Origin: Verrucomicrobiales bacterium
GTDB taxonomy: Bacteria; Verrucomicrobiota; Verrucomicrobiia; Limisphaerales; UBA1100
Reading direction: 5' to 3'
Length of the DNA stretch: 41,929 nucleotides
NCBI GenBank assembly: GCA_005809105.1
Contig: SYLI01000019.1
Coordinates: 1 to 41,929 of the forward strand
A program made the position numbers and the translations under genes. Below the pieces are notes generated by a model, which was given only the letters and a program-made list of their open reading frames with translations, did no database searches and had not been told where the DNA came from. Of the stretch, positions 1-41,929 are shown piece by piece. The first letter of the stretch is position 1. Each line of letters starts with the position of its first letter.

Positions 1-981
1 GATACCACGCTCTCGCCGAAGCTGGCGGCAGAACTCAAGGCCGTGGCAGCTCAGGAGGCAAAAATCGCCCAGGCGGCAAGTGTCACCCCGGTCTCGGGAA
101 CGCCCGCGAGCCCCAAGGCGGACACTCCTCAACTCTTTGAGAACGGCATTTCCGTGGCGGAAATGGCCCGCAGATGGGCCAAGGCTGGCGATCCCCGAAA
201 CGAAGCGGGGCCATCCGAAGAGGGGAGCACCTCAGCCGAAATGTCTGACGGCACGGCAATTGCTTTGACTGAGCCCAACATGGTGTTGGAGGCGAGTATC
301 ACCCAAGATTTTTCTGAAGGCCAGGGATCCGGCGACGGGCCTTGGGCTCACGGATCGCACGCGCCCACCAGCGACCACGCGCAACCGGGTCGGTTGCGTT
401 CCGCGACCTCAACGCAGGCGCGGATTCAGGAAGTGACCGGCATGCCGGCTGAAATCCAACCCTCCAGCGGCGAGATCGCGGCACTGGGTGAGGCCGCGTT
501 GCCGACCGTGGCACCGGCGGCCGAAGCCATGCTGGAGCGCATCTGGTCCCAGGTCACGGCATTCCGCCTTCAGGGCGCGTCGCAGTACGTGGTTGAACTG
601 AGACCCGATGCCCAAACGCAGTTGCAACTCACCATCCAATTCGGCGCGTCGGGATTGGAGATTCAACCCCGGTTACAGCAGGGGGATCTATCCCGGATGA
701 ACGCGGCGTGGGGGGAATTGCAGGCAGGACTGGCCGAACGCGGCGTGCAGTTGCGCCCGCTGGAGTCAAGTCAGGCAAGCTCGCAGAGCGAGATGCACCA
801 TCCTTCTGGGGGTGCGCCCCAGCAGAAGGACGCGGCCTTCTCTCAGTCGTGGAGGCAGCCGGAGGATGTCGGCACCCAAGCAAGCTCAGTGGCGCCGACG
901 TCCGGCAATGCGGCCCGCGCGATGGCGCGAAACGCCCCAGTGCCTTCGGGCAGCGGCGGCCGTTGGGAAGGGTGGGCTTAA
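1..981 (+). CDS. fliK: Flagellar hook-length control protein FliK, C-terminal part (5' end outside window)
   Basis: The reading frame is open from the first base, so the gene starts before the window; the first in-frame GTG at 43 is probably internal. The visible part is a low-complexity Ala/Pro/Ser/Gln region followed, at about 515-780, by a segment with the pattern of the FliK C-terminal domain (Flg_hook): a predicted helix around 'MLERIWSQV', then 'VVELRPDAQTQLQLTIQF' and a helix ending 'LAERGVQL'. FliK measures hook length and switches export specificity by contacting FlhB. The stop overlaps the flgD ribosome binding site, and the next genes are flgD and flgE, the usual fliK-flgD-flgE order. 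A poorly conserved N-terminus is normal for the family. The call rests on the domain pattern plus position. Confidence 0.75.
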   Translation, partial: DTTLSPKLAAELKAVAAQEAKIAQAASVTPVSGTPASPKADTPQLFENGISVAEMARRWAKAGDPRNEAGPSEEGSTSAEMSDGTAIALTEPNMVLEASITQDFSEGQGSGDGPWAHGSHAPTSDHAQPGRLRSATSTQARIQEVTGMPAEIQPSSGEIAALGEAALPTVAPAAEAMLERIWSQVTAFRLQGASQYVVELRPDAQTQLQLTIQFGASGLEIQPRLQQGDLSRMNAAWGELQAGLAERGVQLRPLESSQASSQSEMHHPSGGAPQQKDAAFSQSWRQPEDVGTQASSVAPTSGNAARAMARNAPVPSGSGGRWEGWA

Positions 982-993
982 GGAGGATTTATG

Positions 994-1431
994 ATGGTCG
1001 ATGCGCTAGCACTTTCCAGCCACAAACAGGTGGAACCCAACGAGCGTGTGCCCATGAAGATGCTGGGCCAAAATGAATTTCTACAGCTGCTGGTGACGCA
1101 GATGCGCAATCAGGATCCGTTGAGCCCCATGCAGGACACCGAGTTCATCGCGCAGATGGCGCAGTTCACCAGCCTGGAACAGTCGCGGCAGATGCGCGAT
1201 GACATGAAGGAATTGAAGGACCGCGAGGGCTTCCAGCAGGCCGTGGGCCTGATGGGGCAGTCGGTGACGGTGAAGGTGAATGAGGAGGAAACCCTCACCG
1301 GCGTCGTCTCCGAGGTGCGTGTGAAGGGCGGCGAAGCCACCCTGCTCATCAACGACAAGAGCTACTCTTTGCAGAATGTGATTGAGGTGCATGCCAAGGA
1401 TGGCGCAGCCAAAACCGAAACCCGAAAATAG
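994..1431 (+). CDS. flgD: Flagellar hook assembly (capping) protein FlgD
   Basis: FlgD caps the growing hook and is needed to polymerise FlgE. The N-terminal family signature is clear: 'NEFLQLLVTQMRNQDPL' followed by 'DTEFIAQMAQFTSLEQ'. The C-terminal part (from about 'GQSVTVKV') is a short beta region. At about 145 residues it is a short FlgD, lacking the large Fn3/Tudor insert of enteric FlgD. There are two adjacent ATGs, 991 and 994. A perfect AGGAGG at 981-986 sits 7 nt before the second and 4 nt before the first, so 994 is chosen. The AGGAGG overlaps the last base of the fliK stop codon, which suggests coupled translation. flgE follows after 3 nt. Confidence 0.93.
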   Translation: MVDALALSSHKQVEPNERVPMKMLGQNEFLQLLVTQMRNQDPLSPMQDTEFIAQMAQFTSLEQSRQMRDDMKELKDREGFQQAVGLMGQSVTVKVNEEETLTGVVSEVRVKGGEATLLINDKSYSLQNVIEVHAKDGAAKTETRK

Positions 1432-1434
1432 ACT

Positions 1435-3111
1435 ATGATCCGTTCACTCAATACCGGCGTGCTGGGCATGCAGCAGTTCCAGACCAACCTGGACGCCATC
1501 GGCAACAACCTGGCGAACATCAACACCGTGGCGTACAAGAGCGCCCGGGTGGACTTCGCCGACACGCTCAACCAGACGCTGCGCGCGCCCACTCCCGATT
1601 CAGGCAGCGTGTCGGGCAAGACCGGCATGCAGGTGGGCAACGGCCTCATCATCACCGCCATCAAGAACTCGTTCACCCAGGGCGCCATCAAGCAGTCGGG
1701 CGTGCGCACCGACCTGGCGGTGGCGGGCGAGGGGTTCTTCCTGGTGAAGGATCCCACCACCAACGAGCTCTTTGCGACGCGCGCGGGCGACTTCCGGCTG
1801 GACAAGAACAGCTTCCTCGTCACCAACAGCGGCCAGCGCGTGCAAGGCTTAAGCAAGCAGGCGCCGGCCTACACGGATGCCGACAAGAAGGAGATTGGCG
1901 ACGTCCAGCTCGACGTGGGCAAGTACATGGTGGACCGCACCGGCGTCACGATTGACTCCACCAAGGAATTGCTCACCAAGACCGCGCACGGTTTTACCAC
2001 GGGAATGCAGCTTAAATTCTCAGGCACCATTCCGGCAGCAGACCCCGCCATCACCACCAGCACGGTGCTCTACTGCCGCGCGGGGGATACCGATGCCGCC
2101 AACCAGTTGACCCTTCACGCCACGGCGTCCGATGCCGCCGCGGGCACCAACGCCATCAATTTCACCGGCAGCACGGGCACGCCGCCAGTCGAGCTGACCG
2201 GCATCGCCGTGAACCCCTTCGATGAAGTGCTGACCAAGACGGCGCATGGCATGACTGATGGCATGGAGTTGAAATTTACCACCGCCCCGGGTGGAGCGGA
2301 TACCGTGACCTCGTATTACGTGAAGAAGGTCTCGGCCGACACCTTCACGCTGCACACAGGGACTAGCCTGACTGCCGGCAACAAGGCGAACTTCACCCCG
2401 ACCACTTACACCGGATTCAGCGCCAGCGATACCAACGATGAGATATCCCTCGCTGCTGGCCATGGTTTTGTTACGGGCGACCCCATTCAATTCAACTCGA
2501 CGGTGCCGGGAGGGGTGACCACGGGCGCCACGTACTTTGTGGGCAGGAAGAATGATACCACGTTTAGCCTGCATGCCTCGCTGGCCGATGCCAACTCTGG
2601 CAGCAGTGCCGTGAATATCTCGTCCCAGTCGGGCACCTACAGCATCGACGCCATCAAGGGCACTTTCAAGGTGGCCGGTCAAAGCTACACCAGCCACACG
2701 CTGACGGGCGGTGCGAGCATCTCCTCGTTCAACATCGGCGCCGATGGCAAGGCCAACATGCTGCTCTCCGATGGCACCCAGTACGTGCGCGGCCAGGTGT
2801 TGATGCAGGTGTTCCAAAACACGCAGGCGCTGATGAAGGAAGGCAACAACGCCTACTCCAACCTGGCCACGGCCGGCGCGCTGGGAACCACGGGCGACAG
2901 CGCGTCCTCCACGCAGATCCTCGCGGGCGCTGCGGCGCCGGGATCGGCGGGATTGGGCCGCATCGAATCGGGCGCACTGGAACTGTCGAACGTTGACATG
3001 GCGCGCGAATTTGCAACCATGATAACGACGCAACGTGCGTTTCAGGCCAATGCGAGGGTCATCTCCACCAGCGATGAGATCCTCCAGGAAATGATGCAGT
3101 TGAAGCGCTAG
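1435..3111 (+). CDS. flgE: Flagellar hook protein FlgE with inserted surface repeats
   Basis: FlgE is the subunit of the extracellular hook. The N-terminus has the rod/hook signature ('MIRSLNTGVLGMQQFQTNLD', then 'NNLANINTVAYKSARVDF'), and the C-terminus ends with the matching helix ('ELSNVDMAREFATMI', 'QRAFQANARVIS'). The protein has 558 residues, much longer than a standard FlgE of about 400. The extra length is mostly three related modules at about residues 175-257, 261-330 and 332-402, each opening with 'L(T/A).. (A)HG(F/M)..G' and later 'Y(Y/F)V...(D)TF(T/S)LH'. The same module occurs in two flagellins of this window. The start follows the flgD stop after 3 nt, with no clear Shine-Dalgarno sequence. 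Confidence 0.95.
   Translation: MIRSLNTGVLGMQQFQTNLDAIGNNLANINTVAYKSARVDFADTLNQTLRAPTPDSGSVSGKTGMQVGNGLIITAIKNSFTQGAIKQSGVRTDLAVAGEGFFLVKDPTTNELFATRAGDFRLDKNSFLVTNSGQRVQGLSKQAPAYTDADKKEIGDVQLDVGKYMVDRTGVTIDSTKELLTKTAHGFTTGMQLKFSGTIPAADPAITTSTVLYCRAGDTDAANQLTLHATASDAAAGTNAINFTGSTGTPPVELTGIAVNPFDEVLTKTAHGMTDGMELKFTTAPGGADTVTSYYVKKVSADTFTLHTGTSLTAGNKANFTPTTYTGFSASDTNDEISLAAGHGFVTGDPIQFNSTVPGGVTTGATYFVGRKNDTTFSLHASLADANSGSSAVNISSQSGTYSIDAIKGTFKVAGQSYTSHTLTGGASISSFNIGADGKANMLLSDGTQYVRGQVLMQVFQNTQALMKEGNNAYSNLATAGALGTTGDSASSTQILAGAAAPGSAGLGRIESGALELSNVDMAREFATMITTQRAFQANARVISTSDEILQEMMQLKR
1957..2640 (+). repeat. Three HG-type repeat modules encoded inside flgE
   Basis: Three diverged copies of a 70-80-residue module. 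Key residues are a Thr-rich strand, then 'AHGF/AHGM/GHGF', a Gly four residues later, a short polar loop, a 'YY/YF' strand, and 'DTFTLH' or 'DTTFSLH'. The copies align with modules in flagellins B and C. Similar 'HGL..GD.V.F' repeats are, from memory, common in phage tail proteins and resemble the FCCH domain motif of E1 enzymes; this assignment is inference. Confidence 0.75.
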
Positions 3112-3153
3112 TAGCCGATTGAACTTGTAGGGAACCGTTGACAAGGCAAAGCC

Positions 3154-3903
3154 ATGGCTGAGAAACCCGCCCCCGCCCCCACCCAACCCGCCGCTGCGGG
3201 CGACGCCGCCGCCGGGCATGGCGCCGCCCCCGAAGGCGGTGGGGCCAAATCCTCGAAGAGTTCGCTTTTGACGCTGCTGCCGCTGGTGCTGATGCCCGTG
3301 CTCTGCGCCGGCGCCGCCTACGGGGTGAGCGTGGTGTTCCTGAAAAAAATCGAGGAGAAGCAGAAGGACATTCTGGCGAAAGTGGTGGGCGAACTGCCCA
3401 GCGCCGACGCCAAGACCGCCAAGGCCGGAGCCCACGGTGCTGCGGCCAAGGCCGACGCGCACGGTGCCGCCGATGGCCATGGCGATGCCAAGGCGGCCGA
3501 CGGGCATGGTGCTCCAAAAGGCAAGGCCGGCGCCGCCGGTGCCAAGGCGGATGATCCCGACGAAGCCGTGCCGATTGTCGCGGCAGAGGGTGGGGGCCCC
3601 ACCGCGGTCACGGTCAATCCCAAGGGAACCAGCGGCAAGCGGTATCTGGTGGCCGAAATCTATGTGAAGCGCCTGTCGCTTGAGGACACGGACTTCAAGG
3701 CGCGCGTGGAGAAAAAGACCAAGCAGTTGCAGGAAATCACCACGCGCGAATTGGAAAGCTACACCATCGAGGAATTGCAGAAGCCGGGCACCAAGAATCT
3801 CATTCAGGGAAAGCTCCTGGCTGATTTTAATCGCGAGCTGACCGTGCACGGATTTGCCTCACCGGTGGGGCGGGTCATCATCAGCAAGTGGATCATGCAG
3901 TAA
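3154..3903 (+). CDS. fliL: Flagellar basal body-associated protein FliL
   Basis: FliL is an inner-membrane protein next to the stator that affects torque. Residues about 38-68 form one membrane helix ('LLTLLPLVLMPVLCAGAA' onward), preceded by a Pro/Ala-rich cytoplasmic tail. The C-terminal domain has the family layout: 'GKRYLVAEIYVKRL', a helical 'ELESYTIEEL', 'KLLADFNREL' and the typical end 'VGRVIISKWIMQ'. Between membrane helix and domain lies an unusual Ala/Gly/His/Asp/Lys-rich linker (about residues 88-130) with repeated 'AHG', 'DGHG' and 'DAK'. The protein has 249 residues, long for FliL because of this linker and the tail. It sits between flgE and fliM, as in many flagellar operons. 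Confidence 0.88.
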   Translation: MAEKPAPAPTQPAAAGDAAAGHGAAPEGGGAKSSKSSLLTLLPLVLMPVLCAGAAYGVSVVFLKKIEEKQKDILAKVVGELPSADAKTAKAGAHGAAAKADAHGAADGHGDAKAADGHGAPKGKAGAAGAKADDPDEAVPIVAAEGGGPTAVTVNPKGTSGKRYLVAEIYVKRLSLEDTDFKARVEKKTKQLQEITTRELESYTIEELQKPGTKNLIQGKLLADFNRELTVHGFASPVGRVIISKWIMQ

Positions 3904-3907
3904 CGCC

Positions 3908-4975
3908 ATGGCGAAGGAGAACTTCCAAGAGGCCGACATCCGGCTGTTTCGCGATCGCACCTCGCCGCTGACCGCCACGCGGGTGTTCGCTGCCGAGGCT
4001 GCGGCAAGCGCGTCCAAGGCCGAGGGCGGTTCGCCCGAAGGTGTCGTGGAGCTTCATCGCCACGGTGGCCAGCGACAGGAAGTGCCTTCGGGGAAAATTC
4101 ACAGCTTCGTCAGCGGAAAGCATGGCGCACTTTCCTCGACGGAAGTTCACCGGTTTAAAAGTCAGAACGCCGCCGTGGTGCGTTCGCTCGCCGCGAGGCT
4201 GGCGCTGTTCTTGCGCATGGACCTCACGCTGGAGCAGACCTCGCTGGAGGTGGTGGACCTCAACAAGTACTCCAAGCAGTTCGAGGCGCCGCGGCACATG
4301 ATCCTTTTCAAGCTGCACCCGCTGGAAAGCATCGGCGTGCTCGATGTGGCCAAGCCCTTGGCGCTGACCATCGCCGACCGGATGCTGGGTGGCAAAGCCT
4401 TCGCGGTGAACCCCGAACGTCCCATCCGCGAGGTTGAAACGGCCTTGATCGATCAGATTACGCAGATTCTGCTGCGCGAATGGTGCCGCGCCTGGAAGTT
4501 TGAGGAGACCCTGCGCGCCACGCTCATCGGGCACGAAACCAACCCGCAATTCCTGCAGATTGGCGGCGGGGAGGAAACCTACTACCACATTTCCATCGAC
4601 GCCTCGATCGGCGACTGCATGGAGCAGATTCAGATGCTGCTGCCCGTGCGCGGCATGGCGCCCATCGTTCGCCATCTGGCGCTGGTCACCTCCATCAGCG
4701 CTGAAGACGAGAGCGAGGAGCACGAGCAGTTCATCCATCAACCCTGGAACCCGGCGTTTGCCAAGGTGGACGTGCATGTTGGGGCACGCTGGCCGGACAT
4801 CCCGGTGGTGGCCCGCGACATGGTGGCCCTGAAGGTGGGCGACATCATCCCGCTGAATCCCGAACGCCTGGGGCAGGTGGAAATCACACTCGAAGGCAAG
4901 CCCAAGTACATCGGGCGGCTGGGAAGTCTGGACCAAAGATGCGCGGTGCAAATCGTGCAGACCCTCAATCACTGA
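3908..4975 (+). CDS. fliM: Flagellar motor switch protein FliM
   Basis: FliM is the middle protein of the cytoplasmic C-ring and normally docks phosphorylated CheY. The FliM middle domain is clear at about residues 78-250 ('LRMDLTLEQTSLEVVD', 'ADRMLGGKAF', 'LLREWCRAW', 'MLLPVRGMAP'), followed by the SpoA (FliM/FliN C-terminal) domain ('VDVHVGARWPDIPVVARDM', 'VGDIIPLN', 'YIGRLG'). The start at 3908, 4 nt after the fliL stop, gives 355 residues. An upstream in-frame ATG at 3854 lies inside fliL and is less likely. The N-terminus, 'MAKENFQEADIRLFRDRTSP', lacks the usual 'LSQ.EIDALL' CheY-binding motif, and the linker to the middle domain is long and polar. fliN follows after 3 nt. Confidence 0.92.
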   Translation: MAKENFQEADIRLFRDRTSPLTATRVFAAEAAASASKAEGGSPEGVVELHRHGGQRQEVPSGKIHSFVSGKHGALSSTEVHRFKSQNAAVVRSLAARLALFLRMDLTLEQTSLEVVDLNKYSKQFEAPRHMILFKLHPLESIGVLDVAKPLALTIADRMLGGKAFAVNPERPIREVETALIDQITQILLREWCRAWKFEETLRATLIGHETNPQFLQIGGGEETYYHISIDASIGDCMEQIQMLLPVRGMAPIVRHLALVTSISAEDESEEHEQFIHQPWNPAFAKVDVHVGARWPDIPVVARDMVALKVGDIIPLNPERLGQVEITLEGKPKYIGRLGSLDQRCAVQIVQTLNH

Positions 4976-4978
4976 TTT

Positions 4979-5236
4979 ATGAGTACGGCCATCGAAAATC
5001 CCCAGAACCTGGAATTCCTGCTGGACGTCCCGCTCAAGCTGTCGGCGGAGCTCGGCAGTTGTCACATGACCATGGGTGAGCTGCTCAAGCTCAACATTGG
5101 TTCGGTGGTGCAGCTGGACAAACCTGCCAATGCCAACGTGGACATCTACGTGAACCAGAAACTGGTGGCCCGCGGTGAGGTTGTGGTGGCGGAGGAAAAC
5201 TTTGGAATCCGGATCCGCGAAGTCCTTCCCAAGTAA
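4979..5236 (+). CDS. fliN: Flagellar motor switch protein FliN
   Basis: FliN forms the base of the C-ring and helps deliver export cargo. The 85-residue protein is little more than the SpoA domain: 'LEFLLDVPLKLSAELGSCHM', 'MGELLKLNIGSVVQLDKPAN', 'VDIYVNQKLVARGEVVV', 'FGIRIREVL'. This is the short form of the family, without an N-terminal extension. It starts 3 nt after fliM with no separate Shine-Dalgarno sequence, so coupled translation is likely. A 266-nt gap with a sigma-54-type promoter follows. Confidence 0.95.
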   Translation: MSTAIENPQNLEFLLDVPLKLSAELGSCHMTMGELLKLNIGSVVQLDKPANANVDIYVNQKLVARGEVVVAEENFGIRIREVLPK

Positions 5237-5300
5237 TGACACCCCTGATACCCCAACTGCTCCCTTCGTAGCGGCAAGTAATACATCCTCAAGGCCCGAA

Positions 5301-5332
5301 ATTTGGGCCAAATCACGGCAATTCTTGGCCAA
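5301..5332. promoter_or_regulatory. Two TTGG/CCAA inverted repeats upstream of the fliO promoter
   Basis: A perfect 13-bp inverted repeat ATTTGG-G-CCAAAT (5301-5313) is followed by the 8-bp palindrome TTGGCCAA (5325-5332). Both share TTGG/CCAA half sites and lie 18-50 bp upstream of the -24 element at 5350. They may bind a transcription factor, but this is inference. Confidence 0.35.
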
Positions 5333-5349
5333 TCCACAGGCCCATGCCG

Positions 5350-5365
5350 TGGCACGCCTTCTGCT
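5350..5365 (+). promoter_or_regulatory. Sigma-54 (RpoN) type promoter of fliO
   Basis: TGGCACGCCTTCTGCT has GG and GC separated by exactly 10 nt and matches the -24/-12 consensus TGGCACG-N4-TTGCW at all fixed positions but one. It lies in the 266-nt gap between fliN and fliO. The predicted start near 5376 would give a leader of about 127 nt before the fliO ATG at 5503. Four more sites of the form TGGCAY-N6-TGCT occur in this window. Confidence 0.75.
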
Positions 5366-5432
5366 GTGTATCCTTTGATTGGCGGCACAGGCTGTCCAAT
5401 TTAGCTCCGTCTACAAGCCCGTGTGGGATGGG

Positions 5433-5448
5433 CAGCCATGGAAGGCTG
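5433..5448 (+). promoter_or_regulatory. Small hairpin with GGA in its loop in the fliO leader
   Basis: CAGCC-AUGGAA-GGCUG forms a perfect 5-bp stem with a six-base loop holding GGA. This is the geometry of CsrA-binding hairpins, and csrA is encoded in this window. It lies within the predicted fliO leader, about 54 nt before the chosen start. Short hairpins are common in GC-rich DNA, so confidence is low. Confidence 0.3.
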
Positions 5449-5502
5449 GCGGAGCAGCGAGAGTGAGAAACAAAAATGGCCCGCGCGGAGGGGGCAATGA
5501 TC

Positions 5503-6123
5503 ATGAGGACATCTCACAAAGGGTTCGGTTGCTGGCTGGGACTGGCGGTGCTGCTCATCGCAGCCCGCACCCCGTTGCACATCAAGGCCGATGAAACGGG
5601 ATCCAACGCCAGCTCCGTTGCCCGTGCCAGTGCATCGCCTCTTTCGGCCTCTGGCTCGCCGCAGCGAGTCTACCACGCGGCCACGCCGTCAACCGACAGC
5701 CGCATGAGTCCTGTCAACATGACCGAAATGGCCGTGCGACTGGGAGGCACGCTGCTGCTGGTGCTGGCGGCGTTCATTCTCGCGGTGCGGTTTTTCCGCC
5801 GTTCCTCTTTGTGGAACATGGGGCAGACGCGCCCCTCGCACCTCAACATTGTGGAGAGCCGCTCGCTGGGTTCACGCCACTCACTGCACGTGGTGACCTA
5901 CGGACGCCAGCGCTTCCTGATTGCAGACTCTCCGGCCGGCACGTGTTTCCTGGCCCCGCTGGATGAGCCACAGGCGGGGGAATTCCCGCAGCCCGATGGG
6001 CCGGCGCACGATTCGTTTGCCGACAAACTGCGTTCGCTGATCGAAGGGCCGCAGTCCGAGCCACAAGCGCGCGCACCGTGGGGACAACGGCTCAAGGCCA
6101 TTCTGGCGGGCAAAGTGTCATGA
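5503..6123 (+). CDS. fliO: Flagellar biosynthesis protein FliO
   Basis: FliO is a membrane protein that helps assemble the FliP export pore. A membrane segment at about residues 76-95 ('LGGTLLLVLAAFILAVRFF') is followed by the typical FliO cytoplasmic domain: 'LNIVESRSLGSRHSLHVV', 'RQRFLIADSPAGTCFLAPL'. Three in-frame ATGs compete (5476, 5497, 5503). GGAGGGGG at 5487-5494 is placed 8 nt before 5503, so 5503 is chosen, giving 206 residues and an N-terminus that looks like a signal peptide ('CWLGLAVLLIAA'). A cleaved or membrane-spanning N-terminus is seen in several FliO proteins. The stop overlaps the fliP start (ATGA). Confidence 0.88.
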   Translation: MRTSHKGFGCWLGLAVLLIAARTPLHIKADETGSNASSVARASASPLSASGSPQRVYHAATPSTDSRMSPVNMTEMAVRLGGTLLLVLAAFILAVRFFRRSSLWNMGQTRPSHLNIVESRSLGSRHSLHVVTYGRQRFLIADSPAGTCFLAPLDEPQAGEFPQPDGPAHDSFADKLRSLIEGPQSEPQARAPWGQRLKAILAGKVS

Positions 6124-6965
6124 GCGCGGCCGCTTCACATCACCGCAGTGCCGGCCTGTTGTTGCGGGGGGTGGCGTTGACGCTGCTCCTGTCGGCGTGG
6201 AGTGTGTGGGCGCAGGTGGTGCCGCCCGTGCCGCCGATTGAAGTGCCCAAGGTGCCGGCATTGTTGGAGACGCAGGCCGGCGGAACCAACAGTCCCTTCA
6301 GCTTCAACCTGGGCATGAACCTGCCCCAGAAACCGCAGGACGTGGACGTGGCCATCCGCATCCTCTTCGTCATCACGCTGCTCTCGCTCGCACCCTCTCT
6401 CATCATGCTGATGACGTGTTTTACACGCATTATCATCGTGTTCTCCTTCTTGCGAAATGCGCTCTCCCTGCAGGGGGTGCCCGCCAACCAGCTCATGGTG
6501 GGCTTTGCGCTGTTCATGACGTTTTTCATCATGGCGCCGGTGTACAACCGCATCGACCAGGACGCCATCAAGCCCTATTCGGCCAAGCAAATCACCAGCA
6601 CGCAGGCGCTGGACCGCGCCACGGTCCACGTGAAGGATTTCATGCTCAAGCAGGCGCGCGCGAAGGACGTCGAGCTCTTCGTGGGCCTGGCCAAGATGGG
6701 GCCGACCCCCGTGGAGGAATTGCCGCTGACGGTGGTCATCCCCGGTTTCGTGCTCAGCGAACTGCGAACGGGCTTCCAGATGGGGTTCCTGTTGTTCATT
6801 CCGTTCATCCTGATTGATTTCGTCGTTGCCATCGTACTGATGAGTCTGGGTCTGCTGTTCCTGCCGCCCGTCACGATTTCCATGCCCCTCAAGATCCTGC
6901 TTTTTGTGCTGGTGGACGGCTGGACCCTGGTGGTCCGGTCGCTCGCACTCAGCTTTGGAATGTGA
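6120..6965 (+). CDS. fliP: Flagellar export gate protein FliP
   Basis: FliP forms the core pore of the flagellar type III export gate with FliQ and FliR. The protein begins with a signal peptide ('GVALTLLLSAWSVWAQ') and has the strongly conserved family blocks 'TCFTRIIIVFSFLRNAL', 'FALFMTFFIMAPVYNRI', 'TVVIPGFVLSELRTGFQMGF' and 'LPPVTISMPLKILLFVLVDG'. With the start at 6120 it has 281 residues, slightly long for the family because of its N-terminal region. The start codon overlaps the fliO stop (ATGA). fliQ begins 4 nt after the stop. Confidence 0.97.
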   Translation: MSAAASHHRSAGLLLRGVALTLLLSAWSVWAQVVPPVPPIEVPKVPALLETQAGGTNSPFSFNLGMNLPQKPQDVDVAIRILFVITLLSLAPSLIMLMTCFTRIIIVFSFLRNALSLQGVPANQLMVGFALFMTFFIMAPVYNRIDQDAIKPYSAKQITSTQALDRATVHVKDFMLKQARAKDVELFVGLAKMGPTPVEELPLTVVIPGFVLSELRTGFQMGFLLFIPFILIDFVVAIVLMSLGLLFLPPVTISMPLKILLFVLVDGWTLVVRSLALSFGM

Positions 6966-6969
6966 GCCG

Positions 6970-7239
6970 ATGAACCCGGACTACGCGGTCGAGTTGTTAA
7001 AAGGAATGATGACCCACATCGTCATGGTGGCCGCGCCGCTGTTGCTCGTGGGCATGGTGGTGGGGCTCATGGTGAGCCTCTTCCAGGCCGTCACCTCGCT
7101 GCAGGAACAGACTCTGGCCTTCGTGCCCAAGGCGCTGTCGGTGACGGCGCTGCTCTTCTTCATCCTGCCGTGGCTGGTGCGTACGCTGGTGGACTACACG
7201 ACGGGCATCTTCGACAAGCTCCCGCAGATGGTGCAGTGA
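6970..7239 (+). CDS. fliQ: Flagellar export gate protein FliQ
   Basis: FliQ is the small two-helix subunit of the FliPQR export pore. The 89-residue protein has two membrane helices ('HIVMVAAPLLLVGMVVGLMV' and 'ALSVTALLFFILPWLV') and the family block 'LFQAVTSLQEQTLAFVPK'. A longer in-frame extension to 6904 would run into fliP. The ATG at 6970, 4 nt after the fliP stop, gives the standard length. Confidence 0.96.
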   Translation: MNPDYAVELLKGMMTHIVMVAAPLLLVGMVVGLMVSLFQAVTSLQEQTLAFVPKALSVTALLFFILPWLVRTLVDYTTGIFDKLPQMVQ

Positions 7240-7261
7240 AAGGCGAGAACCCTTTGGCGCC

Positions 7262-8035
7262 ATGGAACAGCTCTTCCTCTACTGGTTCCTGATCTTCACG
7301 CGCGCCGGCGCGATGCTCTCCATCCTCCCGGTTTTCTCGGCGGCGGCCGTGCCCATCCGCATGCGCATCATGTTGGGCGGCCTGCTGGCCACCGTCATCC
7401 TGCCCACGCTGCCCTCGCTGGGCCTAGACATCAGCACGTTGTCGCTGCTGGAACTGGTCGGGTTGCTGATTTCCGAGGTCGTGATTGGTCTGATGCTCGG
7501 ATACCTCGGCCGGCTGGTGCTCTTTAGCGCCGCGCTGGCCGGCAACATCATCAACACACAACTGGGCCTGGAAATGGGCAGCACGCTCGCGCCCGGCGAG
7601 GATCAGCCGATGGAGGTCATGGGCATCGTGCTGCAGCTTCTGGCCATCATGCTACTGCTCTCTCTGGACTTGCATCACGCGCTGCTCGCAGGCTTTCAGC
7701 AGTCGTACTCGGTGTTGCCCATCGGCGGCGGAAGGCTCTCCAACGAGTTGTTCGATCAGGTGACCCAGACGGCCGGGCGCACCTTTCTGGTGGCGGTGAA
7801 AATTGCCGCACCGATCATCGCCGTGGGCATCGTGGTCAATGTGCTGCTTTGCATGCTGGCGCGTGCCGTGCCCCAGATGAACGTGTTCATGGAGGGCTTT
7901 GGCATCCGCCTGCTCATCGGCATCACGCTGCTGGGCGCGATGTTTAACATGATGGCGATGGAGATCGCAAACTACATCGGGCAGGTGCCCGAAGACTTTG
8001 TCACGGTCGTCCGGTTGTTGGGGCAGGGGAGCTAG
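7262..8035 (+). CDS. fliR: Flagellar export gate protein FliR
   Basis: FliR completes the FliPQR pore. The 257-residue protein has about six hydrophobic helices and family blocks: 'RAGAMLSILPVFS', 'EVVIGLMLGYLGRLVL', 'GLEMGSTLAPGEDQP' and 'ARAVPQMNVFMEGFGIRLLI'. It lies 22 nt after fliQ, and flhB starts 3 nt after its stop. Confidence 0.96.
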   Translation: MEQLFLYWFLIFTRAGAMLSILPVFSAAAVPIRMRIMLGGLLATVILPTLPSLGLDISTLSLLELVGLLISEVVIGLMLGYLGRLVLFSAALAGNIINTQLGLEMGSTLAPGEDQPMEVMGIVLQLLAIMLLLSLDLHHALLAGFQQSYSVLPIGGGRLSNELFDQVTQTAGRTFLVAVKIAAPIIAVGIVVNVLLCMLARAVPQMNVFMEGFGIRLLIGITLLGAMFNMMAMEIANYIGQVPEDFVTVVRLLGQGS

Positions 8036-8038
8036 GCC

Positions 8039-9136
8039 ATGGCGGAACACGAAGGCGGCCAGGAAAAAACCGAGTTACCGACGCCCCGTCGGCTTCAGGA
8101 ATTGCTGGAGTCCGGGCAGTTCGCGCGCAGCTCTGAAATCCAAACCGTTTGCCTCATCGGCATCGGGCTCGTGGTACTGACCTTGGTCGTGCCACGGATT
8201 TTGGGTGTGATGAAGGAGTACATGGCCGGCACCTTCTCGCAGTTGGGCAGCGCGCGCGTGACGGTGGAGTCATTTCCCGCGCAGTTCGCGCATTTCCTGA
8301 CGATGGCAGGGATGTGCCTCTTGCCCATCATGCTGGCGGGATTCTTCGCTGCATTGCTGGGGAGCGGCATGCAAAGCCGGTTTCAGCTGACACCCAAGGC
8401 ACTCGAGCTCAAATGGGGCCGAATTAATCCCATGGCCGGTTTCAAAAATATCATGGGGGTGCAATCGGGCGTGCGGCTGCTGGTGGCCGTGCTCAAGTTT
8501 GTCGTCATCTTTGGTTTCACCTATCCGGTCATTCGCGATGTGACGCAGGACCCCATCTTCTACGCCGCCACCGACTTTGACTACCTGCTCTCCTTCATGG
8601 GGCGCACGGCACAGGCTGTGACGGTGCGCGTGCTGGCGGGCATGGTGATCATCGCCCTGGCCGACTACGGCTACCAACTTTGGAAGACCGAACAGGACAG
8701 CATGATGACCCGCGACGAGGTGAAGGAGGAAACCAAGAGCAACGAAGGCAACCAGCAGGTGAAGGGCGAGCTGCGCCGTCGCCGTCGCCAGATGTTGCGC
8801 CAGAAATGGCAGCGCGAGGTGCCCAAGGCCGATGTCATCGTGACCAACCCCACGCACCTGTCGGTCGCCTTGCGTTACGACCGCAAGAAAATGGGTGCGC
8901 CCAGAGTGGTGGCCAAGGGCGCGCGGTTTAATGCGCTGCGCATCCGCGAAATTGCCAAGCAACATCAGGTGCCCATCATCGAGAACAAGCCGGTGGCGCG
9001 GCTGCTCTTCAAGCACTGCAAGGAAGGCCAGGAAATCATCCCGAACCTGTTCGCGGCCGTGGCCGAGATTCTGGCGCACGTGTACCGCACCAACCGCTAC
9101 CGGTACTACAAGATGGGCATCGAAATTCCCAAGTAG
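8039..9136 (+). CDS. flhB: Flagellar export switch protein FlhB
   Basis: FlhB controls the switch from hook to filament export, through self-cleavage in its cytoplasmic domain. The N-terminus has 'EKTELPTPRRLQELLESGQF', a slight variant of the family opening, followed by four membrane helices. The cleavage motif NPTH is present at residues 270-273 in 'VIVTNPTHLSVALRYD'. The C-terminal domain is complete ('ARFNALRIREIAKQHQVPII', 'LFKHCKEGQEI'). At 365 residues it is of normal length. The start is 3 nt after the fliR stop. Confidence 0.97.
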   Translation: MAEHEGGQEKTELPTPRRLQELLESGQFARSSEIQTVCLIGIGLVVLTLVVPRILGVMKEYMAGTFSQLGSARVTVESFPAQFAHFLTMAGMCLLPIMLAGFFAALLGSGMQSRFQLTPKALELKWGRINPMAGFKNIMGVQSGVRLLVAVLKFVVIFGFTYPVIRDVTQDPIFYAATDFDYLLSFMGRTAQAVTVRVLAGMVIIALADYGYQLWKTEQDSMMTRDEVKEETKSNEGNQQVKGELRRRRRQMLRQKWQREVPKADVIVTNPTHLSVALRYDRKKMGAPRVVAKGARFNALRIREIAKQHQVPIIENKPVARLLFKHCKEGQEIIPNLFAAVAEILAHVYRTNRYRYYKMGIEIPK

Positions 9137-9226
9137 GCCCATGGCAACCCCTTCCTCAGTGGCGCGGCAAGGCAGCCTAAAAGCTTATATTCCATCGTTT
9201 CGGTGCGTTTGCGGATGGTTTTTGGG

Positions 9227-9242
9227 TGGCATCGGCCTTGCT
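9227..9242 (+). promoter_or_regulatory. Sigma-54 (RpoN) type promoter of flhA
   Basis: TGGCATCGGCCTTGCT has GG-N10-GC spacing and a perfect -12 half (TTGCT). It lies in the 174-nt gap between flhB and flhA, with a predicted start near 9253, about 58 nt before the first possible flhA start. It belongs to the same TGGCAY-N6-TGCT set as the fliO, flagellin and glycosyltransferase sites. Confidence 0.72.
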
Positions 9243-9310
9243 GTGCAGAGGGCGGGTCGGAATGATTCTGGCCCGTTGTTAGTCCAGTCCATGCAACGGA
9301 ATGACTCGAG

Positions 9311-11482
9311 ATGGGGGCGCGGCGCCGCAGCCGCATTGCGGTGCGTATGAGCGCCGCCGCCGCCATTTCCCCTCGCAAGCCCGTCTGGGCCGACATCGTG
9401 CTGGTGTCGTTCATCTTCAGCGTGCTGCTGTGGATGATCCTGCCCCTGACGCCGCTGCTCATCGACATGCTCCTGGCGGTGAGCATTTCATCGGGCCTGC
9501 TGGTGATGCTGGTCATCATCTACATCCGCGAGCCCTCCGAGTTCACGAGTTTCCCCACGCTGCTGCTCATCACCACGCTCTTTCGGCTGGGCATCAACGT
9601 GGCGTCCACGCGACTCATTCTGGTGGATGGGCAGGCCGGCGAGATCATCCGCGCCTTCGGACAGGTCGTCGTCCAGGGCAACTACGTGGTGGGCTTCGTG
9701 ATCTTCATCATCCTCACCGTGATCAACTTTGTGGTCATCACCAAGGGTGCGGGCCGCATCGCCGAGGTGGCCGCGCGGTTCACCTTGGACGCGCTGCCGG
9801 GCAAGCAGATGGCCCTCGACGCAGAGCTCAATGCCGGACTCATCAAGGAGGACGTGGCGCGCCGCCGCCGCGAAGAACTGGCGCGCGAGGCCGACTTCTA
9901 CGGCGCCATGGACGGAGCGAGCAAGTTCGTGCGGGGCGATGCCATCGCCGGCATCCTCATCATCGTGGTCAACGTCATTGGCGGCATCAGCATTGGCGTG
10001 CTGCAAAAGGGGATGGACATCACCACGGCGCTGCAGACGTACACCATCCTGAGCATCGGTGAGGGCCTTGTCTCGCAAATCCCCGCACTGGTGATCTCCA
10101 CCGCCGCGGGCATCTTGGTGACGCGCACGGCCGAGCACAGCAGCCTGGGGCAGACCCTGGCGCGGCAACTCTTTTTCCAGCCCAAGGTGTTAAAGGTGCT
10201 GTCGGTCACCCTGTTCGCGCTGTCAGCATTCTCCCTCGTCACGGGCATCCTGCCGTGGTTCCCGTTCTGCGTCATGGCCGTACTCTTCGGCTTCATGCAC
10301 CGATCCTTCGAGAAACAGGGCCTGATTGGGCTGCGGTCGGCAGACGGAGGGGATTTTCCCGGCGGAGCCGTGGCCGAAATGCCCGGTGGGCCTCCCTCAT
10401 CGGGCGGAGGCAAAGCGGCACCAGCGGCGGGCGGGCCGGGAAAACTGGAGGATTTGCTCAACGTGGACACGCTGCAAATCGAGCTGGGCTACGGACTGCT
10501 GGCCCTGGCCGACCCCAAGAAGGGCGGCGACATTCTCGAGCGGGTCACCAGCGTGCGGCGCAATTTTGTGCAGGACATGGGCTTTGTGATTCCGGCCGTG
10601 CGCCTGCGCGACAATCTGCAGTTGGGGGCCAACGAGTATCGCTTCATCTTCCGGGGACAGATGATTGCCTCGGGCGAGGTGATGCCCGGCTACTGGATGG
10701 CGATGAACACCAACAACAGCACCGAGGTGCTCCCCGGGGTGCAGACCACCGAGCCGGTGTTTGGCCTTGCCGCCACATGGATCACGGAGGTGGAGCGCAA
10801 GAATGCCGAGGTGGCCGGCTACACGGTGGTGGACGCCGCGTCGGTGCTGGTGACGCATTTTAGCGAGACCATCAAGCGCTACTGCCACCAGATTCTCTCG
10901 CGGCAGGACGTTCAGGTGCTGCTCGACACGCTCAAGGAAAACAACCCGGCGCTCGTCAACGAACTGGTGCCCGCGCTGCTGTCGGTGGGACAGGTGCAAC
11001 GGGTGCTTCAAAACCTGCTCAGCGAGCACATCTCCATCCGCAACCTCGTCAGCGTGCTCGAACGCGTGGCCGACTACGCCGCCACCACCAAGAACCCCGA
11101 CGAACTGGCCGAGCAGGCGCGACGCGCCATCGGCAACCAGATCGTCAAGCAGTACCAGGATCCCCAGGGTGTCGTGCATGCCATCACACTCGATCCCTGG
11201 CTTGAGGAAGACCTGGCAAAAGGCCTGCGTCAGGCAGCCGCCGAGACTCATCTGCTGGTCGATCCCAAGATGGCGCAGCACCTCTCCCATCACTTTTCAC
11301 AGGCCATGCAGCCCATGATCGCCGAGGGCAAGCCGCCGGTCGTCATCTGCGCCGGCGCGATTCGGGCTGGACTCCGCCGCTTCTTTGCGGCGAAATTCCC
11401 CGACTTGGCGTTCCTCTCCTACGAGGAGCTGCCGCCCAAGGTGGAGATCGCGCCCGTCAGCACCCTCCCCAGCCTGGGCTAA
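9311..11482 (+). CDS. flhA: Flagellar export gate protein FlhA
   Basis: FlhA is the large export gate subunit that receives chaperone-cargo complexes and uses the proton gradient. The N-terminal half has about eight membrane helices and the highly conserved FHIPEP-family region: 'GQAGEIIRAFGQVVVQGNYV', 'ITKGAGRIAEVAARFTLDA', 'KQMALDAELNAGLI', 'EADFYGAMDGASKFVRGDA'. A Gly/Pro-rich linker (about residues 345-380) leads to the cytoplasmic domain ('QIELGYGLLALAD', 'QDMGFVIPAVRLRDN'). The start is uncertain: 9311 gives 723 residues, and an in-frame ATG at 9347 removes 12 basic residues. Neither has a strong Shine-Dalgarno sequence. flhF follows after 33 nt. Confidence 0.96.
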   Translation: MGARRRSRIAVRMSAAAAISPRKPVWADIVLVSFIFSVLLWMILPLTPLLIDMLLAVSISSGLLVMLVIIYIREPSEFTSFPTLLLITTLFRLGINVASTRLILVDGQAGEIIRAFGQVVVQGNYVVGFVIFIILTVINFVVITKGAGRIAEVAARFTLDALPGKQMALDAELNAGLIKEDVARRRREELAREADFYGAMDGASKFVRGDAIAGILIIVVNVIGGISIGVLQKGMDITTALQTYTILSIGEGLVSQIPALVISTAAGILVTRTAEHSSLGQTLARQLFFQPKVLKVLSVTLFALSAFSLVTGILPWFPFCVMAVLFGFMHRSFEKQGLIGLRSADGGDFPGGAVAEMPGGPPSSGGGKAAPAAGGPGKLEDLLNVDTLQIELGYGLLALADPKKGGDILERVTSVRRNFVQDMGFVIPAVRLRDNLQLGANEYRFIFRGQMIASGEVMPGYWMAMNTNNSTEVLPGVQTTEPVFGLAATWITEVERKNAEVAGYTVVDAASVLVTHFSETIKRYCHQILSRQDVQVLLDTLKENNPALVNELVPALLSVGQVQRVLQNLLSEHISIRNLVSVLERVADYAATTKNPDELAEQARRAIGNQIVKQYQDPQGVVHAITLDPWLEEDLAKGLRQAAAETHLLVDPKMAQHLSHHFSQAMQPMIAEGKPPVVICAGAIRAGLRRFFAAKFPDLAFLSYEELPPKVEIAPVSTLPSLG

Positions 11483-11487
11483 TGTGA

Positions 11488-11503
11488 TCCGGCGCAAGCC
11501 GGA
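11488..11503 (+). other. Hairpin with GCAA tetraloop between flhA and flhF
   Basis: TCCGGC-GCAA-GCCGGA is a perfect 6-bp stem closed by a GNRA tetraloop, in the 33-nt gap just before flhF. There is no T-run, so it is not a terminator. It may protect the mRNA end or limit flhF translation. Confidence 0.4.
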
Positions 11504-11515
11504 GCGGTCGGGCCC

Positions 11516-12655
11516 ATGAACGTCGTCAAAGTCGTCGCCAACTCCCCCCAGGAGGCTTTGGAAAAAGTCCATGCGCAGCTCGGGGCGCAGGCCGTGGTGC
11601 TCAACGTTCGCAAGCTGCCCGTCAATGGCATCCGTAAAATCTGGACGCAGCCCCAGGTGGAAGTCATGGCCACGGCTCCGGAGCCCAAAGCCGACCATCA
11701 GGAGCTTTTGCTGCGCCTCAACGACAAGATTGACCAGCTTGAGCGCGACCTGCTGCACCGTCCTGCGGTGGCGCAGGGTGCGCACGTCATCCGCGGTGCG
11801 CAGCCTCCCTTGGCGGCACTGCCTCCCAAGATCGCCGAGATGATCCGTGGCGCGCGCGTCGCCGGAGGCGATGGCGAGGGCGGCCTGCTTCCCTCCGCCA
11901 AGATTCTTGAGCAGCTGGGAGTGCTGCCCTCGCACGCGCGCTGGGTGTCAGGACAGGCGCGAAACTTTCTGGGCTTCACCAAGCCGCGCAATCTGCAGGA
12001 GGAGTTCACGCTCATCCGCGAAACGCTCTCAGACTACTGGCGGCAGCTGGTGAGGCGCCACGTGCTGCCGGGCAATCCACTGCGCGTGCTGGTGGGCACG
12101 CCGGGCACGGGAAAGACCACGGCGTTGTGCAAGTGGATGACCCGGGAAGTGCTCCTGTCAAACCGGCCTGTGCGCGTGTGGCGGCTGGACGGCGCCGCAC
12201 CCAACCTGGCGGATTTTCTCAACGTGCATTGCGAGGTATTGCGCGTGCCGGTGGAGCGCCTGTGGGACGCCGCCGAGCCCATCCCGGAGGACACGCTGCG
12301 GTTCGTAGATTTGCCCGGCGTGCCGGTGGACGACCGCGAAGGGCGGCGCGCGTTGGGGGAGCAGTTGCGCGCCCTGCCGCAGGCGCAGGTGCTGCTGGTG
12401 CTCAACGCTGCCTACGATCTGGGGCTGCTGCTGGCGCACGCGCGGTTCTTCTCTGGTCTGCCGCTCGCCGGCATCGTCCTGACCCATCTTGATGAGGAAT
12501 CACGCTGGAGCAAGTGCTGGAACCTGGTGCTGGCCACGCAACTGCCCATCATCCATCTGTCGGGGGGGCAGCACATCCCCGGTAATTTTGATGAAGCGCA
12601 GCCCGAGGCACTGTTTGACCGGCTAGTGCAGGCCGGTCGTGTCGGCGACGACTAA
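11516..12655 (+). CDS. flhF: FlhF-like SRP-family GTPase with degenerate motifs
   Basis: FlhF is an SRP-type GTPase that sets flagellum position and number. The N-terminus ('ANSPQEALEKVHAQLGAQAV') is the typical FlhF opening, followed by a variable basic region and a helical N domain ('FTLIRETLSDYWRQLV'). The P-loop is intact: 'GTPGTGKTT' at residues 194-202. The later motifs are unusual: the region where 'D.YR..A.EQL' is expected reads 'RLDGAAPNLADF', G3 reads 'VDLPGV' (residues 264-269) instead of DTAGR, and G4 reads 'THLD' (323-326) instead of TKLD. Identity is supported by the N-terminus and by position after flhA; GTPase activity is doubtful. The stop is only 6 bp from that of the convergent next gene. 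Confidence 0.82.
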   Translation: MNVVKVVANSPQEALEKVHAQLGAQAVVLNVRKLPVNGIRKIWTQPQVEVMATAPEPKADHQELLLRLNDKIDQLERDLLHRPAVAQGAHVIRGAQPPLAALPPKIAEMIRGARVAGGDGEGGLLPSAKILEQLGVLPSHARWVSGQARNFLGFTKPRNLQEEFTLIRETLSDYWRQLVRRHVLPGNPLRVLVGTPGTGKTTALCKWMTREVLLSNRPVRVWRLDGAAPNLADFLNVHCEVLRVPVERLWDAAEPIPEDTLRFVDLPGVPVDDREGRRALGEQLRALPQAQVLLVLNAAYDLGLLLAHARFFSGLPLAGIVLTHLDEESRWSKCWNLVLATQLPIIHLSGGQHIPGNFDEAQPEALFDRLVQAGRVGDD

Positions 12656-12661
12656 CTTTCG

Positions 12662-13111
12662 CTAGGGCGTTCCCACGGGGCCGGTGGCGTTGGCAGCGGG
12701 AGTGGCCTTGGTGACGGGCGTGCCATCATCGAGCCACTGATAGGCATCAAGGAAGACGCCTTTGCGGAACGAGCGCACCCACATCAGACTGTTGCGCTCG
12801 TTGTCGTAACGATGCGTCTCGTTGCCATCGTGCCGGCCCATGTCGTACTGGATGCTGCTCTCGACGTTGCCGCTCTCGTAGTACCACTTCCATTCGCCGT
12901 GCTGCAGGCCCTCTTTAAGTTCGCCTTCAAATTGCAAACGGCCGTTGGGAAATTGCGCCGACTGCTTGCCCGACCACGGCTTGCCGTCGAGATACCATTT
13001 GCCATCCTCACCAAACCTCACCCGGTCTGGCGTAATCTCCTTGGTGGACTTGGAGCATGCACAGAGCGCAAGCACGATGGCCAGGATGCCGCGATGACTC
13101 CAACCGTTCAT
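12662..13111 (-). CDS. MORN-repeat lipoprotein
   Basis: The chosen start (13111) gives 149 residues with a lipoprotein signal peptide ('ILAIVLALCAC', Cys in a lipobox-like setting). The mature part has MORN-type repeats in the style of the YwqK family: 'FPNGRLQFEGELKEGLQHG', 'WYYESGNVESSIQYDMGRHD'. The longer frame to 13192 would place a hydrophilic stretch before the signal and cross the terminator at 13161-13189, so it is rejected. The role is unknown; such repeats often occur on envelope proteins. A Sel1/MORN lipoprotein is encoded at 19055-20173. The Ala/Thr/Pro-rich tail is probably disordered. Confidence 0.75.
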   Translation of the reverse strand: MNGWSHRGILAIVLALCACSKSTKEITPDRVRFGEDGKWYLDGKPWSGKQSAQFPNGRLQFEGELKEGLQHGEWKWYYESGNVESSIQYDMGRHDGNETHRYDNERNSLMWVRSFRKGVFLDAYQWLDDGTPVTKATPAANATGPVGTP

Positions 13112-13153
13112 GCGGGTGAGCGTAGGCCATTCTCCGGCCTGCTGGCAATGGCC

Positions 13154-13200
13154 CAAAAAAACACGGCAGGGGTGTTCGCCCTGCCGTGTCATGATTTTTT
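13154..13200 (-). terminator. Strong rho-independent terminator, probably bidirectional
   Basis: A perfect 11-bp stem (13161-13171 with 13179-13189) encloses a 7-nt loop. An A-run lies to the left (13155-13161) and a T-run to the right (13195-13200), so both strands read a hairpin followed by T's. On the minus strand it stands about 20 nt after the stop of the 13212-14915 gene and ends that operon. Confidence 0.9.
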
Positions 13201-13211
13201 GGGAAGCGGCC

Positions 13212-14915
13212 TTAGTTTTTTTCGATGCCCTTGGGGCGCGCCTGTGGCTTCGGCGGCGGCTCGTCGCCAGCGCCTCGAACCTCCCTCGCCAGATCCAGGA
13301 TCTGGCGAAGCGCGTTCTTCTGCTTGTCGCGGAAGAGCAGTTCGATCCCGTAGCTGAAGTGATCCTGCTTCCAATTGCCGGTCACCTCAAAGCGCGAGAA
13401 ACGCCGCAAGGCATTGATGGCCTCATCGGGGGCGTCAAAATCCTGAGCCAGCCGGGTGATGAGGTCGAAGTCCACCGCCAGCGCCATGTCGTTCTTGTCG
13501 AAGAAACCGCGCTGTGCGCCCTCCACCGCACCGGGCACGCGCCCGAGTTTGGCAACATTGATCATGCCCTCGCTGCCGATGAAGAGCCGGCCCTTCTGGT
13601 GCACGATGTCAAAGCCCTCGCCTCGCATGGCCTTGAGCGCCTCGCCTTCGTTGAGCTTGGCCATGAGTTTTCCCAGCTTGGCGTCATCCGCGATGGTCAG
13701 GCCCAGCAACAGCGACGGTTTTGGGGGGCCTTCGTTTCCGACCTTCTTCAGGTCCACAAAGGTGAACATCATTTCATTTCCGAGCATGTCGATGAAGTCG
13801 TTCACGCCCAAACCAGTGGCGCCCATCAACATGATTTCGAGGAAGGCAAATCCCTGCTGGCCCTCAGGCCCGCCGAAGTTCTTGAGCGCCGGCAGGTATT
13901 CCTCCTTCATCCACTTGCGCGAAGCGTCCATGTCAAAGGAGTACACGCCTGAGGCGACGGCTTTCTGAGGCACCAGATTGAGCAGCGTTTTCTTGGGCCC
14001 TGACTTGCCAAACTTTTTGAGCCAGTCGGAGTCGGAGCTGTAGAGCACATCCGCGCGGATGGAGCCGGCCAGAAAATTCACCGCGCCGGCCATGCGCAGA
14101 TTCCCCAGTAACTCGCGCATCTTTTTAAGCTGCTCCCCGGGAATGTCGGGGGCCAGTTCCATCAGCGAGTTGAAGTTCATCCAGCCACCGGCGTCGGGAT
14201 TGTTGCGCAGATAGCCCGCAAAGGTGGCCTCGGCTTTGCCCAGCGGCTGCTTGCCGCCGCGCACGCCCACGGCCAGCTGCGGCGCCTTCGGGGAACCCTC
14301 TCTCGTGGGATCGGCGCCCACGATGATGATGGCCTCGTCGTTGAAGGAGAGCGACGCCGCGCCTTGCGCTTCTTCAGGATCCAGGATGTTCCAGCCGCCC
14401 TCGACGCGCAGTTGCTGCAGGACTTTCGTTCCCGCAAGTCCAGCCGCTTCCTTCACCACGTCGCGAAGTCCCTGCTCGAATTTCTTCGCGCTCAAAGGGG
14501 TCGCCACGATGCCACCCCAGCCGCTCGGTGGCCCATCCTTCGAAGGCGTGAGCTTGGCGAAAAGGTGGATGGGCCGGTCGAGATCCACCCCCAGAAGTTC
14601 GGGCGCCTCGAGCAGCTTGGCCGCCAGCTCGCTCTGCTTGCGGATTTCCGCCAGCTGCTCCTTCACTCCCGGCAAGTCGGCCAGAGTTTCATAGCCCGAT
14701 TTCTTCAGAATCTGGCCTAGCGAGATCGACAGCACGATGTGCGCGTCGGCGGGGATGTATTTGAGGCCCGGATCAGCCTTCTTGGGCCCCACTTGGGCGG
14801 TGGCAGGAATGGCGGTCCACGCCAGAGCGACCGCCAGCGCGGCGGCGAACCTGGAAAAACGGGTCGCGCGCCCCATCGGCAGACGACAGCACTGCAAGGA
14901 GGGTATTTCTTTCAT
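13212..14915 (-). CDS. Exported 'PADA'-family protein, paralog 1 (DUF3352-like)
   Basis: Function is not known. The protein has 567 residues with an N-terminal signal peptide ('FAAALAVALAWTAIPATAQ'). The mature part opens with 'LKYIPADAHIVLSISLGQIL', a motif shared with the next two genes upstream, followed by alternating alpha/beta segments that suggest two similar halves. The C-terminus, 'FSYGIELLFRDKQKNALRQI', also has counterparts in both paralogs. It resembles, from memory, DUF3352-type proteins ('lPADT.lyl'), which are of unknown function. The start at 14915 gives a long n-region; ATG 14876 gives a more compact signal peptide and may be the real start. Neither has a good Shine-Dalgarno sequence. 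It is the last gene of a four-gene operon, followed by a terminator. Confidence 0.7.
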   Translation of the reverse strand: MKEIPSLQCCRLPMGRATRFSRFAAALAVALAWTAIPATAQVGPKKADPGLKYIPADAHIVLSISLGQILKKSGYETLADLPGVKEQLAEIRKQSELAAKLLEAPELLGVDLDRPIHLFAKLTPSKDGPPSGWGGIVATPLSAKKFEQGLRDVVKEAAGLAGTKVLQQLRVEGGWNILDPEEAQGAASLSFNDEAIIIVGADPTREGSPKAPQLAVGVRGGKQPLGKAEATFAGYLRNNPDAGGWMNFNSLMELAPDIPGEQLKKMRELLGNLRMAGAVNFLAGSIRADVLYSSDSDWLKKFGKSGPKKTLLNLVPQKAVASGVYSFDMDASRKWMKEEYLPALKNFGGPEGQQGFAFLEIMLMGATGLGVNDFIDMLGNEMMFTFVDLKKVGNEGPPKPSLLLGLTIADDAKLGKLMAKLNEGEALKAMRGEGFDIVHQKGRLFIGSEGMINVAKLGRVPGAVEGAQRGFFDKNDMALAVDFDLITRLAQDFDAPDEAINALRRFSRFEVTGNWKQDHFSYGIELLFRDKQKNALRQILDLAREVRGAGDEPPPKPQARPKGIEKN

Positions 14916-15006
14916 GAGCGGAACACTATCGGGGGTTGGGTTGGTTGTAAACACGATTGCTGTAAGCACCACTTTGACAGGCCGGAATGCGAAAAGGTTA
15001 CGAAAG

Positions 15007-17328
15007 TCACGATCCCGGCTTGGCCTCGGGGCTGCCCGCTGGCGCAGGAACCGCAGATGGCCGGCGCGACGGATCCCCCGGCAGCGGAGGCTCTGGCGGC
15101 CCGGGCAGTTTGGGAGGCGCGGGCAATGTCGGAGGTGTTGGAATTCCGGGCAGCTCCCCGGTGGTGGATTGCGGTGGCGCGGGCGCAGGTGCGGGTGGTA
15201 GCAGCTGAAGGGGTGGCTTTGGTGGCTGGGGAACCGGAGATGGCCGGCGCGGCGGATCCCCCGGCAGCGGCGGCCTTGGCGGCACAGTGGCCCCAGAGTT
15301 CCACTGTTGCATCCGCAGCAGCTCACCCACCAGCAGAGAGAGGCTGTTGGTTTTCTTGTCTGCCAATTCCAGCGTCAGGAAGCCGCTCGAGCCGGCGACA
15401 TCCGAGTTGCCGGCCAGTGTCAGCGACTCAAATTGCGAGAGGGGAGCGGTGAAGGATTCAGCACCGGGAACCTCGCGCAACAATGGCAGCGCCGCCTTGA
15501 TGCTTGCGTGGAGAGTGATGGCGTTGCCTTCAAGCAGGGATCGCGTGGCGGCGGGCAGCGTGTCGCCGGGGTTTGGAGTTTCCAAGCGCGACTTGAGCGA
15601 GTCAGGCGAAAGGCAGAGCCAGTTGCCATTGCGGAAAAATTGAAGCCCCAGCAATTTGAGCGACTGCGCCAGAGTCAGGCCGCCAGCCCCTGGCGCGGGC
15701 AGGGTTTCCAACGACTTGATCCACGCATCGGCCGCCGCCGTGCTCTTGACGCTGGCCACCGCCAAGACTGCCGGCGCCCCGCCCGGTTGCACAGGGGGAA
15801 GCAACGCCACCACCGCATCGCCACCGGCCAATTCCAGCAGCTTGGCCACGGAGAGACCCACCGCGGCCAGCGCCTGGTCGGCGGCTGCCGTGGCAGACGT
15901 GCCGGTTCCCGCCGCGAGAGACTGCGCCACTGCGGCGGCATTGACCGATGCAGCGAGCACCACCAATGCATTGGCTGGCACGACGTCGAGCAGCTCCTTG
16001 GGGACGCCCTTGCCGCTGGGATTGGCCGTCAGTGGTTTTGCCAGAGAAGCGCTGACGTCCACTCGGACGTTGCCTTTACCGAACCAACCGGCCAGCGCAA
16101 CACTCGAGACTCCCGCCTGAGCCAGCGCCTCGCGTTGGGATTCATCCAGCGGCACCACCTGCGAAATCCGCGCCAAGTTAAGCCAAATCCCAAAGTCATG
16201 GGTCTTCTGCTGGGAAGCCTTGAAGTGGGCGTCGCCCGTCAAGCCGCCGGCTTTGCCAAAGAGCTGCTTAAGACGCGGCATGAGGGTCGCAGCGTCGGTC
16301 GCGGTGTCGCCACCGTTGGCCACCAGCACCACTAGGGCTTCATTGTTGTAGCCCATCACCACAGGCAATCCTGGCACCGCGCAGGCTTGGAATCCTCCTT
16401 GGTCGGCAAATTTCAAATTGGGTGCGGGCACCTTGGCAAACCCCGCCAGCACCGTGAGTGCATTGGGAAGCGCGGTGTTGATTTTCTCAATGTCTCCCAC
16501 CGGCAAGACCAGTCCCATGTCGGGCTTGGCATCCTTGAGCGCGGGCGCCATGGCAAACACATGCAGGGGCTGATTGATGGCAAATCCCAGATTTTCCGGG
16601 CTGAACATGCCCACCACCATCTTGATCTGCTTTCCCTCGGGCGTCGCGCCCGCCGCCTGATCGAGCAGCGCCGAAAATCCGCCCGCCTTGTCCAGCAACT
16701 GCTTGGGCGCGATGGTCAATACAGCAAAGGCATCCGCCGGCAAGTAGGCGGCACTGGCTGGCAGCGGCCTCGCCAGCGGCAAGTCCGCGCCGGTCGGAAG
16801 GGTGGGATTGCCCGTCCCGGGCGTGGGAGGGTTGGGGATGGGGATCGGGGAAGTGCCGTTCTCCTCGGTGTTGGGGAGATTGGGAAGTTGGGAATTACCC
16901 TTGGGTTTGTTGGGCGTCGGGTTTTGTACTTCCTCTTGCGGCTTGCCAAACCAACCCAGTTGCCACGCCGCGACTGCGCCACCACCAAGAACCAGCAGCA
17001 CGGACAGCAAAATCCACAGTTTGCGCCTGCTGCCGCCGGTGGTCGCACCGCTGGCTGCCAAAGCCGGTTCTTCCAAGTCCTCCACTTGCTCCTCGGCGGG
17101 ATCCGCAGGGGCTTTTCTTACCGCCACGACTGCAGGACGGACGGGGAGTTTGGCAGGAGGGGCGAATGCAGCGGCATCCAAAATGTCGCCCACGGTTTTC
17201 CAGGCGGGATCGCCCTCAAGGATGGCCAGATCGGCCAGCGTCAACTGGCCCTCGTCGAGCAGCCCTTGCAGCTGATCCAGCGAGTAGGGGCCAAAGTTTT
17301 CGCCGCCGCGATGAACCCAATAGGACAT
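15007..17328 (-). CDS. GYF_2-domain membrane protein with 'PADA'-family domain, paralog 2
   Basis: A 773-residue fusion. Residues 1-50 form a GYF_2-type domain ('MSYWVHRGGENFGPYSLDQL', then 'LAILEGDPAWKTVGDIL'). Next come an acidic linker and one membrane helix ('LWILLSVLLVLGGGAVAAW', about 100-125), then a Pro/Asn-rich spacer. The outer part starts 'AAYLPADAFAVLTIAPKQLL', like its two neighbours. The tail is about 85 residues of mostly Pro, Arg, Ala and Gly. The GYF domain would face the cytoplasm and the PADA domain the periplasm. The frame is open to 17448, but ATG 17328 gives the complete GYF domain and does not overlap the upstream gene. The role is unknown. Confidence 0.72.
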   Translation of the reverse strand: MSYWVHRGGENFGPYSLDQLQGLLDEGQLTLADLAILEGDPAWKTVGDILDAAAFAPPAKLPVRPAVVAVRKAPADPAEEQVEDLEEPALAASGATTGGSRRKLWILLSVLLVLGGGAVAAWQLGWFGKPQEEVQNPTPNKPKGNSQLPNLPNTEENGTSPIPIPNPPTPGTGNPTLPTGADLPLARPLPASAAYLPADAFAVLTIAPKQLLDKAGGFSALLDQAAGATPEGKQIKMVVGMFSPENLGFAINQPLHVFAMAPALKDAKPDMGLVLPVGDIEKINTALPNALTVLAGFAKVPAPNLKFADQGGFQACAVPGLPVVMGYNNEALVVLVANGGDTATDAATLMPRLKQLFGKAGGLTGDAHFKASQQKTHDFGIWLNLARISQVVPLDESQREALAQAGVSSVALAGWFGKGNVRVDVSASLAKPLTANPSGKGVPKELLDVVPANALVVLAASVNAAAVAQSLAAGTGTSATAAADQALAAVGLSVAKLLELAGGDAVVALLPPVQPGGAPAVLAVASVKSTAAADAWIKSLETLPAPGAGGLTLAQSLKLLGLQFFRNGNWLCLSPDSLKSRLETPNPGDTLPAATRSLLEGNAITLHASIKAALPLLREVPGAESFTAPLSQFESLTLAGNSDVAGSSGFLTLELADKKTNSLSLLVGELLRMQQWNSGATVPPRPPLPGDPPRRPSPVPQPPKPPLQLLPPAPAPAPPQSTTGELPGIPTPPTLPAPPKLPGPPEPPLPGDPSRRPSAVPAPAGSPEAKPGS
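15056..15270. repeat. 32-bp direct repeat in the proline-rich tail region
   Basis: The segments 15056-15087 and 15239-15270 are identical at 31 of 32 positions, 183 bp apart. They encode 'LPGDPSRRPSAVP' and 'LPGDPPRRPSPVP' in the tail of the GYF/PADA protein. This points to recent tail expansion by duplication. Confidence 0.85.
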
Positions 17329-17371
17329 GGCAGAGTATGGTTGGAACGAGCTTCGAAAGCCAAAGGAAAAA

Positions 17372-19015
17372 TCAGTTTCCAGGGCGCCGCGGCGCAAGGC
17401 CATCCAGTGCGAGCTCCAGTAGTTTTCGCAGGCTGTTGATTCCGCCATCGGCCAGCGCCAGATGCGTCTGCAGCCGCACTTGGCCCGAGTCTTGACGCAG
17501 GCTCAAAGTCAGATGGCCCAGCGCATCCAGGTTGGGTGCCGCATCGAAACGGTGCATGGCATGGCTCAATCTGCGAAAGTCAATCTTGAGCGCGGCGCCG
17601 CTGCCCACGAATGACTCCCACTCTCGCGCAGGCAACATCGCGGGACGCTCTTTTTTAAGGGATTCGCGGTGGGGGCTGGTGGCGAGGACGAGCCGGTTGT
17701 CCACCGCCAGGGCGCCCACTCCCAATCCATCGAATGGGGCAAGGCGGCTTGCCATGCTGCGCGCTTGTTCAGGCTTGGCGAAGCTGGCGGCCGCCAGAAA
17801 TTCCACCTTTGGCACCGGCAACTTGGGCAAACTCAGGTTGGGCAGCTTAAGCCAGGGCAGCGCGGGGCGTGCTTGCGCCTCGCCGGGTGCGGGCTTGGCA
17901 TCGGGTGGCGCGGCATCGGTAATCGCCAGAGCCAGGTCGCCCTGCCATTGCGCCATCAACTCGGCCAGCGAAAGGCCCAGAAAGTTTTCGGCCATCTTCA
18001 GGATGGCAGCAGATGTCTCCGCACCGCCGGGCAGAAGCGCCGATCCGGCACCAAGGGACGGCGGCAGTGCCGGCAGATTCACCCCGACGATGCCTGCCAC
18101 AATGGCATCGCGCGGAAGCAACCCAACCAAGCCGGCATCGACCGGCTTGAGGGGAAGCAGGGCAGTGCCGGCGCTTGTGTGCAGCGCGGCATCAAGCCGC
18201 ACCTGCCCGGCGTCGAAGTGAACCGATGCGGTGACCTGCCCCTGCGAAAGGCCGCTCAATCTGGGCTCACGCAAGAGTGCTTTGAGCGGCTCGGCATCCG
18301 CGGGCAGCCACTTGGCTGCTGCCTCGACATTCACCCACGCCGCCACGTCGGCGCCGGAGGATTGCAGCGCGGTGAAGGCCGGCGCGGCCAGCGCAGAGCG
18401 GGACGAAAACATCTGCGTCAACCTTGAAGGCAGATGATTCGCGCCGCCTTCCTGTGCCAGCAGGAGGAGGGTGCTCTCGTCGTAGGCGGCGGCAAAGGGT
18501 TCGCGCCCATCGAAGATGCCGTGCAAGGAGCCGCGCGTCTGGACGCGGTTGAGAAACCTCATGCCCAGTTGCGCGGGCAGATCGCGCAGGCCCTGCTCAA
18601 AGGCGCGGCGGTCGCGCAAGGGGACGATGAGGCCGTACACGGGTTTGCCGGCCGCATCGGGTTCAATGAAAAAATGCCAGGGGGCGTCGGTGCGCAGGCC
18701 CTTCTTTCCCAAGTCGGCGTCGTCCTTGAGGCGTGCGGGATTGATGAACATGCGTGCGCCCGGCAGCTGGTCGATGCGTTCCTGGATGAGGAGCGGCAGG
18801 GCCGATTTTTCGATCAGCCGGGGCACGTGCAGCGTGAGCACCAGAGCGGCATCGGCGGGGATGTAGCCAGCGGCGTCGCGGGCATGGGCGGCAGGGGCGC
18901 GGCGCAAGACCAGCCACGCCATGGCGCCGGCGGCAAAGAGCACGGCGACAATGACCAGCAGCACCACGGCCGCGCTGCCGCGTGCCGGGGAGAGGGCGTT
19001 GCGATGCGATTTCAT
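17372..19015 (-). CDS. Membrane-anchored 'PADA'-family protein, paralog 3
   Basis: The protein has 547 residues. A membrane helix at about residues 14-36 ('AVVLLVIVAVLFAAGAMAWL') is preceded by a basic N-terminus and lacks a clear cleavage site, so it is probably a membrane anchor. The outer part opens 'AGYIPADAALVLTLHVPRLI', the same motif as in the two downstream genes, and the C-terminus ends 'LQTHLALADGGINSLRKLL', again matching them. Function is unknown. It lies 39 nt after the Sel1/MORN lipoprotein gene and 43 nt before the GYF fusion gene, so all four minus-strand genes are probably one operon. Confidence 0.72.
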   Translation of the reverse strand: MKSHRNALSPARGSAAVVLLVIVAVLFAAGAMAWLVLRRAPAAHARDAAGYIPADAALVLTLHVPRLIEKSALPLLIQERIDQLPGARMFINPARLKDDADLGKKGLRTDAPWHFFIEPDAAGKPVYGLIVPLRDRRAFEQGLRDLPAQLGMRFLNRVQTRGSLHGIFDGREPFAAAYDESTLLLLAQEGGANHLPSRLTQMFSSRSALAAPAFTALQSSGADVAAWVNVEAAAKWLPADAEPLKALLREPRLSGLSQGQVTASVHFDAGQVRLDAALHTSAGTALLPLKPVDAGLVGLLPRDAIVAGIVGVNLPALPPSLGAGSALLPGGAETSAAILKMAENFLGLSLAELMAQWQGDLALAITDAAPPDAKPAPGEAQARPALPWLKLPNLSLPKLPVPKVEFLAAASFAKPEQARSMASRLAPFDGLGVGALAVDNRLVLATSPHRESLKKERPAMLPAREWESFVGSGAALKIDFRRLSHAMHRFDAAPNLDALGHLTLSLRQDSGQVRLQTHLALADGGINSLRKLLELALDGLAPRRPGN

Positions 19016-19054
19016 GGGCGTTTGAATTCTACGCGCGTGGCCGATCAGCGGCGA

Positions 19055-20173
19055 TTATTTTTCGGGCGCGGGAAGACCGGGCTCTTTCGTCAGGCGGCCG
19101 CTTTCGTAAACCCAACGCCCGGCACGCGTGCCGTTGGCGTGGTACATCGCCAGGGTGCCGTTGCCCGCGCGCACGGCACCGGCGGGCTTGCCGTCCGGGC
19201 CAAACGCGCTGGCATTCAAAAGTTGCCCGTGCTGGTTGGTGCCGGAGAGCTGCGCCTGTCCATTGGGATACCATGTGGAGATGAGGCCATGCCGCTGGCC
19301 GTCGCGGTATTCCATTTGGCCCTGCGGTTGGCCGTTGGGATGCCAGGTGCGTTCCCACCCATGAAGCCGGCCTTGCTTCACCTCCATTTCCTTGGCGCGG
19401 ACACCGTTGGTGTGCATCAGGCTGGCGCGGCCCGAATAGGGCTGCTGCTGGCCCGGCGCGTAGAACAATCCCGCGCGCAGGATCAGCGGCGAACTCATGG
19501 CCGGCCCGCGCGAGAGGCCCGCCATGGCCTCACGGGCCTGGGTTTCGGCGGCCGTGCGTTGCTGCGCCGAGAGACTTGGGGCCAGCAGGTGATATTCGGC
19601 CTGCGCATCCAGGAGGCCCAGTTCGGTCGCCATCAGCAGGAACTTGCCGGCTTGCACCAAGTCCCGCCGGGTTCCGTTTCCATCCCGGCTCATGAGCGCC
19701 AAGTGGAAGATCGCCTGGCGGTGGCTGTGCCGGCCCGCCTCGTCAAACCAGTGAAATGCCCTCGTGGCGTTGGCCGAGACACCCTTGCCAAAGAGGTACA
19801 TGCGGCCTAGGTCATATTGCGCCGCCGGCACGCCCTGCATGGCCGCCTGCTGATGCCAACGTGCCGCCTCGGGCAGGTTGGCGGGCACGCCAAAGCCATG
19901 CTGCAGCGCCACGGCCCAGTTGTGCTGGGCATCGGGCAGGCCTTGCTGTGCCGCCTGCCGGTACCAGTATGCCGAGGCGTTGGCGTCGCGAGGCACACCC
20001 TCGCCCAGCCGGTGCATCTGGCCCAGCAGCATCTGGGCATTGGGATCGCCCGCCTTTGCCCGCGCGAGGATGAGTGCCGCCGCCGTCTCGGGTGTGGGTG
20101 CTTGTGCGGACTTTTCCGAGTCGCAACCGGCCAGCGCACACGCGGCCGCCAGCGCCATCAATACCCCACGCAC
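19055..20173 (-). CDS. Sel1-repeat and MORN-repeat lipoprotein
   Basis: The N-terminus is a lipoprotein signal ('LMALAAACALAGC'). At least four Sel1-like repeats follow ('AKAGDPNAQMLLGQMHRLGE', 'AAQQGLPDAQHNWAVALQHG', 'AAMQGVPAAQYDLGRMYLFG', and a more diverged one). The C-terminal third holds MORN-type repeats ('MHTNGVRAKEMEVKQGRLHG', 'WHPNGQPQGQMEYRDGQRHG', 'WYPNGQAQLSG'). Sel1 repeats bind protein partners, so a scaffold role at the envelope is possible. The frame is open to a GTG at 20224; GTG 20173 ('RGVLMALAAACALAGC') gives a compact lipoprotein signal and is preferred. It is the first gene of the operon with the three PADA proteins, and 69 bp separate it from a divergent gene. Confidence 0.78.
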   Translation of the reverse strand: MRGVLMALAAACALAGCDSEKSAQAPTPETAAALILARAKAGDPNAQMLLGQMHRLGEGVPRDANASAYWYRQAAQQGLPDAQHNWAVALQHGFGVPANLPEAARWHQQAAMQGVPAAQYDLGRMYLFGKGVSANATRAFHWFDEAGRHSHRQAIFHLALMSRDGNGTRRDLVQAGKFLLMATELGLLDAQAEYHLLAPSLSAQQRTAAETQAREAMAGLSRGPAMSSPLILRAGLFYAPGQQQPYSGRASLMHTNGVRAKEMEVKQGRLHGWERTWHPNGQPQGQMEYRDGQRHGLISTWYPNGQAQLSGTNQHGQLLNASAFGPDGKPAGAVRAGNGTLAMYHANGTRAGRWVYESGRLTKEPGLPAPEK

Positions 20174-20242
20174 GCCCCGCAGCCTAGTGCATGGCGCCGC
20201 GTCGGCGCAAGGTGCAGAGCACACTCTTCACAGGGAGTGAAG

Positions 20243-21370
20243 ATGTTTGGTTCGGCAGTGGCCATGGCGGCCGCTAGCGTGGAACCGGTGAAGCGAACCG
20301 ATCGGATGGGGCTCATCGTGGGAGTGACGGTGATTGCCCTGGGCCTGGGAGGCGCGGCGCTTTATCAGCGCGGCCGCAGTGGCACCCGCCTGCCGGCGCG
20401 GCCTTCGAAGGCTGCCGTGGCCGATCTGGCCATGCTGGGCACGGCCGGCGAATGGTCGCAGCGCGGGCGAACGCAATATGCCGAAGGCAATCGGTCGGCC
20501 GAGTTCACCGCCAAGGAGCACGTGTACTGGTCGCTGGGAGGGCGCTGGCAAATCACCGAGACCCGGTATCTGGCCGCCGGCCGCTCCGACCACGAGCTGT
20601 CCATCAAGACCTTCAATCAGGCCGACGGCGCGCATCAGTATGTCCTCTGCACCGACACGGGGCACGTGGTGGGCTTTCGCGGACGCTGGATGGAAATCGA
20701 CAAGGCCCTGCAATGGGAGCCGGTTTATCCCGCCACCAATTCGCCGCCATTGTCCGTGTTCGTGCGCGAGATCATCCCCCAGCCCGATCGCCGTCGCGTG
20801 ATGTCCCAGTACCGGCACTTCACCAATCTGGTGAAGGAAGTGCTCATGGACTCGGCGTGGAAGGCGTCCCTGCCGGTGGACGCGCCTCTGCCGTCCGGCC
20901 GCCCGGCCGGGCCAGAGTGGGCCGTGCTGGGCGACGCGGGCCTATGGGGCGAACGCCAGAAGCTCAAGGACTCGCGCGGCGCCACCGCCGAGATGCGCGT
21001 GCGCGGGCGCGCCCGGTGGGCATGCGAGGGGCGTTGCCTGCTCTTCGAGGGGGTCATTCTGGAGTCGTCCGAAGGCGAGCGCCAGGTGCCCGTGCTGTGG
21101 ATCAAGACCTTTGAGAAGGAAACCGGCGCCTATCGTTACGCCTACTTTTGGGAGAACGGGCAGGTGGATCATTACCAGGGCCGCTGGGATGAAAAGTCCA
21201 GAACGCTCTCGTGGCGCTCCACCCGGCTCGATTCAGGCGAACAGAGGACTTGCGAGTTTGAGGAGAGGTCGCCCAAGCAGGGCACGCGCGAGTGGAAATA
21301 CAAGCTGCGCGAATTTGGCAAGGTTATCGTCGAGGGCGCTGGCGAGGGCCGCCGGCTCGACGAGCCCTGA
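20243..21370 (+). CDS. Membrane-anchored protein with duplicated DUF1579-like domain
   Basis: The ATG at 20243 has GGGAG about 6 nt upstream and gives 375 residues; the open frame further upstream (to 19817) overlaps the lipoprotein gene and is rejected. A membrane helix lies at about residues 22-42 ('MGLIVGVTVIALGLGGAALY'). Two related domains follow. The first has 'MLGTAGEWSQRGR', 'VYWSLGGRWQITETRYL', 'LSIKTFNQADGAHQYVLCTD', 'GRWMEIDKALQW'. The second has 'VLGDAGLWGERQK', 'WACEGRCLLFEGVIL', 'LWIKTFEKETGAYRYAYFWE', 'GRWDEKSRTLSW'. The pattern resembles DUF1579, a lipocalin-like domain. No function can be given. Confidence 0.72.
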   Translation: MFGSAVAMAAASVEPVKRTDRMGLIVGVTVIALGLGGAALYQRGRSGTRLPARPSKAAVADLAMLGTAGEWSQRGRTQYAEGNRSAEFTAKEHVYWSLGGRWQITETRYLAAGRSDHELSIKTFNQADGAHQYVLCTDTGHVVGFRGRWMEIDKALQWEPVYPATNSPPLSVFVREIIPQPDRRRVMSQYRHFTNLVKEVLMDSAWKASLPVDAPLPSGRPAGPEWAVLGDAGLWGERQKLKDSRGATAEMRVRGRARWACEGRCLLFEGVILESSEGERQVPVLWIKTFEKETGAYRYAYFWENGQVDHYQGRWDEKSRTLSWRSTRLDSGEQRTCEFEERSPKQGTREWKYKLREFGKVIVEGAGEGRRLDEP

Positions 21371-21409
21371 CACGGCCCATGGGGCGGGTTCGAGTGTGCG
21401 CCCCGCGTG

Positions 21410-24400
21410 TCAGGCCAACTCGGCTTCGCGCAGCACCCTTCCGGCCGTGGGCAGCACCCGATCCACATCGGGCAGGTGGCTGTGGATGACGCGAAGGGCG
21501 CGGTCGTTCTCGTGCACGAGCAGCCGCCGGTACCAGCCCGCCCAACACTGGCTCACCGTGGGCTCATCGGCCGGCTCGGCAAGCGATTCGCTGCGACCGC
21601 TGGCAATGCGGCAGAAATAAATGGCGGCCGTCGTGGCGGCTGAATCGGGATCCTGCGCGGCCTCGAAAAGTGCGAGCGCCTCGTCGAAGTGCCCGGCGGT
21701 GAGCAGCGCCACGGCGCGGTGCCTTCGCAGGTCTTCGTCACCGGGGTGATGCAGCAGGGCCTGCGCGGTCCATTCCAGCGGCACCGTGTTGTCGGCCACG
21801 CTTTGGTTGGCGATCTTGGCTCCCAGCGCCCAGAGGTGCGTTTGCGTGGGGTGCAGCGTGAGAAACTCGTGCAGCATGCAGAGCGCGTCGCCGGGCCGTT
21901 TTTCGTTGGCCAGAAACTGGGCAAAGTCGTGCCGCAGCGCCGCATTGGTCTGCTCCTTGTCCAAGGCCTTCTGGAACTGCTCCTGCGCCTGTCCCGCCCG
22001 GCCGTCGCGCGCGTAGCAAAGTGCGAGCAGATGATGTGGCGCGGCCGTGTGCACTGCCGCGCAGCCCGGTGCCATCGTCGGCGCGCCCGCCTTGGCGATG
22101 CACGATTCCAATTCCACGGCGGCCTCGCCGTGCCGGGTCAGTTTGAGCAGGGCAAGCCCGCGCAGGTAATGCGCCGTGGCCGTGGGCCCGCTGGCGCGCG
22201 CCAGTGTGGATTGCGCAAAGTCCGCGGCCTTCTCGTAATCTTCCGCCTGCATGAGAAGCGAGCTGTAGGTGTTGACCAGCCGGTCGCGCACCTCGGGCAG
22301 AATGCTGCCCGCGGGCAGCGATTGCATCGCCTGCGCAGCCAGCCCCAGTTGTTGCAGGGCCTGTTCCATCTGGCCGTCGTTGTAGAGGTCCAGTCCGTAA
22401 TTGAGCATCAAGGCCGGCTCCCCGGGCATCTCCTCAAGGGCGCGCTCTAGCAGGCGCAGGTTGCGCTGAACCTTGTCCTTGGACTTTTTAACCTGGGCGT
22501 CGTAGCCGTGGTGTAAAAGGGTGGCGCGGCCCAGCCCGAGCGAGAGCTGCCACCGGTGACCCTGGCGTGCGAGAGTGGAAAACACCTGCTCGTGCACCCG
22601 GCCCAGAAAACACAGGCCCGGCGCATTGCGAAAGAGGCGCGGCACGTAGCTCGCACCGCCCGCCGCGGTCCCGGCGTTGATCAAGGGCAATCGCAGTCCG
22701 GCATGAGCCGCGCCGAGCAGGTCGGCGCGAAGATCGGCCAGCGTGCCGGCCATGAGCTCCTCGTCGGCGTCGAGAATCAACACCCAGTCACCGCGCGCGT
22801 GCGCCAGCGAGGCGTTGCGGGCATCGGCAAAGTTGTCGTTCCAGGCAAAGGAATGAACTTGCGCCCCCGCGGCCAGTGCCAGTTCCACGGTGCGGTCGGT
22901 GGAGCCGGTGTCCACCACGACGATCTGGTGCGCCACGTCCTTCACGGAAGCCAGCGCACGGGCGATGAACTGCTCCTCGTTGCGGACAATCATGCAGACG
23001 GAAAGGCGCGGTGGCTGCGTGAGGGCGGGCAATGGCGGCCAGGCGATGACGCTGTGCGAGAGCGACTGGCGCGCCAAGAGCGACTGGCGCAGCGCCGCCG
23101 GAGCCTCCCATGCGGGCGTGAGAATTTGCAACCGGTCAAGGCACGCCAGCGCGTGGCGCTCGTCGCCCGCGGCCAGCGCGATGTGCGCGAGGTAAAGGTA
23201 CGCGTCGGGGTGAAAGGGTCTTAAGGCGAGTGCGTCGGCGACGGCAACGGCCGCCGCTTGGAATTGACCGGCCTTGGCCAGATGCGCGGCTTCGTCGAGC
23301 TGGCCCACGCTGGCCACAGGGTGCAGCGGGATTTTCCGCGAGTGCCCGCCGCTGCTGAGAGTGACATGGCTTTGGGCGGTCGGCAGGTCCAGTTGCGCCC
23401 GCAGTGTGAGAGGACTCTCCACGGCGATGGCGGGCGCAGTGCCGTTGGCGCCGGCAGAAGCTGGCGCTGCTGGCGCGCCGTTCGAGCCGTTCATGTCAGG
23501 GGTGCCGCCCTTGCTGGCACGCAGGTTTTCAAGCGCCACCTGATTGCGCGGATCCAATTCCACCACCCGCTTGAAGAGCCGGGCGGCCTCGCCGGTCTGG
23601 CCTTGGCGGTGCAGGCAGATGCCGAGGGCCTGGAGCACTTCCACGTCGTCGGGAAGTTGACGGAGAATCTTTTGATACTGCCGCGCTGCGCCGGCGTGAT
23701 TGCCCGCGTTGAAGTGGGCGTGTCCGAGCAGACGCAGGGCATCGGCGTTTTGCGGATCGATGGCCAGCGCCCGCTTGACGCCCCGTTCAAAGAGCGGCAG
23801 ATCGTTGAGCTTGTAACCAATCAACCCCACGCGCATCCATGCCAGGATGTTTCCCGGCGCCATCCTGGCGAGGTGCTCGGCGTGGCGTCGCGCGGCGGCG
23901 TATTGCCCCAGGGTCATGAAGAGGTTCGCGATGGCCTCGATGAGCACCGGTTCCTGCGGCAGCTCCTCAATGGCGCGTTCCAGCAGGATGACAGCGTCGC
24001 CGAAGCGGTTCTGGTTGATGGCAATCTGCGCGGCCTCGAGCGCCGATGCCACATCCGCGGGCACCGAAGGGTCGCCCAGAGGCGGAATGATGGGCTCGCT
24101 GGCGGATTTGAGGCCGCCGAGCACATTGAGGTTGTTGCGGGCAATCTTGTTGTCCGGGTCCAGTTCCAGCACGCGCTGGTAAACCAGGCGCGCCGTGTCG
24201 CGCTCGCCACCGTGGTAGAGGCAGACCGCCAGTGCGAGCATGCTGCCCAGGTCGTTGGGGTCGGTATCGATGATGCGCCTGAACGTGCGCGCGGCATCCA
24301 GATGACGCCCGGCCTGGAGGTTGAGCCGGCCCAGCAGACGGAGGGCCTCGATGTTTCCGGGGTCGAGTTCCAACGCAAGGCCCAGCGCGGCCTCAAATTC

Positions 24401-27142
24401 CTCGTTGCGCCCGGTTTGATGCGCCGCCAGTGCGAGCTTGGTGTACGCGCCTGCGTCGACGGGGGCCAGTTCGATCAGACGCCGGAAAAGTTCACGGGCG
24501 CGCTCGTACTTTTCCTCCTGGTAATGGAGCAGGCCCAGGGTGCTCAAGACACGCGGGTCGCGGGGGTTTAATGCCAGCGCGCGCTCCAACTCGGCGATGG
24601 CGGCGATGGCGTTGCGGCCGGCCATGAACACCTCGGCCTGTTCGAGGTGGTGATCAATATCGGCCTGCCGGAGTGGTGCGTCTGGCGGGATGGATGAAGA
24701 TTGGGACATAAATTGTTCAGTGACTTCGCACAGGAGCGCCGCCGCCGGCGAAAGGACGGCGGGCGCGGTGGCTTGGCGGGCGCGCAGTTGTTGCAGCCGC
24801 GAGAATGCCTTGTCGGCTGCCGCTTTCCATGTCCAGTGCCGATGCGCGTGCTCGCTGGCGCGGCGGCCCAGCGCGCGGGCCTGGTCCCGGTGTTCTGTGA
24901 CCCAGCGCAGGCGCGCGCCCAAGGCGGCTGCATCGGGCTCGAGCAGCCAGCCGGGTTTGACGAGCAGCAGATTGCCCACCCAGGGCGGCAGCGGCTTGCG
25001 GATGGCGGGCAGCCGGTACGCCACCAAGTCGGGCGCAAAATCATCTGTGGCGCCGCCGCCCGTCACCACCACCGGAAGCCCGCACGCCATGGCCTCGAGC
25101 ACCGGCAATCCAAAGCCCTCGCCGCGGTAGGGATGCACGAGGCAATCGCAGGCGGTGTAGAGCGAGGCAATCTGGTCGGCGGGCAAGTCCTCATTCAGAT
25201 AGAGGATTTCCGGCGCCGCAGGGTTGGCCCGCGCCTGTTCGATGGCCTGGGCCATTGTTTGGCCGGCGTAAAAAGTCTGGCCGCCAAAATCCTTGATCAC
25301 CAGGCACACGTCGTCCTTGGCGGTGAACGTCTCCAGATACGACTTGAGCAGGATGTCCGGGCCCTTGCGCCCGATGGTGCCGCCGACAAAGAGAAACTTG
25401 AATCGCTTGCGCGTGGGCAGGGACAGGGGCGCGGCGCCGGGGTGAAAGAGCTGCGGGTCGATGCCATTGGGAACCACGCATACCTTTTCGGCCGGCACGC
25501 CGGAGTCGATGTAGACCTCACGCACATAGTGGGTGGGCACCCACACCTCGTCCACGGCTTCAATCTCACGCACCCACTCGGCGGGAAGCGCGCCAAATTC
25601 CCACGGCTGGATGAGCACCCACTTGCCCTTCGCAGGGCGCTCCCACACAGGCGGCCATGCATGGCGCACCGTGACCTGCGTGTCGTCTGCGGCACCGCCC
25701 GAGAGCGTTGGTGCCATACCCTGCAACGAATCGGGCACCGGGGCGTCCGCCATGCCACCGCGCTGCACATTGCGCAGCTCAAGGCCCGGCTGTGTGGCCA
25801 ATGCCGCTGTGAGCGACCGGTTGACATGTGAGAGACTGCCGTAGTCGAGGAAGGTGCCTTCCCATGACACGGAAAGGGGCCGGGCCACAGGGCCGGCGGG
25901 ACGCGCGCCGGAACGCACCGGCTGCGCTTGGATGGAATGCAGGCGCGCCAGGATGAGCTTGGACACCGCCGATGCGCTGAAGTGCCGTGCGACGTGCCGC
26001 CGTGCGCGCTGGCCCAACGCCCGCGCGGCGTCGGGATGTTGGAGCGTCTGACGCATCAACTGGCGCAGGTGCTCCTCAAAGGGCTCCGCCCAGCGATGCC
26101 CGCGGTAGTGTGCTTGAGTGGCTTCCAATCCGGCGGCTTCCGCCAGTTCGTAGTCTAAAAGGTAGGCGGTGTCGGCCGTCATGAACTCGGTCGTGCCGCT
26201 CCATCCGGTGGCGATGACCGGAAGGCCCATCATCATCGCTTCGTGCTGGGGCCGGCCCCAGCCTTCGCCGCGGCTGGGCGCCACCAGACAATCTACGGCC
26301 CGGTAAAGCCGTGGCAGGTCCGCCAGAGCCAGTTCGCCCGTCAACAGCTCCACTCGCGGCAGCGCCTTGCGGCCCAGCTTGAGCGAGCGGGCGAACTCCT
26401 CGATCCGTTGTTGCAGCGCGGCCGATGCCTCCTGCTGCGGCTGGCCAAAGGGATGCGTGCGCAGGTAGAGGCAGACATCGTCGCTGGCGGCAAACTCCCG
26501 CAGGTACGCCGAGAGCAGCACGTCCCAGCCCTTGCGAGAGGACCACTCGAACACAGAGAGGAAATTCCATCCCGCGGGTTGGGGCAGGGCGAGGGGAGTC
26601 GTCGCCTCAGGATCAAAGAGCGTCTCATCCACCGCTCCGGGGATGATCCTGAGCTTGGATCGGTCCACGCCGCTGGCGGCAAACGTGTCGGCATTGAACC
26701 GGCTGGGCACCCAGATCTCGTCCATGCGCTTGCAGGCCTCGACCCAGTTGGCGGGCAGGCGGTCCGTCTCGAACATGGTGCGGCCGATGTGATACTCGGC
26801 GTCCGGCCAGTGCTGGAACGCGAAAGCGGGGCAGTGCTGGACCACGATGCCGCCGGAGAGCGCCGCGTAATTCGCCTGTAGGGTCATCAGGCAGTCGCGC
26901 GTGGGCGCGGGCAGCGACTGCACGAACTGCCGCGACACCACCGTGCTGTTGTGGCGCAACCCCAGGTTGAGCCGGCGTGCCATGGGCTCAAGGAAAGCGA
27001 TGGCCTCGCTGGCGTAACCGGAGGTGTTAAAGACTGGTGACATCCATCGCACGGCGCCGCCGAGGGCCGGGGCGCCGTTATGGCTGGTGCCCGCGCCGGT
27101 CTGTGCCGGGGTGGCGTCCGTCCCTGGTGTTGAGGTTGGCAT
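21410..27142 (-). CDS. Giant multidomain glycosyltransferase (GT4-GT4-TPR-GT2-TPR), candidate flagellin glycosyltransferase
   Basis: The protein has 1910 residues and no signal peptide or membrane helix, so it is cytoplasmic. A first GT4-like domain (about 30-410) carries 'PSRGEGWGRPQHEAMMMGLP' near 288-310. A second (about 419-810) carries 'PYRGEGFGLPVLEAMACGLP' near 669-690, the classic E-x7-E nucleotide-sugar site. A TPR array follows (about 820-1270), then a GT2 domain (about 1375-1620) with 'LSVCMIVRNEEQFIARAL', 'VVVDTGSTDRTVEL' and 'LILDADEE' (the DxD-type metal site near 1455), and finally more TPRs to the end. Such enzymes attach or extend sugars; TPRs often bind the protein acceptor. 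It lies just downstream of three flagellin genes on the same strand, behind its own sigma-54-type promoter. Flagellin glycosylation is the best inference. Confidence 0.88.
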   Translation of the reverse strand: MPTSTPGTDATPAQTGAGTSHNGAPALGGAVRWMSPVFNTSGYASEAIAFLEPMARRLNLGLRHNSTVVSRQFVQSLPAPTRDCLMTLQANYAALSGGIVVQHCPAFAFQHWPDAEYHIGRTMFETDRLPANWVEACKRMDEIWVPSRFNADTFAASGVDRSKLRIIPGAVDETLFDPEATTPLALPQPAGWNFLSVFEWSSRKGWDVLLSAYLREFAASDDVCLYLRTHPFGQPQQEASAALQQRIEEFARSLKLGRKALPRVELLTGELALADLPRLYRAVDCLVAPSRGEGWGRPQHEAMMMGLPVIATGWSGTTEFMTADTAYLLDYELAEAAGLEATQAHYRGHRWAEPFEEHLRQLMRQTLQHPDAARALGQRARRHVARHFSASAVSKLILARLHSIQAQPVRSGARPAGPVARPLSVSWEGTFLDYGSLSHVNRSLTAALATQPGLELRNVQRGGMADAPVPDSLQGMAPTLSGGAADDTQVTVRHAWPPVWERPAKGKWVLIQPWEFGALPAEWVREIEAVDEVWVPTHYVREVYIDSGVPAEKVCVVPNGIDPQLFHPGAAPLSLPTRKRFKFLFVGGTIGRKGPDILLKSYLETFTAKDDVCLVIKDFGGQTFYAGQTMAQAIEQARANPAAPEILYLNEDLPADQIASLYTACDCLVHPYRGEGFGLPVLEAMACGLPVVVTGGGATDDFAPDLVAYRLPAIRKPLPPWVGNLLLVKPGWLLEPDAAALGARLRWVTEHRDQARALGRRASEHAHRHWTWKAAADKAFSRLQQLRARQATAPAVLSPAAALLCEVTEQFMSQSSSIPPDAPLRQADIDHHLEQAEVFMAGRNAIAAIAELERALALNPRDPRVLSTLGLLHYQEEKYERARELFRRLIELAPVDAGAYTKLALAAHQTGRNEEFEAALGLALELDPGNIEALRLLGRLNLQAGRHLDAARTFRRIIDTDPNDLGSMLALAVCLYHGGERDTARLVYQRVLELDPDNKIARNNLNVLGGLKSASEPIIPPLGDPSVPADVASALEAAQIAINQNRFGDAVILLERAIEELPQEPVLIEAIANLFMTLGQYAAARRHAEHLARMAPGNILAWMRVGLIGYKLNDLPLFERGVKRALAIDPQNADALRLLGHAHFNAGNHAGAARQYQKILRQLPDDVEVLQALGICLHRQGQTGEAARLFKRVVELDPRNQVALENLRASKGGTPDMNGSNGAPAAPASAGANGTAPAIAVESPLTLRAQLDLPTAQSHVTLSSGGHSRKIPLHPVASVGQLDEAAHLAKAGQFQAAAVAVADALALRPFHPDAYLYLAHIALAAGDERHALACLDRLQILTPAWEAPAALRQSLLARQSLSHSVIAWPPLPALTQPPRLSVCMIVRNEEQFIARALASVKDVAHQIVVVDTGSTDRTVELALAAGAQVHSFAWNDNFADARNASLAHARGDWVLILDADEELMAGTLADLRADLLGAAHAGLRLPLINAGTAAGGASYVPRLFRNAPGLCFLGRVHEQVFSTLARQGHRWQLSLGLGRATLLHHGYDAQVKKSKDKVQRNLRLLERALEEMPGEPALMLNYGLDLYNDGQMEQALQQLGLAAQAMQSLPAGSILPEVRDRLVNTYSSLLMQAEDYEKAADFAQSTLARASGPTATAHYLRGLALLKLTRHGEAAVELESCIAKAGAPTMAPGCAAVHTAAPHHLLALCYARDGRAGQAQEQFQKALDKEQTNAALRHDFAQFLANEKRPGDALCMLHEFLTLHPTQTHLWALGAKIANQSVADNTVPLEWTAQALLHHPGDEDLRRHRAVALLTAGHFDEALALFEAAQDPDSAATTAAIYFCRIASGRSESLAEPADEPTVSQCWAGWYRRLLVHENDRALRVIHSHLPDVDRVLPTAGRVLREAELA

Positions 27143-27184
27143 GGACTAAAAGGCTGCGCATCCTTGCGCGCCACCCTTGAGCAC

Positions 27185-27200
27185 AGCACGTGGGATGCCA
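27185..27200 (-). promoter_or_regulatory. Sigma-54 (RpoN) type promoter of the giant glycosyltransferase gene
   Basis: Read on the minus strand, TGGCATCCCACGTGCT has GG-N10-GC spacing. The predicted start near 27174 lies about 31 nt before the ATG at 27142. It matches the TGGCAY-N6-TGCT form seen before fliO, flhA and flagellin B, and places this enzyme in the flagellar regulon. Confidence 0.68.
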
Positions 27201-27245
27201 TCCAAAGGGGAAAAGCCTGAACGATTCGAAGGGGAAATGGCCGCC

Positions 27246-27536
27246 CTAGTTCAGAAGCTCGTGAAGGCGCTCAGGGGTGAGATTGCTCCAATCGTAGAGC
27301 GATTGCACCATCTCGTCCTGGGTGCCATGGGCTGCCTGTTGAGTCGCTTGTTGCGTGGCGGCCGCGGCGGCGTCGGCACTGTTCAATCGGGGCGCCTGAA
27401 GGGAGGCCGATGGCAGGTGCAGGGTGTCGGCTGTGATGCCGGGAGTGGCGGCCTTGGGCGTGGGCCCGGGTGGGATAGCCCTGCGGAGCGAGGGCAGGGG
27501 ATCCGTCGGCGGGGCGGTGGGGAATCGTGTTTCCAT
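27246..27536 (-). CDS. Small protein of unknown function in the flagellin region
   Basis: The 96-residue protein is not recognised. The first half is Pro/Thr-rich ('FPTAPPTDPLPSLRRAIPPG'). An Ala/Gln stretch follows ('DAAAAATQQATQQAAHG'), then a probable helix at the end ('DEMVQSLYDWSNLTPERL'). The ATG at 27536 is chosen because a sigma-54-type promoter at 27562-27577 overlaps the longer GTG-started version and would start transcription about 16 nt before this ATG. There is no clear Shine-Dalgarno sequence. Position between the flagellins and the glycosyltransferase suggests a flagellar accessory such as a chaperone, cap adaptor or regulator, but nothing in the sequence identifies it. Confidence 0.5.
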   Translation of the reverse strand: METRFPTAPPTDPLPSLRRAIPPGPTPKAATPGITADTLHLPSASLQAPRLNSADAAAAATQQATQQAAHGTQDEMVQSLYDWSNLTPERLHELLN

Positions 27537-27561
27537 AATGTGCGTCGTGCAGCTTCTGCGT

Positions 27562-27577
27562 AGCAGGCCCGATGCCA
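27562..27577 (-). promoter_or_regulatory. Sigma-54 (RpoN) type promoter of the small flagellar-region gene
   Basis: Read on the minus strand, TGGCATCGGGCCTGCT has GG-N10-GC spacing and differs from the flhA site at only two positions. The predicted start near 27552 is just upstream of the ATG at 27536. It lies in the 177-nt gap after flagellin C. Confidence 0.65.
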
Positions 27578-27713
27578 CTGGGAGGGGATGCCCGCGAATT
27601 GCAACTGGCCGGGATGGGCTTGCCAGCCCGACCAGTTAAGCAGGGACAACCGGCCTTGTTGTTTGCTCACGCACGTCGACCTGGGGGCCATGGCGTGTGG
27701 CGCGAGCAGTTTG

Positions 27714-29756
27714 TCACCGCAAGAGCTCGATGGCTGATTGCGGCAGCTGGTTGGCCTGCTTGAGCATCTGGGTGCCGGAGGAGACCAGAATCTGGTACCG
27801 GGCGTACTGGGTGGACTCCTCGGCGACATCGACATCCACGATGCGGCTCACGGCGGCGCTTAGGTTTTCCTTGGTCACGGTGAGCTGCGAGTTGGTGAAA
27901 TTGAGGCGCGACTGCGTGGCGCCCAATCGCGAGCGGTCGCTGGCCACCTGGGTGATGGCGCTGTTGGTCAACGTGAGCGCGATGGCCGCCGAATCCTTGG
28001 TCTTGATGTTGACCGTCTGGTAGGCGGAGGGCGTGTTCTCGACGGCAAAGGCCGAGAGATCCTGCGTGGTGGCGACGATCGAGCCCGAGGCGATCACGGC
28101 CGCCGCGGTGTCTTCGCCGCTGGTGATCACGTTGTTGGACACGTACGCGTTCTTGCTCACGGCCGTCCACTTGGAGTCCACGAGCGAAGCCAGCGCGGTG
28201 CCGGCGGTCTTGACCGCAACATACGCGCCGTTGGCATAGCTCTTGACGCCGGAGTCGGCACCCGAGACGACCTCATTGACGAAACTGCCGCTGGCATACT
28301 TGGTGTAATTGGCGTCGCCGTCCTTGTTGAGGTTCGTCCAAACGGCGTTCTTGTTCGCCAGGTGACTGATGTCCTGGGTGGAGTTCACCTGCACATCGGC
28401 GCCGCCGGAGGTGTGTGTGACGGTCGCGGCGGAGTCCTCCTGCCAGGAGATCACGTCCATCGCCGCGCCGGTACCATCGGCGGTGATGTCCACCTTGTTC
28501 GCCGCCGTGAGGGCGCTGTCGGTGTAGAGCTCCACCGTGTTCGCATCAATCCGCTTGGCATAGTAGGTGGTCGTGGTGTCGGTGCCCGCAGGCGCCGAGG
28601 CCGTGAATTTCACCCAGTCGCCATCCTTGAGCCCGTGGCTGCTCTTGGTCAGCTGGTCGCTGGCGGCGGTGCTGGTGATGGTGGTGAGGGAGGTCTTCTC
28701 CGTCACATCATGCGCCGTGACATACTTGCCGCTGGCAACGCTGGTGTACTGCGAGGAGGTGAGATCCTTGAACTTGGCGGTGTTGGCGGCCGTGAAGGAG
28801 TTGGTGTCGTACTTCTTGAAATCATCGGCCGTGAGGTTGCCGCTGGCGGTGCTCAGGTTGATGCTGGTGAAGTCGCCCGCGTTGTAGGTGGTGACGCTGG
28901 TCGAGGGCGGGTTGGTGGGTGCGCCCAGCGAGTTCTTCAGCACGAAACTGCCCTTGGCATACTTGGTCCAGCCGCTCACGCCGTCATTGTTGGTGGTGGA
29001 CCAGGTGTTGGTGCTGCTGTTAAACCAGAGATCCTCGCCCAGCTTGTAGGCGTCGCGCTTGAGCTTGTACACGTCGCTGTTGAACGTGTTGCCACCGACG
29101 GAAGTCTGCCAGACGTTCTTGTCCGACTGGATTTTCCAGTCGTTCTTGCGCCAGAGATCGGTGGAGGTCTTGTACGCCGCCTGGCCCACGGTGAAGCCGT
29201 CCTTGGACAGGCGGTAGGTGGTCTGGTTGAGCTGGTAGCTCTTGGTGCCGTTGTTGAGCGCGTTGTCATAATTGTACGCGCTCAAGTCAATCCCGGCGGT
29301 CTCGAAGGTGGAGCCTTCGGAGTCGATGGTGACCTTCAGGATCGCGCCGTCGAACATGGACACCCCGTTGAAATCCTGCTCCTTGGTCTCCAGCACATAG
29401 CGTTTGACCTCCTGAAACTCCTGGTCGTAGAGCGCGCGGTCGGCGTCGGACTTGGTGGCGTCCTGGGCCAGCATGGCCAGCTCGCTCATCCGGCGGAAGG
29501 CCGTGGAGATTTCCTTCATGAACCCGTCCTGAGTCTGGGTCCACGACACGCCGTTGCCCACGTTGCTCGCGGCGGCGTCCAGGCGCTTGATCTTCGCCTC
29601 CAGCCGGTTGCTCACCGCCAGGCCGGCGGCGTCGTCGGCAGGGCGCACGATCTTGGAGCCTGAGCTCAGCCGCGCCAGCGACTTCTGCAGGTTGGAGTGG
29701 CTGACGTTGAGGTTGTTGCTCGTGATGAGCGCCTCGATGTTCGTGTTGATGACCAT
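27714..29756 (-). CDS. fliC: Flagellin C (680 residues)
   Basis: Flagellin is the filament subunit. The D0/D1 N-terminus is canonical ('MVINTNIEALITSNNLNVSH', 'LARLSSGSKIVRPADDAAGL', 'DGFMKEISTAFRRMSELAML'), as is the C-terminus ('RLNFTNSQLTVTKENLSAAV', 'ARYQILVSSGTQMLKQANQL'). The central exposed region is very large. It holds Trp-rich modules ('LSKDGFTVGQAAYKTSTDLW', about 177-207, with a second variant near 230-252), 'TKYAKGSFV' and 'TKYASGSFV' elements, and one HG-type repeat at about 356-432. It is the most diverged of the three flagellins. AAGGA stands about 7 nt before the ATG, and only 43 nt separate it from flagellin B, so the two are probably co-transcribed. Confidence 0.96.
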   Translation of the reverse strand: MVINTNIEALITSNNLNVSHSNLQKSLARLSSGSKIVRPADDAAGLAVSNRLEAKIKRLDAAASNVGNGVSWTQTQDGFMKEISTAFRRMSELAMLAQDATKSDADRALYDQEFQEVKRYVLETKEQDFNGVSMFDGAILKVTIDSEGSTFETAGIDLSAYNYDNALNNGTKSYQLNQTTYRLSKDGFTVGQAAYKTSTDLWRKNDWKIQSDKNVWQTSVGGNTFNSDVYKLKRDAYKLGEDLWFNSSTNTWSTTNNDGVSGWTKYAKGSFVLKNSLGAPTNPPSTSVTTYNAGDFTSINLSTASGNLTADDFKKYDTNSFTAANTAKFKDLTSSQYTSVASGKYVTAHDVTEKTSLTTITSTAASDQLTKSSHGLKDGDWVKFTASAPAGTDTTTTYYAKRIDANTVELYTDSALTAANKVDITADGTGAAMDVISWQEDSAATVTHTSGGADVQVNSTQDISHLANKNAVWTNLNKDGDANYTKYASGSFVNEVVSGADSGVKSYANGAYVAVKTAGTALASLVDSKWTAVSKNAYVSNNVITSGEDTAAAVIASGSIVATTQDLSAFAVENTPSAYQTVNIKTKDSAAIALTLTNSAITQVASDRSRLGATQSRLNFTNSQLTVTKENLSAAVSRIVDVDVAEESTQYARYQILVSSGTQMLKQANQLPQSAIELLR
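28455..28690 (-). repeat. HG-type repeat module in flagellin C
   Basis: One copy, residues about 356-432. Key pieces are 'DQLTKSSHGLKDGDWVKF', 'TTYYAKRIDANTVELYTD' and 'ALTAANKVDITADGTG'. It aligns closely with the second and third copies in flagellin B and with the flgE copies. Confidence 0.8.
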
Positions 29757-29776
29757 GGTCGATCCTTGACTTGGTG

Positions 29777-29788
29777 GTTACGTCTTGT
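29777..29788 (-). promoter_or_regulatory. Leader element core before flagellin C
   Basis: Read on the minus strand, ACAAGACGTAAC is identical to the core of the longer leader element before flagellin A and differs by one base from that before flagellin B. It lies about 20 nt before the start codon. The adjacent TCAAGGATCG overlaps the Shine-Dalgarno sequence and resembles a CsrA site (ACARGGAUG). Confidence 0.55.
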
Positions 29789-29799
29789 ATGTGGGGAAA

Positions 29800-31749
29800 T
29801 TACTTGAGCAGTTGCAGGGCCGATTGCGGGAGCTGGTTGGCTTGTTTCAGCATCTCCGTGCCCGAGGCCACCAGGATTTGGAATCGCGCGTACTGGGTGG
29901 CTTCCTCGGCCACGTCCACGTCGGCGATACGGCTGATGGCCGCCGAGAGGTTTTCTTTCGTCACCGTCAGCTGGTCGTTGGTGAAGTTCAACCGGGACTG
30001 CACCGCGCCCAGTTTCGCGCGGTCGGTGGCCACCTGCGTGATGGCCTTCTTCACCAGATCCAGCGCCACCTGCGAGCCGACCACCGACTTCAAGTTCACG
30101 TCGTCGTAGTACGTGGTGTCGTTGCGGGTGGCGAATGCGCTGATGTCCTGCGTGGACTGGTCGATCACCACATCCTGGCCCTTGAGCGTCTTGACGGCCT
30201 TGGTGTCTTCGCCCGTGGTGATGGGGTTGGCGAGGATGTAGTAGCCCTTCTTGAGCACGTTGTTGAGATTCTCGGCGTTCACGCCTCCGGAGGTGCCTTC
30301 CAGGTTCAGGCGCACATCGGCTCCGTCCGTACTCACGACGACTTTCGTCGTCATCGCACTGTCGCTGTAAAGGTCGAAGGTGTCGGCGGAGAGTTTCTTG
30401 ACGTAGTAATCGGTGTACGTCGTGGCGCCGGTCGCGCCGCCGTCGCTCGTCACCTTCACCTTGTCGCCCGTGTTCAGGCCATGGGCCGTCTTGGTCACGG
30501 TGTCGGAGGAGGCCGACCAGCTGGCTCCCGTCAAGCGAGCGCCCTGCATCACCACGTCGGTTCCATCGGCGCTTACGAGCACCTTGTTCGCCCCCGTAAG
30601 GGCGTTGTCGGTGTAGAGTTCCAACGTATCGGCGGTGAGCTTCTTGACGTAATAGTTGGTGTAGGTGGAGGCCCCTGTGGCGCCACCGATGGAGCTGAGT
30701 TGCACCACGTCTCCCGACTCCAGTCCGTGGGAGGTCTTGGTCAGATTGTCAGTGCTCGCCGCCCAGGTAGCACCGCTCACGGTGTTGCCCAAATCCACGG
30801 CGCTGGTGCCGGCGGTGGCGTTGTCCTTGGTGTTGTGCAGGGTGATGTCGTTGCCCGACACATTGACATAGTAGGTCGTGCTGGCATCCGTGCCGGAGGG
30901 CACCGAGCCGCTGAGCTTGATGGAATCGCCCGTCACAAGGCCGTGGCCGGACTTGGTGAGCTTGTTGGTGAGAAAGTTGGTGGTAAACCCGTTCACCTTC
31001 ACCGTCGAGGCGACAAACGTGTTGGCCGAGAGCGTCTTCACCCCGGCATCCAGTGAGCTTGAGATGGTGTCGGAGACAATGGATCCGGTGGCAAATTTGG
31101 TGCCGCCATTGTCGGTGGCCGACCAGTTGCCCAGACTGTCGCGCCACAAGGCGACCGAGGTTTTGTACGCGGCTGCCTTGAGCTCGTAGCCATCCTTGGA
31201 GAGCTTGTAGGCGTCGGAGGTGAGGTGCCAGGATTCCACGCCGGAATTGATCGCGGTGTTGTACACGTCGGCTTCGAGGTCGATGCCGACCATGGAGAAG
31301 GTGGTGCCATTCGCATCCACCGTCACGTCCATGGACCTGCCGGCGAAGAGCGACACGCCGTTGAAGTCCTGCTTGGACGTCTCGTTGACGTAGTCCTTGA
31401 GCTGCGCAAATTCCTGGTTGTAGAGGGCGCGGTCCTCGTCGGACTTGGTGGTGTCCTGCGCCAGCATGGCCAGCTCGCCCATGCGTCGGAAGGCCTTGTC
31501 GATCGTCTTCATAAAGCCGTCCTGCGTCTGCGTGAACGAGACGGCGTTAATGACGTTGTTGAGGGCGGAGTCGAGTCGCTTAATCTGAGAATTAAGGCGC
31601 GAGCTCACCGCCAGTCCGGCGGCATCGTCGGAGGGAACGATGATTTTCGAGCCGGAGGAGAGTCGGGAGAGTGACTTGGCCAGTTGGGCTTGGCTGACAT
31701 TGAGGTTGTTGGCCGTTGTCTGAGCCTCAATGTTGGTATTGATGACCAT
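29800..31749 (-). CDS. fliC: Flagellin B (649 residues)
   Basis: Canonical flagellin ends: 'MVINTNIEAQTTANNLNVSQ', 'LSRLSSGSKIIVPSDDAAGL', 'TQTQDGFMKTIDKAFRRMGE' and, at the C-terminus, 'RLNFTNDQLTVTKENLSAAI', 'ARFQILVASGTEMLKQANQL'. The ends are nearly the same as in flagellin A, so the two are recent paralogs. The central region has one Trp-rich module ('LSKDGYELKAAAYKTSVALW', about 178-200) and three HG-type repeats (about 258-330, 329-403, 409-480), copies two and three being very similar. A 253-nt upstream gap carries its own sigma-54-type promoter and a conserved leader element. No good Shine-Dalgarno sequence is visible, so translation may depend on leader structure. Confidence 0.96.
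   Translation of the reverse strand: MVINTNIEAQTTANNLNVSQAQLAKSLSRLSSGSKIIVPSDDAAGLAVSSRLNSQIKRLDSALNNVINAVSFTQTQDGFMKTIDKAFRRMGELAMLAQDTTKSDEDRALYNQEFAQLKDYVNETSKQDFNGVSLFAGRSMDVTVDANGTTFSMVGIDLEADVYNTAINSGVESWHLTSDAYKLSKDGYELKAAAYKTSVALWRDSLGNWSATDNGGTKFATGSIVSDTISSSLDAGVKTLSANTFVASTVKVNGFTTNFLTNKLTKSGHGLVTGDSIKLSGSVPSGTDASTTYYVNVSGNDITLHNTKDNATAGTSAVDLGNTVSGATWAASTDNLTKTSHGLESGDVVQLSSIGGATGASTYTNYYVKKLTADTLELYTDNALTGANKVLVSADGTDVVMQGARLTGASWSASSDTVTKTAHGLNTGDKVKVTSDGGATGATTYTDYYVKKLSADTFDLYSDSAMTTKVVVSTDGADVRLNLEGTSGGVNAENLNNVLKKGYYILANPITTGEDTKAVKTLKGQDVVIDQSTQDISAFATRNDTTYYDDVNLKSVVGSQVALDLVKKAITQVATDRAKLGAVQSRLNFTNDQLTVTKENLSAAISRIADVDVAEEATQYARFQILVASGTEMLKQANQLPQSALQLLK
30300..30975 (-). 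repeat. Three HG-type repeat modules in flagellin B
   Basis: Three tandem copies of about 70-75 residues. Key pieces are 'NKLTKSGHGLVTGDSIKL', 'DNLTKTSHGLESGDVVQL' and 'DTVTKTAHGLNTGDKVKV'. Copies two and three continue with 'YTNYYVKKLTADTLELYTDN' and 'YTDYYVKKLSADTFDLYSDS' and are also similar at DNA level, which fits duplication inside the gene. Confidence 0.85.
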
Positions 31750-31772
31750 GGCGTATTAGGGGTAGGGGGTTC

Positions 31773-31807
31773 GTTCGTTACGTCCTGTTCAACTTCCTGT
31801 TGCGAAC
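31773..31807 (-). promoter_or_regulatory. 35-nt structured leader element before flagellin B with two GGA motifs
   Basis: Read on the minus strand it starts GTTCGCAACAGGAAGTTG and ends ACAGGACGTAACGAAC. Outer arms GUUCG/CGAAC can pair, and inside them CAAC-AGGAA-GUUG forms a small hairpin with GGA in the loop. Both ACAGGA sites fit the core of the CsrA consensus. It is identical to the element before flagellin A at 32 of 35 positions. Confidence 0.65.
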
Positions 31808-31887
31808 GAGCGGAAGCGCGCCGGTCCGACGGTCTCGGGCCTTCTGGCTTCCCACATGATCGCGTCCGTTCGTCATTGCTTCCTCAT

Positions 31888-31903
31888 AGCACCCGGTGTG
31901 CCA
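31888..31903 (-). promoter_or_regulatory. Sigma-54 (RpoN) type promoter of flagellin B
   Basis: Read on the minus strand, TGGCACACCGGGTGCT has GG-N10-GC spacing. It lies in the 253-nt gap between flagellins A and B, with a predicted start near 31877 and a leader of about 128 nt that contains the 35-nt element. Apart from this promoter and the leader element, nothing else is recognised in the gap. Confidence 0.7.
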
Positions 31904-32002
31904 GCGTTCCTTCGCACATCCTTGGCGTTCGATTACCTGGCAAAGGGCGGTTGATTCATGGTCATCGCTCGACTCCAATAAAGTCGCCTTGTCTCAAGGC
32001 GT

Positions 32003-33274
32003 TTACTTCAAGAGTTGGAGCGCCGATTGCGGCAGTTGGTTGGCCTGCTTGAGCATCTCCGTGCCCGACGCCACCAGGATCTGGTAGCGGGCGTATTGCG
32101 TGGCTTCCTCGGCCACGTCCACGTCGGAGATGCGGCTGATGGCGGCCGAGAGGTTTTCCTTCGTCACCGTCAGCTGGTCGTTGGTAAAATTCAGTCGCGA
32201 CTGGATGGCGCCCAGTTTCGCGCGGTCGGTGGCCACCTGCGTGATGGCCGATTGCAGCAGCGAGAGCGCCACCTGCGAGCCGACGACGCTCTTCAAGTTC
32301 ACATTGTCGTAGTCGTCACCCAATGCCGTGGCCATGCCGGCCGCCGCCAAGTCTTGCGCGGAGGCCTTGACCACCACGACGGCGCCCGACAGATGCTTGG
32401 AAGCCAGCGAGTCCTGGTTGGTTCCCGTGGAGGTGGGGTCCACTTCCACAAACTCATCCTCCTTGCGGACGGCCCAATCGGCTGTTTGGACGCTGCCGGT
32501 TCCGACAACGGTCGTCTTGGCTGTGTAAAAAGCACCCGCGGCATAATTGGTGGCACTGCCATCAGCCGTGTTCGCGGCGGATTCCTTCACGAAGGATCCG
32601 GCTGCATATTTTGTATAGGTGTTGTCAGCGTCTTGGTTGGTGGAGGTCCATGTTCCGTCCGTCTTGCGCCACAAGTCCTTGCTGGTGTTCCACGATTGCA
32701 CACTGGTGATGAAGCCGTCCTTGGAAACGCGCCAGGCGTTCTTGGTGAGTTTCCACGCATCGGTGCCGCTGTTGATGGCGGTGTTGTAGACATTGCCCGT
32801 GAGGTCAATGCCCACCATGGTGAAGGTGGTGCCGTCCGAATCGACCGTCACATCCAGTTCTTTTCCGGCAAAGAGTGACACGCCGTTAAAGTCCTGCTTG
32901 GCGGTCTCACCCACATAGGACTTGAGCTGCTCAAATTCCTGGTTGTAGAGGGCGCGGTCCTCGTCGGACTTGGTGGTGTCCTGCGCCAGCATCGCCAGCT
33001 CGCCCATGCGCCGGAAGGCCTTGTCGATGGTCTTCATGAAGCCGTCCTGCGTCTGCGTGAACGAGACGGCGTTGACGACGTTGTTGAGGGCGGAGTCGAG
33101 GCGCTTGATCTGCGAATTGAGGCGCGAGCTCACCGCCAGTCCGGCTGCGTCGTCGGAGGGCACAATAATCTTGGAGCCCGACGACAAGCGCGCCAGAGAC
33201 CGCGCCAGTTGAAGCTGGCTGGTGTTCAGGTGGTTTGCGGTCTGCTGTGCCTCTACGTTTGTATTGATGACCAT
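32003..33274 (-). CDS. fliC: Flagellin A (423 residues)
   Basis: Canonical flagellin ends: 'MVINTNVEAQQTANHLNTSQ', 'LARLSSGSKIIVPSDDAAGL', 'TQTQDGFMKTIDKAFRRMGE', and at the C-terminus 'RLNFTNDQLTVTKENLSAAI', 'ARYQILVASGTEMLKQANQL'. It is the shortest of the three. The central region has the Trp-rich module ('VSKDGFITSVQSWNTSKDLW', about 180-200) followed by 'YTKYAAGSFVKES' and 'NYAAGAFYTAKT', but no HG-type repeat. A good Shine-Dalgarno sequence (GAGGGA) stands 4 nt before the ATG. The gene follows csrA after 70 nt, so a fliW-csrA-flagellin operon is likely. The leader holds the 35-nt conserved element. Confidence 0.97.
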   Translation of the reverse strand: MVINTNVEAQQTANHLNTSQLQLARSLARLSSGSKIIVPSDDAAGLAVSSRLNSQIKRLDSALNNVVNAVSFTQTQDGFMKTIDKAFRRMGELAMLAQDTTKSDEDRALYNQEFEQLKSYVGETAKQDFNGVSLFAGKELDVTVDSDGTTFTMVGIDLTGNVYNTAINSGTDAWKLTKNAWRVSKDGFITSVQSWNTSKDLWRKTDGTWTSTNQDADNTYTKYAAGSFVKESAANTADGSATNYAAGAFYTAKTTVVGTGSVQTADWAVRKEDEFVEVDPTSTGTNQDSLASKHLSGAVVVVKASAQDLAAAGMATALGDDYDNVNLKSVVGSQVALSLLQSAITQVATDRAKLGAIQSRLNFTNDQLTVTKENLSAAISRISDVDVAEEATQYARYQILVASGTEMLKQANQLPQSALQLLK

Positions 33275-33293
33275 AATTCCCTCTAGTCGTTTG

Positions 33294-33328
33294 GTTCGTT
33301 ACGTCTTGTCCAACTTCTTGTTGCGAAC
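33294..33328 (-). promoter_or_regulatory. 35-nt structured leader element before flagellin A
   Basis: Read on the minus strand it starts GTTCGCAACAAGAAGTTG and ends ACAAGACGTAACGAAC. The pairing arms GUUCG/CGAAC and CAAC/GUUG are conserved with the flagellin B element. The three differences are A/G changes, two of which turn GGA into AGA; a new GGA appears in GTTGGACAAG. A further GGA overlaps the Shine-Dalgarno sequence (GAGGGA). This layout fits CsrA control but is not proof. Confidence 0.6.
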
Positions 33329-33344
33329 CCCTGCTCGAAATTCG

Positions 33345-33587
33345 TCAGGGCTTGGCCAACTGGCCTTGCTTCCGGGCTTTGATGTGGTTGATGCCAGCCG
33401 ACCCGGCGGCTGCCACCTGGTTGTTGGCCATGATTTCGTCGTAGATTTCCTTGCGCATCACCCGGATTTCCAGCGGCGCTTCCACACCGATCCGCACCGC
33501 ATCGCCGCTGTCCACGCGCAAGACGCGCACCTGGATGCGACCATCGATGATGATGCTCTCGTTGGGTTTTCTGGAGAGAACTAGCAT
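33345..33587 (-). CDS. csrA: Carbon storage / translational regulator CsrA
   Basis: CsrA is a small RNA-binding dimer that blocks or promotes translation by binding GGA motifs in leaders. The protein has 80 residues with the full family pattern: 'MLVLSRKPNESIIIDGRIQV', 'VRIGVEAPLEIRVMRKEIYD'. The C-terminal 25 residues are extended and basic. It lies 34 nt after fliW and 70 nt before flagellin A. In Bacillus, FliW, CsrA and flagellin form a feedback loop: FliW bound by flagellin frees CsrA, which then represses flagellin mRNA. The same gene trio here supports that circuit. Confidence 0.97.
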   Translation of the reverse strand: MLVLSRKPNESIIIDGRIQVRVLRVDSGDAVRIGVEAPLEIRVMRKEIYDEIMANNQVAAAGSAGINHIKARKQGQLAKP

Positions 33588-33621
33588 CGTAAATTAAGAT
33601 GTTAAGAGTTGCCCGCATGCA

Positions 33622-34077
33622 CTAGTTGCCCATCGGATAGGCGAGTGAGAGGGAAGGCGCGTTGAGAGGGATCACCTGCCGCGCCAAACCGTTCTGCTTG
33701 TTGTAAATGATGGGACCCTTCAAATTGACCGTCACGGTCTCGTCCGGGTGCCAGGTGGCGATATTGAGCACCACCGCGTCATCCTGGGAGCGCAGTCCCA
33801 GCAACTGCTGGTCCTCGTCGGAAATCTCGATGGTATAGTTTTCCACCGCAAAGCTGGGGGGAATCACCAGAAACGACTGCTCCGCATCCCTGCCCTTCAT
33901 CCATTTGTAGGGCTCCAGGTCCGGATCGCTCAGCAGTCGGAAGAACTTGTTCTTCTCAAAGCCCAGCAAGCCGGCCGGAAAATGCAGTTCCACCTCGGTC
34001 TGTGGAGGCAGCTGCACTTCGCCACGTGTCGCCAGTTGAATCGCTCCTTCGGTTCTACTCTTCTCGATCGTGATCAT
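33622..34077 (-). CDS. fliW: Flagellar assembly factor FliW
   Basis: FliW binds CsrA and flagellin and couples flagellin level to translation. Family features: 'VELHFPAGLLGFEKNKFFRL', 'WMKGRDAEQSFLVIPP', 'DDAVVLNIATWHPDETVTVN', and the typical end 'KGPIIYNKQNGLARQVI'. The ATG at 34077 gives 151 residues. An in-frame ATG at 34125 would add 16 residues that do not fit the family. No Shine-Dalgarno sequence is seen. It is the first gene of the fliW-csrA-flagellin A unit, with a promoter region upstream (34078-34374). Confidence 0.93.
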   Translation of the reverse strand: MITIEKSRTEGAIQLATRGEVQLPPQTEVELHFPAGLLGFEKNKFFRLLSDPDLEPYKWMKGRDAEQSFLVIPPSFAVENYTIEISDEDQQLLGLRSQDDAVVLNIATWHPDETVTVNLKGPIIYNKQNGLARQVIPLNAPSLSLAYPMGN

Positions 34078-34139
34078 AACTACACAATTCTGATAGCGCA
34101 GAGCAGACGCCATGCCATGCGTCATCCATCCACGGCTCG

Positions 34140-34193
34140 GTGCATTGAAAATGCACTAATGACGCCAAATAAACTCAAAAACAGCGCATTATA
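34140..34193 (-). promoter_or_regulatory. Promoter region of fliW-csrA with a palindrome
   Basis: Three signals lie together upstream of fliW. TATAAT (34193 to 34188, minus strand) is a perfect -10 box, but no good -35 box is seen at 17-18 nt. TGGCGTCATTAGTGCA (34167 to 34152) keeps the GG-N10-GC spacing of sigma-54 promoters but is a weaker match than the other five sites. A perfect inverted repeat GTGCATT-GAA-AATGCAC (34140-34156) overlaps the -12 part. Nothing else is recognised in the 297-nt gap. Confidence 0.4.
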
Positions 34194-34374
34194 CCAATCG
34201 CTATGGAGAATTGCTCATAGCAGGTTGGCATTTTTGGCATTCTGGCTGAAGAAGTTGAGCAACAAATTGATTGCAAGGTACTTGTGAAATAATAGCTGGG
34301 GAATGCCCTCAGCTTCCAAGGATGGGGTAGTCAAAAATGGCCTAGAATTCCGCGAATTCGGAAACGGCCTGAAG

Positions 34375-34677
34375 TTAGCCCTCGGTAGAATCGATTCTCA
34401 GGATGGTCTCCCCTATTCGAATGGAGGTTCCGATTTGAACCTGCACGGGCCCGGCAATCTTTTTCCCGTTCACTTCCGTCCCAAATCGGCTTCCCAAGTC
34501 TTCCACCCAATGATGACCGTCCACGAACCAGATTCGGGCATGGACGCGCGACACGGTCGTGTCCGGGCTCAAGTCAATATCCACCGACTGGCTGGCATTG
34601 GGTCGCCCGATGATCGCCTGATCGCCAGGAATCTGTCGAACAACCCACCTGTTTTTGAATTTGTAGCTGACTTGCAT
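34375..34677 (-). CDS. FHA-domain protein
   Basis: The 100-residue protein is a single FHA (forkhead-associated) domain, which binds phosphothreonine peptides. The key residues are present: 'IIGRPNASQSVDIDL' (GR), 'VSRVHARIWF' (S-R-x-H), 'VEDLGSRFGTEVNGKKI' (NG). There is no other domain, membrane helix or signal peptide. AAGG about 5 nt before the ATG serves as Shine-Dalgarno sequence. The divergent neighbour is a Ser/Thr kinase, so the protein may read marks made by that kinase; this is inference from position. Confidence 0.9.
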   Translation of the reverse strand: MQVSYKFKNRWVVRQIPGDQAIIGRPNASQSVDIDLSPDTTVSRVHARIWFVDGHHWVEDLGSRFGTEVNGKKIAGPVQVQIGTSIRIGETILRIDSTEG

Positions 34678-34691
34678 CTGCCTTATGGCAA

Positions 34692-34711
34692 CCCGCTGTC
34701 CCTACAGCGGG
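34692..34711. promoter_or_regulatory. Perfect inverted repeat between the FHA and kinase genes
   Basis: CCCGCTGT-CCCT-ACAGCGGG is an 8-bp perfect inverted repeat with a 4-nt centre. It lies 15 nt from the FHA start and about 68 nt from the kinase start, in their shared 102-nt divergent promoter region. It could be an operator for both genes or an mRNA hairpin. Confidence 0.45.
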
Positions 34712-34779
34712 AGACCACAGAACGCAAAAAAACTGGCAAAAAATCAATCCTGAAATACAACTGCTGTGTGTCCAAGGAA

Positions 34780-35841
34780 ATGCGATCCCAGCCCGTGTCG
34801 TCGCAACCTCATGGATCGGTGGTGGGAGTCCTCGAGCCCAATCAAGTGGTGGGAATGGGGCGGTACACCCTGCTTTGGATGTTGGGACAAGGCGGCAATT
34901 GCACCGTCTGGCTAGCGCGGGATGACCGGTTGAATGAATCGGTGGCCTTGAAGTTCCTGCAGCCTGAGGCCCACAAGGACGCACGCATGATTGCCGAACT
35001 GCGCAAGGAAACCCTGCGCAGCCGCCGATTGGGGCACAAAAACATCATCCAGCTCTACGATTTGTACGAGGCCTCGGGTGAGTTGCCCTTCATCATCATG
35101 GAATATGTGGAGGGAGGCAGCCTGCACACCCTGAGGGTTGAGGAGGCCCAGCAGTGCCTGCCTTGGGCCTTCCTGCGTCCGCTGACCTTGCAGCTCTGCC
35201 ACGCGCTGGACCACGCCCACAGCGAAGGGCTCGTCCACCGCGATTTGAAACCCGCCAACATCATGGTGGATCCTCAGGGCCATGTGAAACTGGCTGACTT
35301 TGGTATCTCCCGTGCCGTCAACGACGCCTACATCCGGCTGCTCGGGATGCGCGACACGCGCGGCACCCTCACCTTCATGAGCCCGCAGCAGATGGACGGC
35401 GATCCGCCCGCACCCGCCGATGACATCTATGCGCTGGGCGCAACCCTCTACGAGTTGTTGACGGGCCGCGCCCCGTTTTTCACTGGCGACATTGCCCACC
35501 AAGTGCGCCACGTCCCTCCGCAACCCATCCACGCGTGCCTCAAGGAACTGGGTTTGAACAATCCCATTCCTCCTCAGGTAGGAAGCATCATCATGGCTTG
35601 CCTGCGGAAGAATCCCGCCGAACGCCCTCGCAGCATCTGGGACGTCGCGCGGGCCATCGAGCCTGAAATCGGCAACGAACTTGTGGTGCGTGTGCGCCCC
35701 TCGCTTTCGGCCGACCCCGTCGACGCGCCGGCCATGCACCGCTACTCGCGCGAATTCGTCCTCGTGATGATTGTGCTGGGACTGCTGTTGATTCTGGTGC
35801 TGGTGACGCTCTATTTCGCCGTCAAGGCGGGGGTGGCTTAG
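34780..35841 (+). CDS. Membrane-anchored Ser/Thr protein kinase
   Basis: A Hanks-type kinase domain spans about residues 29-285. The Gly-rich loop is 'LGQGGNCTVW' (residue 36 is the second Gly of the motif region), the ATP-binding Lys is in 'VALKFL', the catalytic loop is 'HRDLKPANIM' (Asp155), and the metal site is 'DFGISR' (Asp173). 'GTLTFMSPQQ' takes the place of the usual APE. One membrane helix ends the protein ('FVLVMIVLGLLLILVLVTLY', about 326-350), with almost no residues outside, so there is no extracellular sensor. The frame is open to 34303, but the upstream part is antisense to the FHA gene. ATG 34780 gives 353 residues; a nearby GTG at 34768 is also possible. The gene overlaps the convergent next gene by 4 bp. 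Confidence 0.92.
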   Translation: MRSQPVSSQPHGSVVGVLEPNQVVGMGRYTLLWMLGQGGNCTVWLARDDRLNESVALKFLQPEAHKDARMIAELRKETLRSRRLGHKNIIQLYDLYEASGELPFIIMEYVEGGSLHTLRVEEAQQCLPWAFLRPLTLQLCHALDHAHSEGLVHRDLKPANIMVDPQGHVKLADFGISRAVNDAYIRLLGMRDTRGTLTFMSPQQMDGDPPAPADDIYALGATLYELLTGRAPFFTGDIAHQVRHVPPQPIHACLKELGLNNPIPPQVGSIIMACLRKNPAERPRSIWDVARAIEPEIGNELVVRVRPSLSADPVDAPAMHRYSREFVLVMIVLGLLLILVLVTLYFAVKAGVA

Positions 35842-36563
35842 AAAAGCGTCTGTGCCTCTGCCAGTGTCTCGTGCGAGCCGATGTCCAGCCACCGGCCCGG
35901 CACGCGCCAAGTCAGCACCGGCTGCCGGGGATAGAGCCATTGAATGAGCCGGCCGGGCTGGTCGGGGTTGTTGCCCTCCTCAAGATAGCGGTGAATCTCG
36001 GGCAACAGAGCGCGCGGAAAATAGTACAGCGCGATGCCGATCCAGCGGCTGCGCGGGCGCTCTGGCTTTTCTTCAAAGGAGCTCACGCGGCCTTCCGCAT
36101 CCATCGCCACCACGCCATAGGCTTTCGCGGCCTCCAGACTGCCAACGTCGTAAACACCCAGACACGGGGTGCCTTGCTGGCGGGCCCACGAGGCAAACCC
36201 CGCGAACGACTCGGTAAAGAGATTGTCGCCGGCCACCACCAGAATCTCGTCATCCACCCGCTGGGTGTCCAACACCCAGCGCAAATCCCCGATGGCGCCC
36301 AGCCGGTTCTCATTGCTGGTCGAAGCGTCGTTCACGATGGTGAGCGGCACCGGGCACGCCGCCCCTGCTGCCCAAGCCTCGAATTGCGGCGCATACCGGG
36401 CGTTGGTCACCACGTAGGCCCGATCAATTTGCTCCAGCGGCGCGGCGCCCAACACGCGCTCAATCATCGGCCGGCCTGCCACGGGCAGCAGTGGCTTGGG
36501 CGTGGCCAGGGTCAGCGGGTGAAGTCGCGTGGCGTAACCGGCGGCCAGCAGAATGAGCTTCAC
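35838..36563 (-). CDS. Sugar-phosphate nucleotidyltransferase (NDP-sugar pyrophosphorylase type)
   Basis: These enzymes join a sugar-1-phosphate to an NTP to form an NDP-sugar. The 241-residue protein opens with the family signature 'MKLILLAAGYATRLHPLTLA' and 'KPLLPVAGRPMIERVL', and has 'VVAGDNLF' (metal-binding Asp) and 'VSSFEEKPERPRSRW'. There is no left-handed beta-helix domain, so it is a one-domain form. The sugar cannot be told. The start is GTG at 36563, overlapping the ptsI stop by 4 bp (GTGA), so translation is coupled. It could supply donors for the glycosyltransferase in this window, but that is speculation. Confidence 0.9.
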   Translation of the reverse strand: MKLILLAAGYATRLHPLTLATPKPLLPVAGRPMIERVLGAAPLEQIDRAYVVTNARYAPQFEAWAAGAACPVPLTIVNDASTSNENRLGAIGDLRWVLDTQRVDDEILVVAGDNLFTESFAGFASWARQQGTPCLGVYDVGSLEAAKAYGVVAMDAEGRVSSFEEKPERPRSRWIGIALYYFPRALLPEIHRYLEEGNNPDQPGRLIQWLYPRQPVLTWRVPGRWLDIGSHETLAEAQTLF

Positions 36564-38344
36564 AGGGGGATGGGTCGGATTTCAAAGAGGCCCGGCGCCG
36601 TCCGCTGCACCAGGGCGCGCGAGCGGGCGAGGATGTCCACGCTCGATTCGGACTGCAGCGCCGACTGCGCCATCTCGCGGGCCTCCGAGAGCTTGAGACG
36701 CCGGACGAGGTGTTTAATCATGGGCACCATGGGCGGCGCGACACTGAGCTCGTCCACGCCCAGCCCCAGCAAGAGCGGCACCAGCGCAGGATCGCCGGCC
36801 ATCTCGCCGCAAACCCCGGTCCAGATGCCGTGGCGCTTGCCCGCCTCGACCGTCATCTGGATGAGCCGCAGCAGCGCCGGATGCGTGGGGTTGTAGAGGT
36901 GGGCGATGCGCTCGTTCAAGCGATCCACCGCCAGCGTGTATTGGATGAGGTCATTGGTGCCCAGGCTGAAAAACCGGGCGCGTTTGGCCAGCGCGTCGGC
37001 CACCAGCACGGCGGAGGGAATCTCGATCATGGCACCCACCTCCAGCGCCTCGTCGAAGGGGGTGGACTTGGCGCGCAGCTCCCCCTTGCATTGTTCGAGC
37101 AGGCGGTTGGCCTCGTCGAACTCGTCCACGCTGGAAATCATCGGGTACATCACCCGCACGTTGCCGTGCGCGCTGGCTCGCAGCAGCGCGCGCAGCTGCG
37201 TGCAGAAGATGCCCGTCTCCTGCAGGCACAGGCGGATGGCGCGCCAGCCGAGGAACGGATTGCTCTCGGGCGCGCCCTGCCAGGTGCCCGAGAGCTTGTC
37301 GCCGCCGATGTCGAGCGTGCGGAAGATGACCCCATTGGGCTTGAGCGCCGAGGCCACGCGGTGATAGGCCAGATACTGCTCCTCCTCGGTGGGCAGGGTG
37401 TCGCGCTCCATGAAGAGGAACTCGGTGCGGAAGAGTCCCACACCCTCGGCGCCGCAATCGATCACGGCGGCCGTGTCGCTGATCTGCTCCACGTTGGCCG
37501 AGAGCACCACGCGGTGCCCGTCGAGCGTGATGGCCGGGGTGTCGCGGTTCTCCGCCATCCGGGCGTGCAGATCGACCTGGCGCCGCTCCAGCTGGCCATA
37601 TTCAAAAAGCGTCTGGTCGCTTGGGTTGCGAATGACCAGCCCGTTAAAGCCGTCCAGCAGCACGAAGTCGCCCGAGCTGAGTTCATGCACCGTGTGCTTG
37701 AGCCCCACCACCGCGGGGATGCCCATTGAGCCTGCGAGGATGGCCGTGTGCGACGTCTTGCCGCCGACGTCCGTCGCAAAGCCCAGCACGTTTTCGCGGT
37801 CCAGTTGCGCGGTGGCCGAGGGGGTCAGGTCGTGGGCCAGCACGATGCGCGGCTCGGGCAGGTGGCGCAGGTCGTGTGTGGCGTCCTTGCCGGAAAGATT
37901 GCGCAGCACGCGCCCGGTGAGGTCGCGCAGGTCGGCGGCGCGCTCGCGCAGATACTCGTCGTGCAGGTCCGCCAGCGCGCGCGTGTACCCGCTGGCCACG
38001 TCGTGGAAGGCGAACTCCGCCGCAACCCGCTTCTCGCGGATGCACCGAATGACCTGGTCGATCAGCACCTGATCTTCCAGCACCAGGGCATGCGCCTCGA
38101 AGATCTCCGCGTCGTCGGCGCCCAGCCGCTGGCGCACCTTCGACTGGAGGTCGCGGATTTGCTCGCGCGTGCGCACCAGCGCCGCCTCCAGCCGGTCGAT
38201 TTCAGAAGAAACCTTTTTCTCGGGAATCAGCCGGCGCTCCGGCGCCTCGACCTGCCCGCCATCCAGCACCAGCACCCGGCCCTGCACCACGCCGGCCGAC
38301 GCGGCGATGCCCCTGAAAATCTGTTCGCCGGGTTGAGGAGCCAT
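36560..38344 (-). CDS. ptsI: PTS enzyme I (phosphoenolpyruvate-protein phosphotransferase)
   Basis: Enzyme I takes phosphate from PEP and passes it to HPr. The 594-residue protein has the full layout: N-terminal domain with the phosphorylated His199 in 'GGKTSHTAILAG', then the PEP-binding barrel ('GVGLFRTEFLFMERDTLPTE', 'FRTLDIGGDK', 'NPFLGWRAIRLCL', 'VMYPMISSVDEF', 'FSLGTNDLIQYTLAVDR', 'TGVCGEMAGDP'). ATG 38344 ('MAPQPGEQIFRGIAASAGV') is chosen over an in-frame start at 38389. No N-terminal GAF domain is present, so it is the sugar-PTS type rather than PtsP. No HPr or EII gene is in the window. Confidence 0.95.
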   Translation of the reverse strand: MAPQPGEQIFRGIAASAGVVQGRVLVLDGGQVEAPERRLIPEKKVSSEIDRLEAALVRTREQIRDLQSKVRQRLGADDAEIFEAHALVLEDQVLIDQVIRCIREKRVAAEFAFHDVASGYTRALADLHDEYLRERAADLRDLTGRVLRNLSGKDATHDLRHLPEPRIVLAHDLTPSATAQLDRENVLGFATDVGGKTSHTAILAGSMGIPAVVGLKHTVHELSSGDFVLLDGFNGLVIRNPSDQTLFEYGQLERRQVDLHARMAENRDTPAITLDGHRVVLSANVEQISDTAAVIDCGAEGVGLFRTEFLFMERDTLPTEEEQYLAYHRVASALKPNGVIFRTLDIGGDKLSGTWQGAPESNPFLGWRAIRLCLQETGIFCTQLRALLRASAHGNVRVMYPMISSVDEFDEANRLLEQCKGELRAKSTPFDEALEVGAMIEIPSAVLVADALAKRARFFSLGTNDLIQYTLAVDRLNERIAHLYNPTHPALLRLIQMTVEAGKRHGIWTGVCGEMAGDPALVPLLLGLGVDELSVAPPMVPMIKHLVRRLKLSEAREMAQSALQSESSVDILARSRALVQRTAPGLFEIRPIPL

Positions 38345-38466
38345 CGCCACGCACGATGATGGGTGCGGGCTGCGGCACCCCTCAAGCAAATTTGCAGATT
38401 CCCGAGGCAGGATAGAAACGGCGTGCCAGCCCCGCTGTGTTCGGGTATGCGTGGCGTGTGAACAAG

Positions 38467-38997
38467 ATGCGGCGCATCCGCAACCTGGCTCTGATGGGAT
38501 TTATGGGCACGGGCAAGTCCAGCGTCGGAAGGATCGCCGCCGCCGAGCTGGGATTTGAGTTCGTGGACACCGACGCGCTGGTGGAAAAGTCCGCCGGCCA
38601 GTCCATCGCCGACTGCTTCGCGCAGCAAGGCGAGGGGGCCTTTCGCGCGCTCGAGTCGGCCGTGGTGCAGGCGCTGGCCCCTCGCGAGCGGCTGGTCATC
38701 GCCACCGGCGGCGGCCTGGTGGTCACCCCGGGGAATCTGGAGAGCCTGCGGGCCCACGCACTCATGGTCTGCCTATGGGCGGGGCCGGAAACGATTCTTC
38801 GCCGCACGCAGCACCACACCCACCGGCCGCTGCTGATGGACGCCGATCCGCTGGCCAAAATCCGCGAGCTGCTCGCCTTGCGCGAGCCGCACTACCGGCG
38901 GGCCGACATCATCATTAACAGCGATCACCGGCCCCTGCGCGAGGTGGCGCAGCAGGTGATCCACCAGTTCATGGAGTCGGTGGCGCGCGAGGCTTGA
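38467..38997 (+). CDS. aroK: Shikimate kinase
   Basis: Shikimate kinase makes shikimate-3-phosphate in the aromatic amino acid pathway. The 176-residue protein has the Walker A motif 'GFMGTGKSS' (residues 11-19), 'FVDTDALVE' (shikimate-binding Asp), 'FRALESAVV', the 'ATGGGLV' loop, and 'RPLL' in the lid region. ATG 38467 is chosen; GTG 38458 adds three residues and is also possible. It is divergent from ptsI (122 bp apart) and convergent with the membrane protein gene. trpD, another aromatic pathway gene, lies close by on the other strand. Confidence 0.94.
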   Translation: MRRIRNLALMGFMGTGKSSVGRIAAAELGFEFVDTDALVEKSAGQSIADCFAQQGEGAFRALESAVVQALAPRERLVIATGGGLVVTPGNLESLRAHALMVCLWAGPETILRRTQHHTHRPLLMDADPLAKIRELLALREPHYRRADIIINSDHRPLREVAQQVIHQFMESVAREA

Positions 38998-39014
38998 GGC
39001 CGGGCGCTTTTTTT
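38985..39014 (+). terminator. Probable rho-independent terminator of aroK
   Basis: A hairpin of GCGC/GCGC and GGC/GCC segments, with two mismatches between them, overlaps the aroK stop codon and is followed by seven T's (39008-39014). The T-run reaches the stop codon of the convergent gene. Confidence 0.5.
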
Positions 39015-39454
39015 CAAAACAAGCCTTGCCGCGGTGCTGGGTCGCGCTCGGCCGCCACCACCAGGCTGATGCTGGTCGCCAGCGCCCAGCCCCACGCGGC
39101 CATCATCACGGCCATGCCGCCCAGCGCCAGCCCGCCCCACTGGTCCAGAATGCCGCTCATCTGCAAGCGCGCCTGCCGCCAGTCCATCGCCGGTTCAATC
39201 TCGGCATCGGAAGACGACTCCATCCGGGCCACACCGCGGTAGGCGTCGAGCGCCTTGTCCACCGCGTGAAGCGCCAGCGGCGCGAGCATGAGCAGGCCCG
39301 TGGTCAGCAGGAGCAATTGCAGCCAGCCCACACGGCGCCCGCCCTTGAGCGATCCGGCGCCGGGCAGCACCAGCAGGTTCACCCACAGGCAGCGCATGGC
39401 CGCCGCGCGTGCGCGCCGCACGGAGTCGCCCGGGCGTGGGGGCCTGGTGCTCAT
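39014..39454 (-). CDS. Hypothetical membrane protein coupled to trpD
   Basis: The 146-residue protein has two clear membrane helices: 'GWLQLLLLTTGLLMLAPLAL' (about 43-63) and 'LGGMAVMMAAWGWALATSIS' (about 110-130). A further hydrophobic stretch near 'LWVNLLVLPGAGSLKGGRR' is followed by basic residues. The piece 'PGAGSL..GRR.GWLQ' looks like a family signature, but no named family is recognised. Its ATG overlaps the trpD stop (ATGA), so the two are translated together. A role linked to tryptophan synthesis is not implied by the sequence. Confidence 0.75.
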   Translation of the reverse strand: MSTRPPRPGDSVRRARAAAMRCLWVNLLVLPGAGSLKGGRRVGWLQLLLLTTGLLMLAPLALHAVDKALDAYRGVARMESSSDAEIEPAMDWRQARLQMSGILDQWGGLALGGMAVMMAAWGWALATSISLVVAAERDPAPRQGLF

Positions 39455-40506
39455 GCGGCTGAAAGCTCGTCCAGCTTGGCGGCGGCGCGCCCGTCATCGA
39501 TCACGGTGGCGGCCAGCGACCATCCCGCGGCGATCGAATCCACCTTGCCTGCCACCACGAGCGCCGCGCCGGCATTGAGCAGCACCGCGTCGCGCCTGGC
39601 GCCGCGCTCCTCTGCTTGCAGAAGGCGCCGGGTGATTTGCGCATTGGCCTGCGCGTCGCCTCCCGCGAGAGCCTTGAGCGACGTCTGCTGCAGCGGCAGT
39701 GCCGTGGCGTCGAACACCCCAAGGGACACGTCACGGCCCGGCCCGAAATCCGCCACCGTGGTGGGTCCCAGCGTGGAAAACTCGTCCATCGCCATGGCGC
39801 TCTGCCCATTGACTCCGGGCACCTGACCGCAAACCACCATGCCCCGGCGCAGGCCCAGCGATTGCAGCACGCGCGCCAGGGGTTCGCAAAGCGCGGGGCT
39901 GGGCACACCCAGCAGCTGAACCGTGGGGAGTGCGGGGTTGAGCAGCGGCCCCAGAAGGTTAAAGAGCGTGCGCTGGCCTCGCTCGGCGCAAAGCTTGCGC
40001 GCCGGGGCGATGTGCCGGAAGGCCGGATGGTAGCGGGGCGCAAAGAGAAAGACAAAGCCATGCCTTGAGAGGGACTGCGCCGCGTCCGTGGGCGCCAGAT
40101 CGATGGGAATGCGCAGTGCTTCGAGCACATCGGCGCTGCCGCTCTTGCTAGTGATGGCGCGGTTGCCGTGCTTGGCCACGGGCACGCCCGCCGCCGCGCA
40201 CACCAAGGCCGCGGTGGTGGAGATGTTAAAGGTGTGCAAGTGGTCGCCGCCAGTGCCGCAGACATCCAGAATCTCTCCGGCGCGAGTGGTGGCGTCCAGC
40301 GGCACGGGAACGGCGCGCTCCCGCAGCGCGCGCGCAAAGCCCGCCAGTTCGGCAGTTGATTCGCCCTTGAGTGCCAATGCCGTGAGAAAGTCGGCCTTGG
40401 CCTCGGTGGGGACGGACTCGGCCGCCAGTGCCCCCACGGCTTCCAGCACCTGCGCCTCGTCGAGGTCGCTCCGCTGGCGGAGGTGTTGAATCAGGAGCGT
40501 GAGCAC
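39451..40506 (-). CDS. trpD: Anthranilate phosphoribosyltransferase
   Basis: TrpD joins anthranilate to PRPP in tryptophan synthesis. The 351-residue protein has the PRPP/metal loop 'DVCGTGGDHLHTFNIST' (CGTGGD at residues 83-88), 'KHGNRAITSKSGSADVLEAL' (about 113-132), and 'FLFAPRYHPAFRHIAPAR'. Length is normal. The start is a GTG at 40506 ('LTLLIQHLRQRSDL'). It stands alone, without the other trp genes in the window, and overlaps the downstream membrane protein gene by 4 bp. It is divergent from the Sua5-type gene, with 82 bp between the two starts. Confidence 0.95.
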   Translation of the reverse strand: MLTLLIQHLRQRSDLDEAQVLEAVGALAAESVPTEAKADFLTALALKGESTAELAGFARALRERAVPVPLDATTRAGEILDVCGTGGDHLHTFNISTTAALVCAAAGVPVAKHGNRAITSKSGSADVLEALRIPIDLAPTDAAQSLSRHGFVFLFAPRYHPAFRHIAPARKLCAERGQRTLFNLLGPLLNPALPTVQLLGVPSPALCEPLARVLQSLGLRRGMVVCGQVPGVNGQSAMAMDEFSTLGPTTVADFGPGRDVSLGVFDATALPLQQTSLKALAGGDAQANAQITRRLLQAEERGARRDAVLLNAGAALVVAGKVDSIAAGWSLAATVIDDGRAAAKLDELSAA

Positions 40507-40588
40507 CCCGTGGAGAATAGTGGGCGCGGCAGTGGTGCAAAGTGAAATCCGGTGGAACCCGCGCGGGTGCTGCGCTAGCCTGCCCCGC

Positions 40589-41617
40589 GTGGAGTCTCAA
40601 CCGACGGCACGGGTGCTGCCGACACACACGCCGGCCCTCTTCGACGAGGCGGTGGCGTGTGCCGCGGCGCAACTGCGCGCAGGCGGGCTTGTGGCATTGC
40701 CCACCGAGACGGTGTATGGGCTGGCCGCCAATGCGCTCGATGCCAAGGCTGTCGCTGCGGTGTTTGAGGCCAAGGGCCGGCCGTCGCACAATCCCATTAT
40801 CGTGCATGTGGCCAGTCTGGCCATGGCGCAGCAATGCGTGCGCGAGTGGACGGGCGGCGCGGCGCGGCTGGCGCGGGCGTTCTGGCCCGGGCCGCTCACG
40901 CTGGTGTTGCCGCGTGCGCCCATCATCCCCGACATCGTCACCGCAGGAGGCGACACGGTGGGGGTGCGATGGCCCAGTCACCCGTTCATGCAGGCAGTGA
41001 TCGGCGCGTGCGGTTTCCCTCTTGCCGCGCCCAGCGCCAATGCGGCCAACCAGCTTTCTCCCACCAACGCCGACCATGTGTGGCGGCAGCTGGGAAATCG
41101 CGTGGGGCTGATCGTGGATGGCGGGCAGTCGCAGGTGGGCATCGAGAGCACCGTCGTGGACTTGAGCGGCCGCGAGGCGCGCGTGCTGCGCCCGGGCATG
41201 ATTCACACCCCATCGCTGGCCGCCGCGCTGGGGGATGAAGCGGCCCTGCAGTCCGGGCCGGCACCCGCGGATTCCGAACCCTTGCGCAGCCCCGGCCAGT
41301 TGCCGCGCCACTACGCTCCCACGGCGCGGCTCTTGATTTGCGAGTGGACGAGCGCAGACGATCTAGAGCAACAGCTTGGCAAATACCGCGCGAATGCCGA
41401 TCGCATTCACATCATTGCGCACACGCGCATTCCGCCGGGCACCCGCTTTGGTTCCGTCAGTGTCATCCCGCGCGATGCCGAGGCCTATGCGCGCGCCCTC
41501 TACGCCGAGCTGCACCGCTGCGACGCGGCGGGTGCTGAGCTCATCGTGGCCGAGGCTTTGCCCGAGGGCTCTGAATGGAACGGCATTGCCGACCGCCTGG
41601 CCCGCGCCTCCGCGTGA
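40589..41617 (+). CDS. L-threonylcarbamoyladenylate synthase (Sua5/TsaC type)
   Basis: This enzyme makes threonylcarbamoyl-AMP, the first step of the t6A modification of tRNA. The N-terminal YrdC-like domain is clear ('LVALPTETVYGLAANALDAK', 'VFEAKGRPSHNPIIVHV', 'FWPGPLTLVL', 'GVRWPSHPFM', 'FPLAAPSANAANQLSPT', 'STVVDLSG'). It is followed by 'SPGQLPRHYAPTARL' and a C-terminal Sua5 domain, so it is the long Sua5 form (342 residues from GTG 40589). The frame is open to 40499, but the upstream part overlaps trpD and does not look coding. The GTG is chosen because the family domain begins soon after. Confidence 0.93.
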   Translation: MESQPTARVLPTHTPALFDEAVACAAAQLRAGGLVALPTETVYGLAANALDAKAVAAVFEAKGRPSHNPIIVHVASLAMAQQCVREWTGGAARLARAFWPGPLTLVLPRAPIIPDIVTAGGDTVGVRWPSHPFMQAVIGACGFPLAAPSANAANQLSPTNADHVWRQLGNRVGLIVDGGQSQVGIESTVVDLSGREARVLRPGMIHTPSLAAALGDEAALQSGPAPADSEPLRSPGQLPRHYAPTARLLICEWTSADDLEQQLGKYRANADRIHIIAHTRIPPGTRFGSVSVIPRDAEAYARALYAELHRCDAAGAELIVAEALPEGSEWNGIADRLARASA

Positions 41618-41712
41618 CCGGCGCCGCGGCCAAAGGCCATCGCGCGGTGAATGACCTTTGTTTGACTCAGCGCGAGGGGTGGCCCTAGCGTCGGTGCCGA
41701 AACGGCTGGCAA

Positions 41713-41929
41713 TTGAAGGCGTATCAGGATTTGTTGAGGCAGGTGTTGGAGTGCGGAGGGGAGAAATCAGACCGCACGGGCACGGGCACACTCTCGGTGT
41801 TTGGCGCGCAGGCGCGCTTCGACCTTCGGGAGCGGTTCCCGCTTCTGACCACCAAGAAGCTGCATCTGAAGTCCATTGTGTATGAGCTGCTGTGGTTCCT
41901 CAAGGGCAGCACCAACGTCAAATGGCTGC
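41713..41929 (+). CDS. thyA: Thymidylate synthase, N-terminal part (3' end outside window)
   Basis: ThyA makes dTMP from dUMP with methylene-tetrahydrofolate. The 72 visible codons match the family start: '[14 protein letters not shown]' , '[15 protein letters not shown]' (folate/phosphate-binding Arg), '[20 protein letters not shown]', '[13 protein letters not shown]'. The only start codon after the in-frame stop at 41686-41688 is TTG at 41713, so a TTG start is inferred. No strong Shine-Dalgarno sequence is seen. The gene runs off the window. The 95-nt gap before it holds nothing recognised. Confidence 0.93.

Follow-up and report, generated by a model that had tools for sequence, protein, structure and literature searches.

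A very large fused glycosyltransferase encoded beside three flagellin genes in Verrucomicrobiales is probably a flagellin glycosylation enzyme with an exchangeable N-terminus

What does a single protein with three glycosyltransferase domains do directly beside a set of flagellin genes? This question is raised by a locus in a window of 41,929 nucleotides, i.e. the whole stretch of DNA that was analysed, from a Verrucomicrobiales bacterium (contig SYLI01000019.1, assembly GCA_005809105.1; all coordinates refer to this window). The gene for the protein, designated P0001, is an intact ORF of 1910 aa on the minus strand (27142-21410), which starts with ATG and contains no internal stop codon. A Pfam search revealed the domain order GT4-GT4-TPR-GT2-TPR with matches far above chance (PF13692, 3e-29; PF00535, 1e-20; TPR_19, 9e-43), and the protein is conserved from end to end in independent assemblies, with best-segment identities of 71% (L045) and 56% (L046). 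The polypeptide proposed by the first-pass annotation from the sequence alone was thus borne out, with its five parts in the stated order; its list of parts was incomplete, because an additional short TPR segment precedes the GT2 domain.

Both N-terminal domains are GT4 domains with a GT-B fold and an EX7E motif, and were assigned by Pfam, motifs and fold. GT4a (residues ~25-405, 25928 to 27070; this and all further parts of the gene are on the minus strand) has an RK at 203-204 and the EX7E motif EGWGRPQHE at residues 293-301 (26266-26240). GT4b (residues ~422-795, 24758 to 25879), which is 36% identical to GT4a, has an RK at 592-593 and the motif EGFGLPVLE at residues 675-683 (25120-25094). 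An AlphaFold model of the GT4 pair (pLDDT 86.6) matches GT4 enzymes, and the relative placement of the two domains in it is uncertain, given a pTM of 0.52. The first TPR array (residues ~838-1215, 23498 to 24631; Pfam, homolog profiles) is found in the protein's own family; most other families have no such array between GT4b and GT2. The short TPR segment (residues ~1269-1347, 23102 to 23338; homolog profiles, AlphaFold model) lies immediately N-terminal to GT2, as in most homologs. The GT2 domain itself (residues ~1375-1575, 22418 to 23020; Pfam, motifs, homology) is a GmaR/SunS-like GT-A domain that forms the conserved core of the family, and carries DTGSTD at 1411-1416, DADE at 1458-1461 and VHEQ at 1516-1519. 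It is followed by a TPR solenoid (residues ~1576-1907, 21422 to 22417; profiles, AlphaFold model), the constant tail of the family. Catalytic motifs are kept in all three catalytic domains of P0001. Among homologs, all 55 aligned sequences contain DADE and 54 of them the His of (V/I)HE, while both EX7E glutamate pairs are kept in 15 of 15.

As had been claimed, the P0001 gene is directly preceded on its strand by three flagellin genes, identified by Pfam, which encode proteins of 680 aa (27714 to 29756), 649 aa (29800 to 31749) and 423 aa (32003 to 33274). The nearest is 572 bp away, and all three products are likely acceptors. In the 680-aa flagellin, Ser and Thr make up 25% of the central region versus 19% of the ends. 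The gene for FliW, a flagellin-binding assembly factor (33622 to 34125, minus strand; neighbourhood annotation), occupies the first place in a gene order FliW-CsrA-flagellin-GT that recurs in many loci. Flagellar export genes, for FliR, FlhB, FlhA and an FlhF-like GTPase, are found elsewhere in the window, on the opposite strand between 7 and 12.7 kb. FliW has as its divergent neighbour a gene for a Ser/Thr protein kinase (34303-35841, plus strand). Between the last flagellin gene and the P0001 gene lies a small ORF (27246-27578, minus strand), which may be a real gene because the final 26 residues of its product share 73% identity with a segment at the corresponding position in L045. On the other side, a 517-aa ORF without a Pfam family (19817-21370, plus strand), the true start of which is probably further in, appears to be arranged tail to tail with the P0001 gene, with the ends 40 bp apart; a convergent-neighbour family resembling it was seen in 14 loci. 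Three consecutive paralogous DUF4836 proteins of 704, 813 and 547 aa, one of them with a GYF_2 domain, are encoded downstream on the minus strand (13212-19015). The trio is functionally unassigned; in 12 homologous loci, DUF4836-type relatives again follow downstream on the strand of the glycosyltransferase gene.

A sigma-54-type promoter of its own had also been proposed for the gene. A sigma-54-like -24/-12 site, TGGCATCCCACGTGC, is located 43 bp before the ATG (27186 to 27200, minus strand; motif match, homolog comparison). Matches to the consensus occur across the window at chance level (73 found versus 71 expected), and a match as stand-alone evidence was therefore dropped, so that only positional and comparative support was used. 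The site is common to the window and L045 in a three-way alignment, near relatives have sigma-54-like sites no more than about 50 bp from the annotated start, and the best upstream scores of P0001 homologs are above background (p=1.5e-6). RpoN is encoded in the genome, and neither a sigma-70 promoter nor a terminator was found near the gene start. The proposal thus did not hold as a bare motif match and gained support from position, homolog sites and RpoN, which together suggest that the gene may be under sigma-54 control.

To follow the association with flagellin across genomes, 146 genomes of the order were searched separately with the GT4-GT4 part and the GT2 part. The GT4-GT4 search gave 35 strong matches, and flagellin was found in all of the respective genomes. 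For GT2, a strong homolog was defined as a match with an E value of 1e-50 or better, a cut-off set after a clear gap between strong and weak matches had been seen. Flagellin was present in 63 of 64 genomes with a strong homolog versus 17 of 82 genomes without one (Fisher 4e-24, a value that overstates the independence of the evidence because the genomes are phylogenetically related). The only genome with a strong homolog and without detected flagellin, G017, is 59% complete, and 17 flagellated genomes of the order are without a strong homolog. Across the phylum, an evenly drawn sample of 388 genomes was searched at a threshold of 1e-40. Matches outside the order occurred in six genomes; all six are flagellated, compared with 46 of 388 overall, and in three of them (G190, G230, G233) the match is within 1 kb of flagellin.

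The genomic neighbourhood was evaluated for the 52 loci for which 5 kb of flank or more was available. A flagellar gene was found in the fetched flank of 31 loci, and the most frequent flagellar neighbour was flagellin (24 loci). In some genomes the contig also carries flagellin, at a distance of about 20 kb (e.g. G005:C61, G011:C35), and in some no link was seen. No flagellar gene was found within the fetched flank of L056, L062, L063, L113, L115 and L117-L120; these genomes do have flagellin. The pattern that the first-pass annotation had named as contrary to its proposal, homologs consistently away from flagellar genes, was thus not found.

Next to this association, the C-terminal unit has its own relationships. 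Among solved structures, GmaR is the closest to it in sequence (1.4e-25 with the single sequence, 8.9e-52 with a profile); SunS and ThuS come next. A match by profile was also obtained with 7x9r, the GmaR TPR structure (7e-17); this match spans chain positions 22-249 of 503, i.e. the first half, and ends at the TPR part. An AlphaFold model of residues 1268-1910 (TPR-GT2-TPR) has a mean pLDDT of 92.5, and its top fold matches are SunS and ThuS (Z 22-26). GmaR is absent from the fold matches listed, which was not counted against a relationship because the sequence match is clear. P0001 scores 63.7 bits against the SunS family TIGR04195, below the family cut-off of 350. Taken together, a GT-A type GT2 domain with DTGSTD, DADE and (V/I)HE that is closest to GmaR/SunS and has a TPR solenoid directly after it makes a protein glycosyltransferase of the GmaR/SunS type the most likely identity of the unit, as judged from sequence and model. 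Since SunS relatives modify other peptides, the acceptor cannot be read from the GT2 fold by itself.

The architecture of relatives was compared across 69 ORFs that contain the GT2 unit. Of the 61 homologs whose 3' end is intact, 57 have a tail of 270-292 residues after the GT2 match, in contrast to N-terminal extensions of 12 to 3866 residues. Homolog profiles identified, as N-terminal modules, GT4s in pairs or singly, between one and six additional GT2s, HAD, other GT-B domains, and methyltransferases of class I and of the FkbM type. Elsewhere in the phylum, outside the order, the GT2 domain mostly stands alone (~370-540 aa; the open frames of the six matches comprise 371-542 aa). The exact domain order of P0001 occurs only in the window, L045 and L046, i.e. 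in this genus and a sister genus. In another genus of the same family, TPR-GT2-TPR is found without GT4s at a flagellin locus (L109, L112), and in two members the GT4-GT4 pair is encoded by a gene of its own at another place. The exact layout is thus confined to these few genomes, and the conserved trait is the C-terminal TPR-GT2-TPR, with the GT4s as one option among many for the N-terminus.

Several homologs illustrate the range. In G010, a stand-alone GT4-GT4 protein of 967 aa is encoded beside sulfatase-like genes, away from the flagellar locus (L049, 633-3536), and the TPR-GT2-TPR part is at the flagellin locus on another contig. A homolog of 4400 aa (L069, 5287-18489), 81 bp after a flagellin, combines an FkbM methyltransferase, several GT2s and one GT4 with the conserved GT2-TPR end. 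Two tandem short GT2-TPR copies of 652 and 663 aa without an N-terminal cassette are present in L130 (1526-5492). On a GT2-TPR tree, obtained with a quick method and SH-aLRT support only, the N-terminal architecture needs at least 16 changes, while the minimum for three coarse classes is two, and the supported sister pair of L061 (three GT4s) and L120 (six GT2s) differs at the N-terminus. These two results point to an exchange of N-terminal modules, be it by transfer or by loss and regain.

Domains of the GT4 and GT2 families are typical of polysaccharide synthesis, and a surface polysaccharide multienzyme, for capsule or O-antigen, might stand beside flagellins by chance. The top single structural match of the GT4-GT4 model is indeed a capsule multienzyme, 8qoy; with TM 0.24-0.32 and an rmsd of 22.9, this alignment is to be read as a generic GT-B match. 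The GT4 pair can also stand alone away from flagella, as in L049. However, the near-perfect co-occurrence with flagellin, the recurring flagellar neighbours and the peptide-glycosyltransferase type of the GT2-TPR unit are at odds with such a role, and the polysaccharide-type GT4 genes of this genome are found elsewhere, on contig C14. We therefore regard a polysaccharide enzyme as very unlikely.

Co-occurrence with flagellin cannot separate flagellin from other flagellar acceptors, because all flagellated genomes have them, and in four loci (L051, L084, L085, L104) the gene adjoins FlgL-FlgK-FlgN-FlgI and not flagellin. The main acceptor might thus be one or more other exported flagellar proteins, such as the hook protein FlgE or hook-associated proteins. 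This is unlikely, as flagellin is the commonest flagellar neighbour and is also the substrate of GmaR, the closest relative that has been characterised. GmaR is also the anti-repressor of MogR, and the homology of P0001 extends to both its GT and its TPR part, so a bifunctional regulator, in which glycosylation would be secondary to the control of flagellar gene expression, was considered as well. However, about 330 residues follow GT2 in P0001 versus about 460 in GmaR, i.e. ~130 fewer, and the anti-repressor domain is situated at the far C-terminus of GmaR (PMC9638930). Because the 7x9r match is also limited to the first half of that structure, a regulatory main role appears highly improbable. 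Two other candidates were rejected. The flagellin glycosyltransferase Maf (MptE-like, PF01973) is absent from this genome and nearly absent from the order, and PF01973 is not among the Pfam matches listed for P0001. Nonulosonic acid as a general donor was dropped, with NeuB patchy in the order and the NeuB copies of this genome off-locus, on contigs C14 and C39.

We propose, with a probability of roughly 0.78, that P0001 is a cytoplasmic fused enzyme of flagellin O-glycosylation with a GT2-TPR initiator, GT4 extenders and an exchangeable N-terminal cassette. The C-terminal TPR solenoid would bind flagellin, the GT2 domain would place the first sugar on Ser/Thr, and the two fused GT4 domains would extend it by one or two further residues with the acceptor still bound. 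By exchange of the cassette, lineages could make different flagellin glycans on one C-terminal unit. The roles of initiator and extenders are assigned by analogy with GmaR, the Clostridioides difficile type B pathway and FlmG; the acceptor, the sugars and the order of action are likewise inferred. The first-pass annotation was probably right about the flagellin link: glycosylation of flagellin is supported by homology to GmaR and SunS/ThuS and by the flagellin association. Its suggestion that TPRs hold the acceptor is backed by analogy with FlmG (PMC7591256), and binding of flagellin by P0001 itself may be expected on that basis. An action on FlgE and the synthesis of a whole glycan by P0001 alone are unsupported by the present evidence.

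For the order as a whole, we tentatively suggest, at somewhat less than even odds, that one protein of up to 4400 aa could be a modular assembly line for the flagellin glycan, in which the C-terminus would be a constant, acceptor-binding initiator and the number and type of recombining N-terminal glycosyltransferases and methyltransferases would set the structure, so that the glycan might be read from the domain order. If so, the composition of the glycan would be predictable from domain content across a large group of uncultured bacteria, and the family would be a natural example of glycosyltransferase module swapping on a common acceptor-binding base. It would also offer a testable reason for differences in flagellin surfaces between close relatives, speculatively an escape from phages or grazers. 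In the literature covered, with most subscription journals outside its scope, we found no relevant report on multi-domain flagellin glycosyltransferases in Verrucomicrobia and none on large glycosyltransferases linked with flagellin.

Known flagellin glycans are made by several separate enzymes. In P0001, the steps appear to be fused, the fusion partners exchanged and the presumed flagellin-binding end kept constant. SunS and ThuS, the best fold matches to the GT2-TPR unit, share its DADE and HE motifs; they differ in that they are peptide S-glycosyltransferases acting on Cys of bacteriocins, with one catalytic domain. GmaR of Listeria monocytogenes, a flagellin O-GlcNAc transferase (PMC9638930), has a GT2 followed by a TPR solenoid like the C-terminal unit of P0001, but comprises 637 aa with an N-terminal GT2 and a C-terminal anti-repressor domain, and lacks GT4 domains and an N-terminal cassette. 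In C. difficile type B, GT1 adds GlcNAc to flagellin and GT2, which carries a methyltransferase domain, adds two rhamnoses, and the genes (GT1, GT2, GT3) lie beside fliC (PMC5207246). This division into initiation and extension resembles the one proposed here, whereas the C. difficile enzymes are encoded by separate PF00535-type genes, without GT4, large TPR arrays or a single giant protein. Caulobacter FlmG likewise unites TPRs and a glycosyltransferase acting on flagellin, its TPR domain binding flagellin in a two-hybrid test and its GT domain transferring the sugar (PMC7591256); in contrast to P0001, it has 596 aa, an N-terminal TPR and one catalytic domain, of the GT-B type and using pseudaminic acid. 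Lastly, the flagellin glycosyltransferases Fgt1 and Fgt2 of Pseudomonas syringae, compared with P0001 by description only, are also encoded beside fliC and build a trisaccharide (PMC3927599), but do so from two genes.
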